A stretch of 64,000 bases of DNA, taken from Mogibacterium sp. (lineage in GTDB: Bacteria; Bacillota; Clostridia; Peptostreptococcales; Anaerovoracaceae). The notes under the pieces were generated by a model. That model searched no databases. It was given only the letters and a program-made list of their open reading frames with translations, and was not told the origin of the DNA. Positions 1 through 64,000 of this stretch are shown piece after piece. The stretch is from NCBI GenBank assembly GCA_017512145.1, contig JAFWHB010000008.1:1-64000 (forward strand), read 5' to 3'. The translations under genes were made by a program, and so were the position numbers. Each line of letters begins with the position of its first letter. Positions within the stretch are counted from its first letter, which is position 1.

Positions 1-128
1 AAAAAGGGATCGATTTCTGCGCATTTTGCAATAACTTTCCGTGTGATGATATGGCAGATTTTTATGAGGAGTCAAAAAGTCACAAAGAAGCATATCACAG
101 AATGGTATCGATGAATGCGGACCGCTAA
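1..128 (+). CDS. C-terminal part of a DUF3795-like cysteine-rich protein (5' cut by window)
   Basis: An open frame enters from the left edge (first full codon at base 3) and stops with TAA at 126-128. The visible tail reads DFCAFCNNFPCDDMADFYEE, followed by a basic/polar end. The C-x2-C-x4-PC spacing followed by an acidic helix resembles the C-terminal zinc-binding cluster of DUF3795 proteins (typically CxxCxxFPC). Their function is unknown. Only about 41 residues are visible, so the family call rests on one motif. It lies 33 bp upstream of the next gene on the same strand and could be co-transcribed with it. Confidence 0.5.
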   Translation, partial: KGIDFCAFCNNFPCDDMADFYEESKSHKEAYHRMVSMNADR

Positions 129-161
129 CCCGACAACTTCCCGTTTGCGGAGGATATAATA

Positions 162-371
162 ATGAAAACTGAATGGGTCGTTGGATTTGAAATCAAGACT
201 GCTTATGAAAACGGCGAGATCGTGATATCTGCAAACAGGGAAGGTATGCTCTCACTGGCCAAGCACCTGATGACACTTGCGGATGGAGCGCCGGGAGATC
301 ACATCCATTATGATGAGCACAATGCTCTTGAAGATGGATCTGCAGATTTGATCATTGAAAGAGTTCAGTAA
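162..371 (+). CDS. Small Imm32-like putative immunity protein
   Basis: A 69-residue protein starting at ATG 162 behind a GCGGAGG ribosome site about 8 bases upstream. The pattern is a short beta strand, then NREGMLSLAKHLMTLADG, a HIHYDEHNALEDGS motif and a final LIIERV strand. This resembles the Imm32 family of polymorphic-toxin immunity proteins, recalled from the family pattern (a helical LA..L..LA stretch, H-x-H, N-x-L, G-S-x-x-L-I-I). There is no signal peptide or membrane segment, so it should be cytosolic. No toxin gene is visible next to it: upstream is the DUF3795-like tail and downstream is an IS200/IS605 scar. It is either an orphan immunity gene or a member of a wider family of unknown role. 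Confidence 0.55.
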   Translation: MKTEWVVGFEIKTAYENGEIVISANREGMLSLAKHLMTLADGAPGDHIHYDEHNALEDGSADLIIERVQ

Positions 372-384
372 CTTTACGCCTGTC

Positions 385-483
385 GAGAGAATGTGAGACG
401 CTAGCTCCAAGGAGCGAGCGCAGTTCTCGATGAAGCAGGAATCCCCTTCCTCAAAGCATCAGCTTAGGTAGGGGAGCGTTCAA
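385..483 (+). mobile_element. IS200/IS605-type right end with omega-RNA-like structure, no transposase
   Basis: The segment has the layout of the 3' end of a tnpB gene plus the element's right end. A small CTCC/GGAG hairpin lies near 407-420. Next comes the GAAGCAGGAATCCCC stretch typical of these ends, then a larger hairpin (CCCCTTCCT at 443-451 with AGGTAGGGG at 466-474) and a terminal GAGCGTTCAA. In intact elements this region is both the right end recognised by TnpA and the scaffold of the omega RNA that guides TnpB. No tnpA or tnpB frame is present in the window, so it is a remnant or a non-autonomous copy. The call is from recalled pattern. Confidence 0.5.
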
Positions 484-580
484 TTTTGATCAGGGGACAG
501 GACACTTCAGAGCAACAGTAAATGAGAAACTATCAGCGAAATACGGTCTTCTGATAGTAGATTTGGCTGAGCTTGGATGA
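482..580 (+). pseudogene. 3' remnant of an unidentified gene interrupted by the IS right end
   Basis: Directly after the IS-like right end an open frame runs to TGA 578-580 and encodes a protein-like tail (FDQGTGHFRATVNEKLSAKY, then GLLIVDLAELG). It has no start codon of its own, because the frame continues back into the IS end. Its stop overlaps the ATG of the next gene (ATGA at 577-580), the spacing expected for translational coupling in an operon. The simplest reading is that the element's insertion or imprecise loss removed the 5' part of a gene that once preceded the SLOG-fold gene. The family is not recognised. Confidence 0.35.
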
Positions 581-1110
581 TAAAAAATATGTCAGATACA
601 GCAAAGAAAATAGCGAGGATCCATACCGGCGGGCAAAGCGGCGTAGACAGAGCTGCAATGGATTTTGCCAGAGAGCATGACATTCCTCTGTGCGGATGGT
701 GCCCTAAAAACGGATGGGCAGAGGACTATCCTGATGCACCAGGACTTCTTAAAGATTATCCGGAACTAACAGAAACACCTTCAGCGGAGACAGCGCAGCG
801 GACAAAATGGAATATGCGTGACTGTGACGCTATACTGACAATTATTCCTGATGGGTCAGATGCTTCTCCGGGAACTGAAACAGGATTAGTGGAAGGGGAA
901 ATGCTCGGCAAACCTATGTGCACAGCTGAAGGTTTAAAGGATGTACCTGCCATAATAAGCTGGATAAATACTCTCCCTGATGATACAGAACTATGTATAG
1001 GCGGTCCTCGTGCCAGCGAGTGCCCGGAAGGATATGAAGTTGCGAAAGCAGTACTCGATGCATTGATTGAATTATTTCATTCTAACTACGATGATGCTTC
1101 CAGCATATAA
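577..1110 (+). CDS. Putative molybdenum carrier / cpYpsA-type SLOG-domain protein
   Basis: A 177-residue cytosolic protein. A glycine-rich nucleotide-binding loop ARIHTGGQSGVDRAAMDFA lies near residues 13-31, followed by PLCGWCPKNGWAEDYP, a downstream TKWNMRDCDAILTI strand and a conserved PDG..SPGTETG loop. This is the signature of the 'putative molybdenum carrier' family, later placed in the SLOG (YpsA-related) Rossmann-like superfamily. The name comes from an early cofactor-binding report; SLOG proteins are now mostly thought to bind nucleotides or nucleotide-derived ligands. Start choice is uncertain: ATG 577 overlaps the upstream stop, and ATG 592 is a second in-frame option. A strong hairpin follows, so it probably ends the transcript. 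Confidence 0.75.
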   Translation: MIKNMSDTAKKIARIHTGGQSGVDRAAMDFAREHDIPLCGWCPKNGWAEDYPDAPGLLKDYPELTETPSAETAQRTKWNMRDCDAILTIIPDGSDASPGTETGLVEGEMLGKPMCTAEGLKDVPAIISWINTLPDDTELCIGGPRASECPEGYEVAKAVLDALIELFHSNYDDASSI

Positions 1111-1127
1111 TCATAGAATATATGACA

Positions 1128-1168
1128 ACAGCCGTGTTAGAGGATAACTGATCCTCAAGCACGGCTGT
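1128..1168 (+). terminator. Two-tier hairpin after the SLOG-domain gene
   Basis: Outer arms ACAGCCGTG (1128-1136) and CACGGCTGT (1160-1168) enclose an inner stem GAGGAT/ATCCTC (1140-1155). It begins 17 bp after the stop codon. The following bases are not T-rich, so it may be a terminator that does not depend on a U-tract, or an mRNA-stabilising 3' hairpin. Confidence 0.5.
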
Positions 1169-1195
1169 AAACGTCATTGGTATTAAAGGTATTTT

Positions 1196-1270
1196 ATGGA
1201 AGACATCGCCAATGATCAGATATCTCTGAAAGAGTATATAGACCCGTTCACGGGTAGCAAGAATAAGTAG
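1196..1270 (+). other. Very short open frame, possible gene remnant
   Basis: ATG 1196 to TAG 1268-1270 encodes 24 residues (MEDIANDQISLKEYIDPFTG, then SKNK). There is no convincing ribosome site. It sits between the hairpin of the SLOG-domain gene and the hairpin-rich IS200-like element. The composition is protein-like, so it could be the tail of a lost gene, but no family is recognised. Confidence 0.2.
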
Positions 1271-1281
1271 GCAATAGAAAA

Positions 1282-1415
1282 GCGCCTTTAGGCGCCGCCT
1301 GAGAATTGAGATGCGGTTGGCAGTTTATTCGGCGCGTCTTAAGACGCTTGCAAGTACGAGGCCCTTTTAGGGCTAGTGCATACCACCAGTTCAACTGGTG
1401 GTTATGATTCGGTAG
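1282..1415 (+). mobile_element. Hairpin-rich IS200/IS605-like non-coding element
   Basis: Four perfect hairpins or palindromes lie in succession. They are GCGCC-TTTA-GGCGC (1282-1295), GCGTCTTAAGACGC (1334-1347), GCCC-TTTTA-GGGC (1361-1373) and ACCACCAGT-TCA-ACTGGTGGT (1382-1402, followed by TATGATTC). The last two resemble the subterminal hairpins of IS200-group insertion sequences in Clostridia. No transposase frame is present. It is best read as a deleted or non-autonomous (PATE-like) relic, not a gene. The strand is arbitrary. Confidence 0.45.
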
Positions 1416-1520
1416 TTGTTATGTGTCACTTGTAGGAATTCAAAGCTGTAGGTTCTGAACTGTATGTAGATTTGAATTATTCCGCCAACTTTGCTATTTT
1501 AAATGTAATACAGTTATATT

Positions 1521-1611
1521 GATTGCGAACGTGCTGCTATCAATCTGACATGAACAAGTCAGACACCGGCAAGCTGCTCGTGACTCAACAGCTGACGACG
1601 TTCGCAGGTCA
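1521..1611 (+). promoter_or_regulatory. Structured 5' leader of the GH3 gene (multi-stem RNA candidate)
   Basis: A closing stem TGCGAACGT / ACGTTCGCA (about 1524-1532 with 1598-1606) encloses two internal hairpins: TCTGAC-8 nt-GTCAGA (1544-1563) and AGCTG/CAGCT (about 1572-1592). The structure ends about 10 nt before the ribosome site of the next gene. This is the layout of a cis-acting leader RNA. It matches no riboswitch class I can recognise, and the ligand or role is unknown. Confidence 0.35.
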
Positions 1612-1632
1612 ATGCATAAGGGAGTAAAACAA

Positions 1633-4362
1633 ATGCGCGGGATTTTCAGAAAGGCTGTGGTTACAGTTTTGACAGTAATGATGTTGGCGGGATGCATGCC
1701 GGCACTTGCATACGCAGAATTGGATGGCGCCAATGCAGGGGCAGAGGGCACAGAAGCGTCCAATGACCAGGGTGCGGAGAATGGCGCTTATGAAGACGCA
1801 GATGGCGCCGCCGCTGATGCAGAAGACACAGAAGCGTCCCTTGACTTGGATGCTGAGGCAGGCGCCGTCGATCTGAGGGCATTTTCTTCAGTCCCGGAGA
1901 TTCTGAACAATATGACAACCAGGCAGAAGATCACGCAGTGCCTGATGATGGATTTTCGCAAGTGGAATGATGCCGACGGAAACGCGCAGGATATGACTGC
2001 GCTTGACAGCGATGTTGCTGACATTATTGCAGATTACCAGTTCGGTTCTGTCATTCTTTTTGCCAATAATATAAAGAAGACTGACGAAACCGTCGCACTG
2101 ACTAAGGACATGCAGGCTGCTGTTCAGAGCAGAGGCGGCCTGCCGCTTCTAATTGCAACTGACCAGGAGGGCGGCATAGTCTACAGGCTTGGAAGCGGCA
2201 CAGCACTTCCGGGCAACATGGCTCTCGGGGCAACAGGCGACTCAGCGAATGCGCTTGCGGCCGGCGAAATCATCGGCAGGGAACTCAGCTCTGTAGGCAT
2301 CAACACGACACTCGCACCTGTCATGGATGTGAACAGCAATGCCAACAACACTGTAATCGGTCTGAGAGCTTTCAGCGATGATGCGTCTGTGGTAGGAGAA
2401 TTTGGCAGTGCGTACATAAGCGGCCTTAACGAATACAACATAATAGGCTGTGCAAAGCATTTCCCGGGACACGGAGATACTGAGACGGATTCTCACTATG
2501 GCCTGCCTGTCGTGGACAAGAGCCTCAATGCACTCAAGGCTACTGAGCTCGCACCGTTCCAGACAGCAATCGATAATGGAATAGACATGATCATGACGGC
2601 TCACATCCTTTACCCGCAGATCGATGATACGACTATATTCTCGGACAAAACCGGTCAGGAAGAGAACCGCCCTGCGACGCTTTCGCATGAGATTCTCACA
2701 GAACTCCTCCGTGACGATATGGGATTTACAGGCGTTGTCGTCACCGATGCCATGAACATGGCGGGCGTTATGAACACTTTCACGCCGGAGCAGTCGACGC
2801 TCGAGGCACTCAAGGCCGGTGCGGACATCATATGCATGCCGGTCACGGGACTATATAATAAAGAAGATGCTGTGGCGGCGATCGAGAGTGTCATCTCGTA
2901 CATCGAGAGTGCTGTAGAGAGTGGAGATCTTGAAGAAGCCAGGCTGAACGAGGCCGCTGCAAGGGTGCTTTCGCTCAAGCAGTCCAAGGGCATTCTTGAC
3001 TATAACCCGGGTGACTATACAACCGAAAGAGCACTGAAGACTGTCGGCAGTGATGAGAACCGCGGCCTTGAGAGGGAAATCGCTGCGAAAGCCGTTACTG
3101 TGATCAGAAATAACGGTGTGCTGCCGTACAAGGCAGATAATGAAACCAAAGTACTGATGCTTTGCCCGTACAATAATGAGAGGGCGCAGATGGTAATAGG
3201 TCTGAACCGCGCAAAAGCTGAGGGCATTGTTCCTGAAAGCGCTGAGGTCAAAGTCTACAGATATACAAATGAAGATATCGAGCAGGACGTATCGACGGGA
3301 ATTTATAATATAAAGGTCAAGACGGAAAGCGAAGTAGGGAATGAAGACGGCGAAAATCTCAAGGAAATGATCGACTGGGCCGATCTTGTGATCATCAACT
3401 CGGAGGTCACGGGTCCTGCCGGCATGTCACTCACACACTGGACATCGCTCGGACCTGATACTTTTACCAGATACTGCAAAGAGCAGGGAAAGACGTCGGT
3501 AGTGATGTCGGTCGACAAGCCATACGACGTGCAGCTTTATCCTGACGCAGATGCGGTGCTGGCTGTCTATGGCTGCAAAGGCTCTACCCTCGACGTCACG
3601 GAAGCGCTGATCGGCGGCGCTGTTCTGGCAGATGAGAATGCCTGCGGCCCGAATATCACGGCTGGTGTCGAAGTAGTTTTCGGCGTCTTCGGTGCATCTG
3701 GCAAGCTCCCGGTCAACATCCCTAAATTCGATGCTGAAAGCAGGACCTTTACGGATACCATACTGTATGAGAGAGGCTTTGGGGTGACATACGACCCTGC
3801 AGAGCGGGGAGGAAGTGAACCTGCTGAGACCACTGAAATCGCAGAAGTCACTCTGAATAAAAGCTCCTATACCTTCACAGGCAAGAAGATTACGCCGATT
3901 CTCGTGGTCAAAGACACTCACGGCAGCATAATCAGCGAAGATTATTACACGGTCAAGTTTTCGAGCACAGTGCGCAAGAATGTCGGCAAATACATGGTGA
4001 CAGTGACCGGCAAAGGCAGCGCCACAGGAACTGCGCAAGCGACATTCAGGATCGTGCCGAAAGGGACTTCGCTTAGCAAACTGAAAAGGCTGAAGAAAGG
4101 CATCAGGGTCAGCTGGAAGAAGCAGGCCGCTAAGATGGCATCATCGCGCATTACCGGATACCAGATTCAGATAGCAACCGACAAGAGTTTCACCAAAAAC
4201 AAGAAGACCGTGACTGTCAACAAATACAAGAAGACAGTCCGTAAGATTACAAAGCTCAAAGCAAAGACCAAATATTTCGTAAGAATCAGAACTTACAAGA
4301 CGGTCAGCGGCACAAAATACTACTCAGCTTGGTCCAAGGTGAGAACTGTTAAGACTCGCTGA
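1633..4362 (+). CDS. Secreted GH3-family beta-glycosidase (NagZ/beta-hexosaminidase-like) with C-terminal FN3-like domain
   Basis: Start ATG 1633 is preferred over ATG 1612 because AAGGGAG lies about 8 bases upstream. Residues 1-25 form a signal peptide (TVLTVMMLAGCMPALAYA) offering both an LAGC lipobox and an AYA cleavage site, so it is a lipoprotein or a secreted protein. An acidic Ala/Glu/Asp linker with EDTEAS repeats follows. The GH3 barrel then shows the hallmark KHFPGHGD and the VTDAMNMAGV strand that normally presents the catalytic residues. A GH3 C-terminal domain follows. The last ~180 residues are an Ig-like stretch (SYTFTGKKITPILVV) plus a Lys-rich fibronectin-III-like domain, common in clostridial surface enzymes. 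The likely role is releasing GlcNAc or related sugars from glycans outside the cell. Substrate is not determined by sequence alone. A strong terminator follows. Confidence 0.85.
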   Translation: MRGIFRKAVVTVLTVMMLAGCMPALAYAELDGANAGAEGTEASNDQGAENGAYEDADGAAADAEDTEASLDLDAEAGAVDLRAFSSVPEILNNMTTRQKITQCLMMDFRKWNDADGNAQDMTALDSDVADIIADYQFGSVILFANNIKKTDETVALTKDMQAAVQSRGGLPLLIATDQEGGIVYRLGSGTALPGNMALGATGDSANALAAGEIIGRELSSVGINTTLAPVMDVNSNANNTVIGLRAFSDDASVVGEFGSAYISGLNEYNIIGCAKHFPGHGDTETDSHYGLPVVDKSLNALKATELAPFQTAIDNGIDMIMTAHILYPQIDDTTIFSDKTGQEENRPATLSHEILTELLRDDMGFTGVVVTDAMNMAGVMNTFTPEQSTLEALKAGADIICMPVTGLYNKEDAVAAIESVISYIESAVESGDLEEARLNEAAARVLSLKQSKGILDYNPGDYTTERALKTVGSDENRGLEREIAAKAVTVIRNNGVLPYKADNETKVLMLCPYNNERAQMVIGLNRAKAEGIVPESAEVKVYRYTNEDIEQDVSTGIYNIKVKTESEVGNEDGENLKEMIDWADLVIINSEVTGPAGMSLTHWTSLGPDTFTRYCKEQGKTSVVMSVDKPYDVQLYPDADAVLAVYGCKGSTLDVTEALIGGAVLADENACGPNITAGVEVVFGVFGASGKLPVNIPKFDAESRTFTDTILYERGFGVTYDPAERGGSEPAETTEIAEVTLNKSSYTFTGKKITPILVVKDTHGSIISEDYYTVKFSSTVRKNVGKYMVTVTGKGSATGTAQATFRIVPKGTSLSKLKRLKKGIRVSWKKQAAKMASSRITGYQIQIATDKSFTKNKKTVTVNKYKKTVRKITKLKAKTKYFVRIRTYKTVSGTKYYSAWSKVRTVKTR

Positions 4363-4487
4363 CAAACAGGCGCGGCAGAGGACATACAAGCCTCAACCGG
4401 TCAGAAGAGTAGAGATACCATAGCCTAATGGCGGAAAAATGAGTGTGATACTATTTTGATACTAAAATAACCCCAAAAATCCACACA

Positions 4488-4527
4488 CGCCGGAGTGCTA
4501 CATTTTCCAAGCACTTCGGCGTTTTTT
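4488..4527 (+). terminator. Rho-independent terminator after the GH3 gene
   Basis: Perfect 12-bp arms CGCCGGAGTGCT (4488-4499) and AGCACTTCGGCG (4510-4521; one G-T type wobble in the core) are followed by TTTTTT. It belongs to a stem sequence reused at several other gene ends in this window. Confidence 0.9.
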
Positions 4528-4630
4528 CGTTGTTGAAATATGCGTGAGATCCGGGAGAATTCGCATAATTCTCAATTGATGTCTCATAAGATAAACTAGG
4601 ACCATAAAGAAGTCAAGGAGGTATACAGCA

Positions 4631-4741
4631 ATGTTCAGGCCTAATTATAAATTCAGTTACGACGAGATAAGAATTATAGTTTTGGCTCTTCACACACAAT
4701 ATATGAATGGTGGAAAGCCGCGCCCGGACTCGCAGATCTGA
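4631..4741 (+). CDS. Small hypothetical open frame (36 aa)
   Basis: ATG 4631 stands 9 bases after a perfect AAGGAGG (4615-4621) and reads to TGA 4739-4741. The product starts MFRPNYKFSYDEIRIIVLAL and has no predicted signal peptide. Its tail overlaps a GCCCGGA/TCCGGGC hairpin (4722-4750). The excellent ribosome site is the main support. It may be a real microprotein or the surviving 5' end of a longer gene lost by deletion. It lies in the 420-bp space between the GH3 terminator and the convergent LysR gene. Confidence 0.35.
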   Translation: MFRPNYKFSYDEIRIIVLALHTQYMNGGKPRPDSQI

Positions 4742-4781
4742 AATCCGGGCAGTGTCCATTCTTCAAAAAGGTTGATTTTAT

Positions 4782-5696
4782 CTACTCAATTATCGTATCG
4801 GATTCCGGGGACATTTTGTAGGCGTCTGTAACATAGTTGCGGAATGCCAGATATGCGCCGCGGAGTTTCTTCTTGTTAGGATAGATGATAAGAGTAACAA
4901 GTTCCTGCTTTGGCTCAATAGGAAGCGCTGTGATTTCTGAGTCTTCCAGACTCCGCGCAGTGCTTTCAGTCGCAAGGATTATACCAACATCATCGCGCAC
5001 CATGTCCTGCATCAGACTGGTTTCAGAAGTATTCATGAAAGAAACATTGAAAGGAATGTTGTTTTCGCTATATAGCTTCTTCATTTCTATGTAGAAATGA
5101 GAATCCTTTTCACCTGTAAGTAGAGGGTAATTGCCCAGATCCGAAAGGATCATTATATTAGCATTAACTCCGGTTCTTTTCCTGCTTATTACAGCATATA
5201 GTCTTTCGTCATCGATTTCGGTGTATTCGAAATCCGGCATGTTGTCGCGTCTGCATTTTATGATCGCAAAATCGAGATTACCATTTCTCAGCATGTCGTA
5301 AGCTGCATAGTTATCGACTGCCTTGATGTTTCCCATCACATTGCTGTTTGCTGCAAAGAATGAGGTAAGGATTTGTCTTAACGGAGACTTGCCATAGAAA
5401 GGATACACTCCGACACGCAGGATCGGCTTTTCATCTGAACGCTCAAGGTCAAATGCCTGAAAAAGATCGTCGACTGAATCCACGATCTTCTGCGCATATT
5501 CGCAGAACTTCTCACCATCTGAAGTTAACGAAACACTGTGAGTATCTCTCCTGAAAAGCTTGACCTGCAGCTCTTCTTCCAGTGCATTGATCTGGTGGGA
5601 TATTGCCGGCTGAGTCACATAAAGCGCTTTTGCTGCACCGGAGAAACTCTTCTGTTTTGCAACTTCCAATACGTAATATACTTGTCTGATCTCCAT
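4782..5696 (-). CDS. LysR-family transcriptional regulator
   Basis: Start taken at the ATG at 5696 (304 aa), with GGATGG about 7 bases upstream; a TTG two codons earlier is the alternative. Residues 1-60 are a typical LysR winged helix-turn-helix (AKALYVTQPAISHQINALEE). Residues ~90-295 form the two-lobed effector-binding domain. It is divergent from an M20 amidohydrolase and an uncharacterised carrier. LysR proteins usually control the divergent operon and their own gene, with the substrate or product as co-inducer. The intergenic inverted repeat at 5765-5790 is a candidate binding site. Confidence 0.9.
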   Translation of the reverse strand: MEIRQVYYVLEVAKQKSFSGAAKALYVTQPAISHQINALEEELQVKLFRRDTHSVSLTSDGEKFCEYAQKIVDSVDDLFQAFDLERSDEKPILRVGVYPFYGKSPLRQILTSFFAANSNVMGNIKAVDNYAAYDMLRNGNLDFAIIKCRRDNMPDFEYTEIDDERLYAVISRKRTGVNANIMILSDLGNYPLLTGEKDSHFYIEMKKLYSENNIPFNVSFMNTSETSLMQDMVRDDVGIILATESTARSLEDSEITALPIEPKQELVTLIIYPNKKKLRGAYLAFRNYVTDAYKMSPESDTIIE

Positions 5697-5764
5697 AAAC
5701 AACCATCCGAAATCTGAATAACTAATCTTTTTATAACAATTATATATGAAAAAGCTTTGTTGCC

Positions 5765-5790
5765 AACCATCTGGATTATTTCAGGTGGTT
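5765..5790. promoter_or_regulatory. Inverted repeat in the lysR/M20 divergent region, candidate LysR operator
   Basis: AACCATCTG (5765-5773) and CAGGTGGTT (5782-5790) are imperfect inverted repeats (8 of 9 pairs) around an AT-rich core. They lie about 70 bp upstream of the lysR start and 120 bp upstream of the amidohydrolase start. LysR sites are typically such interrupted dyads. Assignment to this regulator is by position only. Confidence 0.45.
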
Positions 5791-5911
5791 ATTATTTTGC
5801 TTTATAAGCGTATGAAGAGCAAGCATTTCCGTTTTGATCCGGCTGACGATAAAGTTTAATTACAGATTACTTATGGATTTTGCTTATCCAGCTTATGAAG
5901 AGGAGGCTCAC

Positions 5912-7096
5912 ATGAACCAATATCTTGAAGAAGCAATGGCCATGAAGGACGAACTCATCGCCAACAGAAGGCACATTCACAGAAGACCTGAACTGGGATT
6001 CGATCTGCCGGAAACAATTGAATTTGTTGCTACCCAGCTGGAATCTTACGGATATAACCCTGTCAAAATCGGCGGAGGTCTTACCTGCACAGTTGGCAGC
6101 GGCAGCCCGGTAATCATGCTCAGAGCGGACATGGATGCGCTTCCTCAACAAGAGGACACTGGACTTCCGTTCAGCAGCGAGAAAGACGGGGTGTGCCACT
6201 CATGTGGTCATGACGCGCATACAACGATGCTGCTTGGAGCAGCAAAACTCCTCAAGACACATGAGTGTGAGCTCAAGGGAACAGTCAAGTTCATGTTCCA
6301 GCCTGCCGAAGAACTTCTTGCAGGATCAAGAAGAATGATCGAAGAGGGAATCCTTGAAAATCCTCATGTGGATGCAGCAATGGGGTTTCATGTCAACGTT
6401 GGTCCGCTTGGGCCATTTGACTATCACGCAGGAACTATGAATCATGCTGTGGGCAGGATGATGGCTTCTGCAGATGAGATCAATATCAAGGTCAAAGGCA
6501 GATCTGCTCATGGAGCATCAGCTTATCTGGGAATCAATGCAGTAGCAATAGCATCGAATATTGTCACTGCACTTCAGCAGATGCCGATAATGGAGACCAA
6601 GTACAACGATGATGTCATCATGTGTATTGGCAAGATAGAAGGCGGAGCAAGAGCAAACATCATTCCTGATGAGGCTACCATTACGATGAGCTTCAGAACC
6701 TTTACCTCAGAAGCAAGAGAGTATATGCGTAAAAGAGTCCCTGAACTGGCATCAGGAATCGCAAGCGCCTGGAGAGCAGAAGCCGAGACAGAATTCGTTG
6801 TCGGAGTAGCACCGGTCTACAACAACGAGGAAATGGCCGCGGAAATGCATGAGTATGCACTCGATGTAATGGATAAAGTTCAGATAGTGCCGGCGGTTGC
6901 AGGTTCCGAGGACTTTGCAAATGTATGTGAATACGTTCCGACATTCTGGGCGAATATAGGATTCGGAGATCCGTCAGATGGATATGAGTACTCAATGCAT
7001 AACCCTAAGATGCGTATTGATGAAAACGGACTTCCATACGGCGTAGCCGCCCATTGCCATCTTGCTACAGAATGGCTCAGAAATCACAGCGAATAA
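5912..7096 (+). CDS. M20D-family amidohydrolase (hippurate / N-acyl-amino-acid hydrolase type)
   Basis: ATG 5912 is chosen because AGGAGG lies 6 bases upstream; upstream in-frame codons lack such a site. The 394-residue cytosolic enzyme carries the M20 metal and active-site motifs: RADMDALP (71-78), CGHDAH (98-103), QPAEE (130-134), a GFHV histidine and a C-terminal GSEDFA and MHNPKM. This subfamily uses two metal ions to hydrolyse amide bonds of N-acyl or N-aroyl amino acids, or splits aminobenzoyl-glutamate-like conjugates. The gene precedes a multi-pass membrane protein by 94 bp and is divergent from a LysR regulator. An uptake-and-hydrolysis unit for an amino-acid conjugate is therefore likely (inference). 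The exact substrate is unknown. Confidence 0.85.
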   Translation: MNQYLEEAMAMKDELIANRRHIHRRPELGFDLPETIEFVATQLESYGYNPVKIGGGLTCTVGSGSPVIMLRADMDALPQQEDTGLPFSSEKDGVCHSCGHDAHTTMLLGAAKLLKTHECELKGTVKFMFQPAEELLAGSRRMIEEGILENPHVDAAMGFHVNVGPLGPFDYHAGTMNHAVGRMMASADEINIKVKGRSAHGASAYLGINAVAIASNIVTALQQMPIMETKYNDDVIMCIGKIEGGARANIIPDEATITMSFRTFTSEAREYMRKRVPELASGIASAWRAEAETEFVVGVAPVYNNEEMAAEMHEYALDVMDKVQIVPAVAGSEDFANVCEYVPTFWANIGFGDPSDGYEYSMHNPKMRIDENGLPYGVAAHCHLATEWLRNHSE

Positions 7097-7190
7097 TAAC
7101 AAAGTTATGAACGGCCAATTAGGCCGATAGCATAAATAACCTCCACTAATAATTAATACCTTAAGTTAACAAGAGAGAAAGGAAAGTATA

Positions 7191-8363
7191 ATGAACGGGT
7201 TAGTCGCACTTACAATCATCATGGTAGTCTATGCCGCAGGTGATATGGTAGCAACCAAGACCAAGGCAATCATATCAATGCTGTTCGTTGCATCCGTAGT
7301 ATTCGCTATAGGATTCTGGAACGGACTTCCGGGAACAATTTTCGCAGACTCACAGCTCCAGACTTTTGCCTCGGTAACAGTAGGACTGCTTCTCGTGCAC
7401 ATGGGAACCACCATCAAAGTCAAGGAACTCCTTGCTGAGTGGAAAACAGTTGTGCTCGTTCTCGCTTCCACAATTGCAATCTGCCTCGGAGTTTACTTCA
7501 TTGGCGGCCTGGTCGTTGAGAAAGCAATGGCACTCATGGCTGCTCCTATCGTAGGCGGCGGAGTCGTAGCATTCCTCGTAATGTCAGAAGCGCTCAAGGA
7601 TGCCGGAGAAAATGTAATCGTATTTGGTTCAATCGTACTGGTAATGCAGGGCGTCATCGGATTCCCTATCGCTTCATTCCTCTGCAAGAAAGAAGCACTC
7701 AGACTCAGATCCGCTTTCAGAGATGGATCACTTAAGATGCTTGATGATTCAGCAGTTGCTGATGGAAATGCTGCAAAGAAGACAATTCTCCCACAGGTAC
7801 CGGAGAAATATAACGGACCTAATTTCATGATCGCAAAGCTCGCCATCGTAGCTTGCATCGCACAGTGGCTTTCCGGTCTTACAGCAGGCAAGGTCAACAT
7901 GCTTGTTATCTGCCTGATCCTCGGTGTAATCTTCCGTGCAATCGGATTCCTTGATGAAGGCTCACTGACAAAGGCTAATGGATTCACATTCGTAATCGGA
8001 GCCGTACTGACCAACGTATTCGCTTCTCTTGCAAATACAACACCATCACAGCTTGTATCAATGATTGGACCGCTCGTGATCATCTTCGTAGTCGGACTTG
8101 CGATCTGTGCAATCGTTGCTATCCTTGTTGGAAAGCTTCTTGGAGAGAGTTGGTACATGTCATTTGCACTTGGCGTAACTGCACTTTTCGGATTCCCGGG
8201 AACACTCATAGTTCCTACAGAAGTTGCCAACGCTGTTGGTGAAAGCGAAGAAGAAGTCGAAATGCTCAAGAAACATCTCGTACCTAAGATGATTATCGCA
8301 GGAATGGTTTCGGTATCAGTAGTATCAGTAGTATTCGCAGGTATAATGGCTGCGTGGGCATAA
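7191..8363 (+). CDS. Multi-pass membrane protein, probable carrier of unknown substrate
   Basis: A 390-residue protein starting at ATG 7191 behind AAAGGAAAG. It has about ten to eleven hydrophobic segments and a hydrophilic central loop near residues 165-210. Glycine-rich re-entrant-like stretches (AAPIVGGGVVAFLVM and ALFGFPGTLIVPTE) recall ion-coupled symporters, for example the glutamate/Na+ and related carrier folds. I do not recognise a named family. It follows the M20 amidohydrolase and ends at a strong terminator at 8431, so the two genes form one unit. Its likely job is import of the amidohydrolase substrate or export of a product, an inference from context only. Confidence 0.6.
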   Translation: MNGLVALTIIMVVYAAGDMVATKTKAIISMLFVASVVFAIGFWNGLPGTIFADSQLQTFASVTVGLLLVHMGTTIKVKELLAEWKTVVLVLASTIAICLGVYFIGGLVVEKAMALMAAPIVGGGVVAFLVMSEALKDAGENVIVFGSIVLVMQGVIGFPIASFLCKKEALRLRSAFRDGSLKMLDDSAVADGNAAKKTILPQVPEKYNGPNFMIAKLAIVACIAQWLSGLTAGKVNMLVICLILGVIFRAIGFLDEGSLTKANGFTFVIGAVLTNVFASLANTTPSQLVSMIGPLVIIFVVGLAICAIVAILVGKLLGESWYMSFALGVTALFGFPGTLIVPTEVANAVGESEEEVEMLKKHLVPKMIIAGMVSVSVVSVVFAGIMAAWA

Positions 8364-8430
8364 CAAAGGCTTTGGGACTAAAATGAACCCGTTATTACGC
8401 GTGGTTCTGAAGAGTTCGAGTAAAAGTATA

Positions 8431-8468
8431 CGCCAGAGAGCTGTATTTCTAAGCACTCTGGCGTTTTT
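8431..8468 (+). terminator. Rho-independent terminator of the amidohydrolase-carrier unit
   Basis: Arms CGCCAGAG (8431-8438) and CTCTGGCG (8456-8463) are extended by GC pairs and followed by TTTTT. It is a divergent relative of the recurrent CGCCGGAGTGC terminator stem. The rest of the 304-bp gap to the next gene holds only the promoter at 8598-8626. Confidence 0.85.
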
Positions 8469-8597
8469 AGTACCATTAATGTGTAGTTGGCAGAGCGAGT
8501 TTTCTCTCCAAAAACTATTCTTATGCGATTACCGCCCCAAGGTCTCATTCGTGACTCGCAAGCCCTTGTTTTGCCACGACAGACGGCTGCAGCAGGG

Positions 8598-8626
8598 TTG
8601 ACTTTGGAAATGTGCAGGGCTAGACT
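8598..8626 (+). promoter_or_regulatory. Probable sigma-A promoter for the M18 aminopeptidase
   Basis: TTGACT (8598-8603), a 17-bp spacer and TAGACT (8621-8626) lie about 40 bp upstream of the start codon. The -35 is close to consensus and the -10 is moderate. Confidence 0.5.
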
Positions 8627-8667
8627 TGATATGTTTGATAACTTCTTAATAAAAGGAGAAGTGGTTT

Positions 8668-9984
8668 ATGGACTTCGATCAGATAAATAAAGAGCTATTT
8701 TCATTCCTTGACAATAGTCCAAATGCTTTTTTTGCTGTAAAAAACATGTGCGATATTCTTGATAAGAACGGGATGACACGCCTGTATGAAGGCAAGCCGT
8801 GGGATCTCGAATCCGGCAAGGGCTATTACGTGACCAGAAATGATTCCGCGATCATCGCATTCAGGATACCTGAGAAGGATTATAAGGGCTTCATGATCAT
8901 GGCTAGCCATTGCGATTCTCCTGTATTCAAGATCAAGGCTAATGCTGAGATCACAGTAGATGACCGTTATGTGAAGCTCAACGTGGAGAAATACGGCGGT
9001 CTTCTTTGCGCTCCGTGGTTTGACAGGCCGCTTTCGGTAGCAGGCAGGATCGTTGTCAGAACAGAGGACGGCATCGAGACAAAGCTTGTGAATGTCGACC
9101 GCGACCTCATGATAATTCCTAATCTTGCTATCCACATGAACAGGAATGTCAACGATGGGTATGCATATAACGCGCAGGTAGACATGCTGCCGCTCTTCTG
9201 CGAAAAGGGCGAGGAATCAGATTCTTTCATGAAGCTGATCGCGTCCCGGGCGGGCGTATCCGCTGAGGATATTCTTGATACGGATCTTTTCCTCTACAAC
9301 CGCATGCCAGCTGCGATGCTGGGACTGGGCAACGAGTTCATATCCAGTGGGCGACTTGACGATCTGCAGTGCGCTTTTGCTTCTCTCAAAGGCTTTGTAG
9401 AAGCAACACCTGCAGGATCGGTGGCGGTACATTGTGTATTCGACAATGAAGAGGTGGGCTCGGGCACCAAGCAGGGTGCTGCAGGCAGCTTCCTTAAGGA
9501 TACTTTGCACCGCATAAACAGCTCGATGGGAAAGACGGAGGAGGAGTACCTGATGGATATCGCCTCAAGCTTCCTCGTCTCAGCGGACAATGCCCACGCA
9601 GTGCATCCTAATCACACGGACAAGAGCGATCCGACCAACCGTGTTTATCTCAACAAGGGAGTTGTGATCAAATACAGTGCTAACCAGAAATATACTACTG
9701 ACGCAGTATCAGGAGCCATGATGCGTGCGATCTTCGATAAAGCGGGTGTTCCGTATCAGACATTCACTAACCGCTCCGACATGCTCGGCGGTTCCACGCT
9801 CGGCAATATCGCTCAGAGTCAGGTGTCACTGAACACCGTAGATATCGGTCTCCCTCAGCTTGCAATGCATTCCCCTTATGAAACAGCAGGCGCTAAGGAT
9901 ACCGCATACCTTGTTGATACCGCCAAAGTACTGTTTTCCTCATCCTTTGAGGAGACAGGCAATGGTATATATAAACTGTACTGA
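8668..9984 (+). CDS. M18-family metallo-aminopeptidase (aspartyl aminopeptidase type)
   Basis: A 438-residue cytosolic enzyme; ATG 8668 follows AAAAGGAGA. M18 signatures are present in order: ASHCDSP with a metal-binding His, AIHMNR, the catalytic FDNEEVGSGTKQGA, SADNAHAVHPNH and the C-terminal MLGGSTLGN...MHSPYE metal and oligomer motifs. The length fits the family. These dodecameric zinc peptidases release N-terminal Asp, Glu or neutral residues from peptides, so the likely role is intracellular peptide turnover. It is monocistronic, with its own promoter and terminator. The specificity between aspartyl-type and broad-range M18 enzymes cannot be told from sequence alone. Confidence 0.92.
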   Translation: MDFDQINKELFSFLDNSPNAFFAVKNMCDILDKNGMTRLYEGKPWDLESGKGYYVTRNDSAIIAFRIPEKDYKGFMIMASHCDSPVFKIKANAEITVDDRYVKLNVEKYGGLLCAPWFDRPLSVAGRIVVRTEDGIETKLVNVDRDLMIIPNLAIHMNRNVNDGYAYNAQVDMLPLFCEKGEESDSFMKLIASRAGVSAEDILDTDLFLYNRMPAAMLGLGNEFISSGRLDDLQCAFASLKGFVEATPAGSVAVHCVFDNEEVGSGTKQGAAGSFLKDTLHRINSSMGKTEEEYLMDIASSFLVSADNAHAVHPNHTDKSDPTNRVYLNKGVVIKYSANQKYTTDAVSGAMMRAIFDKAGVPYQTFTNRSDMLGGSTLGNIAQSQVSLNTVDIGLPQLAMHSPYETAGAKDTAYLVDTAKVLFSSSFEETGNGIYKLY

Positions 9985-10029
9985 CAGATGTTGGTGTAAT
10001 ACTGACGATGATAAGATATAAAACTAAAA

Positions 10030-10069
10030 CGCCGGAGTGCAGCATTTAAAGGCACTTCGGTGTTTTTTT
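10030..10069 (+). terminator. Rho-independent terminator after the M18 gene
   Basis: Arms CGCCGGAGTGC (10030-10040) and GCACTTCGGTG (10052-10062) are followed by TTTTTTT. It shares its stem sequence with the terminators at 4488 and 11045. Confidence 0.9.
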
Positions 10070-10100
10070 GCGCTTCGAACATGACCAATAGAACTGGCGA

Positions 10101-10116
10101 TAACCAAATATGGTTA
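10101..10116. promoter_or_regulatory. Perfect inverted repeat upstream of the XRE-Uma2 gene, candidate operator
   Basis: TAACCA-AATA-TGGTTA is a perfect 6-4-6 dyad 19 bp upstream of the predicted -35. A second half-site TAACCAAAT follows at about 10143-10151, inside the promoter spacer. The arrangement suggests autoregulation by the encoded helix-turn-helix protein (inference). Confidence 0.45.
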
Positions 10117-10134
10117 AAAACGCAGCGGCGTTTG

Positions 10135-10163
10135 TTGATAAATAACCAAATTAGGTGTATTAT
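10135..10163 (+). promoter_or_regulatory. Sigma-A promoter for the XRE-Uma2 gene
   Basis: TTGATA (10135-10140), exactly 17 bp, then TATTAT (10158-10163). It is near consensus, 38 bp before the start codon, and overlaps a TAACCAAAT half-operator. Confidence 0.7.
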
Positions 10164-10201
10164 AAATACGAAAACAACTATTTGATGCAGAGGTGACCCA
10201 T

Positions 10202-11032
10202 ATGAGAACTCCGGAAGAACTCAAAGAACGTAAGAAACAGCTAGGATACACAAATGCTATGATTGCCGAGCGATCAGGTGTGCCTCTTGCGACAGTTCAG
10301 AAGATATTCACCGGGGCGACCAGACATCCCAGATGGGAGACCCTTGATGCAATAGAGAAGGTGCTGTTTGAATATACGCTTGATCCACAGGCAGATCTGG
10401 TGAGAGAGGAGCATGCGGAGTATGATGCGGCATATGAGAGCCGGATCAAGGCCAATCTTGTCGAGCGCTGGCCGAGGCAGGGTGAGTATACCCTTAAGGA
10501 TTACTATTCACTGCCTGATAATGTTAGAGCAGAGCTGATTGATGGTGTTATCTACGATATGACTGCGCCGAGACGCATACATCAGGAGATTCTGGGGCAG
10601 CTGTATCTTGAGTTTGCAGCATGCATTGACAAGCACAACAAGAAGCATGGTACAGGATGCAAGGTCTACTTTGCACCAGTAGATGTAAGACTCTTCAGGG
10701 ACGACAGGAATATGTTCGAGCCGGACCTTATTGTTCTGTGCCATGAAGACAACAATGAGCTGCGTATTGAAGGTGCGCCTGAGTTCGTACTGGAGGTGCT
10801 GTCGGATTCGACCCGCAGCAAGGACTGCATTCTCAAGCTCAACAAGTATATGGAGGCAGGTGTACATGAGTACTGGATTGTAGATCCTAAGACACACAAG
10901 GTATTAGTGTATGATTTCCTGGAGGATGTTCTGCCACAGATATATACCTTCTCTGACAGGATCCAGGTACATATTTCCGGCGGTGAATGCAGCATAGACT
11001 TCGGGAAGATCTGCAAGGCGATCGGACTATGA
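10202..11032 (+). CDS. XRE-type helix-turn-helix protein fused to a Uma2-family (DUF820) nuclease-fold domain
   Basis: ATG 10202 (276 aa) is chosen because GCAGAGGTG lies 7 bases upstream; a GTG at 10193 is the alternative. Residues ~1-65 form a Cro/cI-like helix-turn-helix (NAMIAERSGVPLATVQKIFTG). Residues ~90-270 are a Uma2 domain, with ELIDGVIYDM, an acidic FEPDLIVL strand, EFVLEVLSDSTRSKD and HEYWIVDPKTHKV. These match the D/E-x-K core of PD-(D/E)XK nucleases (EPD ... EVLS..TR.KD). Uma2 proteins are multicopy and of unclear function. A DNA-binding fusion suggests a site-directed nuclease or a regulator built on an inactive nuclease. The acidic and Lys positions look intact. The gene is a single unit with its own promoter, operator-like dyad and terminator. 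Confidence 0.85.
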   Translation: MRTPEELKERKKQLGYTNAMIAERSGVPLATVQKIFTGATRHPRWETLDAIEKVLFEYTLDPQADLVREEHAEYDAAYESRIKANLVERWPRQGEYTLKDYYSLPDNVRAELIDGVIYDMTAPRRIHQEILGQLYLEFAACIDKHNKKHGTGCKVYFAPVDVRLFRDDRNMFEPDLIVLCHEDNNELRIEGAPEFVLEVLSDSTRSKDCILKLNKYMEAGVHEYWIVDPKTHKVLVYDFLEDVLPQIYTFSDRIQVHISGGECSIDFGKICKAIGL

Positions 11033-11044
11033 CCATGTAATGTA

Positions 11045-11081
11045 AATCGCCGGAGTGTTACTAGCACTTCGGCGATTTTGT
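11045..11081 (+). terminator. Rho-independent terminator after the XRE-Uma2 gene
   Basis: AATCGCCGGAGTG (11045-11057) pairs with CACTTCGGCGATT (11065-11077), followed by TT. On the opposite strand the A-rich left flank can also act as a T-run, so it may serve the convergent 107-aa gene as well. Confidence 0.85.
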
Positions 11082-11103
11082 AGTGTCATCTGATCGTAAT
11101 TAT

Positions 11104-11427
11104 TTATGCAGCTTTGCCGGTTACAACTCTGCTTGCAGCAACTGAGGTGCGGAATTCTGATGCGGTAAGCTCTGCGATAAGGTCATCGCTGCTCTTTGCC
11201 TCAGCCATCAGGCCAAGGATCTTGCCGGACTCGGTGTCTGCATAGCAGGTAACTGTGTTCCATTCGGTTTCGAGCAGGATCTCTGCGAGGTTGCCTTCGC
11301 AGGATACGATGCTTGCTTTGTAGTTCTCGTTGTCCCTGATGCCTGCCTCAGAAGCTGCCTTGACGATGAGCGAATTGATTACTGTGCAAGTGATGTTTGC
11401 TGTATTTACTGTTGTGATGTTCTTCAT
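11104..11427 (-). CDS. Hypothetical 107-residue cytosolic protein
   Basis: ATG at 11427 sits 9 bases after a perfect AAGGAGG on the minus strand, which supports a real gene. The product is soluble, Thr/Ala/Ser-rich, with three cysteines (positions ~14, 43 and 61). It alternates predicted strands (ASIVSCEGNLAEILLE, NTVTCYADTESGKILGLM) and helices. There are no membrane segments or signal peptide. I recognise no family. The 5' leader contains a GC-rich GCCGGC...GCCGGC hairpin (near 11461-11480). It is convergent with the XRE-Uma2 gene and divergent from the sigma-54 operon, with no evident partner. Confidence 0.65.
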   Translation of the reverse strand: MKNITTVNTANITCTVINSLIVKAASEAGIRDNENYKASIVSCEGNLAEILLETEWNTVTCYADTESGKILGLMAEAKSSDDLIAELTASEFRTSVAASRVVTGKAA

Positions 11428-11609
11428 TTTAGTTTCCTCCTTGTGTGGTTATATATTCTGCCGGCTGCTCTGGCCGCCGGCTGTATTCCTTAGCTGATGT
11501 CTGTAGTATAGAGGTCAAAATTAAGAGAATTATTAGAAACTATAAGAAATTCGAAAAAAATATATTTTTGAATGATCGTGAAAGATTCAATGACAGAAAC
11601 TGCTGCTCT

Positions 11610-11645
11610 GTAAACTTTAGTCAACGTCCGTCAAATGTTGTTGAC
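11610..11645. promoter_or_regulatory. Candidate enhancer (UAS) for the sigma-54 activator, site 1
   Basis: GTAAACTTTAGTCAAC (11610-11625) is followed by the dyad GTCAA-6 nt-TTGAC (11630-11645). It lies about 65-100 bp upstream of the -24 box, a usual distance for enhancer-binding proteins. A 16-bp relative with 12 identical positions is found upstream of the second sigma-54 promoter (17479-17494). Confidence 0.5.
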
Positions 11646-11708
11646 AGATATCAGCGAAATATAGACAGCAAAATCCGGAAAACTGCGGAAATGCAGTCTT
11701 TTTATTTT

Positions 11709-11724
11709 TGGCACGGTATTTGCA
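11709..11724 (+). promoter_or_regulatory. Sigma-54 (-24/-12) promoter of the CoA-transferase operon
   Basis: TGGCAC-GGTAT-TTGCA fits the consensus TGGCACG-N4-TTGCW, with GG and GC separated by exactly 10 bp. It is 100 bp upstream of the CoA-transferase start. RpoN and a sigma-54 activator are encoded immediately downstream of this operon. Confidence 0.9.
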
Positions 11725-11824
11725 CTACATATTTACAGAAGAAAAATCCAAGCCGGATGGCGAAAATGTTAAACACAGAAATCAAAACTGAACCAATACA
11801 GAACAGAATCAGGAGGAATTAAAA

Positions 11825-13048
11825 ATGGCAGACAGACTTATGGAAGGTATCCGCGTACTCGACTTCACAGATTTCCTTGCAGGACCTTATCTGGGAATGT
11901 ACTTTGCAGATATGGGCGCTGATGTAATCAAGATTGAGAACTGCAAGACGGGCAACTTTACAAGAAATGCTCGTCCTAAGGATCCTAATACCGGTATCAG
12001 CATGTACTGGCACAACCTCAACAGAGGTAAGAGATGCGTTGCAATAGATCTCAAGACACCGGAAGGAAAAGAAATCTTCACAGAGCTTGTTAAGAGCGCT
12101 GATGTTCTGATCGAGAACAACAGACCTGGCGTCATGAAAAGACTTGGATTTGGCTGGGAAGAAGTAAACGAGATGAACCCTCGTCTTGTATATGCATCCA
12201 TCTCAGGATTTGGCCAGACAGGAAGAAATTCATACAAGCCTGGTTATGACCTGATCGCGCAGGCACAGGGCGGTGCTATGAGTGTTACAGGATGGCCTGA
12301 TGGGGAAGCTACAAGATCAGGTCTTGCTGTCGGAGATATGTTCGGTGCACTGAATGCAGGTGTTGCGGTCTGTGCTTCACTCTACAAGAGAGAGCTTACC
12401 GGCAAGGGTAACAGGATCGACGTTGCACTTGTAGATTCCATAGTATCCGCAATGGAAGCCAAGATCATGACATATTTCAATGAAAATCATAAGATTTACG
12501 GACGTTGGGGAAACAAGTATTCCGCAAGCTCACCATATGATTCATTCTCCGCAAAGGATACAACATTCGTTATTGCATCCGGTACTGACAAGCATTGGGG
12601 CCTTCTCTGTGATGCAATGGGACACCCTGAATACAAAGATGATCCTAGATTCGTTGATACAGAGACACGTAAGAAGAACGACAAATATCTCAGAGAAGTC
12701 ATCCACGAATGGGCAAAGGACAAGACTGCAGCTGAGTGTGTAGATATCATCGACAAGGCAGGTGTGCCTGCAGCAAGAATCTACAATGTTGAAGACGTTG
12801 TAACTGATCCTGGAATCGCAGTAGACAGAGAGATGATAGTTCAGGTAGATGCTCCGGCTGCACATCCGGAAGCAGGCGAGAACGGAAAACTCACTGTAGT
12901 AGGAAATGCTATCAAGATGCCGCTCACTCCGATGCAGTATGGCAGAGCAGCAGGTGACATCGGTGCAGACAATACTGAGATTCTCAAAGATCTCGGATTC
13001 ACAGATGAGCAGCTCGCTGAGTTCCGTGAGAAGAAGGTCATCAACTAA
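11825..13048 (+). CDS. Class III CoA-transferase (CaiB/BaiF family)
   Basis: A 407-residue cytosolic enzyme; ATG 11825 follows AGGAGG. It has the family's opening GIRVLDFTDFLAGPYLGMYFAD and GADVIKIE. Next come DLKTPEGKEIF, the ENNRPGVMKRLGFG loop and Asp171 in GDMFGALNAG, the position of the catalytic aspartate that forms the aspartyl-CoA anhydride. Such enzymes move CoA between carboxylic acids, here probably from succinyl-CoA or acetyl-CoA onto a dicarboxylate. The next gene is an HMG-CoA-lyase-type enzyme, which points to activation of 3-hydroxy-3-methylglutarate, citramalate or a similar branched acid (inference; human SUGCT acts on such acids). Expression is under the sigma-54 promoter at 11709. 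Confidence 0.9.
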   Translation: MADRLMEGIRVLDFTDFLAGPYLGMYFADMGADVIKIENCKTGNFTRNARPKDPNTGISMYWHNLNRGKRCVAIDLKTPEGKEIFTELVKSADVLIENNRPGVMKRLGFGWEEVNEMNPRLVYASISGFGQTGRNSYKPGYDLIAQAQGGAMSVTGWPDGEATRSGLAVGDMFGALNAGVAVCASLYKRELTGKGNRIDVALVDSIVSAMEAKIMTYFNENHKIYGRWGNKYSASSPYDSFSAKDTTFVIASGTDKHWGLLCDAMGHPEYKDDPRFVDTETRKKNDKYLREVIHEWAKDKTAAECVDIIDKAGVPAARIYNVEDVVTDPGIAVDREMIVQVDAPAAHPEAGENGKLTVVGNAIKMPLTPMQYGRAAGDIGADNTEILKDLGFTDEQLAEFREKKVIN

Positions 13049-13087
13049 TACAATTATCCGATTGATCAGGAAAGCAGAGGTCTGAAA

Positions 13088-13993
13088 ATGAGTATGCCTA
13101 AAAAGGTTAATGTCGGAGAAGTCTGCCCAAGAGACGGATGGCAGAATCATCCTGTACTGATACCTACAGAAAAGAAAATAGAATATATCAAGAAAATGAT
13201 CGATTACGGTTCAAGGAGAATCGAAATCACATCCTTCGTAAACCCTAAGTATGTTCCTCAGATGGGAGATGCTAAGGAAGTATTCGCCGGAGTACGCGAT
13301 TATATCGAAGAAAAAGGTGTAAAAGCTTTTGCACTGACTCTTAACAAGCGCGGTGTTGATGATGCCAGAGCAGCTGGCTTCAAAAATGTTGAGTTCGTTC
13401 TGTCAGCAAGTGAGGAGCACAACCTGAGAAATTCCAGAAGGACGATCCAGGAATCACTTGACGCATTCAAGGGCCTGGCACAGTCTGCTGAGGGTCTGGA
13501 TATTATACTCTGCATGCCATGCGTATTCGGATCACCGTTCGGAGATGAAGTACCTCTTGACAGGATCAAATGGCTTGTAGATGAGGCGCTGAGCGTAGGA
13601 GTAACAGAATTCGGTATTGCAGATACAGCAGGTATCAGCAATCCGGAAAACACAAGAAGAGTACTTCGTGCAATGAAGGAGTATGTCGATGTTGATAAGA
13701 TATCACTTCATATGCATGATACATACGGAATGGGACTTGCCAATATCTATGCTGCACTCGAGGAGGGGATCACAATCATGGACGCTTCACTCGGCGGCAT
13801 GGGCGGCTGCCCGTTCGCACCAGGTGCCAAAGGAAACATCGCAATGGAAGATCTGATCTATATGCTCCATGACATGGGCATCGAGACAGGCTACGACCTT
13901 GAGATGATCAACAGGACAGCAATTGAAATGGCAGCCGATATTCAGGCAACTCTCGCAAGCTGTCAGAGCAACCTCTGTGCACATAATGAATAA
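13088..13993 (+). CDS. HMG-CoA-lyase-type acyl-CoA lyase (HMGL/DRE-TIM family)
   Basis: A 301-residue TIM-barrel enzyme 39 bp after the CoA-transferase. It carries the HMG-CoA lyase catalytic set: EVCPRDGWQN with Arg15/Asp16, the metal-binding HMHD (His208, His210) and the flexible loop GGMGGCPFAPGAKGN with Cys241. That Cys-containing loop separates HMG-CoA lyases from isopropylmalate- or homocitrate-synthase relatives. The expected reaction is cleavage of 3-hydroxy-3-methylglutaryl-CoA to acetyl-CoA and acetoacetate, or of a close analogue such as citramalyl-CoA to acetyl-CoA and pyruvate. With the CoA-transferase it forms a two-step activate-and-split pathway. A terminator follows at 14051. 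Confidence 0.88.
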   Translation: MSMPKKVNVGEVCPRDGWQNHPVLIPTEKKIEYIKKMIDYGSRRIEITSFVNPKYVPQMGDAKEVFAGVRDYIEEKGVKAFALTLNKRGVDDARAAGFKNVEFVLSASEEHNLRNSRRTIQESLDAFKGLAQSAEGLDIILCMPCVFGSPFGDEVPLDRIKWLVDEALSVGVTEFGIADTAGISNPENTRRVLRAMKEYVDVDKISLHMHDTYGMGLANIYAALEEGITIMDASLGGMGGCPFAPGAKGNIAMEDLIYMLHDMGIETGYDLEMINRTAIEMAADIQATLASCQSNLCAHNE

Positions 13994-14050
13994 ACGCAAG
14001 CCATGATACAGGATACATTGACTGATAATCCTGAATTTGTACAAGAAACA

Positions 14051-14077
14051 GCCTCTGCCATACAGGCAGAGGCTTTT
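14051..14077 (+). terminator. Terminator of the CoA-transferase / lyase operon
   Basis: GCCTCTGCC (14051-14059) and GGCAGAGGC (14065-14073), a perfect 9-bp stem with a 5-nt loop, followed by TTTT. Confidence 0.88.
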
Positions 14078-14163
14078 GCATTCAAAAAATAGTCCCTAAA
14101 AATGTTGAGTATGGTAAAATCTTCTCATGGATAAATGCCATTGACTGAAGGTGGGAGAACGTA

Positions 14164-15480
14164 ATGGAACTGGGATTTGTAACAGAACAGAAACAGACAA
14201 TGAAACTCAGCTCGGCCCAACTGCAGATGATAGAAATACTGCAGATGAGTTCTCTTGAACTTGAACAGAGAGTGCAGAATGAATTGACGGAGAACCCGGT
14301 TCTGGAGGCTGATGAACAGTGGAATAGTGACAGCAGCATAAGAATGGACAGCTACAGAGAGAGCGTTCATGCTTCTAATGCTCCTGATGACGCAGAGGGA
14401 GTAGCTGCTTTCGACAAATTCTACATTCAGGAAGACACGCTGACAGATCATCTGATGAAACAGCTGCATGCGATAAGCTGTCCTGACAATGTCCGCAGAG
14501 CATGCAGATTCGTAATATATTCACTTGATGATAACGGATTTCTGGACATGACTCCCAAGGAACTCGAAGAGGCCTCTGAGAACACAGCCGAAGAGTTCGC
14601 TCAGGCAATACCTATAGTGCAAAGCATGGACCCTGCCGGAATTGCAGCAGCTAATCTGGAAGAATGTCTCAGACTGCAGCTGGATCCTGATGATGAAATG
14701 ACAGAGGATGCATGCAAAGTCATAGGCAAGCTCAGCGATATTGCATCGGGCAATTTCCGTGAGGTTATTAAGCAGACCGGGATCACGATGGACCGTCTCA
14801 AGGCAATAATCGAAATCATACGCAAGCTTGATCCGAAGCCGGGTGTAAGATTTTCATCAGGGAATGCACAGAAGTATGTTACACCTGATGTTCTTGCAGA
14901 GATAGACGGCGGCGATCTTGTAATCAGGACAATAGGACGCATACCTCATCTTAAACTGAGTGAGTACTACACTGATCTGGCAAAGAGTTCAGATGATAAA
15001 GAGGTCACTAAATATCTCAGAGACAGAATTGACAGTGCAAATCTTCTTATCAGGAATATAGAGCAACGGAACAGAACAATAATAAGTGTAACAAGATCAA
15101 TACTGGCAAGACAGGACCAGTTCCTGCAGAACGGAGATAAGGCACTCAAGCCACTTACGATGCAGGAAGTTGCTGATGAGATAGGAGTCAACGTCTCCAC
15201 CGTAAGCCGTGCTGTAAATGACAAATACATCAAATGTCCGGCAGGGACATTTGCACTCAAACATTTCTTTACAGGTGAAGTTGCCGGAGGAACCCGTGAT
15301 TCAGTCCTGAAAAGGATCAAAGAGCTTATCGCTGAGGAAGACCCGGCCAAACCTTTGAGCGACCAGAAGATAGCAGATATTCTGGTCGCAGAGAATATAG
15401 ATATTTCCAGAAGAACAGTAGCGAAGTACAGAGACGAGGCGTGGATACCCCCTGCTTCAGGCAGGAAAAAACGCATATAG
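14164..15480 (+). CDS. rpoN: RNA polymerase sigma-54 factor
   Basis: A 438-residue protein; ATG 14164 follows GGTGGGAG. Region I is the Gln/Leu-rich activator-responsive segment (EQKQTMKLSSAQLQMIEILQ), followed by an acidic linker and the core-binding region. Near residues 330-370 is a helix-turn-helix (LTMQEVADEIGVNVSTVSRAVN). Residues 415-424 form the RpoN box (SRRTVAKYRD), which reads the -24 element. It directs transcription from -24/-12 promoters and needs an AAA+ activator, which is encoded 30 bp downstream. Embedding rpoN next to its targets suggests a dedicated sigma factor; other copies in the genome cannot be excluded. Confidence 0.97.
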   Translation: MELGFVTEQKQTMKLSSAQLQMIEILQMSSLELEQRVQNELTENPVLEADEQWNSDSSIRMDSYRESVHASNAPDDAEGVAAFDKFYIQEDTLTDHLMKQLHAISCPDNVRRACRFVIYSLDDNGFLDMTPKELEEASENTAEEFAQAIPIVQSMDPAGIAAANLEECLRLQLDPDDEMTEDACKVIGKLSDIASGNFREVIKQTGITMDRLKAIIEIIRKLDPKPGVRFSSGNAQKYVTPDVLAEIDGGDLVIRTIGRIPHLKLSEYYTDLAKSSDDKEVTKYLRDRIDSANLLIRNIEQRNRTIISVTRSILARQDQFLQNGDKALKPLTMQEVADEIGVNVSTVSRAVNDKYIKCPAGTFALKHFFTGEVAGGTRDSVLKRIKELIAEEDPAKPLSDQKIADILVAENIDISRRTVAKYRDEAWIPPASGRKKRI

Positions 15481-15510
15481 ATTCTTGCAAATTGCGGAGC
15501 GGATAGTTTT

Positions 15511-17475
15511 ATGAGAAATGAAGAGAAAATAGCATATATTGTTCCATCAGATGCAGCAGAACTGGCAATCTCTGAAATACTTAAAAGTGAGATCGAATCC
15601 GGATTGCTGGATGTCATGAGGATTGATGTAAACGACCCTGAGGGCGAATACCAGAGAATCTGCAGGGAAGGATATACATGTATTATTGCCAGAGGCGGTA
15701 CTTACACCGATCTTAAGAGTGCTGAGAATATAATACCAGTTCTTGAAGAACGCATCAGAACCGCAGATATTGTAGCGGGGCTGGCTGAATCCGGAGTCCA
15801 TGACAGTGAAGCGGTTTATGTAGTTATTCATGAAAAAACTGCTGATGGCGCAGAGAACCTGGAAGCCATTTCGGGAGGTAAAGTCAGAGTCCTCAGATAT
15901 TCCAATCTGGCTGATCTGAAAGAACTGCTTGAGAATCTGCCTGTCAGCAATGTACAAATACTGACAAGCGGTTATGCTGCGAGCATATGCCAGCGTTCAG
16001 ACCTTACTTTCATTGAATTGATAAACCGGCCTCACACAATTCGCGAGACCGTAAGGACTGCACGTACCTTCCTGAGCAGGATGCAGAGTAATGCCCAGCA
16101 GATCAATACACTGAATTCAATATACAACAATATAGATGAAGGCATTGTGATTTTCAGCAATGAGCATATTATTACCGAAATCAACGACAGGGCGGTCTCA
16201 ATGATTAATAGCAGCCGCAGCAGCCTGCTTAACCACCTGATCAACGAATTTGTCCCTGAACTGCCGGCTCCTAGAAAAGACGGACAATGCTCAATAGATA
16301 CACCTCGAACCTTTACAGGCAAGCTCGGCAAGAGTCAGATCAGCTATACAGTTTATCCATTTGAATTCTTCCGTGGCGAAACACGCTGCATGATGATAAT
16401 GCAGGATGTCACCAGGATCCAGACGTTGGAGCAGAATATACGTGTACAGCTATCAAAAAAAGGACTGACTGCTGAGCACAGATTTGAAGATATTCTCACC
16501 GGCGAGCCTGTAATGCAGAGGGCAATAGATAAGGCTCGCACAATAGCAGGCTATGAGGGCTCTGTTCTTATTTATGGTGAGAGCGGTACAGGCAAAGAAC
16601 TTTTCGCTCAGAGCATCCATAATGCCAGCAGCAGAAGCGACGGCCCGTTCGTAGCAGTAAACTGCTCAGCACTGACAGAGAGCCTTCTTGAAAGTGAACT
16701 GTTCGGCTATGTAGGAGGTTCATTTACCGGAGCCCGCAAGGAAGGCAAAGCGGGACTGTTTGAACTGGCTCACAGCGGAACGATATTCCTGGACGAGATC
16801 AATTCCACTCCGCTGAGCCTTCAGACCAAGATACTCAGGGTAATAGAATCACAGCAGGTCATGCGTGTAGGCTCTGATTATGTGATACCGCTCGATGTAA
16901 GGATATTATCTGCAAGCAACGGTAATCTGGAAAAAGATATAGAAGAAGGCTCATTCAGACGGGATCTCTATTACAGACTTAATACATTTGAAATAACAGT
17001 TCCGCCTGTCCGTGACAGGAATTCAGATATCCTGCTGCTGTTCAGATATTATGCTGCAAAGTTCGCTGACAATCCGACAACACCTGATGAAGTTGATCTG
17101 AGCCCGGAATTTGAAAAACAGCTGATGGAGCATGTCTGGCTTGGAAATGTCCGTGAAATACGCAGCACTGCTCTGAGATATAATGCATTTGGCGGGGATA
17201 ATTCGAACGGAGATATTCTGAAGACAACAGCTTCGTCAGAAGCTCTGAAGATGGAACCGGCTGAGACTGTGAAGAAAAAAGAGTCAGATGAATCCACTGA
17301 TGTTCCGGTAACCGATGTACTTGCAGGTGATACTATAAGCCTTTCAGAGCTGTCTGATACTGTAGAGCACCTGGTGATTAAAGCGATGGAGAACAAAGGC
17401 CTGTCAAGAACTGACATTGCCAAGGCCCTGGGCATTAGCAGACAAGCTCTCTATAAGAAGATGAACAAGGAATAG
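15511..17475 (+). CDS. Sigma-54-dependent enhancer-binding activator with PrpR-type sensor
   Basis: A 654-residue protein 30 bp after rpoN. Residues ~1-190 resemble the PrpR N-terminal ligand-sensing domain (YTCIIARGGTYTDLK, then VSNVQILTSGYA). Residues ~195-305 form a PAS-like domain, and 325-560 the AAA+ domain, with Walker A GESGTGKE (356-363), Walker B GTIFLDEI (423-430) and arginine-finger region FRRDLYYRLN. The sigma-54 contact loop reads GSFTGA (403-408) instead of GAFTGA. The C-terminus is a Fis-type helix-turn-helix (LSRTDIAKALGISRQALYKK). It presumably senses an acid or CoA-pathway metabolite and activates the promoters at 11709 and 17664. There is no receiver domain, so control is by direct ligand binding. 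Confidence 0.93.
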   Translation: MRNEEKIAYIVPSDAAELAISEILKSEIESGLLDVMRIDVNDPEGEYQRICREGYTCIIARGGTYTDLKSAENIIPVLEERIRTADIVAGLAESGVHDSEAVYVVIHEKTADGAENLEAISGGKVRVLRYSNLADLKELLENLPVSNVQILTSGYAASICQRSDLTFIELINRPHTIRETVRTARTFLSRMQSNAQQINTLNSIYNNIDEGIVIFSNEHIITEINDRAVSMINSSRSSLLNHLINEFVPELPAPRKDGQCSIDTPRTFTGKLGKSQISYTVYPFEFFRGETRCMMIMQDVTRIQTLEQNIRVQLSKKGLTAEHRFEDILTGEPVMQRAIDKARTIAGYEGSVLIYGESGTGKELFAQSIHNASSRSDGPFVAVNCSALTESLLESELFGYVGGSFTGARKEGKAGLFELAHSGTIFLDEINSTPLSLQTKILRVIESQQVMRVGSDYVIPLDVRILSASNGNLEKDIEEGSFRRDLYYRLNTFEITVPPVRDRNSDILLLFRYYAAKFADNPTTPDEVDLSPEFEKQLMEHVWLGNVREIRSTALRYNAFGGDNSNGDILKTTASSEALKMEPAETVKKKESDESTDVPVTDVLAGDTISLSELSDTVEHLVIKAMENKGLSRTDIAKALGISRQALYKKMNKE

Positions 17476-17478
17476 GTT

Positions 17479-17494
17479 GTCAACTTTAGTTACA
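17479..17494. promoter_or_regulatory. Candidate enhancer (UAS) for the sigma-54 activator, site 2
   Basis: GTCAACTTTAGTTACA matches the site upstream of the CoA-transferase at 12 of 16 positions. It lies about 170 bp upstream of the -24 box at 17664, just after the activator's stop codon. Confidence 0.45.
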
Positions 17495-17540
17495 TGCAGT
17501 AAAAAGATTTTGACATCATGGCCACCGTTTACTTCAATGG

Positions 17541-17578
17541 AAATGCTGTGCCGGGCATTTCCGGAACACAGCATTTTG
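17541..17578 (+). terminator. Terminator after the rpoN-activator operon
   Basis: AAATGCTGTG (17541-17550) pairs perfectly with CACAGCATTT (17567-17576), with an inner CCGG/CCGG pair. The right arm itself ends in TTTT. Confidence 0.75.
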
Positions 17579-17651
17579 CAAAAAGCCTCCGGAAATCCTT
17601 AAAAATGCACATTTATAGAGAAAGAAAACTTTTACCGCAAACCCTCCTGAC

Positions 17652-17679
17652 GCCGTGCCATTTTGGCACGGCTTTTGCT
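17652..17679 (+). promoter_or_regulatory. Sigma-54 promoter of the first carrier gene, inside a perfect palindrome
   Basis: TGGCAC (17664-17669)-GGCTT-TTGCT (17675-17679) matches the -24/-12 consensus with the required 10-bp GG-to-GC distance, 50 bp before the carrier's start. The -24 box forms the right arm of a perfect 9-bp dyad (GCCGTGCCA at 17652-17660, TGGCACGGC at 17664-17672) followed by TTTT. The same DNA could therefore act as an intrinsic terminator for upstream transcripts. Confidence 0.88.
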
Positions 17680-17728
17680 CTATATGTTTTTGACTAACAT
17701 ATATGAAAATAAATTGGAGGATTAAATC

Positions 17729-19177
17729 ATGATGACTAAGAAATCACAGAAGATCGGATTGATACTTGGACCTGTAATCGCAATTATCTTCTGCTTCTTC
17801 TCACTGCCTGGTCTGACACCGGTAGCGACACGTATTCTCGGAATGACGCTGTGGATGGTAATCTGGTGGGTTACTACACCTGTTCCACTTTGGGTAACAT
17901 CACTTCTGCCGATCGCAGGCGGCGTACTGATGAATATCGCTGGTACAAAGCCTACAGAAGATGGCATCAGCACTTACGGATCATATGCAGCAGCTGTTAC
18001 AATCATGGTAATTGGAGTATTCGTACTCGGTGCTGTAATAGAGAAATGGAATCTCCACAAGAGAATTGCTCTTAATATCCTGAACATATTCAAGGGCAAG
18101 CCAGTAGCTGTAGTATTCGGATTCGGAGTTGCAACTGCTATTATCTCGATGTTCATGTCCAACACAACAGCTGTAGCTATGCTGATCCCTATCGCAATGG
18201 CTCTTGTATCACAGCTTGGATTCGGAAAAGAAGACGGATTTGCCAAAGCTCTTGTACTCGTAACTGCATATGCAGGCTCAATCGGCGGAATGGCAACCAT
18301 TATCGGCTCCGGAACAAACATGTCTTCAGTAGGCCTTATTGAAGAGCTTGCAGGAATCCACATGTCATTTACTGACTGGCTGACAATCGGACTTCCTTTC
18401 ACTCTGCTTATCATGCCGCTTTCAGTTCTTGCAATCTGCAAAATGTTCAAGGTCAAAGAGGCTGATCTCGGTGACAACCAGGTTATCAAGAATGAGCTTG
18501 AGGCTCTCGGACCTATGAGCAAAGGCGAGAAGATCGCAATGGTATATCTTATCGTTGCCATCCTGGTATGGGTATTCAACGACCAGATCGCAGGCGCTAT
18601 TCCATGGCTCCAGTACATCACTAACGAAGGTTGGGGTATCTGCGTACTGCTGATCTCCTTCATGATCCCGGTTGACTTCAAGAAGGGCGAGTTCCTGATG
18701 GACGGAAAGTATGCTATGGAAAAGATTTCATGGGGTACATTCATCCTCCTCGGTGGTGCACTTACTCTCGGCGGAATGTTCGCATCATCCGGAATCGCAG
18801 CATGGATCGCAGGCGGACTGAGCTTCCTCGCTGACTGGCCGCTGCTCCTCACAGTTATCTTCCTCTGCGTAGTAGTATCCTTCATCACAGAGGCTGTATC
18901 GAACTTCGTAGTAGTCGCAGCATTCCTGCCTGTACTGTCAGGACTTGCTGATACAATCGGCACCAGCCCACTCTTCATCATGATGGCTGTTGCACTGTCC
19001 TCATCACTGGCATTCATGCTGCCTTCAGGAACACCTCCGAATGCTCTGGTATTCGGTACTGAGTACCTTGAGACCAAGGATATGGTTAAGGCTGGATTTG
19101 TAGTCAAACTCATCGGTATCGTACTGTTCCCAATCGTAATGTTCCTGATCGCAAGACCACTTTCGCCACTGTTCTAG
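17729..19177 (+). CDS. DASS/SLC13-family sodium:dicarboxylate-type anion carrier
   Basis: A 482-residue membrane protein with about eleven hydrophobic segments; ATG 17729 (or 17732) follows TTGGAGG. It has the two Ser-Asn motifs that build the ion and substrate site in this family: FMSNTTAVAMLIP near residue 145 and VSNFVVVAAFLPV near residue 395. Nearby are GSGTN and PSGTPPNALVFG. The family moves di- and tricarboxylates with Na+. Its own sigma-54 promoter and proximity to the CoA-transferase/lyase pair suggest it imports the acid degraded by that pathway (inference). A hairpin at 19217 separates it from the second carrier. Confidence 0.9.
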   Translation: MMTKKSQKIGLILGPVIAIIFCFFSLPGLTPVATRILGMTLWMVIWWVTTPVPLWVTSLLPIAGGVLMNIAGTKPTEDGISTYGSYAAAVTIMVIGVFVLGAVIEKWNLHKRIALNILNIFKGKPVAVVFGFGVATAIISMFMSNTTAVAMLIPIAMALVSQLGFGKEDGFAKALVLVTAYAGSIGGMATIIGSGTNMSSVGLIEELAGIHMSFTDWLTIGLPFTLLIMPLSVLAICKMFKVKEADLGDNQVIKNELEALGPMSKGEKIAMVYLIVAILVWVFNDQIAGAIPWLQYITNEGWGICVLLISFMIPVDFKKGEFLMDGKYAMEKISWGTFILLGGALTLGGMFASSGIAAWIAGGLSFLADWPLLLTVIFLCVVVSFITEAVSNFVVVAAFLPVLSGLADTIGTSPLFIMMAVALSSSLAFMLPSGTPPNALVFGTEYLETKDMVKAGFVVKLIGIVLFPIVMFLIARPLSPLF

Positions 19178-19216
19178 AATAATAAAGAATCCATAAATAA
19201 TACACTCCTTACGAAA

Positions 19217-19241
19217 GCCCGGGCATATAAATGTCCCGGGC
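19217..19241 (+). terminator. Hairpin between the two carrier genes (terminator or attenuator)
   Basis: GCCCGGG (19217-19223) and CCCGGGC (19235-19241), flanked by CGAAA/TTTCG that extend the stem past one bulge. Only a short T-run follows, so partial read-through into the next carrier gene is likely. Confidence 0.6.
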
Positions 19242-19294
19242 ATTTCGACTAAAGGTAATGTGTCAATCAGAGACTGTAGAAAGAGAAAAATCAT

Positions 19295-20542
19295 ATGAAC
19301 CTGGCATTATTATCACTCATATTATTCCTGATAACTATTGCAGCCGGCATTGCCACTAAGGTCAACTGTGGTCTGGTTGCGATGGTTACCAGCTTTATAC
19401 TGGTCCAGTTCTTCATACCTGATCTGACTCTTACGGATATATATACACTTGGCTGGCCTTCCAAAATCTTCTTCATGATGCTCGCTGTGACACTGCTGTT
19501 CGGCATGGCAGGAGCGAACGGGACAATGGAAATAGTCGCCAAGAGACTGATAAGACTGCTTCATGGCAGGACAAGGATAATGCCGCTGTTTATATTCTTG
19601 CTGACATTTATACTGTCTGCAGCAGGAGCGGGTCCGGGCATCGCTCCGATGATCATGCCTATTGCTATGGGAATATGTGCGGAAACAGGTCTTTCTGCTT
19701 TTATGATGGGGGTCATGATCGAAGCCGGTGCAGGGGCAGGAGGCATGTCTCCGATTGCAACTAACGGAATCATTGCCTCAGGATTCGCAGAGGCTGCAGG
19801 CGGCACGAATTATATGGGAATGTATATTCCTTATGTAATAATCATGACCATTGAGGCTGTTGCTATCTATTTCTTCAGAGGAGGGCACAAAGCAGAGAAT
19901 ATTAAAGGCGGAGAGATAAGCGAGCCTGTTCCTCAAATGGATCGCTATCAGAAACTCACGGCAATCGTTATAATCAGTGTAATATTCTGCGTTATCGTAC
20001 TAGGACTTGATGTAGCGACAGTATCAATGGCCGGAGCGGCCGTGCTGCTGATGTTCGGAGTTATGAAGGACCGCAAGGCAATATCCACAGTGAACTGGAA
20101 TACTCTCATGCTGGTAGCCGGGATGTTCATGCTGATAACTCTGGTGGATCATGCGGGCGGAATTAATCTCATTTCCGATACCATAATGAAGCTCATCACA
20201 CCAAGAACCGGAACCGGAATCATGGCATTGTTATCAGGACTACTTGCAATAGTTACCAGTTCATCCGGTGTCGTAATGCCTACACTTATTCCGGTAGCAG
20301 GCAGCATAGCTGCATCGATGGGTCAGAACATTACAGCAAATATGCTGATAGCCGGAGTATGCTCAGGAGCTAACAGCGCATTCTACAGCCCGTTCTCCGT
20401 TCTCGGGTCTATGACGATAGCGATGTATCCTGATTCCGTTGACAGAGACAAGATATTCATAGCGCATCTTATACTCACATTCGTATCGATTGCGTTCACA
20501 TCGGTACTTGCTTTTTCAGGATTCATCGGATTATTCCTTTAG
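19295..20542 (+). CDS. SLC13/MatC-like dicarboxylate carrier
   Basis: A 415-residue protein with about eleven hydrophobic segments, starting at ATG 19295 with only a weak AGAAAGAG ribosome site. The first 100 residues (ITIAAGIATKVNCGLVAMVT, then LFGMAGANGTMEIVAKR) resemble the MatC N-terminal module of malonate and dicarboxylate carriers. Later segments include AGAGPGIAPMIMPIAMG, GAGAGGMSPIATNG and a C-terminal TSSSGVVMPTLIPV. It is probably co-transcribed, at reduced level, with the first carrier. A second carrier could export a product or have a different substrate range. MatC/CitMHS-type carriers are hard to separate by sequence. Confidence 0.82.
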   Translation: MNLALLSLILFLITIAAGIATKVNCGLVAMVTSFILVQFFIPDLTLTDIYTLGWPSKIFFMMLAVTLLFGMAGANGTMEIVAKRLIRLLHGRTRIMPLFIFLLTFILSAAGAGPGIAPMIMPIAMGICAETGLSAFMMGVMIEAGAGAGGMSPIATNGIIASGFAEAAGGTNYMGMYIPYVIIMTIEAVAIYFFRGGHKAENIKGGEISEPVPQMDRYQKLTAIVIISVIFCVIVLGLDVATVSMAGAAVLLMFGVMKDRKAISTVNWNTLMLVAGMFMLITLVDHAGGINLISDTIMKLITPRTGTGIMALLSGLLAIVTSSSGVVMPTLIPVAGSIAASMGQNITANMLIAGVCSGANSAFYSPFSVLGSMTIAMYPDSVDRDKIFIAHLILTFVSIAFTSVLAFSGFIGLFL

Positions 20543-20630
20543 TTCTTTTTAGTGTCATCAAGAATATTTAATATATAATTATTTTAGCATAACCGTGTAA
20601 GCCCCATTGGTTTTCCAGCGGGTCGCTCTT

Positions 20631-21332
20631 ATGATGACCCTTAGAACAATGATGACTATTAACGACATTTATATCAGAACAATTGAAGATCTTGAGAACG
20701 CAGTAACAGAGCTTGGCTTCCTGCCATTCTTTGAGAATTCACTTACAGGATTCTCCGTAGAAGAACATGTCGACCCGGGTGTGTGGTTTACTGGCGGGGA
20801 TGGCCCGTGGGAATGGAAGGGCCCGGTGATCAATGATCTGGGATGTGCATATGGCAAATTCTTCGAGAAGAAGGCTGCATACATAAGTCCTGACTGGTTC
20901 CCGGATTTTGCCAACTACAGACGGAATGGCTATGATTTCGATGCAAGGTTCGAAGACGGACTGGTATATCATGGTGATAAGACCCTGTATGATCTGATTG
21001 ATAACAATGCTCCGGTTCTTTCCAAGCATCTCAAATATCTGGGCAATTACCGTAAGGGCGGCAATAAAGGATTTGATACCATCATCAATCGTCTGCAGGC
21101 ACAAGGCTATGTACTGATAAGTGACTTCAGGTATATGGTTGACAGGAACGGCAATGAATATGGATGGGGAGTGGCAGAATACTCAACACCGGAACAATTC
21201 CTGGGGAAGAAATTCACAGACAGAGTATATATAAGAACTCCGGAAGAATCTTATGAGGTGCTGTTCGAGCACCTGAGAAAGATCCTGCCGGGAATGGACG
21301 AGAATAAGATAAAGCGGTTCATAAGCAAGTAA
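20631..21332 (+). CDS. AlkZ-related protein of unknown function
   Basis: A soluble protein of about 233 residues. The start is uncertain: ATG 20631, 20634, 20649 and 20652 are all in frame and none has a strong ribosome site. The pattern ELGFLPFFENSLTGFSVEE, a GPWEWKGPVI box, AYGKFFEKKAAYISPDWFPDFANYRRNGYDFDARFEDGL and the late DFRYMVDRNGNEYGWGVAEYSTPE match a family commonly labelled 'AlkZ-related' in Bacillota. Real AlkZ enzymes are winged-helix DNA glycosylases that unhook crosslinks. Whether this shorter relative has glycosylase activity is not known to me. It stands alone between the carrier genes and a sensor kinase. Confidence 0.6.
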   Translation: MMTLRTMMTINDIYIRTIEDLENAVTELGFLPFFENSLTGFSVEEHVDPGVWFTGGDGPWEWKGPVINDLGCAYGKFFEKKAAYISPDWFPDFANYRRNGYDFDARFEDGLVYHGDKTLYDLIDNNAPVLSKHLKYLGNYRKGGNKGFDTIINRLQAQGYVLISDFRYMVDRNGNEYGWGVAEYSTPEQFLGKKFTDRVYIRTPEESYEVLFEHLRKILPGMDENKIKRFISK

Positions 21333-21371
21333 CTACCAAGGCGCCGAACATACGGAAATAGCGAAATCATT

Positions 21372-21400
21372 TTGATTCAAAGCGTCTAAAAGCTTATAAT
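21372..21400 (+). promoter_or_regulatory. Sigma-A promoter for the hybrid kinase
   Basis: TTGATT (21372-21377), 17 bp, then a perfect TATAAT (21395-21400), 40 bp upstream of the start codon. Confidence 0.7.
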
Positions 21401-21440
21401 AATAATTAATAAGAACTATAGTCAAATCTGAAAATATCTC

Positions 21441-22928
21441 ATGGACAGCAATATTCTTATAGATGCATTGATATTTTCGGGCAGTGCACTGATGATTATA
21501 AATATCATCCTGTACGTCAGATTTGAACGGTATATACGGCATATGTGGGGTAGCAGAACTCAGATCGCCGGGCTGTATGTGCCGATAGTTTTGCTTGTGC
21601 TGTTCCTGATAGGGTACACCGTCGTTGGCTTATTCGGCAGACCGGATATAGTTATGGCGAGCATCCTGTTCGGGGGCAGTGTTTTTGTTTTCATTGTAAT
21701 CAAGGTCCTGCGCAGTCTTGCGGAGGGCGTATACAAATCCGAACAGCTCAGAGTAGAGCTTAAGGCTGCAGAGAGGGCCAGCAATTCCAAGTCGGTATTC
21801 CTTTCCAACATGTCACATGACATAAGGACGCCGCTGAATGCGATCATCGGTTACTCCGCTCTTGCCGAGAGCGAATCAGATAACACGGATAAGCTGCGTG
21901 AATATATTGATAAGATCAACATTGCCGGCAAGCATCTACTTGACCTTATCAATGATGTGCTGGAGATGAGCAGAATAGAGAGCGGCAGGATGCATCTTGA
22001 AGAGGCTCCGGTGGATATACGCAGCGTGCTTGATGAGGTGTCTGCCGTATTTGCCGATCAGATGAAGGCCAAAGGTCTTGAGTTCTCAATAGACGCCTCC
22101 GGAGTCAGGGACAGATATGTTATCTGCGACCGAGTCAGATACATGAGGGTAATGATGAATCTCATCAGCAATTCCTACAAATTCACACCTGAGGGCGGCA
22201 GCGTAAGTGTAACACTTACAGAAGAAAAACCTGAAAACGGAAGAGCAGATTATGTGCTCAGAGTCAGGGACAATGGAATTGGAATGAGCGAAGAATTTGC
22301 AGCCAAAGTGTTTGATTCCTTCGAAAGGGAGAGAACATCCACAGTAAGCAATCTGCAGGGTACAGGCCTCGGAATGGCCATAACCAAGAACATAGTTGAG
22401 ATGATGGGCGGCACAATAGAGGTTGAGACAGAGCAGGACAAAGGCACCGAATTCACTGTACGTGTCAACCTGGAGGTCACATCTCAGGATGCAATAAACG
22501 CGCCGGTAGTTCAAAGCTTTGAATGCGAGTGCGCCGAAGACATGAGATTGCTGCTGGTTGAAGATGTTGAGGTCAACCGTGAGATAGCTGTTATGATGCT
22601 TGCATCGATGGGATTCATGGTAGAGACGGCTACTAACGGAAGAGAGGCTGTAGACATGATCGTAGCTGAGGAGGCAGGATATTATGACGCAGTCCTCATG
22701 GATATTCAGATGCCGGTAATGAACGGATATGAAGCAACAGAGATGATCCGCTCACTGTCTGACCCTGATCTCGCGTCGGTACCTATCATTGCAGTTACTG
22801 CAAATGCTTTTGCCGAGGACATACAGAAAGCCTTCGATACAGGCATGAATGGTCATATCTCCAAACCGATCAATAAAGACAATATCAGGAAGGTGCTCAA
22901 AGAAGTCTTAGAATGCGAGCTGTCCTGA
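21441..22928 (+). CDS. Membrane-bound hybrid histidine kinase with C-terminal receiver domain
   Basis: A 495-residue protein. Three hydrophobic segments in the first ~95 residues anchor it. A short coiled coil leads to the HisKA dimerisation helix with the phospho-acceptor His (FLSNMSHDIRTPLNAIIGYS, near residue 131). The ATPase domain has N (NLISNSYKF), G1 (RDNGIGM) and G2 (QGTGLGMAI) boxes. A receiver domain ends the protein (LLLVEDVEVNRE, phospho-acceptor Asp in LMDIQMPVMNG, and Lys in HISKPI). There is no large extracellular sensor, so it may sense a membrane signal. Its stop is 2 bp from the stop of the convergent permease-GGDEF gene. The neighbouring c-di-GMP genes suggest a shared signalling role (inference). 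Confidence 0.93.
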   Translation: MDSNILIDALIFSGSALMIINIILYVRFERYIRHMWGSRTQIAGLYVPIVLLVLFLIGYTVVGLFGRPDIVMASILFGGSVFVFIVIKVLRSLAEGVYKSEQLRVELKAAERASNSKSVFLSNMSHDIRTPLNAIIGYSALAESESDNTDKLREYIDKINIAGKHLLDLINDVLEMSRIESGRMHLEEAPVDIRSVLDEVSAVFADQMKAKGLEFSIDASGVRDRYVICDRVRYMRVMMNLISNSYKFTPEGGSVSVTLTEEKPENGRADYVLRVRDNGIGMSEEFAAKVFDSFERERTSTVSNLQGTGLGMAITKNIVEMMGGTIEVETEQDKGTEFTVRVNLEVTSQDAINAPVVQSFECECAEDMRLLLVEDVEVNREIAVMMLASMGFMVETATNGREAVDMIVAEEAGYYDAVLMDIQMPVMNGYEATEMIRSLSDPDLASVPIIAVTANAFAEDIQKAFDTGMNGHISKPINKDNIRKVLKEVLECELS

Positions 22929-22930
22929 TA

Positions 22931-25168
22931 TCATCTAGTTCTGGCGCCGCTCGCTTTGAGGCTGAGCTTGCGCTCGTACATGAGTGTGTCAGCCCTCTCG
23001 AAGACTGCATGCACATCCTTGTCTTCTGAAGGTATATAATCCGCTATTCCTGCGGATATGACAACTTTGTCGGAGCCTACATTGGCTTCGATTTTTTTAT
23101 TGAATTCGCTCATGATCTCATCGCGGTTCTCGTAATCATGTCCGTGAAGGATCACGACAAATTCATCACCGCCTATACGGAATACAGGACTGTGCTTGAA
23201 GGTCTCGCAAATAAGGCGGCTTGCGCTGCGGATATATCCGTCGCCTGCCTTATGTCCATAAGTGTCATTGATATACTTGAGCCCGTTCAGATCGCAGACG
23301 ACGACTGAGAACTCCGGATGAGGCTCTGAGCCGGATGAGATGCGTTCATCATACTCACGCTCTGCCTCAGTGAATGCTCTCTTATTCTTTACACCTGTCA
23401 GAGGATCAGTGTAAGCGATAGCACGCGCATGCCCGAGCTCTTCTTCGCTCTCTTTCTGTCTCCTGTTCATATATGTGTAATTTGTCAGAAGGATTATTAT
23501 GGCAAATGCGAACATTCCGGTTGCAACCACCATTGTTCTGGCGTTGGCGCTCCTTAGCTCGGAGAACTGTTCGTCGATAAACTGCTCATCGGCCTCTCTT
23601 TCAACACTCATTCCTCCATCGTCAATGTAGTATGAGTGGATGCTGTTCATTGCTTTGTTCGAAGAACTCATCATGGACTGGCTCATCCAGATCAGGGAAA
23701 TAAGGAGGACGAGCGAGAGGAGAGCTATCCATACAATGAGAGATTTGCCGAACCTTCTCTCTGAATCTCTTCTGAGTATGTTCCTGAAGAACATGAATCC
23801 GAGAATGCCCCATGCAACGAAGAGGAAGAATGTTTCCTTTTCTATTGATCCTGCCATGAAGAGGTTAGGGAGCAAGAGATAGATGCCAAAGAGTATCATC
23901 AGGATCAGACCTGCGTAGCCGGTGATCTTCTCGATTTTGTCATTGCGGATGAAGGCGAGCCTTGCTGTTGATGCGGAGACGAGGCTGTATATCAGCGTAG
24001 CGCCAATCGTGGTCACGTCAACGATCCAGCCGATGGCTGTTCTTCCGAAGAACGGGACAGGCAGCGAGAGAAAAAGAATTAGCCAGAAGGCTTTGGCAGG
24101 GATATGTCTGCTGCTTACATGAGAGAAACGGTCAGGAATAACCTTGTCTTTCGCAAGAGCGTAGAGAAGGCGGCTGAGTGCGATGCTGTTGCCGATGAGG
24201 CTCGTTACGATAAGTCCGAACAGCGCAGCAACGAGCAGCGTGATGCCCGCTTTGCCCATATAAGTGTAAGCCGCATAGAAAGCAGGAAGACCTTCGATAC
24301 CGCTTAGATTGCCGATGTCTCTTATGTATTCGAGCCAGCTTGAGTATCTGTCAGGATATGCAGATGCAGACATCAGGAGCACGAAAAGATACAGCACTGT
24401 AGCTGTTATTACGGCTGCGGTCATTATTCTGAAAGCCTTGGTTCTAGGGAATGTAAATTCTTCAGACGAGTTAGAAATATTCTCGAAGCCTATGAAAGCC
24501 CATGGTGAAATGCAGGCTATATGCACTATCTGAAGAAGAGCGTTCTTGTCCGGGATGTAAAGAGGATCGAAGCCGGTACCTGAAGAGCTGCAGCCGGTAA
24601 TGACACCAATAAAAGCGGCCGCAATACATGCTGTCAGGGCAACTGCAAAGAAGACCATGACAGACATCGTCAGCCGTCTGTGTCTGGAGCACATTAAGAT
24701 CGTAAGGAGAAGACCCGCAAATGTCAGCAGGACCTCACCTGCATAGACATCGTATCCGAATATCGTATACATCATGCCTCTACGGAACACATCTCCGATG
24801 AAGTATCTCGCAAATAGAGGCAGTGATGTGGCATTTGCCCAAAGTATCGCCGCATAGATGAGACCTAGAAACCACGATGTCAGAAAACCATAGTCATAGC
24901 CGAAGGTCTCCTTTGCGTATGCATAAGCACCGCCGGCATCAGGAAAGGCGTTCATCATATAGTGATAGTTCCTGGCTATGACCAGCATAATAACAGCACC
25001 GGCAACAAGACCAGCAATGCTGCCTGCGACTCCTGACTGAGCCAGATATGTATTGCTTGTAACTACAAGAGAGCCCCAGCCTATAGCTGTGCCAAGAGAA
25101 AGCGCCCAGGCTCCTGTGCGCCCGATATATGGTTTCAGGCCTTGTTCTGTATTTGCAGCTGAAGCCAT
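22931..25168 (-). CDS. Amino-acid permease (APC family) fused to a GGDEF diguanylate cyclase domain
   Basis: A 745-residue fusion; ATG at 25168 follows ACGGAGGA. Residues ~10-440 are an APC-superfamily transporter, with the GTAIGWGSLVVTSNTYL unwound-helix motif, DAGGAYAYAKETFGYDYGF and about twelve hydrophobic segments. Further hydrophobic stretches near 455-500 and 545-565 bracket a short extracytoplasmic loop. Residues ~585-745 are a GGDEF domain (DPLTGVKNKRAF, NDTYGHKAGD, intact GGDEF at 666-670). The RxxD inhibitory site normally just before GGDEF is absent, so product inhibition through it is not expected. The architecture implies that amino-acid transport or binding controls c-di-GMP synthesis, a transceptor (inference). 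It lies 15 bp after the REC-EAL gene, in the same operon. Confidence 0.9.
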   Translation of the reverse strand: MASAANTEQGLKPYIGRTGAWALSLGTAIGWGSLVVTSNTYLAQSGVAGSIAGLVAGAVIMLVIARNYHYMMNAFPDAGGAYAYAKETFGYDYGFLTSWFLGLIYAAILWANATSLPLFARYFIGDVFRRGMMYTIFGYDVYAGEVLLTFAGLLLTILMCSRHRRLTMSVMVFFAVALTACIAAAFIGVITGCSSSGTGFDPLYIPDKNALLQIVHIACISPWAFIGFENISNSSEEFTFPRTKAFRIMTAAVITATVLYLFVLLMSASAYPDRYSSWLEYIRDIGNLSGIEGLPAFYAAYTYMGKAGITLLVAALFGLIVTSLIGNSIALSRLLYALAKDKVIPDRFSHVSSRHIPAKAFWLILFLSLPVPFFGRTAIGWIVDVTTIGATLIYSLVSASTARLAFIRNDKIEKITGYAGLILMILFGIYLLLPNLFMAGSIEKETFFLFVAWGILGFMFFRNILRRDSERRFGKSLIVWIALLSLVLLISLIWMSQSMMSSSNKAMNSIHSYYIDDGGMSVEREADEQFIDEQFSELRSANARTMVVATGMFAFAIIILLTNYTYMNRRQKESEEELGHARAIAYTDPLTGVKNKRAFTEAEREYDERISSGSEPHPEFSVVVCDLNGLKYINDTYGHKAGDGYIRSASRLICETFKHSPVFRIGGDEFVVILHGHDYENRDEIMSEFNKKIEANVGSDKVVISAGIADYIPSEDKDVHAVFERADTLMYERKLSLKASGARTR

Positions 25169-25183
25169 GAACTATCCTCCGTA

Positions 25184-27451
25184 TCAATAGAAAGCGCAGC
25201 CTGCATTGTCGGATTCTCTCATGCGGAGCAGGGCAGTATCGGCGTTTGCAAACAGATCATCCTTTGAGCTCTGGTTGTCACCGAAGGCAACTCCGACTGA
25301 CAGAGATACGGCCGGTATGCCGTTCTCAGGTGCGGAAAGGAAGCTGTTGGCACTGGCGACTTTGTCTTTGATCACTGAAGCCATCGAGCTGTCCGCCCTT
25401 GTCATGATGACGGAGAATTCATTGCCGGATATTCTGCATATATAATCTACAGATCTGAAAGACTGCCTAAGAGCATCGGCTATCCTCTTGAGAATAAGAT
25501 CGGATATCTCTATGCCGTAATCTTTGCGCAGTTCTCTGAAGTCATTCACTAATATGATAAGCACCGCAATATGATCGTGATCTGCGTCGTGATAGAGCAT
25601 GTCATAAGCACTTGCGTTGTAGAGTCCTGTTACAGGATCATGCAGGGCGTCATATGCAAAGCGGTCGTGCTTGCGGGCGTACCTGCGTTCCTGGCGGTAT
25701 TTGCGGAAATCTGAAATATACGGAGTGGCTGTATATCCTGCACCTCTGTCCGAAGAGCGGCGCTTTGACATGAATGGCTCAAATTCAGTTGCCGGAAGAG
25801 GCCTTGAGAAATAGTAACCCTGAACTATATCGCAGCCCATAGCCTTCAGCGTCATCAGCTGCTCGGCATTCTCTACGCCCTCAGCTATTGTCGGTACTCC
25901 GAGTGATTCTGAAATGTCGAGTATGACCTCAAGCATGCGAGTGTCCTTACGCTCACTGAAAGCGGCGCGAATGAACTGCATATCGAGCTTGAGAGCGTCG
26001 ATAGGCAGGCTTGTAAGCATGTTGAGCGATGAATAACCTGTTCCGAAGTCATCCATCTCAATACAGAAACCGAGCTCTCTCAGTTTGTCTACGGTGCGGA
26101 TGATCTGCTCGGAGTCTTCAACATATGCAGATTCAGTTATCTCGAGATACATATCGGCAGCCGAAATCGAGAACTCCTTAAGAATGTTCTCGAATTTGCT
26201 TACGATGTCAGTTCCGAATATATCTACTCTGGATACATTGACCGATACAGGCACGAAGAATCCAAGTCTGGATTTCCAGTCACGGATCTGGGCTGCAACT
26301 TCTCTCCAGACATAATTATCGAGGTCCCTTATGAGTCCGTTCTCTTCGAAAAGTGGTATGAAATCTCCCGGGCTGACCATGCCAAGCTCAGGGTGCTGCC
26401 AGCGGACAAGAGCTTCGGCACTTGAGAGGACTGGTTCGTCAGCAAGTATGTTGAACTTAGGCTGATAATAGACCTTGAACTGGTGCTGGTCGAGCGCCTG
26501 GACAAAGTCATCGAGCAGCTGCGCGTGGAACAGTTCGCCTGAGTGCATGGATTCATCATAGATGGAGATGCTCCTAGTATAGCTGGATCTTACTGTATCA
26601 GCAGCCATCTTCGCGCGGTCGAATCTGCGCTCGATATCGATCGTACGGTCTGCATTGGAATAAACACCCATCCTGAGCCTTACAAGGGAATCAGAGAGCT
26701 TGCTCTCAGAGATGCCTCTGTTGGCGGCCTCCATAATGGCTGCATAGTCTGTTCTGTGCGGGCAGTATATCATGAAGGTATCGGCTTCACGACGGGAGAC
26801 GATACCGCCATCGTCTGTTACCATATTGCGGACGAGCTCACCGATCTTCTTGAGTACCTCATCACCATAAAGCTTGCCGTGGCGTTCATTGATCATATGA
26901 AAATGGTTGATATCTATGACGATGGCATCCATTTCAAGATCTCTGTGATGCAGATCATACTGCTCTGCGTAATAGTAGAAGAATTCTTTATTATAAAGCC
27001 CGGTCAGATGATCGCGCTCTGTGTCTCTGATGGTATTACGGTCTTCGTATAACTCTATCGTACGCTGGACTCTGGCGTGAATGACCTTTGATTCAGGGTA
27101 AGGCTTAGGTATGAAGTCTATGGCTCCCATATTGAGGCACTCAACCTCAGCCTGCTTGTCCGATGTCGTAACGATAACAGGCAGGTTCTTCATGCGCTCG
27201 TCTTCTTTGATTATCTTCAGCACATCCAGACCGTGGATGCCGGGCATGATGAGATCGAGAAGTACAAGACTGAAAGATGCATAATCACTTCTCAGTATCT
27301 CGATGGCTTCTTCTCCGGAGGCTGCAAATACTGGCTCATATATCTCCTCAAGTATGACTCCCAGTATTTCGCGGTTGACTTGCTCGTCATCAATGATGAG
27401 GATGCGGCGCTTGCCGTTAGATGAATGGAACTTTACATGATCTGCTGGCAT
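25184..27451 (-). CDS. REC-GGDEF-EAL-GGDEF response regulator of c-di-GMP turnover
   Basis: Start ATG at 27451 (755 aa) is chosen for the AAAGGA ribosome site; the frame is open further upstream. The receiver domain comes first (ILIIDDEQVNRE, phospho-acceptor Asp in LLDLIMPG, KPYPES). A GGDEF-fold domain follows with the motif changed to READTF, so it is probably not a cyclase. Then comes an EAL domain with SAEALVRW, the metal-site DDFGTGYSS and TIAEGVEN, all consistent with an active phosphodiesterase. A second GGDEF-fold domain reads SGNEF, also off consensus. The likely role is phosphorylation-gated c-di-GMP breakdown. The hybrid kinase across the convergent junction is a plausible partner. 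It is first gene of an operon with the permease-cyclase, pairing a predicted breaker with a predicted maker of the same messenger. Confidence 0.92.
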   Translation of the reverse strand: MPADHVKFHSSNGKRRILIIDDEQVNREILGVILEEIYEPVFAASGEEAIEILRSDYASFSLVLLDLIMPGIHGLDVLKIIKEDERMKNLPVIVTTSDKQAEVECLNMGAIDFIPKPYPESKVIHARVQRTIELYEDRNTIRDTERDHLTGLYNKEFFYYYAEQYDLHHRDLEMDAIVIDINHFHMINERHGKLYGDEVLKKIGELVRNMVTDDGGIVSRREADTFMIYCPHRTDYAAIMEAANRGISESKLSDSLVRLRMGVYSNADRTIDIERRFDRAKMAADTVRSSYTRSISIYDESMHSGELFHAQLLDDFVQALDQHQFKVYYQPKFNILADEPVLSSAEALVRWQHPELGMVSPGDFIPLFEENGLIRDLDNYVWREVAAQIRDWKSRLGFFVPVSVNVSRVDIFGTDIVSKFENILKEFSISAADMYLEITESAYVEDSEQIIRTVDKLRELGFCIEMDDFGTGYSSLNMLTSLPIDALKLDMQFIRAAFSERKDTRMLEVILDISESLGVPTIAEGVENAEQLMTLKAMGCDIVQGYYFSRPLPATEFEPFMSKRRSSDRGAGYTATPYISDFRKYRQERRYARKHDRFAYDALHDPVTGLYNASAYDMLYHDADHDHIAVLIILVNDFRELRKDYGIEISDLILKRIADALRQSFRSVDYICRISGNEFSVIMTRADSSMASVIKDKVASANSFLSAPENGIPAVSLSVGVAFGDNQSSKDDLFANADTALLRMRESDNAGCAFY

Positions 27452-27645
27452 GAAATAATCCTTTCCTTTATACGAGAAAATAATCCATTTGTAGTATAGC
27501 ATCGCATTCCGAGTATGTGCAATCGGAGACAAGATGTAATAAGAACAAAATCGTTGAAAGATAATCTCATAATTTGTTCAGATTAATAATAAAAATTGAC
27601 AGAAGCATTATCAAAACATAGTTTTGCTGTTACAATTATTAATAT

Positions 27646-28182
27646 ATGAAAGAGAATAGGATACTTGAAAGATACAATGGACTCAAGCTCGGCTGGCTGC
27701 GTGACTCGCTGTTCTTCATAGCGGCTGTGGCAGTCGTTTTTATCATGTTCAGATTTGTGATCGGGCTCTCTGTTGTAGGCGGGGATTCCATGGACCCGAC
27801 TCTTACTGACGGGCAGCTGGTAATGTACCTCAGAATAGCAGGAGAGTATGAGACTGATGATGTCGTTGCAGTAAGAGTGCCTTCAGGTGACTTCTATATC
27901 AAGAGAGTAGTTGCAACCGGCGGAAGCACTGTAGATGTACATGACGGCAAACTTTATGTTGATGGAAATGAAGCAGAAGACTCCCATGCGGTCGGCCTGA
28001 CTGAAGAGGAGACCGGAGCGGTCATATATCCATACGCTATCAGAGACGGCAACCTCTTCGTCCTCGGCGACAACCGGCAGGTATCTATGGATTCGAGAAT
28101 GTTCGGTGAAGTCAATAAGAGACAGATCAAAGGCAAGATAATACTCTGCGCTGACAGGCACGGCATACACAAAGTAGATTGA
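27646..28182 (+). CDS. lepB: Signal peptidase I (S26 family)
   Basis: A 178-residue membrane protease with one N-terminal membrane segment (~19-39). It has the catalytic Ser48 in GGDSMDPTL, the general base Lys86 in FYIKRVVA and the family box GDNRQVSMDSR. It cleaves signal peptides on the outer face of the membrane. The next gene's ribosome site overlaps its stop codon, and the surface-protein operon begins 2 kb downstream. A dedicated role in processing those exported proteins is therefore plausible (inference). AT-rich DNA upstream contains TTGACA (27596-27601) without a good -10 at standard spacing. Confidence 0.95.
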   Translation: MKENRILERYNGLKLGWLRDSLFFIAAVAVVFIMFRFVIGLSVVGGDSMDPTLTDGQLVMYLRIAGEYETDDVVAVRVPSGDFYIKRVVATGGSTVDVHDGKLYVDGNEAEDSHAVGLTEEETGAVIYPYAIRDGNLFVLGDNRQVSMDSRMFGEVNKRQIKGKIILCADRHGIHKVD

Positions 28183-28190
28183 GGATAAAT

Positions 28191-28892
28191 ATGAAGAAAT
28201 TTGACCGGATCAAAACCATACAGCTGGTGCTGCTGATAGTTCTTACCGCAGTAGCACTGATATCGATACTGCGTAACGATGAGCTGTTCATGCTCATAGG
28301 AACCAACTCCGCAGCGAGACTCATCAGCGTGATCTTATGGCTGACACTCGGAGTGTCATTCCTGTTCCTGCTGTATGACTTCAATTCATATGCAGATATG
28401 AGACGTGAGAACCTCGAGCTTGATAACGCTCTGTATTCAGATGCCCTGACGGGAGTCGCCAACAGATACAGTGTTGATGCGTACATCGGACAGTTCATCA
28501 ACAAACCTCTCCCGCAGGATATGGGCGCAATAACACTTGAGATAGTCAATCTTGGAGATATAAACCACCGTCATGGCCACAGCGGAGGTGATCTGGCTAT
28601 CCAGGCATTCTCGGCAATACTTAAGAATGCATCAAGCGGTGCGTGCTTCATCGGGCGTAACGGTGGCAACAAATTTGTCGCTTTCTTCAGGGATTGTACT
28701 GATGCCAAACTTGACAGATTCTTACAGGCCGTTGAAGAGATGGTGGCCGCGAGGAACGCTGAGCACCCGGATGCGGCGATCAAGTACAGCCTTGGCAAAG
28801 CCTTCAACGAGGGCGAGAGCGTCAGTGAGATAACAGAACTTGTAGCGCTGTCAGACAGGAGAGCCTGGGAGAACTCAGGACGTGTCTGGTAG
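28191..28892 (+). CDS. Two-helix membrane protein with degenerate GGDEF domain
   Basis: ATG 28191 (233 aa) follows GAGGA just inside the end of lepB; an upstream TTG is unlikely. Two hydrophobic segments (~7-25 and 36-58) precede a GGDEF fold (DALTGVANRYSVDAYI, HGHSGGDLAIQAF). The active-site motif is GGNKF (in GRNGGNKFVAFF), with the catalytic acidic pair lost, so diguanylate cyclase activity is unlikely. It could be a c-di-GMP or GTP sensor, or a scaffold. It lies between signal peptidase and the sigma-like gene, and the three probably form one transcript. Confidence 0.82.
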   Translation: MKKFDRIKTIQLVLLIVLTAVALISILRNDELFMLIGTNSAARLISVILWLTLGVSFLFLLYDFNSYADMRRENLELDNALYSDALTGVANRYSVDAYIGQFINKPLPQDMGAITLEIVNLGDINHRHGHSGGDLAIQAFSAILKNASSGACFIGRNGGNKFVAFFRDCTDAKLDRFLQAVEEMVAARNAEHPDAAIKYSLGKAFNEGESVSEITELVALSDRRAWENSGRVW

Positions 28893-28921
28893 CAATATCA
28901 TTCAGACAGGAACAGGTAAGC

Positions 28922-30145
28922 ATGGGAGTAAAGAGCGTCTTTGACAGACTTGATCAGACATATCTGAACGATCTCGTCGTAAGATCGGGGCAAGGCAGCA
29001 GCAATGCCTTTGCCGAGCTTTTTGCGTCTGTTGCTGACCGCCAGCTGCATTATCTGTGCAGCGCCTTCGGAGACAGAGAGCAGGCCAAATCTGCTCTTGC
29101 GGATGTCTTCGCTGCAGCATGGAGAGATCTGCCTGGCCTGACAAGACCTGAGCTGTTCATGATCTGGCTGTCAAGATTATCCGCAAATAAGTATTTTGAG
29201 ATGTCAGGGCAGGAGCGTGCTAAGAATGGCAAGTACACTCTGTCGCAGCTTCTGAATCTGCCTCTCGCAGAATCACAGATCATGCTCATGAAATATGAGC
29301 ATGGCCTTACAGAATCTGAGATCGGAGACATCCTCAATATCGGAAGGAGCACTATCAGAAGATTTGTCAGATTAGGAAGGAAGCATCTCAGCAGAGGCGC
29401 AGCTGCTGCCGCAGAAAAACCGGATAATGCAGTAGCTGAGGTCAGTGGCGGTGAATACAGTCCGCTCACGCCTGTTGAGGCAGCGGATATCCTTGATAAA
29501 GTCTTTGAGTCATGCGACACCAAGGCTAATACTGTTCCTATGGAGGCCCTTTCGGCATATGCAGTCTACCGTAAGGAAAGATTCTCTCTTCAGAGAGGCA
29601 TCCTCGCGATAGCTATACTTGTGTTCATGATGCTGCCGATGCTTTTCCTGATCCCGGGCTACTCTGTCAGTGTAGAAGAGAATGGAGAACGAGGCCTTCC
29701 GGTATACACGGTCAATGTCAAATCTGTCCTTCCGGTCGGCAAGGTGCTTGCAAGCCTTAAGAACCACAACCTCCCTGTATACGAAGCAGGTGCGAGAGAA
29801 TTCACCATTGAGCCAACCAGGAATGGCAAGCTCAGCATAACTATAGAACTTGTAAACCGCCAGCGGACATCCGGAGAATATGATGTCGTAAATGTCGATT
29901 CGCAGGGTCCTCAGCTGGTAGATAATAAGACAACTGATGACTATTTCATCATCAGAGTTGAAGATGCGGGAATTGGTGTAGATTACAGAGAAGTGTATGC
30001 AATCAGCAAATCCGGCACTGTCTACTATCCTGTTACATCTGATTCGGAAGAAGGAATAGTATTCGAATATCCTGAAGAACCTTGGGACATCTATATCCCG
30101 GATCACATCGGGAACACCCTGCATCTTGCAATAAGCCTCAAATAG
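28922..30145 (+). CDS. ECF-like sigma factor fused to a membrane segment and extracytoplasmic Ig-like domain
   Basis: A 407-residue protein. Residues ~20-85 resemble sigma region 2 (SNAFAELFASVADRQLHYLC, with the 'LADVFAAAWRDL' helix). Residues ~115-160 resemble region 4 (LPLAESQIMLMKYEHGLTES, then EIGDILNIGRSTIRRFVRLG). A linker leads to a membrane helix near 221-243 (LAIAILVFMMLPMLFLIPGY). The remaining ~165 residues lie outside, ending in an Ig-like beta fold (DDYFIIRVEDAGIGVDYREV). Ordinary ECF factors are soluble and held by a separate anti-sigma protein. Here sensor, membrane anchor and DNA-binding parts are in one chain, with no anti-sigma gene adjacent. It sits immediately upstream of the surface operon and may regulate it (inference). 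Region 2 is weak, so an altered role is possible. Confidence 0.78.
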   Translation: MGVKSVFDRLDQTYLNDLVVRSGQGSSNAFAELFASVADRQLHYLCSAFGDREQAKSALADVFAAAWRDLPGLTRPELFMIWLSRLSANKYFEMSGQERAKNGKYTLSQLLNLPLAESQIMLMKYEHGLTESEIGDILNIGRSTIRRFVRLGRKHLSRGAAAAAEKPDNAVAEVSGGEYSPLTPVEAADILDKVFESCDTKANTVPMEALSAYAVYRKERFSLQRGILAIAILVFMMLPMLFLIPGYSVSVEENGERGLPVYTVNVKSVLPVGKVLASLKNHNLPVYEAGAREFTIEPTRNGKLSITIELVNRQRTSGEYDVVNVDSQGPQLVDNKTTDDYFIIRVEDAGIGVDYREVYAISKSGTVYYPVTSDSEEGIVFEYPEEPWDIYIPDHIGNTLHLAISLK

Positions 30146-30236
30146 TCAAATAATAATAGCAAATTACATACAAATACGGCATTTAATGACACTTAAAATG
30201 ACGGTTTCTGTGTAATAATAGTCATAGAACAAGTCA

Positions 30237-30264
30237 GCCGCCATATCTTTATCATCAAGGCGGC
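30237..30264 (+). promoter_or_regulatory. Hairpin in the leader of the surface-protein operon
   Basis: GCCGCC (30237-30242) and GGCGGC (30259-30264) with a 16-nt loop, followed by ATTATTAG. It may be a weak terminator of the sigma-gene transcript or a leader hairpin. The rest of the 153-bp gap is AT-rich and holds no clear consensus promoter. Confidence 0.4.
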
Positions 30265-30298
30265 ATTATTAGTATACATTGAATAAAGGAGACGCCCT

Positions 30299-30694
30299 AT
30301 GAACAGGAACCTGAAGAGCAATATTCTGATGGCTCTCATCATAGCCTTGCTGACATTGACATTTAGTATGTTTGTATATACTGCTCCAATCAATGCAGAG
30401 GGAGAGAACAACGGAGGCAAAGAGATAGTCATCGAGAAGATTGAAGATATCCCTGCCGGAGATATAGAGGAGCAGCCGGTCCCGCTGGCTGCAATGCCGG
30501 ATACACAGAAGAGAATAGAGATGAGACATGCTGTAATGATGATCATCCTTCTCATGGGAACGGCAGCTTACGCAATCTACTTCATAAGATACGAGAACAA
30601 GCTGGTCGTGCTCAGAAGGAAGGCAGCTGAGGCCGAGGAGATGGCAATGCTGCGGAGAAGAGATGAAAGATCAGGACGGGAGGTGCGGCCATGA
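30299..30694 (+). CDS. Small bitopic membrane protein (131 aa), first gene of the surface operon
   Basis: ATG 30299 follows AAAGGAGA. Hydrophobic residues ~9-28 (signal peptide or first membrane helix, possible APINAEG cleavage) lead to an acidic extracellular stretch (VIEKIEDIPAGDIEEQPVPL). A second hydrophobic segment lies at ~77-97 (AVMMIILLMGTAAYAIYFIR). The cytosolic tail is basic and Ala/Glu-rich, probably a short coiled coil. I recognise no family. It overlaps the next gene by 4 bp (ATGA), which suggests translational coupling and a shared function with the giant protein downstream, such as assembly or anchoring (inference). Confidence 0.75.
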   Translation: MNRNLKSNILMALIIALLTLTFSMFVYTAPINAEGENNGGKEIVIEKIEDIPAGDIEEQPVPLAAMPDTQKRIEMRHAVMMIILLMGTAAYAIYFIRYENKLVVLRRKAAEAEEMAMLRRRDERSGREVRP

Positions 30695-30828
30695 GCGGAG
30701 ATGTCATAGCAATTGCTGCAGGATGCTTATCAGCTGCATTGTTCCTTGCCTCGGAGCTTCGTATCCGCTCCATCAGGAAGAAAGGAAGAGAAGATCTTAT
30801 CAACAAATATAAAGGGGAAGGACGGTAA
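30691..30828 (+). CDS. 45-residue single-span membrane microprotein
   Basis: ATG 30691 overlaps the preceding stop (ATGA) and has GGGAGG about 7 bases upstream; TAA is at 30826-30828. One hydrophobic segment (VIAIAAGCLSAALFLASEL) is followed by a strongly basic tail (RIRSIRKKGREDLINKY). It is too short for most gene finders, but its ribosome site and coupling are good. The function is unknown. It is the second of three small membrane proteins in front of the giant surface protein. Confidence 0.65.
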   Translation: MSGDVIAIAAGCLSAALFLASELRIRSIRKKGREDLINKYKGEGR

Positions 30829-30833
30829 CAGCC

Positions 30834-31028
30834 ATGGCAACTCAAGGCGCAATAACAGTCCTTCTGGACATAATTCCTGTTGTAGCAGGAATTCTTCTGC
30901 TAATTGCATTCATACTAGGCAGGAGAGACAGAAAAGGGGAAGAGGACAGACTTAATCATGTAATACAAGCTTTTCAGACTAGCTCTGAAGAATCAGAAAA
31001 ACCGGATAAGGGTGATGACCATGAATAA
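30834..31028 (+). CDS. 64-residue single-span membrane protein, third of the set
   Basis: ATG 30834 lies 5 bp after the previous stop, with GGGGAAGG as ribosome site upstream. Hydrophobic residues ~7-28 (ITVLLDIIPVVAGILLLIAF) are followed by RRDRK and an acidic/polar cytosolic tail (FQTSSEESEKPDKGDDHE). The frame overlaps the start of the giant gene by 8 bp, so translation of the two is likely coupled. No family is recognised. Confidence 0.68.
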   Translation: MATQGAITVLLDIIPVVAGILLLIAFILGRRDRKGEEDRLNHVIQAFQTSSEESEKPDKGDDHE

Positions 31029-34000
31029 CGGAGACAGAAAACTAAATGCCCAGACCCGTAAGCTATTAAAGCGCATGCTGGCACTGCTTATAGCAGTGGT
31101 GCTTGTTGCGGGGCTTGGGCTTTCATATTCAGCGGACAGAGTCCTGCGGGCAACATCGATTCCTGAAGAAGAAGCGGTGGAAGGCGGAGCTGAACCTGCT
31201 CCGGAGGAGGCTCCTGTGACCACACAGGAGATCACCCTTGATTCAGGTAAGCAGGAGCCAGCGAAGGAAGAACCTGCTCCGCAGCCAGAGCCGGAGCCGG
31301 AACCAGAGCCTCAGCCACAGCCAGAGCCTGAGAATGTCGCATCTGCTGAACCTCAGGCCGGTTCGGATACATCTACTGAAAAGCCTGAAGGCGGCAAAGC
31401 CCAGGAGGCAACTGCAGAAGCAGGTGCAGCAGAGACAGAAGCCCAGCCTGAGGCAGTAGTAACCGAAGAGGTGCAGCCTGAGCTTCTGCCTGAACAGGAA
31501 GCTGAACAAGAGGAAGAAGAAATCAAATATCCGGCGCAGAAGCTGACAGCCAAGGCATCAGACGGAGCAATGGTAACAGTAGATGCTCCTGAAGGAGCTC
31601 TTCCTGAAGGAAGCCGTGTAACTATAAAGAGAGTTTCCTCCAAGGCTGCCAAGGCTGCAATCGAAAGCACTCTCGGTGATGACACCGAGCTTGTTGACGT
31701 TGTTGTATACGACATCGTCATCTACGACCACGAAGGCAAAGAGGTTCAGCCGGACTCTAGTGTCAAGGTCTCGATCATAGGAGCTGGCCTTGAGGCCGGA
31801 GAAGAAGCATCTCTCTATCATGTCGATGGTAATTCCGCCGACAAAGTTTCGGATGTCGCTGACCCTGGTCAGGTTTCATTCAATGCTTCTCACTTCTCAG
31901 AGTATGCGATCGCTACCACCAGCAGCGCCGGAGGCGACGATGCCGATACAGGTATCAATACAGTGATGGTCGGCAGCAGTATTACTTTGACTGCTCCGAA
32001 CGGATACAAATCATATACATGGAGCGTAAGCCCTAAGAATTATGTAACAGTATCTGGTAATGGCAGGACAGCAACAGTTACCGGAGTTAAGGCAGGAACA
32101 GTAACAGTATCCTGCAAAATGAGCAGCGGAGGCTGGTTCTCATCATCGACTACTGAAGAATACACAGTCAAAGTCACAGAGCAGCCTCGCACACCGGAGA
32201 TCAGCATTTCACCTAAGACGGCAACACTTAATACTATAGGTGCTACGCAGACCTTCAGAGCTGAGCTTTCGATGATCGATGCAGATAACTCTGTTGTCTG
32301 GACATCCTCTGATCCAAGCATAGCGACCGTTGAGAATGGCGTAGTCACAGCCAAGGATGAGGGAACTGTGACCATAACAGCCTCAGTCTCACCTGAGGAA
32401 GACGAGCTGTACGGCAATACTTATTCAGATTCCGCAACAGTCAATGTGGCATTCTCATCATACAATGTCTACCATTATGCTCTTATACCTGGAGCAAGTG
32501 CAGACACCGTCGGAGCTGCAGGAGCTGACGCGAGCTGGTTCGGCCTTGGCGTTACCAAGGTAAGCGGTGTTCCTAATCCGACATCGATTGCAAACGGAGC
32601 ACATAACTTCACCTACAAGATCGGTGCGGCAGTCAACGGCAAGACTCTGTTCCCGGATCTCACTTACGGTGGAACAACATACAAATATGCCGCACCAGGA
32701 TCTGCAGAGGCAGAGCAGGGCGGGTACTATACCGTAACACCGTTCAGACTGGTTGTAGCGAATGGCGCAAATGCAGGCAACAACAAGTACAACAGCACCG
32801 TAGGCAGCGGCAAGACATATCACCTTGACTACATGGCAGTCCTCAATGAGAAGAGCTATGTAAGTGCAAGCTTTGTCCTGAGGGATGCAGACAGCACCAG
32901 CTACGAGGCTCTGATGGATTACGGCCAGAGATTCAGGGCAGGCACCTCGCAGAGCCAGATCAATAAGCCTTCAGCATCTGTAGTACCTGCGACGAAGAAG
33001 TATGATGGCATAACATACAGCTTTGACGGGTGGTACCTTGATGAAGGCTGCACACAGAAGGCGGACTTTGCAGGAACCATAGAAAGCAACATGACATTCT
33101 ACGGAAGATACATTCCGACGAATGCACGCTACAGAGTCGAATACTACTATGATGGAGTCATAGACGCCTCTCTTACAGAGGTCAAGGGACCGGTCGCGCT
33201 CGGCACAGTTGTAAGCACGTTCGATCCTAAGGCCAAGAACGGATTCAACTTAAGTGATGTCGAGCCATCTTCGATCACTGTCAGCGAGAATGAGGCAGAT
33301 AACATCATCAGAGTTTACTACACCAAGAGACTGGTAACTTACAGAGTCGGTTACTACATTGCAGGAACCAATGAATCCATCGCTCCTGCAGTCAGCAAGA
33401 CGTGTAAGTTCGGAGAGACAGGTACCGGCACAAGACTGGATATCGCCGGTTACACTCCGGCCGATGCTGACAATACAAAGTCAATGGTCATTGAGGCATC
33501 GGGATCAGAAATCAGATTCTACTACTATAAGAACGTAACACTTACAGCTAACAGCGCTGAATTTGCATACAACGGAGAGCCGCACTCAGTTTCGGGATAC
33601 ACGTGCGATCAGCCGGATGCTGACTTCGGAGATATCGCAGCAGGCGCTGAGGGAACTGCCGCAGGCATTTATGAGGCAGCATTCACAGCCGACCTCACAG
33701 GCCGTGTCGACAATACCGGAAGATATATAGTTACCGGAACAAGAGCCGGCAGTCTTGTAATAAGACCGGCAGAAGTTACTGTGACAGCAAATGCTTCGGG
33801 CAAAGCTTACGGTCAGGATGATCCTGAGCTTACGGCTTCTGTCTCGGGACTCGCTGCCGCAGATGAAGGCGCGATCGAATACACAGTTACACGTGATCCT
33901 GGCGAAGAAGTCGGAGAGTATGCTATCCATGCAGCCGGCGAAGCAGAACAGGGCAATTACCATGTGACTTATCAGGACAGCGCATTCACTATCTCGAAGT

Positions 34001-37000
34001 CAGACGAGCTGAATCTGATCGTCAATGGATTTGAGGGTGTCTATGACGGACAGTCCCACGCAGTATCTGCAGTACCTTCTGTAGCTGATGGCACAACAGT
34101 AGAGTACAGCACTGACGGCGGCACGACATGGAGCCCTGAGCCACCTGCAATTACTAACGTAGGTGAGGCAGCTGTCAGCGTGCGTGCTGTAAATCCTGGC
34201 TATGAAGATGCTGCAGCAGAGACTGTACTCAGAATAACACCTAGACCTGTTACCATTACGGCTGTAAGCACCGGCAAGACATTCGGAGAACCTGATCCTG
34301 AACTGACAGCTGATGTGACCGGAACTATCGGTGAAGATACAGTTAGCTATACAGTTCAGCGTGCAGCGGGCGAATCTGCAGGAACTTACGAGATCATGGC
34401 TGAAGCAGCTGCAGATCAGGGCAACTATACTGTCACCACTGTCCCTGGAGAATTCACGATCAATAAGGCTGTAATGGAGACTTCTCCTATGAACATCGTC
34501 AAGGTATACGATGGACAGCCAGTCAGCGGACAGATAGATCAGGCGGTTCCTGCAGGCACAGTTGTCAGCTACAGCGTTGACGGCGAGAACTGGACTGACG
34601 TTCCTCCATCAAGAACAGATGCAGGAATGGTGATGTACACCATAAGGCTTGAGAACCCTGACTATGAGACAGCATTTATCCCTTCAGTTATTTCCATAGC
34701 TAAGAGGAATGTCATCCTCAGATCCGGATCAGACAGCAAGGAATATGACGGCAATGCCCTGACAAACAGCGATGTCTCGGTAACCGGAGATGGCTTTGCA
34801 GAAGGTGAAGGCGCAGAGTTCAACGTTACAGGAACACAGACTGTCGTCGGAACCAGCGCAAATACATTTGAATACACTCTGAATGAGGGAACAAGCGAGC
34901 TTAACTACGACATCTCAACAGAATTCGGCAAGCTCGAAGTTACTTCCAGAGATGCACAGTTCGAGATCAATCTCAAAGTAAATGGCGGAGATTATCTGTA
35001 TGACGGCAAGATGAAGATCGTCAGCGGTTTCGAGAGCCAGTACTTCACACTTAATGGCAACAAATACTATGTCGACGGCATGGAAGCTTATCTCGAAGCA
35101 ACCGATGCCGGCGAGTACACCGTTATCGCAACCGGTGAGCCGCATGTATATGATGCAGCCGAGAACGAGGTCACTGACCAGTTCAAGGTCGGATCAATTG
35201 ACGGCAAGCTGACTATCCGCAAGAGACAGATAACTCTAACATCAGCTTCGGCTAACCGTCCGTACAACGGATCACCTCTTATTAACGAAACAGTAACAGT
35301 CAGCGGAGATGATTTTGCACCTGAAGAGGGAGCATTCTTCAGCGTGACCGGAAAGCAGACAGCTGTCGGTTCAAGCGAGAATACTTTCGCTTACTTCCTG
35401 AACGAGGGAACGAAGGCTGCGAACTACGAGATCACTACTGTTCCTGGATCACTTACCGTTACTTCAAGACCGGATGATGCAAAGTATGAGATAACCGTCC
35501 GCGCAGCAGGCGGCGAATTCACATACGACGGAACCGAGCACGAAGTATCCGGCGTAATGAATTCCGGTGGTGAGGCAGCGGACGAAGACGGAGTGCTTAC
35601 CTTCAAGGTGGACGGACATGATTACAGCGTAAGCGGCCTTACAGCTAAGGCAACAGGTGTAAATGCTGGCACCTACAGGGTAAATGTTACAGGAAGCCCT
35701 GTTGTAAGAGATGAAGAGGGTAATGACGTAACTTCTGAATTCGTTATCAATACTCTCAGCGGAGACCTTGTCATCGCTAAGAGAAGTGTGACACTGGCAT
35801 CAGCAAGTGACAGCCACAGGTACAATGGCAAGCCGCTGATGAACGACAAAGTCACAGTAGGCGGTGATGGATTTGTCCGCGGTGAAGGCGCCGAGTACAT
35901 CGTAACAGGCAGCCAGACACTTGCAGGCTCAAGTCCGAACAGATTCACATATGTGCTCAGCGATGGAACTCTGGCTGAGAACTACGACATCCAGACCGAA
36001 TTCGGAACTCTCACAATTACAAACCGTGATGTCAAGTACGAGATCGAGGCGGTAGCTAAGAGCGGTTCGTTCGTATATGACGGTACAGAGAAATCAGTCA
36101 GCGGACTCGAAGCATATGAATTCGAAGTTGAGGGTTCAAAGTACACTCTCAGCAATGTCAATGCTGAGGTTACCGGTACTGCAGCCGGCAACTACACATC
36201 ACTCATTACAGGAACACCTGTGGTCACAGATGCAGACGGCAACGACGTAACAGATCAGTTCGCGGTCAGCCTTGTTCCTGGCAAGCTCGAGATAACCAGA
36301 AGAGCTGTGATCCTGACATCTGCTGACGCAGAGAAGCAGTATGATGGCAAGCCGCTCACAAACAGCGAGGTAACCATCAGCGGCGACGGTTTTGTCGAGG
36401 GCGAGAATGTAGTAATCGAAGTTACCGGAAGCAGAACTCTTCCGGGCACATCGGAGAATACTTTCAATTACTATGCAGCAGGCGGAACTGACCTGAATAA
36501 TTACGATGTTTCGAATGTACCTGGCAGACTTCTGGTCAGAGCCAGAGATGCAAAGTATGAGATCACAATGAGAGCTCCTGGTCAGAGAGTGCTCTATGAT
36601 GGCAAAGCCCATGAATATGAAGGTTTCGAGACGACCGAGTTCGAGATTGAAGGCAATAAGTTCACAGTATCCGGCATCACAGCAAGCTGCAGCGGAACTG
36701 ATGCAGGCACATACACTGCAGAGGTTAGCGGCACAGCTGTCGTAACAGATTCAGACGGAAATGATGTCACAGGCCAGTTCATCGTGAACACAGAGGCAGG
36801 CGACATCGTGATCCTGCCAAGAGAAGTCGTTCTCACTTCGGGAACTGCTTCTAAAGAATATGACGGACAGGCACTTACCAATGATGAAGTGACAGTCTCA
36901 GGCGAAGGTTTCGCAGAGGGCGAAGGCGCTGCATTCACAGTAACTGGAACCCAGAAGACAGTAGGCTCCAGCGAGAACGTATTCACATACGAACTCAAGA

Positions 37001-40000
37001 GAAATACCAGCGCAGAGAATTATTCAATAACCACAGTACCTGGAACTCTGACCGTAACGAACAGAGATGCGAAGTACAGCATCACAGTCACCGCAAACAG
37101 CGGCAGCTTCAAGTACGACGGAGCTGAGAAGACTGTAGAAGGCCTCATCGAGGACACCTTCACTGTAGACGGCAATGTATACACAGTCAGCGGCCTGACA
37201 GCAGCTGGTACCGGAACACATGCCGGAACATATCCTGTTAACATCACTGGTACAGCAGTAGTAACAGACGCAGACGGCAATGATGTAACAGATCAGTTCG
37301 CGGTAACACCTGTCAATGGAACTCTTGAGATCACCAAGAGGAATGTAATCCTCACATCAGCAAGCGCTGAGAAGGTTTACGACGGAGCTGCACTTGTTAA
37401 CAACGAGGTAACAGTAGGCGGCGATGGCTTCGCTGAGGGCGAGGGCGCAACCTACAATGTCAGCGGTAAGAGAACTATCGTAGGATTTATCGCAAATCTC
37501 TTCAGCTACATCCTGAATGACGGTACAGAGGCAGGAGACTACAACATTTCAGTAATACCTGGACAGCTGAACATCTTCGGAAGACCTGAAGCTGAGAAGT
37601 ACGAAGTAAGTGTTGCTGCAAACAGCGGCACATTCGTATACGACGGTGAAGACCATACTGTCAGCGGACTTGCAGGCGAAGAGGAAGGCAAGCTCACAGT
37701 AGCAGCAGGTGGCAATACATACACGATCAGCGGCCTCACAGCATCAGCAACACTCAGAGATGCAGGCAGCGCATCCGTAGTAGTTGAGGGCAAGCCGGTA
37801 GTTACAGACTCTGAAGGCAACGATGTAACAAGCGAGTTCAGGATCAAGCCTGTAAACGGAACCATCGAAGTCCAGAAGAGAAATGTCATCCTCACATCTG
37901 CATCAGAATCCAAGGAGTATGATGGCGAGGCACTGACTAATGACGAGGTTACAGTCTCCGGCGACGGATTCGTTGAAGGTGAGGGAGCAAGCTATGAAGT
38001 AACAGGATTACAGAAGCTGGTCGGATCAAGCGAGAACAGCTTCACCTACAAGCTGGATGCAGGAACTAAGGCAGATAACTACAGCGTATCTGTAGTACCT
38101 GGAACCCTGACAGTCACTAACAGAGACGCCAAGTACGAGATAACTGTCGAGGCTAAGAGCGGCAGCTACAAGTACAGCGGTGCAGAGAAGTCAGTAGAAG
38201 GCTTCAAGGAAGAGACCTTCGAGATCGAGGGCAACACATACACAGTCAGTGGCCTTACAGCTAGTGCTGCTGCAACAGACGCAGGAACATATCCTGTAAA
38301 CGTCACAGGTACTGCAGTCGTTACAGATGCAGCTGGCAACGATGTTACAGACCAGTTCGCAGTAACACCTGTGAACGGCACACTCGAGATCACTAAGAGA
38401 TATGTAGAGCTCACTTCAGCATCTGCTAACAAGCAGTACGACGGCAAGAGCCTGACAGCACAGGAAGTAACAGTCTCAAGAGACGGCTTCGCAGAAGGCG
38501 AGGGTGCTGAATTCACAGTCACAGGCAGCCAGACACTGGTTGGATCGAGCGACAACAGCTTCAGCTATAGCCTGACCGCAGTAACTAAGGCAGATAACTA
38601 CATAATCAAGACAGTCCCTGGAAGACTTACAGTATCTGACAGAGAGGCTAAGTACGAGATCACACTCAAGCCTAAGAGTGATGCAGTAGTCTACGACGGA
38701 CAGAAGCACGTAGTCGAGGGCTTCGAGTCTACCGAGTTCACCTTCGACGGAGTGACATACTCAGTCACAGGTATCAATTCAAGAGCTGCCGGAATGAACG
38801 CAGGTGAGCATCCTGTAGTCATCGAGGGCGGAGCAGTTATCCTTGATGCAGACGGAAATGATGTAACTACTCAGTTCATCACCAACATCGCACCTGCAAG
38901 TCTGACTATCAGCAAGAGATCAGTAACCCTGACATCCGGAACATCCGCTAAGGAATACGACGGACAGGCACTGACTAACGATGAAGTGACAGTCACAGGC
39001 GATGGCTTCGCAGAGGGCGAAGGCGCTGCATTCACAGTAACCGGAACTCAGAAGACAGTCGGCTCCAGTGAGAACGCATTCACATATGAGCTGAAGCGTG
39101 GCACATCAGCTGACAACTACAACATCACAACAGTTCCTGGAACTCTGACCGTAACGAACAGAGATGCCAAGTACAGCATCACAGTCACCGCAAACAGCGG
39201 CAGCTTCAAGTACGACGGAGCTGAGAAGACTGTAGAAGGACTCGTTGCTGATACCTTCGAGGTAGAGGGCAACACTTATACAGTCAGTGGCCTGACAGCA
39301 GCTGGTACCGGAACACATGCAGGAACATATCCAGTTAACATCACCGGTACTGCAGTCGTAACAGACGCTGACGGCAGTGATGTAACAGACCAGTTTGCAG
39401 TAACACCTGTAAATGGAACTCTTGAGATCACCAAGAGGAATGTCATCCTCACATCAGCAAGCGCTGAAAAGATCTATGACGGACAGCCACTGACGAATGC
39501 AGAAGTCGCAGTAACAGGCGACGGCTTCGCTGAGGGCGAAGGCGCAACCTACGCTGTCAGCGGCAAGAGAACGATCGTAGGCTTCATCGCAAATCTCTTC
39601 AGCTACATCCTGAATGATGGAACTAATGAAGGAGACTACAACATCACAGTAGTACCTGGACAGCTGAACATCTTCGGAAGACCTGAAGCTGAGAAGTATG
39701 AAGTAAGCGTTGCTGCAAACAGCGGCTCCTTCATGTACGACGGCGAAGCCCACGAGGTAAGCGGCCTTGTTGGCGAAGAGGAAGGCAAGCTCACAGTAGC
39801 AGTCGGAGGCAATACTTATACGATCAGCGGCCTGACAGCATCAGCATCCCTCAGAGATGCAGGAACGGCTGCAGTCGCAGTCGAAGGCCAGCCTTCAGTA
39901 ACAGACGCAGATGGCAACGATGTAACATCCGAGTTCAGGATCAAGCCTGTAAACGGAACCATCGAAGTCCAGAAGAGAAATGTCATCCTCACATCTGCAT

Positions 40001-43000
40001 CAGACTCCAAGCAGTATGACGGCGAGGCACTGACAAATAACGAAGTAACAGTAACAGGCGACGGATTCGTTGAAGGTGAGGGCGCAAGCTACGAAGTAAC
40101 AGGCTCACAGAAGCTGGTCGGCTCAAGCGAGAACAGCTTCACCTACAACCTGAACGCAGGAACCAAGGCAGACAACTACAGTGTATCTGTAGTACCTGGA
40201 ACCCTGACAGTCACTAACAGAGACGCCAAGTACGAGGTATCAGTCGAGGCTAAGAGCGGCAGCTACAAGTACAGCGGCGAAGAGAGAACTGCAGCAGGAT
40301 TCAAGGGCGGCAAGGTTCTTGAAGACGGAACATTTACTGTAGATGTCACGGCTGATGGCAACACATACACAGTCAGCGGCCTGACAGCAAGTGCAACCGC
40401 AACTGATGCAGGCACATATTCTGTCAACGTCACAGGTATTGCAGTCGTAACAGACGCTGCAGGCAATGATGTTACAGAGCAGTTCGCAGTAACACCTGTG
40501 AACGGAACACTCGAGATCGGCAAGAGATATGTCGAGCTGACATCTGCTAATGCTAACAAGCAGTACGACGGCAAGAGCCTGACAGCTCAGGAAGTAACCG
40601 TTTCAAGAGACGGTTTCGCAGAGGGCGAAGGTGCAGAATATGCAGTCACAGGCAGCCAGACACTGGTCGGCTCTAGCGACAACACATTCAGCTACAGCCT
40701 CAAAGAAGGCACCAAGGCAGATAACTACATAATCAAGACAGTTCCTGGAAGACTTACAGTATCTGACAGAGAGGCCAAGTTCGAGATCACACTCAGACCT
40801 AAGAGCGGCGCGGCCACATATGACGGACAGAAGCATGTTGTAGAAGGCTTCGAGGAGACCGAATTCACATTCGACGGAGTGACCTACACAGTCACAGGCA
40901 TCAATGCAAGAGCAGCCGGAACTAGTGCAGGAGAGCATCCGGTCGTAATCGAAGGCGGAGCAGTTATCCTTGACGCAGATGGCAATGATGTAACTACCCA
41001 GTTCATCACTAACATCGCACCTGCAAGTCTGACGATCGGCAAGAGATCAGTCACCCTGACATCCGGCACATCCGCTAAGGAATATGACGGACAGGCACTG
41101 ACAAACGATGTAGTTACAGTCACAGGCGATGGCTTCGCAGAGGGCGAGGGCGCTGCATTCAAGGTAACAGGAACCCAGAAGACAGTAGGCTCAAGCGAGA
41201 ACACATTCACATATGAGCTGAAGCGTGGCACATCGGCAGACAACTACAACATCACCACAGTTCCTGGAACTCTGACCGTAACGAACAGAGATGCGAAGTA
41301 CAGCATCACAGTGAACGCGAACAGCGGCAGCTTCAAGTACGACGGAACTGAGAAGAATGTAGAAGGCCTCATCGAGGACACCTTCACTGTAGACGGCAAT
41401 GTATACACAGTAAGCGGCCTGACAGCACAGGCAGCAGCAGTACATGCAGGAACATATCCTGTTAACATTACCGGAATCGCAGTCGTAACAGACGCAGATG
41501 GCAATGATGTAACAGATCAGTTCGCTGTAACACCTGTTAACGGAACTCTCGAGATCACTAAGAGGAACGTCATCCTGACATCTGCAAATGCAGAGAAGGT
41601 ATACGACGGAACAGCTCTCAGAAATGATGAGATCACAGTTACAGGCGATGGCTTCGCAGAAGGCCAGGGAGCTGAATACAAGGTAACAGGCACAAGGACC
41701 ATCAGAGGAGCGAGCGAGAACAGCTTCACATATGCTCTGACAGAAGGAACTTTGGCAGCAGATTACGACATCCGCACCATCTTCGGAATGCTGACAATTA
41801 GCGGCAGACCGGAAGATGCCAAGTATGAAGTAAGCGTTGCAGCTGCAAGCGGATCATTCAAATATGACGGCGCAGAGCATGCGGTATCCGGCCTCGTACT
41901 GGCAGACGGAACAGCATTCGCAGACGGTGAGGCAGTAACATTCACTGCAGGCGGCAACGAGTACACACTGAGTGGACTCCGCGCAGGAGCTTCGGCAGTA
42001 GCTGCAGGCGAATACAAAGTAGCTGTAACCGGAACCCCTATAGTCAGGGATGCTGATGGCAATGATGTAACCGAAGAATTCATCATCAGCATGTCAGCCG
42101 GCCAGATGAACATCGTCAAGAGAGACGTAGTCCTGACATCAGCAGATGCTGTCAAAGAGTACGACGGCAAGCCGCTGACAAATGGCGAAGTTACAGTCTC
42201 CGGAGATGCATTTGCCGAGGGCGAAGGCGCTGAATTCACTGTAACAGGTACACAGACGGTCGCAGGAACAAGCGAGAACACATTCGTCTACAGCCTGACC
42301 AGCGGAACTTCAGCAAATAACTACAACATAATTACAAGATTCGGAAGTCTGAACGTAACTAACAGAAACGCCAAGTACAGCGTAACCATGAGAGCTAACA
42401 GCGGCTCGTTCAAGTATGACGGAACCGCAAAGACCGTAGAGGGCTTCGAAGGAGACAGAGTCCTTGAGGATGGCTCACATGTAAGAGACTTCAGCGTTGA
42501 AGGCAATATCTACACAGTAAGCGGCCTCACAGCTTCAGGTTCTGCCCTCCATGCGGGCAGCCACAGCGTAGCCGTGACTGGAAGTCCAGTGGTAAGAGAC
42601 GCTGATGGCAATGATGTAACAGAGCAGTTCAGCGTTTTGACAGAGAACGGAACACTGGATATCTCAAAGAGATCAGTCATTCTGAGCTCTGCAGGCGGCT
42701 CCGCTATGTACACAGGCGATCCGCTGACTGCAGCAGACATCACAGTCTCAGGAGATGGCTTCGCTGAGGGCGAAGGCGCTGTCTACACTGTAAGCGGCAG
42801 CCAGACCATACCGGGCTCAAGCGAGAACAAATTCACATACATTCTCGCAGGCGGAACTTTGGCAGAAGACTACGATATCTCCACTGAATTCGGAACACTT
42901 ACGATCCTCGGAAGAGGCGACGCTAAGTACGAGATCACAGCTTATGCTGCAGGCGGAAGCGCTGTCTATGACGGCGAAGAGCACACTGCAGGTGGATTTG

Positions 43001-46000
43001 TCTCACCGGACGGTGAAGTCATCGAGAACGGTAAGCCTCTTACATACAAGCTGAAGGGCAAGACATACACGGTCGAGGGACTGAATGCTGTGGCAGCAGG
43101 AACTAACGCAGGCAGCTATCAGGTAAATGTTACAGGATCACCTCTCGTAAGAGACGCTGACGGCAATGATGTTTCGTCAGAGTTCCTGGTACACACTGTA
43201 AACAGCAGCCTCGAGATCGCTAAGAGAAGCGTGACTCTGACCTCAGCTGACGGCAGCCAGAGCTACAACGGCAGCCCGCTGACCAATGACAAAGTCACAG
43301 TAGGCGGCGACGGATTTGTCCGCGGAGAGGGCGCCGAGTTCACAGTAACAGGCAGCCAGACCGTAGCAGGCTCAAGCCCGAACAGCTTCACATATGCACT
43401 GAATGAGGGCACTTTGGCAGAGAACTACGACATCCTGACGGAGCTTGGAACTCTCACGGTAACCGACCGTGACGTCAAGTACGAGATCGAGGCTGAGGCA
43501 GCAAGCGGCAGCTATCTCTACGACGGCAAAGTGAAGTCGGCTGATGGCATAGTCAAGACCACATTCGATGTAGAGGGACATACATATACTCTCAGCGGCA
43601 TCAGCTCAGCTGTAACAGCACAGGATGCCGGCATCTACAACAATGTAATAACCGGAGAGCCTATCGTAACAGACGAGGCGGGCAATGACGTTACCGCACA
43701 GTTCGCGGTAAGCCTCGTACCTGGCAAGCTCGAGATAACCAAGAGAACAGTCACCCTCACATCTGCGGATGCTGAGAAGCAGTACGACGGCACACCACTC
43801 ACTAACACCGAAGTAGCTGTAAGCGGCGACGGATTTGCTGAGGGCGAAAGCGCAGTCTACAGAGTGACAGGTTCACAGCTCATAACAGGACGCTCAGGTA
43901 ATGAGTTCGAGTATGTACTTGCTACAGGCACCAAAGCAGGCAACTACGAGATCTCGAAGGTTATTGGCACACTGCTCGTAAGAGACAGAGATGCAAAGTA
44001 TGAGATTACACTGAGAGCTCCTGGCCAGAGAGCAGTCTACGACGGAGCGGCCCATGAATATGAAGGCTTCGAGACGACAGAGTTCGAGATCGAAGGCAAT
44101 AAGTACACAGTATCCGGCGTCACAGTAAGCTGCAGCGGAACAGACGCAGGCACATACACTGCAAAGATCGAAGGCTCAGCTGTTGTAACAGATGCAGACG
44201 GAAATGATGTAACAGGCCAGTTCATCGTGAACACAGATGCAGGCGAAATCGTGATCCTGCCAAGAGAAGTCGTTCTCACATCCGGAACATCTGCTAAGGA
44301 ATACGACGGCGAGGCACTGACAAATGATGCAGTCACAGTCTCAGGCGATGGATTCATCGAAGGAGAAGGCGCATCGTTCACAGTAACAGGCAGCCAGAAG
44401 ACAGTCGGCTCCAGCGCTAACAGCTTCACATATGAGCTGAATGACGGAACCAAGGCAGGCAACTACCGCATCAGCGAAGTACCTGGCACCCTGACAATCA
44501 CTAACAGGGATGCGAAGTACAGCATCACAGTGAATGCAAACAGCGGCAGCTTCAAGTATGACGGAACTGAGAAGACTGTAGAAGGACTTATCAGAGACAC
44601 CTTCGAGGTCGACGGCAACACTTACACAGTCAGCGGCCTGACAGCAGCAGGTACCGGAACACATGCGGGAACATATCCTGTAAGCATCAACGGAACAGCA
44701 GTCGTAACTGACGCAGATGGCAATGATGTAACAGATCAGTTCGCAGTAACACCAGTAAGCGGTACTCTTGAGATAACAAAGAGGAACGTCATCCTCACAT
44801 CTGCAAGTGCTGAGAAGGTATACGATGGAACAGCACTTGTAAGCAATGAAGTAACAGTTACAGGCGACGGCTTCGCTGAAGGCGAAGGCGCAACCTACAA
44901 CGTCAGCGGCAAGAGAACTATCGTAGGCTTCATCGCAAATCTCTTCAGCTACATCCTGAATGACGGTACAGAGGCAGGCGACTACAACATCTCAGTAGTA
45001 CCTGGTCAGCTGAACATCTTCGGAAGACCTGAGGCTGAGAGATACGAAGTAAGCGTAGCAGCTAACAGCGGCACCTTCATGTACGACGGCGAAGCCCACG
45101 AGGTCAGCGGCCTTGTAGGCGAAGAGGAAGGCAAGATCACAGCCAGAGTCGGCGGCAATGCTTACACGATCAGCGGACTCACAGCATCAGCAACACTGAG
45201 AGATGCTGGAAAAGCTGCAGTAACGATCGAAGGCAAGCCAGTCGTAACCGACGCTGAAGGCAACGATGTAACTAACGAGTTCAGGATCAAGCCTGTAAAC
45301 GGAACCATCGAAGTCACCAGAAGGTCAGTAGTTATGACCTCCGCATCAGACTCCAAGCAGTATGACGGCGAGGCACTGACTAATGACGAAGTGACAGTAA
45401 CAGGCGATGGATTCGCAGAGGGCGAGGGTGCAAGCTACAGCGTAACAGGATTACAGAAGCTGGTCGGATCAAGCGAGAACAGCTTCACCTACAAGCTGGA
45501 TGCAGGAACCAAGGCAGATAACTACAGCGTATCTGTAGTACCTGGAACCCTGACAGTAACTAACAGAGATGCCAAGTACGAAGTAACTGTTGAAGCTAAG
45601 AGTGGATCATACAAGTACAGCGGTGCAGAGAAGTCAGTAGAAGGCTTCAAGGAAGAGACTTTCGAGGTCGAAGGCAACACATACACAGTCAGCGGCCTGA
45701 CAGCAAGTGCTGCAGCAACAGACGCCGGTACATATCCGGTCAACGTTGTCGGCACAGCTAAGGTCACAGACGCAGCTGGCAATGATGTGACAGACCAGTT
45801 CGCAGTAACTCCTGTGAACGGAACACTCGAGATCACCAGAAGATACATCGAGCTGACATCTGCTAATGCTAACAAGCAGTACGACGGCAAGAGCCTGACT
45901 GCACAGGAAGTCACAGTCTCAAGAGACGGCTTCGCTGAAGGCGAGGGTGCTGACTTCACTGTAACAGGCAGCCAGACACTGGTTGGTTCAAGTGACAACA

Positions 46001-49000
46001 CATTCAGCTACAGCCTCAGGGAAGGCACCAAGGCTGAGAACTACATCATCAAGACAGTTCCTGGCAAACTTACAGTATCCGACAGAGCGGCCAAGTACGA
46101 GATCACACTCAGGCCAAGCAGCGATGCAGTAGTTTACGACGGACAGAAGCATGTAGTTGAGGGCTTCGAGGAGACCGAGTTCACATTCGATGGAGTGACA
46201 TACACAGTCACAGGCATCAATGCAAGAGCAGCCGGAATGAACGCTGGTGAGCATCCTGTAGTAATCGAAGGCGGAGCAGTTATCCTCGACGCAGACGGCA
46301 ATGATGTGACGACACAGTTCATCACACATATCGCTCCTGCAAGCCTCACGATCAGCAAGAGAGCGGTCACCCTGACATCCGGAACATCCGCTAAGGAGTA
46401 TGACGGACAGGCACTGACGAATGCTGAAGTAACAGTCTCAGGTGAAGGCTTCGCAGAGGGCGAGGGCGCTGAATTCAAGGTAACAGGAACCCAGAAGACA
46501 GTAGGATCCAGCGAGAACGTATTCACATACGAGCTGAAACGCGGAACATCGGCAGATAACTACAACATCACTACAGTACCTGGAACTCTGACCGTAACAA
46601 ACAGAGATGCCAAGTACAGCATCACAGTTACTGCAAACAGCGGCAGCTTCAAGTACGACGGAACTGAGAAGGCGGTAGAAGGCCTCACCGAAGAAACCTT
46701 CGAGGTAGAGGGTAACACTTATACCGTAAGCGGCCTGACAGCACAGGCAGCAGCAGTACATGCCGGAACATATCCTGTCAACATCATAGGAACAGCAGTT
46801 GTCAGGGATGATGCAGGTAACGATGTATCTGATCAGTTCGCAGTGACACCTGTAAATGGCACACTTGAGATCACCAGGAGAACGGCAGTATTCACATCAG
46901 CAGATGCTGAGAAGGAATATGACGGACAGCCACTGACTAATAATGAAGTCGCAGTTACAGGTGATGGCTTCGCTGAAGGCGAGGGCGCTGAATTCACAGT
47001 GACAGGCAGCAGAGTGCTTGCAGGTGAATCAGAGAATTCATTCACATACGCACTCACTGAAGGCACTTTGGCAGCTGACTACGATATATCAGTAGTACCT
47101 GGCAAGCTCACTGTTAATAACAGAAGCAAGAAGTTCGAGATATCCCTCAAGCCTGTACCGGGTGCAGCACTTTATGACGGAGCAGAGCACAGGACCGAAG
47201 GATTCGAGAAGAGCGAGTTCACATTCGGTGGAGTGACATACACTGTATCCGGCCTGAGTGCATCAGCTTCCGGAACAGATGCAGGCAGATATCCGGTCAA
47301 TGTAACCGGCAAGGCTGCAGTCACAGATCCTGACGGCAATGATGTAACAGATCAGTTCAGCATCAGCGTCATGCCGGCAGAGCTCGTGATCAATCCGAGA
47401 ACAGTCATCATGACATCCGCATCGGCAACCGGAGAGTACAATGGTGAAGAGCTCAGAAGCGAGGAAGTAACGGTAACAGGCGACGGATTTGCAGAGGGCG
47501 AAGGCGCAGAGTACACATTCACCGGAGCACAGACACTGGTCGGAATCTCAGAGAACACCTTCGAGTATGCTTTGACCGAAGGAACAAAGGCTGAGAACTA
47601 CGTCATCACGACAGCCTGTGGAACACTGAACGTCACAGGACGTGAAACCGCATACAGCGTGACAGTCCGTGCAAACAGCGGCACCTTCAAGTATGACGGT
47701 GCAGAGAAGGCAGTCGACGGATTCGTTACATCAACATTCGATGTAGATGGCAACACATACACAGTAAGCGGCCTGACAGCACATGCAGCCGCAGTACATG
47801 CAGGCAAATATCCGGTCAACATCATAGGAACTGCAGTCGTAAGAGATGCAGCGGGCAATGATGTATCTGATCAGTTCAGGGTAGAGACAGTACCTGGAAC
47901 ACTTGAGATCACACGCAGAGCTGTCACCATTACTTCCGGCTCAGCTGAGAAGGCATACGACGGCGGCGCGATCACATCAGATGAGATCAGCGTAGGCGGC
48001 GACGGATTCGCAGAGGGCGAAGGTGCTGCATACGAGTTCTCAGGATCAAGGATCATCCCTGGAAGCAGCGAGAATGCATTCACATACACGCTGAACGAGG
48101 GAACTTTGGCATCTGATTACGATATCCGCACCGAGTACGGAATGCTCGCTATCACCAAACTGTCAGAGGATGCCCGCTACGAGATCGCAGTCAGCGCAAG
48201 AGGCGGCAGCTTCAAGTACGATGGTGAAGAGCACAGCGCAGGCGGCCTGATCTCCAGATCAGCAGGCAGGAAGGCTGCAAATAGTGAGACTAATGAAGAT
48301 TCCGAGCTCAAAGTCGTTATCAACGGACACACATACACAGTGACCGGACTTGAGGCATCAAGAACTGAGACGAACGCCGGCAGCTACAAGGTCAACGTGA
48401 CCGGCACACCAGTGGTACTCGACTCTAACGGTAACGATGTGACAGATCAGTTCGTGATCAGATCGGAATCCGCAGTTCTGAACATTGCAAAGCGTGAGAT
48501 CACTCTGACTTCAGGTTCATCGACTCATGCATACAACGGCAAGCCACTGACCAACGGCAACGTAGAGGTCAGCGGAGACGGATTTGCTGAAGGCGAGGGC
48601 GCATCCTATGATGTGACCGGAACCAGAACAGTCGTAGGAACCAGCAGCAACGATTTCACATACAGTCTGAATGATGGAACAAGTGCTGACAACTACACGA
48701 TCAGCACAGTCTTCGGACAGCTGAATGTAACCGGAAGAGATGCTAAGTATCTGCTCACGATGACACCTCAGAGCGGCTCATACCTGTATGACGGAGATGA
48801 GAAGAGAGTATCCGGATTCATCAGTACACATGCTGTCATAGAAGGCAACAGATACGAGGTCAGCGGCCTTACAGCATCTGCTGAGGGAACTTCAGCAGGC
48901 AAGTATAAAGTCAAAGTATCCGGCACACCGGTAGTAACTGACGCTGCTGGAAATGATGTAAGCGATCAGTTCGCAGTAGAGGTAGAGCCTGCAACACTCG

Positions 49001-49833
49001 AGATCAGACCGAGACAAATCGTGCTGAGAAGCCCTGATGTCTCAAAGGAATACGATGGAACACCTCTCACAGGTGAAGAAGTCACAGTAGAGGGCGACGG
49101 ATTCGCAGGAGACGACGGAGTTGCTTTGTCGAATCATTCAAGCAGGACTATCGTAGGTGTCACACAGAATTCATTCGACTGGACATTCAACGAAGGCACT
49201 GATGCAGGCAACTACGATGTAAGCACAGTATTCGGATACATCAGCATCACCGGACGTGACCGCAAGTACGAGGTCAAGCTTGTTGCTAACAGCGACGCTG
49301 TAGAATACGACGGCAATGAGCATACAGTAACCGGATTTGCAGAGACCGAATTCGTTATTGAGAATAATGAATTCAATGTAACAGGTATAGAGTCATCAGC
49401 TACTGGTACGGAGCCTGGAGTATACGGAACTGTACTTGAAGGCGATGCGGTTGTCTCGGATGCTGATGGCCACGATGTGACCGAAGAGTTCGCGGTATCA
49501 TATGTAAGCGGAGCACTCACGATCACAGAGAAGCCTCAGGCAGCTGAAGAGGCTCCTGGAGCACCGGCAGCAACCGGCGGAGACGATGAAGACGGCGGCG
49601 ATAACGGCGGAGGCGGACAGCCTGCAGATACAGGCGCAGCAGGCGAGACCGGAGCTGCAGAACAGGCAGAGGCAGGAACCGCATCCGTTGAGGATACCGG
49701 CATACCGTATGCTAACGCACCGTCAGGCTACTGGGCTCTCCTGAACCTGATCATGGCAGTCCTGTCAGTTGTCCTTGCACTGATCAACGGCATCAGATGG
49801 CTGGTAAGCAGGAAGAAAGACGATGAGGATTAA
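31021..49833 (+). CDS. Giant repeat-array surface protein (6,270 aa), putative adhesin
   Basis: ATG 31021 is preferred over GTG 31012 because AAGGGTG lies 6 bases upstream. Residues ~15-37 are an export signal, followed to ~165 by a Pro/Glu/Ala-rich wall-spanning-type linker with a QPEPEPEPEPQPQPEPE run. A ZU5-like module (~175-300) and two BIg2-like Ig domains (~310-485, TSSDPSIATVENGVVTAKDE) follow. Next are InlB-B/Flg_new-type stretches (YSFDGWYLDEGC) and MBG-type repeats (GKAYGQDDPELTA, ~830-1225). Then come 28 repeats (residues 1228-6169), a Gly/Asp/Ala linker and a C-terminal membrane segment (WALLNLIMAVLSVVLALI) with RKKDDED. No LPxTG motif is seen. The frame continues open past the TAA. 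The likely role is a long stalk-like adhesin; ligand unknown. It is co-transcribed with three small membrane proteins. Confidence 0.9.
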   Translation: MNNGDRKLNAQTRKLLKRMLALLIAVVLVAGLGLSYSADRVLRATSIPEEEAVEGGAEPAPEEAPVTTQEITLDSGKQEPAKEEPAPQPEPEPEPEPQPQPEPENVASAEPQAGSDTSTEKPEGGKAQEATAEAGAAETEAQPEAVVTEEVQPELLPEQEAEQEEEEIKYPAQKLTAKASDGAMVTVDAPEGALPEGSRVTIKRVSSKAAKAAIESTLGDDTELVDVVVYDIVIYDHEGKEVQPDSSVKVSIIGAGLEAGEEASLYHVDGNSADKVSDVADPGQVSFNASHFSEYAIATTSSAGGDDADTGINTVMVGSSITLTAPNGYKSYTWSVSPKNYVTVSGNGRTATVTGVKAGTVTVSCKMSSGGWFSSSTTEEYTVKVTEQPRTPEISISPKTATLNTIGATQTFRAELSMIDADNSVVWTSSDPSIATVENGVVTAKDEGTVTITASVSPEEDELYGNTYSDSATVNVAFSSYNVYHYALIPGASADTVGAAGADASWFGLGVTKVSGVPNPTSIANGAHNFTYKIGAAVNGKTLFPDLTYGGTTYKYAAPGSAEAEQGGYYTVTPFRLVVANGANAGNNKYNSTVGSGKTYHLDYMAVLNEKSYVSASFVLRDADSTSYEALMDYGQRFRAGTSQSQINKPSASVVPATKKYDGITYSFDGWYLDEGCTQKADFAGTIESNMTFYGRYIPTNARYRVEYYYDGVIDASLTEVKGPVALGTVVSTFDPKAKNGFNLSDVEPSSITVSENEADNIIRVYYTKRLVTYRVGYYIAGTNESIAPAVSKTCKFGETGTGTRLDIAGYTPADADNTKSMVIEASGSEIRFYYYKNVTLTANSAEFAYNGEPHSVSGYTCDQPDADFGDIAAGAEGTAAGIYEAAFTADLTGRVDNTGRYIVTGTRAGSLVIRPAEVTVTANASGKAYGQDDPELTASVSGLAAADEGAIEYTVTRDPGEEVGEYAIHAAGEAEQGNYHVTYQDSAFTISKSDELNLIVNGFEGVYDGQSHAVSAVPSVADGTTVEYSTDGGTTWSPEPPAITNVGEAAVSVRAVNPGYEDAAAETVLRITPRPVTITAVSTGKTFGEPDPELTADVTGTIGEDTVSYTVQRAAGESAGTYEIMAEAAADQGNYTVTTVPGEFTINKAVMETSPMNIVKVYDGQPVSGQIDQAVPAGTVVSYSVDGENWTDVPPSRTDAGMVMYTIRLENPDYETAFIPSVISIAKRNVILRSGSDSKEYDGNALTNSDVSVTGDGFAEGEGAEFNVTGTQTVVGTSANTFEYTLNEGTSELNYDISTEFGKLEVTSRDAQFEINLKVNGGDYLYDGKMKIVSGFESQYFTLNGNKYYVDGMEAYLEATDAGEYTVIATGEPHVYDAAENEVTDQFKVGSIDGKLTIRKRQITLTSASANRPYNGSPLINETVTVSGDDFAPEEGAFFSVTGKQTAVGSSENTFAYFLNEGTKAANYEITTVPGSLTVTSRPDDAKYEITVRAAGGEFTYDGTEHEVSGVMNSGGEAADEDGVLTFKVDGHDYSVSGLTAKATGVNAGTYRVNVTGSPVVRDEEGNDVTSEFVINTLSGDLVIAKRSVTLASASDSHRYNGKPLMNDKVTVGGDGFVRGEGAEYIVTGSQTLAGSSPNRFTYVLSDGTLAENYDIQTEFGTLTITNRDVKYEIEAVAKSGSFVYDGTEKSVSGLEAYEFEVEGSKYTLSNVNAEVTGTAAGNYTSLITGTPVVTDADGNDVTDQFAVSLVPGKLEITRRAVILTSADAEKQYDGKPLTNSEVTISGDGFVEGENVVIEVTGSRTLPGTSENTFNYYAAGGTDLNNYDVSNVPGRLLVRARDAKYEITMRAPGQRVLYDGKAHEYEGFETTEFEIEGNKFTVSGITASCSGTDAGTYTAEVSGTAVVTDSDGNDVTGQFIVNTEAGDIVILPREVVLTSGTASKEYDGQALTNDEVTVSGEGFAEGEGAAFTVTGTQKTVGSSENVFTYELKRNTSAENYSITTVPGTLTVTNRDAKYSITVTANSGSFKYDGAEKTVEGLIEDTFTVDGNVYTVSGLTAAGTGTHAGTYPVNITGTAVVTDADGNDVTDQFAVTPVNGTLEITKRNVILTSASAEKVYDGAALVNNEVTVGGDGFAEGEGATYNVSGKRTIVGFIANLFSYILNDGTEAGDYNISVIPGQLNIFGRPEAEKYEVSVAANSGTFVYDGEDHTVSGLAGEEEGKLTVAAGGNTYTISGLTASATLRDAGSASVVVEGKPVVTDSEGNDVTSEFRIKPVNGTIEVQKRNVILTSASESKEYDGEALTNDEVTVSGDGFVEGEGASYEVTGLQKLVGSSENSFTYKLDAGTKADNYSVSVVPGTLTVTNRDAKYEITVEAKSGSYKYSGAEKSVEGFKEETFEIEGNTYTVSGLTASAAATDAGTYPVNVTGTAVVTDAAGNDVTDQFAVTPVNGTLEITKRYVELTSASANKQYDGKSLTAQEVTVSRDGFAEGEGAEFTVTGSQTLVGSSDNSFSYSLTAVTKADNYIIKTVPGRLTVSDREAKYEITLKPKSDAVVYDGQKHVVEGFESTEFTFDGVTYSVTGINSRAAGMNAGEHPVVIEGGAVILDADGNDVTTQFITNIAPASLTISKRSVTLTSGTSAKEYDGQALTNDEVTVTGDGFAEGEGAAFTVTGTQKTVGSSENAFTYELKRGTSADNYNITTVPGTLTVTNRDAKYSITVTANSGSFKYDGAEKTVEGLVADTFEVEGNTYTVSGLTAAGTGTHAGTYPVNITGTAVVTDADGSDVTDQFAVTPVNGTLEITKRNVILTSASAEKIYDGQPLTNAEVAVTGDGFAEGEGATYAVSGKRTIVGFIANLFSYILNDGTNEGDYNITVVPGQLNIFGRPEAEKYEVSVAANSGSFMYDGEAHEVSGLVGEEEGKLTVAVGGNTYTISGLTASASLRDAGTAAVAVEGQPSVTDADGNDVTSEFRIKPVNGTIEVQKRNVILTSASDSKQYDGEALTNNEVTVTGDGFVEGEGASYEVTGSQKLVGSSENSFTYNLNAGTKADNYSVSVVPGTLTVTNRDAKYEVSVEAKSGSYKYSGEERTAAGFKGGKVLEDGTFTVDVTADGNTYTVSGLTASATATDAGTYSVNVTGIAVVTDAAGNDVTEQFAVTPVNGTLEIGKRYVELTSANANKQYDGKSLTAQEVTVSRDGFAEGEGAEYAVTGSQTLVGSSDNTFSYSLKEGTKADNYIIKTVPGRLTVSDREAKFEITLRPKSGAATYDGQKHVVEGFEETEFTFDGVTYTVTGINARAAGTSAGEHPVVIEGGAVILDADGNDVTTQFITNIAPASLTIGKRSVTLTSGTSAKEYDGQALTNDVVTVTGDGFAEGEGAAFKVTGTQKTVGSSENTFTYELKRGTSADNYNITTVPGTLTVTNRDAKYSITVNANSGSFKYDGTEKNVEGLIEDTFTVDGNVYTVSGLTAQAAAVHAGTYPVNITGIAVVTDADGNDVTDQFAVTPVNGTLEITKRNVILTSANAEKVYDGTALRNDEITVTGDGFAEGQGAEYKVTGTRTIRGASENSFTYALTEGTLAADYDIRTIFGMLTISGRPEDAKYEVSVAAASGSFKYDGAEHAVSGLVLADGTAFADGEAVTFTAGGNEYTLSGLRAGASAVAAGEYKVAVTGTPIVRDADGNDVTEEFIISMSAGQMNIVKRDVVLTSADAVKEYDGKPLTNGEVTVSGDAFAEGEGAEFTVTGTQTVAGTSENTFVYSLTSGTSANNYNIITRFGSLNVTNRNAKYSVTMRANSGSFKYDGTAKTVEGFEGDRVLEDGSHVRDFSVEGNIYTVSGLTASGSALHAGSHSVAVTGSPVVRDADGNDVTEQFSVLTENGTLDISKRSVILSSAGGSAMYTGDPLTAADITVSGDGFAEGEGAVYTVSGSQTIPGSSENKFTYILAGGTLAEDYDISTEFGTLTILGRGDAKYEITAYAAGGSAVYDGEEHTAGGFVSPDGEVIENGKPLTYKLKGKTYTVEGLNAVAAGTNAGSYQVNVTGSPLVRDADGNDVSSEFLVHTVNSSLEIAKRSVTLTSADGSQSYNGSPLTNDKVTVGGDGFVRGEGAEFTVTGSQTVAGSSPNSFTYALNEGTLAENYDILTELGTLTVTDRDVKYEIEAEAASGSYLYDGKVKSADGIVKTTFDVEGHTYTLSGISSAVTAQDAGIYNNVITGEPIVTDEAGNDVTAQFAVSLVPGKLEITKRTVTLTSADAEKQYDGTPLTNTEVAVSGDGFAEGESAVYRVTGSQLITGRSGNEFEYVLATGTKAGNYEISKVIGTLLVRDRDAKYEITLRAPGQRAVYDGAAHEYEGFETTEFEIEGNKYTVSGVTVSCSGTDAGTYTAKIEGSAVVTDADGNDVTGQFIVNTDAGEIVILPREVVLTSGTSAKEYDGEALTNDAVTVSGDGFIEGEGASFTVTGSQKTVGSSANSFTYELNDGTKAGNYRISEVPGTLTITNRDAKYSITVNANSGSFKYDGTEKTVEGLIRDTFEVDGNTYTVSGLTAAGTGTHAGTYPVSINGTAVVTDADGNDVTDQFAVTPVSGTLEITKRNVILTSASAEKVYDGTALVSNEVTVTGDGFAEGEGATYNVSGKRTIVGFIANLFSYILNDGTEAGDYNISVVPGQLNIFGRPEAERYEVSVAANSGTFMYDGEAHEVSGLVGEEEGKITARVGGNAYTISGLTASATLRDAGKAAVTIEGKPVVTDAEGNDVTNEFRIKPVNGTIEVTRRSVVMTSASDSKQYDGEALTNDEVTVTGDGFAEGEGASYSVTGLQKLVGSSENSFTYKLDAGTKADNYSVSVVPGTLTVTNRDAKYEVTVEAKSGSYKYSGAEKSVEGFKEETFEVEGNTYTVSGLTASAAATDAGTYPVNVVGTAKVTDAAGNDVTDQFAVTPVNGTLEITRRYIELTSANANKQYDGKSLTAQEVTVSRDGFAEGEGADFTVTGSQTLVGSSDNTFSYSLREGTKAENYIIKTVPGKLTVSDRAAKYEITLRPSSDAVVYDGQKHVVEGFEETEFTFDGVTYTVTGINARAAGMNAGEHPVVIEGGAVILDADGNDVTTQFITHIAPASLTISKRAVTLTSGTSAKEYDGQALTNAEVTVSGEGFAEGEGAEFKVTGTQKTVGSSENVFTYELKRGTSADNYNITTVPGTLTVTNRDAKYSITVTANSGSFKYDGTEKAVEGLTEETFEVEGNTYTVSGLTAQAAAVHAGTYPVNIIGTAVVRDDAGNDVSDQFAVTPVNGTLEITRRTAVFTSADAEKEYDGQPLTNNEVAVTGDGFAEGEGAEFTVTGSRVLAGESENSFTYALTEGTLAADYDISVVPGKLTVNNRSKKFEISLKPVPGAALYDGAEHRTEGFEKSEFTFGGVTYTVSGLSASASGTDAGRYPVNVTGKAAVTDPDGNDVTDQFSISVMPAELVINPRTVIMTSASATGEYNGEELRSEEVTVTGDGFAEGEGAEYTFTGAQTLVGISENTFEYALTEGTKAENYVITTACGTLNVTGRETAYSVTVRANSGTFKYDGAEKAVDGFVTSTFDVDGNTYTVSGLTAHAAAVHAGKYPVNIIGTAVVRDAAGNDVSDQFRVETVPGTLEITRRAVTITSGSAEKAYDGGAITSDEISVGGDGFAEGEGAAYEFSGSRIIPGSSENAFTYTLNEGTLASDYDIRTEYGMLAITKLSEDARYEIAVSARGGSFKYDGEEHSAGGLISRSAGRKAANSETNEDSELKVVINGHTYTVTGLEASRTETNAGSYKVNVTGTPVVLDSNGNDVTDQFVIRSESAVLNIAKREITLTSGSSTHAYNGKPLTNGNVEVSGDGFAEGEGASYDVTGTRTVVGTSSNDFTYSLNDGTSADNYTISTVFGQLNVTGRDAKYLLTMTPQSGSYLYDGDEKRVSGFISTHAVIEGNRYEVSGLTASAEGTSAGKYKVKVSGTPVVTDAAGNDVSDQFAVEVEPATLEIRPRQIVLRSPDVSKEYDGTPLTGEEVTVEGDGFAGDDGVALSNHSSRTIVGVTQNSFDWTFNEGTDAGNYDVSTVFGYISITGRDRKYEVKLVANSDAVEYDGNEHTVTGFAETEFVIENNEFNVTGIESSATGTEPGVYGTVLEGDAVVSDADGHDVTEEFAVSYVSGALTITEKPQAAEEAPGAPAATGGDDEDGGDNGGGGQPADTGAAGETGAAEQAEAGTASVEDTGIPYANAPSGYWALLNLIMAVLSVVLALINGIRWLVSRKKDDED
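35779..39432 (+). repeat. Seven-unit block (units 3-9), left copy of a segmental duplication
   Basis: Units 3-9 correspond one-to-one, in order and in individual length, with units 17-23 at 43222-46875. Both blocks are 3,654 nt. Shared unit-specific features include FVRGEG (3/17), APGQR (4/18), IANLFSYILNDGT (6/20) and the KRYVELTSA/RRYIELTSA SRDGFAEG type (8/22). Within the block, units 5-8 recur as units 9-12. Confidence 0.85.
43222..46875 (+). repeat. Seven-unit block (units 17-23), right copy of the segmental duplication
   Basis: Equal-length counterpart of 35779-39432, offset by 7,443 bp. The copies have diverged by many substitutions but by no net length change, so the reading frame and domain register are preserved. 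Confidence 0.85.
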
Positions 49834-49899
49834 GAATCCCAGACTGCTAGTGCAGATGCAGAAGAAGAATCAGATTCGAAGAAGCACAGAGGATCTGCA

Positions 49900-50088
49900 G
49901 TGATCGCAGCGATAGTACTCGCGATAGTATCAGTGGTAGCATTCTTCCTCACAGAGGATATGAGCAATACCATGGCATACTTCGATAAGTACACGATACT
50001 GATGGCTGTACTTCTCATCGGAACCCTTATAACCAACCTGCTTGGCAAGAAGAAATCCGATGATTCTGAGGATTCTTCAGATGAATAG
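49900..50088 (+). CDS. In-frame continuation of the giant protein: two-helix membrane segment after the stop codon
   Basis: From the TAA at 49831-49833 the same frame stays open for 84 codons (49834-50085) to TAG. The decoded stretch begins with an acidic/Ser/Lys linker (ESQTASADAEEESDSKKHRG). Two hydrophobic segments follow (SAVIAAIVLAIVSVVAFFL and TILMAVLLIGTLITNLL) around a TEDMSNTMAYFDKY loop, then a KKKSDDSEDSSDE tail. If translated alone it could start at GTG 49900, with AGAGGA about 6 bases upstream, giving 62 aa. Its linker and tail look like an extension of the giant protein's anchor (RKKDDED), and the TEDM..xMxxxDKYT loop resembles C-terminal anchors of other clostridial surface proteins as I recall them. 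So this is a nonsense-split anchor, a read-through product or a separately translated subunit. Confidence 0.55.
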   Translation: MIAAIVLAIVSVVAFFLTEDMSNTMAYFDKYTILMAVLLIGTLITNLLGKKKSDDSEDSSDE

Positions 50089-50116
50089 AGACGGATAAGA
50101 AACTGAATAATTAAAA

Positions 50117-50155
50117 ACGCCGGAGCACTTTCTAACTGAGTGCTCCGGCGTCTTT
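50117..50155. terminator. Bidirectional terminator after the giant gene
   Basis: ACGCCGGAGCACT (50117-50129) pairs with AGTGCTCCGGCGT (50139-50151). It has a TCTTT run on the right and AAAAA on the left, serving the convergent gene at 50193. The stem is another member of the CGCCGGAG family. Confidence 0.88.
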
Positions 50156-50192
50156 ATCAAATGGATGAGATCTTCTCTTACGTACTCGGATA

Positions 50193-50936
50193 TTATTTGA
50201 CCATAGTCTTCCTGATCATTCTCCTGCGTGCATTCTCGATGTCCGTTACCACCTCGTATGTCGAGAGAACAGCCTTTGCCCAGTTCATGCGGCTGTTGTA
50301 TGCCATTCCCGTGAGGACGCCGCCCAGTGCAAAGAATCCGACAGAATATATCAAGACGTTGGAGGTCCCGAACACTGTAGCCAGAACACCAATCACTGCC
50401 AGCATGTAGAATGCGACAGCCAGCTGCTCATAGAAGTTGGCAGCTTCGCTTGATTTGCTGGCCCTGCCGCTGTATCCCTTGATCGAATTGCTATTCTCGC
50501 AATAATTGAAGAAATAGCCGGCCATCGATGCATCTGTCGGATCAAACGGTCCAAGATTCTTATCTTTGAACAGCTTCTCTGCCATCTTTATTACACCTTC
50601 GCGCTGATACTTGTTTGACAGAACACCTTTCTTCAGCACTTCGTCATCTGCCTGAACCATGTCTGACAGACATCTCGTTACTATCTTCGACTTCACATTC
50701 TTGAAAAGAAGACGCTGAAAACCCTGCAAAATGCTGCCAATGACAAAACACAGCAGGATTATTACGACTACTTTCTCAAAATCCTCTTCGACGCCAAGAC
50801 GGACATAGAGAAGGCCTGGTGCGTATTCATTAATCAGTGGCGATGATCCGTACAGGATTATTCCGCCGGAGAGGATAACGTTAAAGAATCCTATAAGACT
50901 TAGTTTATCAATAATACCTGATGTGATTTTGTCCAT
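50193..50936 (-). CDS. Membrane protein of unknown function (247 aa)
   Basis: ATG at 50936 follows AGGAG at 8 bases. Two hydrophobic segments near the N-terminus (~14-30 and 55-75) and two near residues 170-215 (YMLAVIGVLATVFG, LIYSVGFFALGGVLTGMAYN) flank a cytosolic middle. The middle is rich in Lys/Asp and contains the motif DPTDASMAGYFFNYCENSNS. A C-terminal basic helix ends in RRRMIRKTMVK. The two-plus-two arrangement around a soluble core recalls small membrane modules seen in defence or sensing systems, but I recognise no specific family. It is monocistronic and convergent with the surface operon. Confidence 0.65.
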   Translation of the reverse strand: MDKITSGIIDKLSLIGFFNVILSGGIILYGSSPLINEYAPGLLYVRLGVEEDFEKVVVIILLCFVIGSILQGFQRLLFKNVKSKIVTRCLSDMVQADDEVLKKGVLSNKYQREGVIKMAEKLFKDKNLGPFDPTDASMAGYFFNYCENSNSIKGYSGRASKSSEAANFYEQLAVAFYMLAVIGVLATVFGTSNVLIYSVGFFALGGVLTGMAYNSRMNWAKAVLSTYEVVTDIENARRRMIRKTMVK

Positions 50937-51181
50937 ATAAATGCTCCTGTTTGTTGTTAAGTATATTAATAATTATACTTATCATCTGTGCAGCTTCAAC
51001 CCGCAAATGACGCGGCTTTTCTCTTGCTCTCGCAGAGAACGCCCACAAATTTAAGATATGGAAAAAGAAAAGCAGTGCAAAAATCTCTTTTATGGTACAA
51101 TAGGTTCAATGTATATAACATGCATCTGCCTAACAGGTAGAACATTTTTCGATAAAGTCCTAATCATAAGAGAGGAATAAT

Positions 51182-52777
51182 ATGGCAAGTAAAACAAAAA
51201 AAGAAAAAACAACAAAAACATCAAAGTCAGAAAAAACTGTAAAAAAAGAGAAACCTGTTAAAACTGAGAATCCTGCTGTTCAGGCACCTGCAGCACCTTC
51301 GCCTGCAGAAGAGGCTCTTCCTCAGCCTAGAAGAAGCATTGCTTTCATAGGCTCGGAGTGCTACCCGTTCATAAAGACCGGCGGCCTTGGCGATGTAATG
51401 TATGCTCTTCCTAAGGCACTTGCTGCCCTGAATTGCGATGTCAAGGTTATCATTCCGCGTTATCACTGCATTCCGTGGGAATACCAGCAGAAGATGGTCT
51501 ATCGCGGCTCATTCAACATGGATCTGTGTGCGGACGGCACTTCATATTATGTAGGAATCATGGAATATGTATGGGATGGAGTAGTATATGACTTCATCGA
51601 TAACGATGATTTCTTCACCAGCGGTAATCCGTATGTAAATCTCGTCGACGATATCCCTAAGTACTGCTACTTCTGCAAGGCAGCCCTGGCAGCACTTAAC
51701 TATATGGACTGGATACCGGACGTCATTCACTGCCATGACTGGCAGGCAAGCCTTGTTCCGGTACTTCTGCGTACACAGTTCGCGAATACTGCGATTAAGG
51801 ATGCCAAGACGATCCTGACCATTCATAACCTCAGATTCCAGGGTGTATACAATATACCTACACTGCGTTACTGGACCAATCTGCCTGAGTACATCTTCAA
51901 CAAGGATGTATTCAAGACAGGCTATGAAGATGCAAACATGCTCAAGGGCGGCCTGACTTATGCAGACATCATCACGACCGTAAGCAACACTTACGCCGGC
52001 GAGATCGAGACTCCGTTCTTCGGTGAGAATCTGGATGCTCACATTCGTTACCACTCAGGCAAACTGCGCGGCATCGTAAACGGGATCGATACAGTTCAGT
52101 GGGATCCTGCAAATGATGCAAGACTGGCAGCTCAGTATGATATCACAAATGTACTCAGCCAGAAGAGGGATAACAAGCGTGCCCTTCAGCAGGAGCTAGG
52201 CCTGGAAGTAGATGACGGCAAATTCGTGATCGGTCTTATTTCCCGTCTTACAGATCAGAAGGGACTTGATCTGGTGAATGCGATACTGCCTTCACTTATC
52301 GATGGTAATACTCAGGTCGTCGTGCTGGGAACAGGCGATGTCCGCTACGAGGATTCGTTCCGCTGGTTCGAGAATGACTTCAAGGGCAGCGTATGCTCAT
52401 GCATCATGTATGATGAAGGCAGAGCTCACAGAATCTATGCCGGAGCAGATGCACTGCTGGTACCTTCTCTGTTCGAACCATGCGGTCTGACACAGCTTAT
52501 TGCAATGCGCTACGGAACTGTTCCGGTAGTGCGTGAGACCGGAGGACTCAAAGATACAGTAGAACCATATAATCAGTTCACACATGAAGGAAATGGCTTT
52601 ACCTTCGACAGATACGAGGCAGGTCTTCTCTATGATGCAGTGAATCGTGCAAAGACTGTGTTCTTTACCGACCGCTGGCACTGGGATGAAATGGTGCAGA
52701 GAGACATGGCCAAGGATGTATCCTGGGAATCCTCAGCTAAGCAGTACAGGCAGCTGTATCTTGAACTTAAGCCATGA
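51182..52777 (+). CDS. glgA: Glycogen synthase (ADP-glucose type) with Lys-rich N-terminal extension
   Basis: A 531-residue enzyme; ATG 51182 follows AGAGAGGA. The GT5 core begins near residue 52 (SIAFIGSECYPFIKTGGLGD), with the ADP-glucose-binding KTGGLGDV motif, HCHDWQASLVPVLL, TIHNLRFQG, NGIDTVQWDP and the C-terminal LVPSLFEPCGLTQLIAMRYG. It elongates alpha-1,4-glucan chains. Residues 1-50 are an unusual tail, with repeated KTKKEKTTKTSKSEK-type Lys/Thr runs followed by an Ala/Pro/Glu segment. The first family motif normally lies within about ten residues of the start. No other glycogen genes are adjacent. The gene has its own terminator. Confidence 0.94.
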   Translation: MASKTKKEKTTKTSKSEKTVKKEKPVKTENPAVQAPAAPSPAEEALPQPRRSIAFIGSECYPFIKTGGLGDVMYALPKALAALNCDVKVIIPRYHCIPWEYQQKMVYRGSFNMDLCADGTSYYVGIMEYVWDGVVYDFIDNDDFFTSGNPYVNLVDDIPKYCYFCKAALAALNYMDWIPDVIHCHDWQASLVPVLLRTQFANTAIKDAKTILTIHNLRFQGVYNIPTLRYWTNLPEYIFNKDVFKTGYEDANMLKGGLTYADIITTVSNTYAGEIETPFFGENLDAHIRYHSGKLRGIVNGIDTVQWDPANDARLAAQYDITNVLSQKRDNKRALQQELGLEVDDGKFVIGLISRLTDQKGLDLVNAILPSLIDGNTQVVVLGTGDVRYEDSFRWFENDFKGSVCSCIMYDEGRAHRIYAGADALLVPSLFEPCGLTQLIAMRYGTVPVVRETGGLKDTVEPYNQFTHEGNGFTFDRYEAGLLYDAVNRAKTVFFTDRWHWDEMVQRDMAKDVSWESSAKQYRQLYLELKP

Positions 52778-52811
52778 TGTCATAATCATATTTCTTAATA
52801 AAGCACAACAT

Positions 52812-52846
52812 AGTCGGAGCCTTAATCGGCTTCGACTTTTCTTTTT
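52812..52846 (+). terminator. Rho-independent terminator after glgA
   Basis: AGTCGGAGCC (52812-52821) and GGCTTCGACT (52828-52837; one wobble) are followed by TTTCTTTTT. A more distant cousin of the CGCCGGAG stem family. Confidence 0.88.
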
Positions 52847-52884
52847 ATGATAATATATAAGCAGCTATTTAAGGAGGTAAAGCC

Positions 52885-53997
52885 ATGGGTATCCCCGCTG
52901 AATACGGACTCAGAATCGGCAAGATGCCGGCAGGCAGGCTCAATCAGATAACGGATGTGCCCGGAGTCTCTGTGTCACATGTCACCCTAAGGCAGGGCAG
53001 AATCCAGACCGGAGTAACTGCAGTGCGTCCGCATCAGGGCAACTGTTTCAGAGAGAAATGCCCGGCAGCAGTCCATGTGATCAATGGCTTTGGCAAGAGC
53101 ACCGGTCTTGTGCAGGTGCAGGAGCTTGGAACGATCGAGACACCGCTGCTGCTGACTAATACCTTCTCCGTCGGCACGGCATCTACGGCTCTTATCCGCC
53201 ATATGCTCGAGGAGAATCCGGACATCGGTACAACGACAGGCTCTGTGAATCCTGTCGTATTCGAGTGTAACGACGGCAAACTGAGCGACATCCGAGGCAT
53301 GCATGTCACGGAAGATCATGCAAAGCTTGCTCTGGAGAGATCGCGGAATGCGGAGCCATCCTTCGAAGAGGGTGCGGTTGGTGCTGGTACAGGCATGGTC
53401 TGTTATGGACTCAAAGGAGGTATCGGTTCGGCTTCACGCCTGATAGGCATAGGCGGCATAACATACACCCTTGGCGTCATGGTGCTGACAAACTTTGGCA
53501 AGGTCCATGAGCTGGTCATCGATGGTGAACATACTGGGGAGAGAATCAAGGAGAAGTGCGAAGATAAATACAGAGAGGAGCCTGACCGCGGGTCTATAAT
53601 AGTACTGATCGCAACCGATCTGCCTCTCACAGCGAGGCAGCTTGGCCGCATTTCAAGGCGCGCGCAGAACGGCATAGCGAGGACCGGCTCGATAACAGCG
53701 ACCGGAAGCGGCGAGATCGTGCTCAGCTTCTCGACTGCGAACAGGATCAGCCATTATCCTGATGCAGATATCTGCGGAGCGGAATATCTGCACGAAGAGA
53801 GACTGGACACTGTCTTCGCTGCAGTATGTGAAGCCGTTGAGGAGAGCATCATCAGCTCTCTTCTCCATGCGGAAGTTGATGAGGCACTGACCGGTAAGAT
53901 CCTGAGCCTCAAAGAATTACTGGGAGATACAAATGAGAAGAATAATTCTATTCATGCTGCTGGCAACGTTGATCCTGAGCGGATGCAGTGGTGCTAA
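52885..53997 (+). CDS. P1-family (DmpA/S58) N-terminal-nucleophile peptidase
   Basis: A 370-residue protein; ATG 52885 follows TAAGGAGG. Family landmarks are the opening NQITDVPGVSVSHVT, AVRPHQGN, AAVHVINGFGKSTGL and TTTGSVNPVVFECNDG. The GAGTGMVCYGLKGGIGSASR region contains the Ser at which these enzymes self-cleave to free the nucleophile. They act as aminopeptidases, some on D-amino-acid or beta-amino-acid amides. The tail after SLKELLGDT (NEKNNSIHAAGNVDPERMQW) runs 65 bp into the next gene in another frame and does not resemble family members, suggesting loss of the original stop. The gene is co-transcribed with the lipoprotein hydrolase. Confidence 0.9.
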   Translation: MGIPAEYGLRIGKMPAGRLNQITDVPGVSVSHVTLRQGRIQTGVTAVRPHQGNCFREKCPAAVHVINGFGKSTGLVQVQELGTIETPLLLTNTFSVGTASTALIRHMLEENPDIGTTTGSVNPVVFECNDGKLSDIRGMHVTEDHAKLALERSRNAEPSFEEGAVGAGTGMVCYGLKGGIGSASRLIGIGGITYTLGVMVLTNFGKVHELVIDGEHTGERIKEKCEDKYREEPDRGSIIVLIATDLPLTARQLGRISRRAQNGIARTGSITATGSGEIVLSFSTANRISHYPDADICGAEYLHEERLDTVFAAVCEAVEESIISSLLHAEVDEALTGKILSLKELLGDTNEKNNSIHAAGNVDPERMQWC

Positions 53998-54847
53998 GGA
54001 AGCAGAACCGACAGAAAAACCGACAGAAGAACAGGGGCAGGAGATGAGTATACCAATTGAAACAGTGAAGACTGACTCTTTCGAGATGGATTATTTCAAA
54101 TTCGGGTCGGGTGACAAAGTGCTCGTGATCCTTCCGGGACTGAGCGTGCAGAGCGTAATGCCCTCGGCTCAAGCCGTAGCTGATTCCTACAGCATGTTCG
54201 AAGATGATTACACTGTATATCTCTTCGACCGCCGCAAGAATCCGCCGGAGACCTATTCGGTGTACGATATGGCGCGGGATACTGCAGCAGCATTCGAAGA
54301 GCTGGGGCTTGCCAAAGCCGATATCTTCGGTGCTTCTCAGGGCGGCATGATGGCCATGGTCATTGCCATAGAGCATCCTGAGCTTGTGAACAAGCTGATT
54401 CTCGGATCCACTGCAGCAAGTATATCTGACAAGGGCTATGAGACCATTGACAAGTGGGTGCAGCTCGCTAAGGCAGGAGATGCAGAGGGGCTGTATCTTG
54501 GATTTGGCCAGATGATATATCCCGAGGAGACCTTCGAGCAGTACAGGGACACCCTGATTTCAGTGGCTAAGACGGTAACAGACGAGGAGCTCGCGCACTT
54601 TGTCATCAACGCTCAGGGAATCAAGGGCTTTGATGTGCTGGACGATCTTGACAGGATCGAGTGTCCGGTCCTGCTGCTCGGCTCGGAGGACGATAATGTT
54701 CTCGGCGCTGAGGCGTCAGAGCAGATCGCTGAGAGGCTCGAGAGTCATGAGGGCTTTGAGATGCATATGTATAACGGTTACGGCCATGCGGCCTATGATC
54801 TGGCACCAGATTACAAGGAGCGCATGTATAACTTCCTTACAAAGTAG
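53933..54847 (+). CDS. Alpha/beta-hydrolase lipoprotein
   Basis: A 304-residue protein; ATG 53933 follows CTGGGAG. The signal peptide MRRIILFMLLATLILSGCSG ends in an LSGC lipobox, so it is exported and lipid-anchored. A Glu/Pro/Thr linker precedes an alpha/beta-hydrolase fold: oxyanion region VILPGLSVQS, nucleophile elbow FGASQGGMMA (Ser in G-x-S-x-G), acid in LLLGSEDDNV and a C-terminal His in YNGYGHAAYD. The triad is complete. The substrate (ester, lactone or peptide-like bond) is unknown. Its first 65 bp, encoding the signal peptide, overlap the end of the P1-peptidase frame. Confidence 0.88.
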   Translation: MRRIILFMLLATLILSGCSGAKEAEPTEKPTEEQGQEMSIPIETVKTDSFEMDYFKFGSGDKVLVILPGLSVQSVMPSAQAVADSYSMFEDDYTVYLFDRRKNPPETYSVYDMARDTAAAFEELGLAKADIFGASQGGMMAMVIAIEHPELVNKLILGSTAASISDKGYETIDKWVQLAKAGDAEGLYLGFGQMIYPEETFEQYRDTLISVAKTVTDEELAHFVINAQGIKGFDVLDDLDRIECPVLLLGSEDDNVLGAEASEQIAERLESHEGFEMHMYNGYGHAAYDLAPDYKERMYNFLTK

Positions 54848-54868
54848 TTTGAATACAGGAGGCTAATC

Positions 54869-55050
54869 GTGAAAGAAATCAATTCAATTCAGGCGTTCAA
54901 GCTCACGTCGCCTAATCCTCTTGTGCTGGTTTGCACAGAGAAGGAAGACGGGAGCACCAATATAGCACCGGTATCTTTGATGGATCTAAGCCTTCACTCT
55001 TCGCATGGAATGGCTATTCCGTAATAGCCCCAGCCGAAGAAGGTAAATAA
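54869..55050 (+). pseudogene. Flavin-reductase-like gene with internal deletion and frameshift
   Basis: A GTG at 54869, 4 bases after GGAGG, opens VKEINSIQAFKLTSPNPLVL, then VCTEKEDGSTNIAPVS. This resembles the start of small flavin reductase / flavoredoxin-type proteins. The frame stops at TAA 55022. In another frame the sequence DGSKPSLFAWNGYSVIAPAE, then EGK (ending TAA 55048-55050), resembles the end of the same family. The middle (well over 100 residues in intact relatives) is gone, and the junction near 54978 is out of frame. The gene is therefore a dead remnant, although the first 51 codons could still be translated. Confidence 0.72.
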
Positions 55051-55079
55051 AGTAAGTTATAGTATCAAGAGGAGGAGAA

Positions 55080-56540
55080 ATGTCCTGCACAACAGTTTTA
55101 CTAGGCAAGAAAGCAACTAACGACGGTTCAACAATGGTCGCAAGAACCGATGATGGCCATTTTGATGTCAAGAAAATGGTCGTCGTGAACCCTGAAGACC
55201 AGCCAAGAAAGTACAAGAGCGCTATTGGTCATCTGGAGATAGAGCTTCCGGATGATCCGATGAGATATACATCATGTCCGAGCGTTGACCTCAAGGACGG
55301 TATCTGGGCAGCAACAGGTATCAATGAGGCAAATGTCGGCATGACAGCAACTGAGACCATCACGACCAATCCGAGAGTTCTGGCCGCAGATCCGCTGGTC
55401 AAATACATAGAGGCGAAGAAGCCTGAAGATACAGAAGTTCCGGGAGGTATCGGCGAGGAAGACATCGTTGTTCTGGTGCTCCCTTATATAAAGTCCGCAA
55501 GAGAGGGCGTGCTCAGACTCGGAGCGCTGCTCGAGAAGTATGGCACCTATGAGTCGAACGGTATATGCTTTAACGACAAAGATGAGTGCTGGTGGCTCGA
55601 GACAATCGGCGGTCACCACTGGATCGCAAGAAGAGTAAGAGATGAAGAGGTCGTCATCATGCCAAATCAGTTCGGCATGGACAGATTCGACCTTGATGAT
55701 GCGTTCGGAGATAAGAAGGAGAACCTCTGCTCAGAGGACCTCAGAGAGTTCATTAAGGACAATTATCTTGATCTCGGACAGGACGGCGAGTTCAATCCGA
55801 GAGACGCATTCGGCTCCAAGTCATCCCACGACCACGTCTACAACACACCGAGAGCATGGTATATGGGAAGAACGCTTTGCCCGACTACATACAAATGGGA
55901 CGGCGACGGAGCAGACTTCACACCGGTCAGCGACAACATTCCATGGTCATTCGTACCGGAGAAGAAGCTCGCTGCTGAGGATGTGGCAAGCCTTCTCTCG
56001 TCACACTATGAGAACACACCGTATGACCCATTTGCCAAATTCGCAGAGAAGCCCGGCATCTACAGACCGATCGGAATCAACAGGACGGGAGTCACCTCGA
56101 TCTGCCAGATCAGAGGATACATGCCGGAGGAGCTGATGGCAGTAGAGTGGGTATGCTTCGCATCCACCACATACAGCGCATTCGTGCCGCTCTATACGAA
56201 TGTAAGCAAAATGCCTGAGTACTTCTCGGATGTCACATTGGATGCCACAACAGACAATCTGTACTGGGCAAGCAGATTCATTGGTGCGCTCGCAGATCCT
56301 TACTACGGCGGCACAATAATGGATGTCGACAGATATAAGAATGCAGTCGCATCGCGCGGCCGCGGACTGATCCGTGAATACGACAAGAGGATGATGGAAT
56401 CCGGCAGCTATGATCTCTTCGAAGAGGCAAATGACAAGATCACAGACATGCTCAAGGAAGAGACCACCAAGTGCATGAACGCCGTTCTCCTGACTGCCAG
56501 CCAGGGGATGAAGAACGGATACAGCAGATCGGATAATTAG
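55080..56540 (+). CDS. C69-family dipeptidase (PepD type)
   Basis: A 486-residue enzyme; ATG 55080 follows AGAGGAGGA. Cys3 in MSCTTVLLGKKA is the N-terminal nucleophile typical of C69 peptidases, without a propeptide here. Further signatures are GSTMVARTDDGHFDVKK, GIWAATGINEANVGMTATE, the ECWWLETIGGHHWIARRV core and QFGMDRFDLDD. These Ntn-hydrolases split dipeptides or release amino acids from short peptides. There is no signal peptide, so it is cytosolic. With the M18, M20 and P1 enzymes it makes the region rich in peptide-degrading genes. A strong bidirectional terminator follows. Confidence 0.93.
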   Translation: MSCTTVLLGKKATNDGSTMVARTDDGHFDVKKMVVVNPEDQPRKYKSAIGHLEIELPDDPMRYTSCPSVDLKDGIWAATGINEANVGMTATETITTNPRVLAADPLVKYIEAKKPEDTEVPGGIGEEDIVVLVLPYIKSAREGVLRLGALLEKYGTYESNGICFNDKDECWWLETIGGHHWIARRVRDEEVVIMPNQFGMDRFDLDDAFGDKKENLCSEDLREFIKDNYLDLGQDGEFNPRDAFGSKSSHDHVYNTPRAWYMGRTLCPTTYKWDGDGADFTPVSDNIPWSFVPEKKLAAEDVASLLSSHYENTPYDPFAKFAEKPGIYRPIGINRTGVTSICQIRGYMPEELMAVEWVCFASTTYSAFVPLYTNVSKMPEYFSDVTLDATTDNLYWASRFIGALADPYYGGTIMDVDRYKNAVASRGRGLIREYDKRMMESGSYDLFEEANDKITDMLKEETTKCMNAVLLTASQGMKNGYSRSDN

Positions 56541-56585
56541 AGGAACGAACAGGCAACGTGTCTGTAAGAAATATTTCTCAAAAAT

Positions 56586-56635
56586 ATAATCCCGCGAATT
56601 CTCGTTTGGCGCATTACGGGAATTCGCGGGATTAT
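56586..56635. terminator. Strong bidirectional terminator between convergent genes
   Basis: A perfect 16-bp stem: the left arm ATAATCCCGCGAATTC (56586-56601) pairs with the right arm at 56620-56635. AT-rich flanks on both sides let it serve both the C69 gene and the convergent GH94 gene. Confidence 0.88.
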
Positions 56636-56667
56636 TTATGTAGGTGGAAATATGAAGAAAAAAACTA

Positions 56668-59100
56668 TTAGCTGATAGTGATGCGGACGTCGATGTCCGA
56701 AGGTCCATCCGGTACCGGTATCAGGTTTGCAGACGGCACTCCGTTCACAGTAACGGAGGATTTGCCTTCATGACTATCCGCAGATTTATTAACGCTTATG
56801 TGGTAGACGGATCCGCGGAACTTACGCACGCAGGTGAACGAATCTATATCATCAGGCAGACAAGGGTCTATGCGGAGTCCATCAAGCTCAGGCCTGATGC
56901 CGAGTATGTACTGGCTGGCGGCTACGAATGACCATGCAGCTGTTCCTGTCAGCCAGCTGTTCTTGCCTTCGCCGTGTGTAGCTGCATCCCTGCCCGCAAC
57001 CATCTGGCAGTAAGCATATGGCTCTGTGCGGTGTATATCGCTTATGTCCTCGAGATATACCGGCGTGAACTTGCGGTAAATCTCATATGCGCGGCTGCCG
57101 TGACCGAGCAAAGCCTCAGAAATGACTATCCATGGATTGCAGTGGCAGAATATGCCGGCATTCTCCTTATAACCTGGCGGATATGATGTAATCTCGCCAA
57201 GTTCGAGATGATAAGTCGTGTATGCGGGCTGCAGCACCATGATGCCATATTCTGTTTCGAGGTATTTTTCAACATTTCTAAGGGCGGATTCGGCTTCGCC
57301 CGTCTCTGTTCCTATGCCTGCCATGATGCACATGCCCTGCGGCTCAATGAAAATCCTGCCTTCTTCGCAGTCTTTGCTGCCGACAGGGGAGCCGTATGCG
57401 TCATATGCACGCCTGAACCATTCTCCATCCCATCCTGCATCCAGCACAGCAGCGCGCATGCTGTCTACTTTGTGCATTATTCCGGCGGCTTCATAGTCAC
57501 AACCTATATGTGTTAGCAGCTCTGCAAACTCAGTGCCGTACTTGACATACATGCCGGCGATGAACACACTCTCTGCAACAGGACCCTCGCTTGGCCCGGT
57601 CGTCTGGAAACTCTCACCCGGCTGCTCCGAGAAGCAGTTAAGATTCAGGCAGTCGTTCCAGTCTGCCCGCCCGATAAGAGGCAGCCTGTGAGGACCCAGA
57701 TGCGTCGATGTATAATTGAAACTCTTCCTGAGGTGATCGAGAAGTGTGGCCTTGTTACTCTCGTCGCTGTCAAATGTGCACGGTTCATTGAGTATGCCAA
57801 AGTCACTGGTCTCTTTGATGTATGCACTGACACAGGCGATGAGCCAGAGCGGGTCGTCGTTAAAGCCGCTTCCCACATCAATGTTGCCTCGCTTTGTCAG
57901 TGGCTGATACTGATGGTATGTACTGCCGTCAGGCAGCTGTGTATTGGCGATGTCGATGATCCTTTCACGAGCTCTCTCAGGTATAAGATGCACAAATCCG
58001 AGAAGATCCTGACATGAGTCGCGGAATCCCATCCCGCGTCCGAGACCGCTTTCGTAATAGCTCGCTGATCTGCTCATATTGAATGTCACCATGCACTGAT
58101 ACTGGTTCCAGATGTTCACGGATCTGTCAAACTGCTCATTTCCTGAACTGATCGTGAAAGTCGAAAGAAGGTTAGTCCAGTAATCTTTGAGTTCAAGCAG
58201 TGCAGCGTCAAATTGATCGTCTGAGCTGTAAAGAGAAATGAGTCTCTCGGCAGGCTCTTTATTGATGATACCAGGAGCTGAGAACTTCTCGGTAACCGGA
58301 TTCTCGCAGTACCCGAGAATGAAGATGCACGAATAAACCTGACCAGGATCCAGCGATATCTTAAGGTGATGACTTCCTACAGGCGCCCATCCATGAGCAA
58401 TGCTGTTGTAACTGGTCCCGGCCTCGACTGCATGAGGTCTGTCGGGGCCGTTATAAATGCCGACAAATTCATCGCGGCTTGTATCAAATCCGCAGATGTC
58501 CTTGTTGACATGGAACATTGCGTAGTGATTACGCCTCTCGCGATATTCGGTCTTGTGAAAAATCGTGCTTCCCTTAACTTCTACTTCACCGATTGAGAAA
58601 TTCCTCTGAAAATTGGAGGAGTCATCCTGCGCATTCCACAGACAGAACTCTACGTAACTGTAGAGGTCGATCTCCTTGGTATCTGACGAGCTGTTCGTCA
58701 TAGTCACTCTGGTGAGCTCGCAGCTCTCATGAAGAGGAACAAATACCTCCTGCACTACATCAAGATTGTTCTTAGAACTTTCGAAAACCGTATAGCCAAG
58801 ACCATGTCTGCATCTGTAAGAGTCCGGATCGGTCTTAACAGGCTGCCATCCCGGATTCCATATGCAGCCGCCATCCTTTATATAGTAGTAATGGCCGTTA
58901 GAGTCCATTGGGCTTGCGTTGTAACGATAGCGGGTGAGCCTCAGCAGCTTCGCATCCTTATAGAAGCAATATCCCCCTGATGTGTTGGAAATAAGCCTGA
59001 AGAAGTCCTGGGATCCCAGATAGTTGATCCATGGGAGGGGCGTCTTAGGCGTTGTTATGACATATTCGTTATTAATGTCGTCGAAATATCCGTATTTCAT
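56668..59100 (-). CDS. Cellobiose-phosphorylase-type GH94 enzyme
   Basis: Start ATG at 59100 (810 aa), 8 bases after GGAGA; the frame is open further upstream but lacks a ribosome site. The opening (MKYGYFDDINNEYVITTPKT, then PLPWINYLGSQDFF) is typical of cytosolic cellobiose phosphorylases. The catalytic barrel has GRGMGFRDSCQDLLGF with the general-acid Asp, IGRADWNDCLNLN, GMCIMAG and KNSWLTGTAAWSFVAASQYI. It would split cellobiose (or a close beta-glucoside) with phosphate into glucose-1-phosphate and glucose, saving ATP. Cellodextrin or chitobiose specificity cannot be fully excluded. It is divergent from a LacI regulator and a sugar importer, and its promoter contains a matching operator. 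Confidence 0.93.
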   Translation of the reverse strand: MKYGYFDDINNEYVITTPKTPLPWINYLGSQDFFRLISNTSGGYCFYKDAKLLRLTRYRYNASPMDSNGHYYYIKDGGCIWNPGWQPVKTDPDSYRCRHGLGYTVFESSKNNLDVVQEVFVPLHESCELTRVTMTNSSSDTKEIDLYSYVEFCLWNAQDDSSNFQRNFSIGEVEVKGSTIFHKTEYRERRNHYAMFHVNKDICGFDTSRDEFVGIYNGPDRPHAVEAGTSYNSIAHGWAPVGSHHLKISLDPGQVYSCIFILGYCENPVTEKFSAPGIINKEPAERLISLYSSDDQFDAALLELKDYWTNLLSTFTISSGNEQFDRSVNIWNQYQCMVTFNMSRSASYYESGLGRGMGFRDSCQDLLGFVHLIPERARERIIDIANTQLPDGSTYHQYQPLTKRGNIDVGSGFNDDPLWLIACVSAYIKETSDFGILNEPCTFDSDESNKATLLDHLRKSFNYTSTHLGPHRLPLIGRADWNDCLNLNCFSEQPGESFQTTGPSEGPVAESVFIAGMYVKYGTEFAELLTHIGCDYEAAGIMHKVDSMRAAVLDAGWDGEWFRRAYDAYGSPVGSKDCEEGRIFIEPQGMCIMAGIGTETGEAESALRNVEKYLETEYGIMVLQPAYTTYHLELGEITSYPPGYKENAGIFCHCNPWIVISEALLGHGSRAYEIYRKFTPVYLEDISDIHRTEPYAYCQMVAGRDAATHGEGKNSWLTGTAAWSFVAASQYILGIRPELDGLRIDPCLPDDIDSFTCVRKFRGSVYHISVNKSADSHEGKSSVTVNGVPSANLIPVPDGPSDIDVRITIS

Positions 59101-59116
59101 TTGGCTGTCTCCTATA

Positions 59117-59134
59117 AGCGAATACGTTTTCGTA
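59117..59134. promoter_or_regulatory. LacI-type operator in the GH94 promoter region
   Basis: AGCGAATACGTTTTCGTA is an 18-bp pseudo-palindrome centred on ACGT. It agrees at 16 of 18 positions with the reverse complement of the site at 59301-59318. It lies just downstream of the predicted -10, where bound repressor would block transcription. Confidence 0.72.
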
Positions 59135-59145
59135 AATACAATCTT

Positions 59146-59176
59146 ATTATATGGTCGCAAAGTGCCGGTTGTAAAG
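59146..59176 (-). promoter_or_regulatory. Probable promoter of the GH94 gene
   Basis: On the minus strand a perfect TATAAT (59151-59146) is preceded by TTTACA (59176-59171), or by TTACAA one base nearer. Spacing is 18-19 bp, slightly long. It lies 46 bp upstream of the start codon. Confidence 0.55.
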
Positions 59177-59266
59177 AAAAAAATGAAAAAACTTACGAAA
59201 AACATGGTATAATGCCTAATAAGGAATCCTAATTTCTTTATCCTTCAAAAAAATAGCGAAAATATC

Positions 59267-59295
59267 TTGACGAAAACGATTTAGTAAATTACAAT
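59267..59295 (+). promoter_or_regulatory. Sigma-A promoter of the lacI-type gene
   Basis: TTGACG (59267-59272), exactly 17 bp, then TACAAT (59290-59295). The spacer contains ACGAAAACG, a half-match to the operator, and a full operator starts 6 bp after the -10, pointing to autoregulation. Confidence 0.72.
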
Positions 59296-59300
59296 GAAGC

Positions 59301-59318
59301 TGCGAAAACGTATTCGCA
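59301..59318. promoter_or_regulatory. LacI-type operator in the regulator's own leader
   Basis: TGCGAAAACGTATTCGCA, an 18-bp pseudo-palindrome centred on ACGT, lies at the expected transcription start of the regulator gene. A further half-like TTTCGCA follows at about 59322. It pairs with the operator at 59117. Confidence 0.75.
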
Positions 59319-59359
59319 CGGTTTCGCAGAAATGCTGCGCGAGGGAGGTCTATTTCAGA

Positions 59360-60370
59360 ATGACAACCATTAAAGATATTTCCAAAGCATGCGGCGTTTC
59401 CCCGGCCACTGTTTCAAAGGCTCTTAACGGTTACGCTGAGATCAGCCCGGAGACAGTTGAGCTGGTCAAGCAAACGGCACGTGATCTTAATTACATGCCT
59501 AATGCTGCGGCCAGACTGCTCAAGACTAACAAGTCCCATAATATCGGAGTGCTGTTCGTCGATGACACCATGAGCGGTCTGACACACGAGTTTTTCTCAC
59601 TTATCCTTAACAGCGTCAAGGAAGAGGCTGAGACCAGAGGGTATGACATCACATTTATCAGCAATAATATCGGCGGACAGAAGATGTCATTCCTTCAGCA
59701 CTGCAAGTACAGGAACTGCGATGGAGTCGTCATTGCAAGCATTGACTTCCAGAACCCTGAGGTACTTGAGCTTGTCAGAAGCAAGGTTCCGGTGGTGACC
59801 ATCGACTATTCTTTTGACAATCTGAGTTCAATAGTTTCGGATAATCAGGAGGGAGCATACAGACTGGCTTCCTATCTGGCTGAAATGGGTCACAGAAGGA
59901 TCGCTTTCATTCACGGCGAGCGCACCCTCGTAACGCAGAAGCGTATCAGAGGATTCAATCGTGCTATGGCAGAATATGGCATCGAGACTCCTCCTGAATA
60001 TATGGCTGAAGCCAGATACCACGATGCTGTTTCTGTCAGGAAGGCAACAGCGGCTCTTCTGGATCTGGAAGTGCCGCCGACAGCGATCATGTTCCCGGAC
60101 GATTTCTCCTTCATAGGAGGGCAGACGGAGATACTCGAAAGAGGACTCAACATACCGAATGACATAAGTGTATGCGGATATGACGGGATCAATCTTTCTA
60201 GAATCCTCAATCCGAGACTGACAACCTGGTATCAGAATGCTGACAGGATAGGTAAAGAATCGGTTCGCAAGCTTGTCGAATCGATCGAAGGCAAGAGTGT
60301 AGCCGAACAGATCATGGTGTCGGGGGAGTTTCTTAGCGGAAACAGTGTCAGAAGATGGGTCGAAGAATAG
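59360..60370 (+). CDS. LacI-family transcriptional regulator of the cellobiose-type locus
   Basis: Start ATG 59360 (336 aa) is chosen for GGGAGG about 10 bases upstream and because residues 1-20 then give the canonical LacI opening MTTIKDISKACGVSPATVSK. The hinge helix (NAAARLLKTN) and the periplasmic-binding-protein-like effector domain (IGVLFVDDTMSGLTHEFF, MGHRRIAFIHGER, CGYDGINLSRILNPRLT) follow. It is divergent from GH94 and 32 bp upstream of the sugar-binding lipoprotein gene. It most likely represses both directions and is released by a sugar ligand, with two matching operators in the shared intergenic region. Confidence 0.94.
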   Translation: MTTIKDISKACGVSPATVSKALNGYAEISPETVELVKQTARDLNYMPNAAARLLKTNKSHNIGVLFVDDTMSGLTHEFFSLILNSVKEEAETRGYDITFISNNIGGQKMSFLQHCKYRNCDGVVIASIDFQNPEVLELVRSKVPVVTIDYSFDNLSSIVSDNQEGAYRLASYLAEMGHRRIAFIHGERTLVTQKRIRGFNRAMAEYGIETPPEYMAEARYHDAVSVRKATAALLDLEVPPTAIMFPDDFSFIGGQTEILERGLNIPNDISVCGYDGINLSRILNPRLTTWYQNADRIGKESVRKLVESIEGKSVAEQIMVSGEFLSGNSVRRWVEE

Positions 60371-60402
60371 ACCCAACAGCTATTATTAAGGAGGATAGAA
60401 TA

Positions 60403-61794
60403 ATGAAGAAGGGATTCAAAACATTCCTGAGCTTCGCTCTTGCAGCAGCAATGATCTTCGGAATGACAGCATGCGGCGGCAACAGCGGCGGCGGTGGAGA
60501 AGAAGCCCCTGCTGAAGAAGGCAAGGTCTTCAACATCTGGTGCTGGAACGACGAATTCCAGACACGTTTTAACGACTATTATCCTGAGGTTGCAGAGGTA
60601 GCTGAGGATGGTTCCACAACTACTCTCAACGACGGAACAGTAGTAAACTGGATCATCGAGCCTAACGAAGGCAACAACTATCAGAACAAGCTGGACGAGG
60701 CTCTTCTCAATCAGGAGAATGCAGATGCTGACAGCAAGGTAGATATGTTCCTCGTAGAGGCAGACTATGCAAGAAAGTACACCAATTCAGATGCAACAAT
60801 GAACGTTGCTGATCTTGGCGGAGTACTTGATGCAACTTCAGATCAGTATGATTACACAAAGGAAGTTGTTTCTGATGCAGACGGCAACGTTAAGGGTGTT
60901 TCCTGGCAGGCTTGCCCGGGACTGATCGCTTACAGACGTTCCATCGCTAAGGAAGTACTGGGATCAGACGATCCTGAAACTGTACAGGCAGCTGTTGCTG
61001 ACTGGGACAAGTTCGCAGAAACAGCTCAGAAGATGTCCGATGCCGGATACAAGATGCTCTCCGGATATGATGACACCTTCAGACCTTTCTACAATAATGA
61101 TGCAGCTCCATTCGTAGAAGATGGCAAGACCCTGAACATTGACAAGAACATCATGGACTGGGTAGCTATGACCAAGGACTACACAGACAAGGGATACAAC
61201 AACAAGACTTCACTCTGGAGCACAGAGTGGGCTGCTGACCAGGGCAAGGACGCTAAGGTATTCTGCATCCCTGCATGCACATGGGAGATCGACTTCACAC
61301 TGACAGGCAATGCTGACCCTGATGAAACAAAGGATCCAGAGCAGAGCGCTTGGGGCGACTATGCAGTATGTGTAGGACCTGTTAACTGGTGCTGGGGCGG
61401 TACATGGATCACCGCTGCAACAGGAACAGACAATCCGACTCTCGTTGCTGACATCATGACCAAGATGACAACTGACAAGGATATCCTCAAGAAGATCGCA
61501 GTTGATAAGGGCGATTTCGTTAACAGCAAGTCCGTAATCGCAGACCTTGCAGCTAACTATGAAGGCAATGACTTCCTCGGCGGACAGAACCACTACGCAC
61601 TTCTGTCAGACGCAGCAGCAGGACTCAGCCTCAAGATCGCTTCACCTTATGACCAGGGTGTAATCGAGAAGATGCAGAGCTCAATGAAGGATTACTTCGA
61701 TGGCAACGTTGACCTCGATGGAGCTAAGGCTAACTTCGAGACAGTCATCAAGGAACTCTATCCAGAAATCGAAACAGTTAACTGGCCGGAATAA
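60403..61794 (+). CDS. Sugar ABC transporter substrate-binding lipoprotein
   Basis: ATG 60403 (463 aa) follows a perfect AAGGAGG. The signal peptide MKKGFKTFLSFALAAAMIFG ends with a MTAC lipobox, and a Gly/Glu-rich tether follows. The mature part has an extracellular solute-binding protein fold (FNIWCWNDEFQTRF, ... SDATMNVADLGGV). Aromatic residues (SWQACPGLIAYR, NWCWGGTWI) are suited to stacking on sugar rings. It hands substrate to the two permeases downstream. Context with GH94 suggests cellobiose or cellodextrins. A hairpin after the gene probably keeps its transcript in excess over the permeases. Confidence 0.92.
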   Translation: MKKGFKTFLSFALAAAMIFGMTACGGNSGGGGEEAPAEEGKVFNIWCWNDEFQTRFNDYYPEVAEVAEDGSTTTLNDGTVVNWIIEPNEGNNYQNKLDEALLNQENADADSKVDMFLVEADYARKYTNSDATMNVADLGGVLDATSDQYDYTKEVVSDADGNVKGVSWQACPGLIAYRRSIAKEVLGSDDPETVQAAVADWDKFAETAQKMSDAGYKMLSGYDDTFRPFYNNDAAPFVEDGKTLNIDKNIMDWVAMTKDYTDKGYNNKTSLWSTEWAADQGKDAKVFCIPACTWEIDFTLTGNADPDETKDPEQSAWGDYAVCVGPVNWCWGGTWITAATGTDNPTLVADIMTKMTTDKDILKKIAVDKGDFVNSKSVIADLAANYEGNDFLGGQNHYALLSDAAAGLSLKIASPYDQGVIEKMQSSMKDYFDGNVDLDGAKANFETVIKELYPEIETVNWPE

Positions 61795-61812
61795 TTTCAG
61801 CCATGCTTAATG

Positions 61813-61843
61813 GGGGTGGCCGGCAGGTCACCCCTTACTTTTT
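61813..61843 (+). terminator. Partial terminator between binding-protein and permease genes
   Basis: GGGGTG (61813-61818) pairs with CACCCC (61829-61834), extended by CC/GG inside, followed by TTACTTTTT. Such hairpins after binding-protein genes usually give partial termination and excess binding protein. Confidence 0.65.
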
Positions 61844-61872
61844 AACCAGATCCCCGTGCTCAGGAGGTCGAC

Positions 61873-62844
61873 ATGTCAAAGAGAAAGAAATCAGAAATCA
61901 AAGAAATAAGTTATGCGAAATGGGGATATATTTTCATAGCTCCTTTCTTCATAACCTTTGTCGTTTTTCAGCTGATTCCGCTGGGACAAACGATCTACTA
62001 CAGCTTCTTTGAGTATTATCGTTCGGGTCTGACCATCATCGGACCTAATCCGGTTGGCCTGGATAACTACAAGGCGCTGCTTGAGAGTGACTTCCTTAAG
62101 TATGCAGCTAATACCATAATTCTGTGGCTTGCCGGGTTCATACCTCAGATCATCATCTCGCTGCTTCTCGCTGCCTGGTTTACAGATGTAAGGCTCAGGA
62201 TCAGGGGCAAACAGTTCTTCAAGGTGGTCATCTACATGCCTAATCTTATCATGGCATCAGCTTTCGCTATGCTGTTCTTCGCTCTCTTCTCAGAGAACGG
62301 ACCAGTTAATGCGACACTTGTATCGCTTGGCATTCTGAAAACACCTTTCAGATTCCTGGCATCGATCGCAGGGACCCGAGGGCTGGTGGCACTCATGAAC
62401 TTCCTCATGTGGTTCGGCAATACGACGATACTTCTCATGGCAGCTGTAATGGGAATCAATCCATCACTGTTCGAAGCAGCTGAACTCGACGGATGTTCGC
62501 CGAGGCAGACCTTCTTCAGGGTCACTTTGCCAATGATCAGACCGATACTGGTATACGTCTTGATCACCTCAATGATCGGCGGACTCCAGATGTTCGACGT
62601 GCCACAGATCCTCACCAACGGTACAGGATCTCCGGACCGCACAGTAACAACATTGATCATGTACCTTAACAACCATCTGTACAATAAGAACTACGGAATG
62701 GCGGGAGCGATCTCAGTTGTACTGTTCATCATATGTGCAGCACTGTGCCTGCTTGTGTACTTCAATCTGAACCCGACAGACAGCGACAGGAAGACTAGGA
62801 AAAAGAACAGATCCAATGCGGGAAAGGAGGCAATCAATGGATAA
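61873..62844 (+). CDS. Sugar ABC transporter permease (MalF/UgpA type)
   Basis: A 323-residue membrane protein; ATG 61873 follows CAGGAGG. Six hydrophobic segments are present, with the cytosolic EAA loop (FEAAELDGCSPRQTFFRVTL) that contacts the ATPase. The N-terminal pattern (KWGYIFIAPFFITFVVFQLI) is typical of the first permease of carbohydrate uptake family 1. It has a basic C-terminal tail. Its last 8 bp overlap the second permease gene, so the two subunits are translationally coupled. Confidence 0.94.
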   Translation: MSKRKKSEIKEISYAKWGYIFIAPFFITFVVFQLIPLGQTIYYSFFEYYRSGLTIIGPNPVGLDNYKALLESDFLKYAANTIILWLAGFIPQIIISLLLAAWFTDVRLRIRGKQFFKVVIYMPNLIMASAFAMLFFALFSENGPVNATLVSLGILKTPFRFLASIAGTRGLVALMNFLMWFGNTTILLMAAVMGINPSLFEAAELDGCSPRQTFFRVTLPMIRPILVYVLITSMIGGLQMFDVPQILTNGTGSPDRTVTTLIMYLNNHLYNKNYGMAGAISVVLFIICAALCLLVYFNLNPTDSDRKTRKKNRSNAGKEAING

Positions 62845-63679
62845 GAAGCCTTCACATGCAAGAACGGTCATAGCTTATATAGTGCTGGTGATACTGACCA
62901 TCCTGTGCCTGTTCTTCTTCTATATTCTTATTATCAACTGCACAAGAAGTCATCAGCAGATACAGGCAGGATTCTCATTCCTCCCGGGCAGTTCTTTCTC
63001 GAAGAACTTCAACGCAGTAATACATGATGCCAAGCTTCCGGTAATGTCGGGAATCAGGAACAGCCTTATAGTATCGGGGTGCTGTGCTGTACTTTCAACA
63101 TACTTCTCAGCGCTGACGGCTTACGGGCTGTACGCATATAATTTCAAACTCAAGAAACCGGCATTCATATTCATCATGCTGATCCTGGTAATGCCTACAC
63201 AGGTATCTGCAATGGGATTCATCAATGTAATTACCAAGATGGGTATGATCAATACGCTTTATCCTCTTATCCTGCCTTCCGTGGCGGCCCCGGCAGTATT
63301 CTACTTCATGTACAGCTACATGCAGTCAAGTCTGCCGCTCGAACTGGTCGAGGCGGCGAGAATTGACGGGAGCAATGAGTTCAGAACATTCAACAGAATC
63401 GTACTTCCGATCATGAAGCCTGCCCTGGCTGTACAGGCGATATTCGCCTTCGTATCGAACTGGAACAACTACTTCATTCCGGCTCTGGTACTTCAGGAGA
63501 ACAGTAAGAGGACACTCCCTATATTGATAGCTATGCTAAGAAGTGCGGATTTCCTCAAGTTCGACATGGGCAAGGTCTACATGCTCATCACAATAGCGAT
63601 AGTGCCGATCATCATCGTGTACATAGCGCTGTCCAAATACATTGTTGCCGGTGTAGCGCTTGGCGGAGTCAAGGAATAG
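62837..63679 (+). CDS. Sugar ABC transporter permease (MalG/UgpE type)
   Basis: ATG 62837 (280 aa) follows AAAGGAGG inside the end of the first permease gene. Six hydrophobic segments and the EAA loop VEAARIDGSNEFRTFNRIVL are present. The FINVITKMGMINTLYPLILP segment is typical of the second permease of carbohydrate importers. It forms the channel with the upstream permease. It is followed 17 bp later by the ATPase gene. Confidence 0.94.
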   Translation: MDKKPSHARTVIAYIVLVILTILCLFFFYILIINCTRSHQQIQAGFSFLPGSSFSKNFNAVIHDAKLPVMSGIRNSLIVSGCCAVLSTYFSALTAYGLYAYNFKLKKPAFIFIMLILVMPTQVSAMGFINVITKMGMINTLYPLILPSVAAPAVFYFMYSYMQSSLPLELVEAARIDGSNEFRTFNRIVLPIMKPALAVQAIFAFVSNWNNYFIPALVLQENSKRTLPILIAMLRSADFLKFDMGKVYMLITIAIVPIIIVYIALSKYIVAGVALGGVKE

Positions 63680-63696
63680 CATAAGGAGAGACAGAC

Positions 63697-64000
63697 ATGG
63701 CAGGTATTACATTCAGAAATGTAGTTAAAACATACGATAACGGTGTCACCGTTATTCCGGATCTCAATCTTGAGATCAAGGATAAGGAGTTCGTCGTGCT
63801 GGTCGGTCCTTCCGGATGCGGCAAATCGACAACTCTGAGAATGATCGCCGGGCTCGAATCTATTACAGACGGAGAGCTATATATCGGCGATAAGCTCATG
63901 AACGCTGTAGCACCTAAGAACAGGAATATTGCAATGGTGTTCCAGAACTATGCACTCTATCCTCATCTTAGTGTTTACAAGAATATGACATTTGCACTTG
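63697..64000 (+). CDS. Sugar ABC transporter ATP-binding protein, N-terminal part (cut by window end)
   Basis: ATG 63697 follows AAGGAGA and the frame is open to the window edge (101 codons seen). Walker A is GPSGCGKST, and the Q-loop region [20 protein letters not shown] is characteristic of MalK/UgpC/MsmX-type ATPases. It would power the two permeases. Such ATPases are sometimes shared by several importers, but its position here suggests a dedicated one. The signature motif, Walker B and regulatory domain lie outside the window. Confidence 0.95.

Follow-up and report, generated by a model that had tools for sequence, protein, structure and literature searches.

An in-frame stop codon divides the three-helix FILTED anchor of a giant surface protein in Mogibacterium

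A giant surface protein is encoded in the stretch of DNA studied here (the window, 64,000 nucleotides in full length), and its reading frame does not close where its gene ends. The question raised by this locus is therefore what the sequence behind the stop codon encodes, and whether the protein that stops there is complete. The gene, recognized from the open reading frame list, its translation and Pfam matches, occupies 31012–49833 on the plus strand, as do all features of the window described below, and comprises 6273 codons from a GTG start to a TAA stop at 49831–49833. Its product consists, in order, of a signal peptide, MBG/Ig-like repeats (with MBG_2 and Big_2 matches in Pfam within the first 1333 amino acids), an acidic linker, a first membrane helix and the sequence RKKDDED; the C-terminus before the TAA reads ...YWALLNLIMAVLSVVLALINGIRWLVSRKKDDED, the last residues being SRKKDDED. 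Behind the TAA the frame shared with the giant gene continues for 84 codons to a TAG at 50086–50088, and the translation of this tail, ESQTASADAEEESDSKKHRGSAVIAAIVLAIVSVVAFFLTEDMSNTMAYFDKYTILMAVLLIGTLITNLLGKKKSDDSEDSSDE*, begins with a charged linker and goes on through two hydrophobic helices to an acidic end, with neither a second stop nor a frameshift inside it. An earlier note on this DNA had described a frame that stays open for 84 codons past the TAA and encodes two further membrane helices, and both the translation and the hydropathy profile, which places three helices across the TAA, agree with that description. An open run of 84 codons would arise by chance with p ~0.01 at the local composition, and only in the frame of the giant gene does the tail show codon usage typical of coding sequence (+0.47 bits per codon; the two remaining forward frames give -1.03 and -0.63). 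It is clear that the tail is beyond chance, above all on account of its homology to an established domain.

That domain is the C-terminal three-helix anchor described by the NCBIfam model NF052597 ("FILTED"), which is 110 positions long and has a curated cut-off of 40 bits, and the tail is its second half. Scanned alone, the tail matches positions 36–109 of the model with 74.4 bits (E 8e-21). The first part of the domain, at 49732–49830, contains the YWALLNLI helix with its positive and acidic end and corresponds to positions 1–32, which the last 42 residues before the TAA match with 29.1 bits, below the cut-off; scored within a longer stretch, the same end reaches 21.3 bits, also below it. 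The second part, the 84 codons at 49834–50085, runs from the charged linker through helices 2 and 3, which flank a TEDM...DKYT loop, to the acidic end. Read through the TAA, the locus scores 109.8 bits, which is over the cut-off, and the three membrane helices and the WALLNL, TED and D-x-[WY]-[TS] motifs are all present, split by the TAA. Since the parts before and after the stop match one model, the TAA falls in the variable charged linker of a single known domain, which it interrupts, and the TAG is the natural frame end of that domain. A Pfam scan of the tail gave no model above its cut-off, and none of the papers in the library searched describes a FILTED domain.

A predicted structure points in the same direction. 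AlphaFold2, given the window region with the TAA read as a residue together with 16 relatives, places helices at 12–46, 62–83 and 97–115 (mean pLDDT 74.6, pTM 0.57) and short strands at 9–11, where the invariant W-A precedes helix 1, and at 89–91, within the loop that joins helices 2 and 3. In this model the two strands may pair, and if they do, the parts on both sides of the TAA belong to one fold; a fold search of the PDB matched no solved structure. Judged from the distribution of charges, the RKK end of helix 1 and the linker would be cytoplasmic, helices 2 and 3 would cross the membrane as a hairpin whose TED loop faces outward, and the acidic end would lie inside.

Is the stop a feature of the family or of this copy? 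In the same genome, two paralogous large surface proteins on another contig (frames of 2989 and 967 amino acids, contig C20) carry the complete domain within a single open frame, and among the 47 genomes of the genus no other match to the region contains a stop. The same holds among the matches listed over the cut-off in 350 genomes of the family, where the sole interrupted copy is that of the window. By our own count, the matches listed from an order-wide sample of 394 genomes include 146 FILTED places over the cut-off, of which 145 are uninterrupted and one, again the window's, has a stop. Public draft genomes agree; they are mostly of uncultured Lachnospiraceae, with other Clostridiales and a few Coriobacteriia and others. 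Two order-level matches that appeared to have stops inside (G505 and G472) were rejected, being unrelated small membrane proteins that score 31 bits, below the cut-off, and whose stops are their own terminal stops at the end of the match. Plasmid records searched with tblastn held no relative, and viral contigs, scanned for the exact pattern, yielded no further instance of the stop site.

The giant protein has its closest relatives in a frame of 4102 amino acids in G009 and one of 3603 in G040. The G009 locus is syntenic with that of the window, its giant gene being preceded by a gene for a sigma-factor-like protein (65% identity) and one for a small single-pass protein (48%), and the anchor of its giant is intact. 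With helix 1 alone as the query, 32 places were found in the genus at E <= 1e-9; all 32 have helices 2 and 3 attached, with the window's the only one interrupted. As each of these places coincides by its coordinates with a FILTED place, helix 1 never occurs in the genus without helices 2 and 3, the TAA of the window excepted. A single uninterrupted chain with the surface protein is thus seen in all relatives and fails in the window at the TAA at 49831, this being an observation on the relatives and not something that the NF052597 model states. Relatives that have no homologous segment behind the stop, which the earlier note had named as the case against its own reading, were looked for and not found. 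Its proposals that the tail belongs with the anchor begun before the stop, and that three helices in one chain would be the natural arrangement, are borne out by the FILTED domain and by its uninterrupted form in all relatives.

The tail itself, to judge from comparison with its orthologues, shows no decay. Its NF052597 score of 74.4 bits compares with 77.0 and 64.1 bits for the same part of two intact orthologues; at the protein level it is 51% identical to the G040 copy, the two intact orthologues being 45% identical to each other; and its dN to the G040 copy is 0.40, against 0.47 for the intact pair, with dS so near saturation that absolute ratios are unreadable. An undecayed tail implies that the stop is recent relative to the split from the orthologues, that the tail is still used, or that the base is wrong. 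The absence of decay would fit a tail that is still being translated equally well. Downstream of the TAG, a strong hairpin at 50116–50151 (-29 kcal/mol, z -8.1) followed by CTTTAT is a likely transcription terminator; it was found by reading and folding and has no run of five T behind it. A simple terminator scanner reported no terminator-like site on the plus strand from 49500 to 50400. With a strong hairpin after the TAG and no terminator-like site on the plus strand between the TAA and the tail, the tail is probably transcribed.

Related anchors, of which well over 100 were seen in other genes and genomes, are all uninterrupted, and the TAA therefore has the appearance of an unremarkable truncating mutation, or of a wrong base, more than of a new mechanism. 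We consider it probable that the stop is a real and recent nonsense mutation in the linker that joins helices 1 and 2, which truncates the anchor and leaves the adhesin on one helix. The earlier note had listed a recent nonsense mutation among several alternatives, and with the stop unique and the relatives intact it is the best of them, the comparison being of a single consensus base in one assembly with one genome per species. The TAA comes within the final 2% of the gene, behind a complete helix 1 and its stop-transfer charges, and a truncation at this position is likely to be tolerated. The truncated product keeps the signal peptide, the ectodomain, helix 1 and the RKK stop-transfer charges; it would be exported by means of the signal peptide and then held by helix 1 and these charges, while helices 2 and 3 would be transcribed yet left untranslated. 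Such a product probably stays in the membrane, whatever the firmness of its hold. A literature search for comparable cases of read-through, or of nonsense mutations in metagenome bins, gave nothing useful.

The main rival to a nonsense mutation is an error in the assembly consensus, in which case the true gene would encode an uninterrupted three-helix chain like that of the relatives. No relative has a stop at that site, the tail is undecayed, and the assembly, with its 33 contigs and 95.7% completeness, resembles a draft or a metagenome bin, all of which would suit a wrong base. Against this, the TAA sits in a short region tolerant of truncation in which a randomly placed error would seldom fall (105 of ~6357 codons, about 1.6%, a figure that we take as suggestive only), and an unsystematic look through the window noticed no other broken gene. 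On balance we regard a base error as unlikely, with a probability that is nonetheless appreciable; should it be correct, the annotation of the end of the giant gene needs to be corrected.

Far less room is left for a split gene, in which one mRNA would yield both a one-helix adhesin and, from a start of its own at GTG 49900, a two-helix subunit, the two assembling in the membrane. The AGAGGA that the earlier note had seen ahead of this GTG is indeed there, six bases before it (49888–49902 for the two together), a possible but unsupported internal start; the tail is conserved, and the modelled parts on either side of the TAA appear to form one fold, so that the pieces could in principle reassemble. 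Yet 15 of 39 intact domains likewise have, in the same region, an in-frame start with a Shine-Dalgarno-like sequence ahead of it, which puts the start signal within the background, and the AGAGGA is accounted for by the common Arg-Gly codons of the linker, AGA being the preferred Arg codon. A start at the GTG would, moreover, lose the KKHRG charges just ahead of helix 2, and a stand-alone two-helix gene is established in no relative: short tail-only frames in four genomes (G006, G036, G043 and G205) were rejected as stand-alone genes, all of them lying at contig edges. The separate subunit put forward in the earlier note is accordingly improbable, and slightly more so is the version in which the stop is fixed and helices 2 and 3, started at GTG 49900, reassemble with helix 1 as a split membrane anchor. 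If true, the anchoring of the giant adhesin would depend on a second, independently translated protein.

Programmed read-through of the TAA into short and long anchors, also suggested in the earlier note, finds an in-frame, conserved tail with a strong hairpin behind it and none ahead, but is very improbable, as no relative has any stop at the site and there is thus no conserved recoding signal, the RNA after the TAA is no more structured than its shuffles (z +0.76), and TAA is an ordinary stop that ends 12 of the 31 genes of the window, a count on which an alternative genetic code was also rejected.

The C-terminus of the giant adhesin is now identified as a known three-helix anchor, and the predicted giant protein probably represents a truncated allele. 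Provided that the stop is real, this strain offers a natural experiment on whether FILTED helices 2 and 3 are required for holding such proteins, because no other anchor with helix 1 alone was found in the genus.

Two known systems invite comparison. With the FILTED surface proteins of NF052597 the giant protein shares the C-terminal three-helix region with its WALLNLI, FxLTED and D-[KR]-[WY]-T motifs, as well as the position of that region at the end of a large surface protein; it differs in the stop between helix 1 and helix 2, which no other copy found has. With the sortase anchors of the LPXTG type it shares an arrangement in which a surface protein carries, at its C-terminus, a helix with positive charges behind it, and the genome has four sortase-family matches. 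In contrast to these anchors, the C-terminus of the giant protein gave no match to an LPXTG-type domain, and in all relatives the FILTED domain goes on to two further helices.

Upstream of the giant surface protein gene, window 27646-30694 encodes a signal-peptidase-like protein, a GGDEF protein, a sigma-70-like regulator and a small protein that crosses the membrane once. This small protein and the regulator are also kept ahead of the syntenic orthologue in the related genome G009. The genus of this orthologue is uncertain, because a stretch of 15,388 bases is common, at 99.994% identity, to loci L081 (G009:C11:38000-57000) and L093 (G179:C60:14000-33000), in genomes filed under different genera, which suggests either that a contig was mis-binned or that the DNA was transferred very recently.

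The contig of the window's own genome that carries two intact paralogues of the three-helix FILTED anchor (G000:C20) also contains two sortase-family matches, at 10868-11245 and 20942-21187, one of them about 4 kb away from where the nearer of the two paralogues ends. Elsewhere, a FILTED fragment covering model positions 67-110 lies at about 269-400 of G017:C33 (L084), preceded by unrelated, stop-rich sequence, and is probably the leftover of a lost surface protein gene.

The linker that precedes helix 2 is of note in many FILTED domains (e.g. L008, L012, L022, L029 and L032): in a common sub-group it contains N-R-G-K-K-M-L, with AGAGG about 7 bases 5' of the ATG. Codon preference accounts for most of the occurrence of AGAGG before ATG in FILTED linkers; internal starts may occur in the linkers of this sub-group, where the arrangement resembles an internal ribosome binding site.
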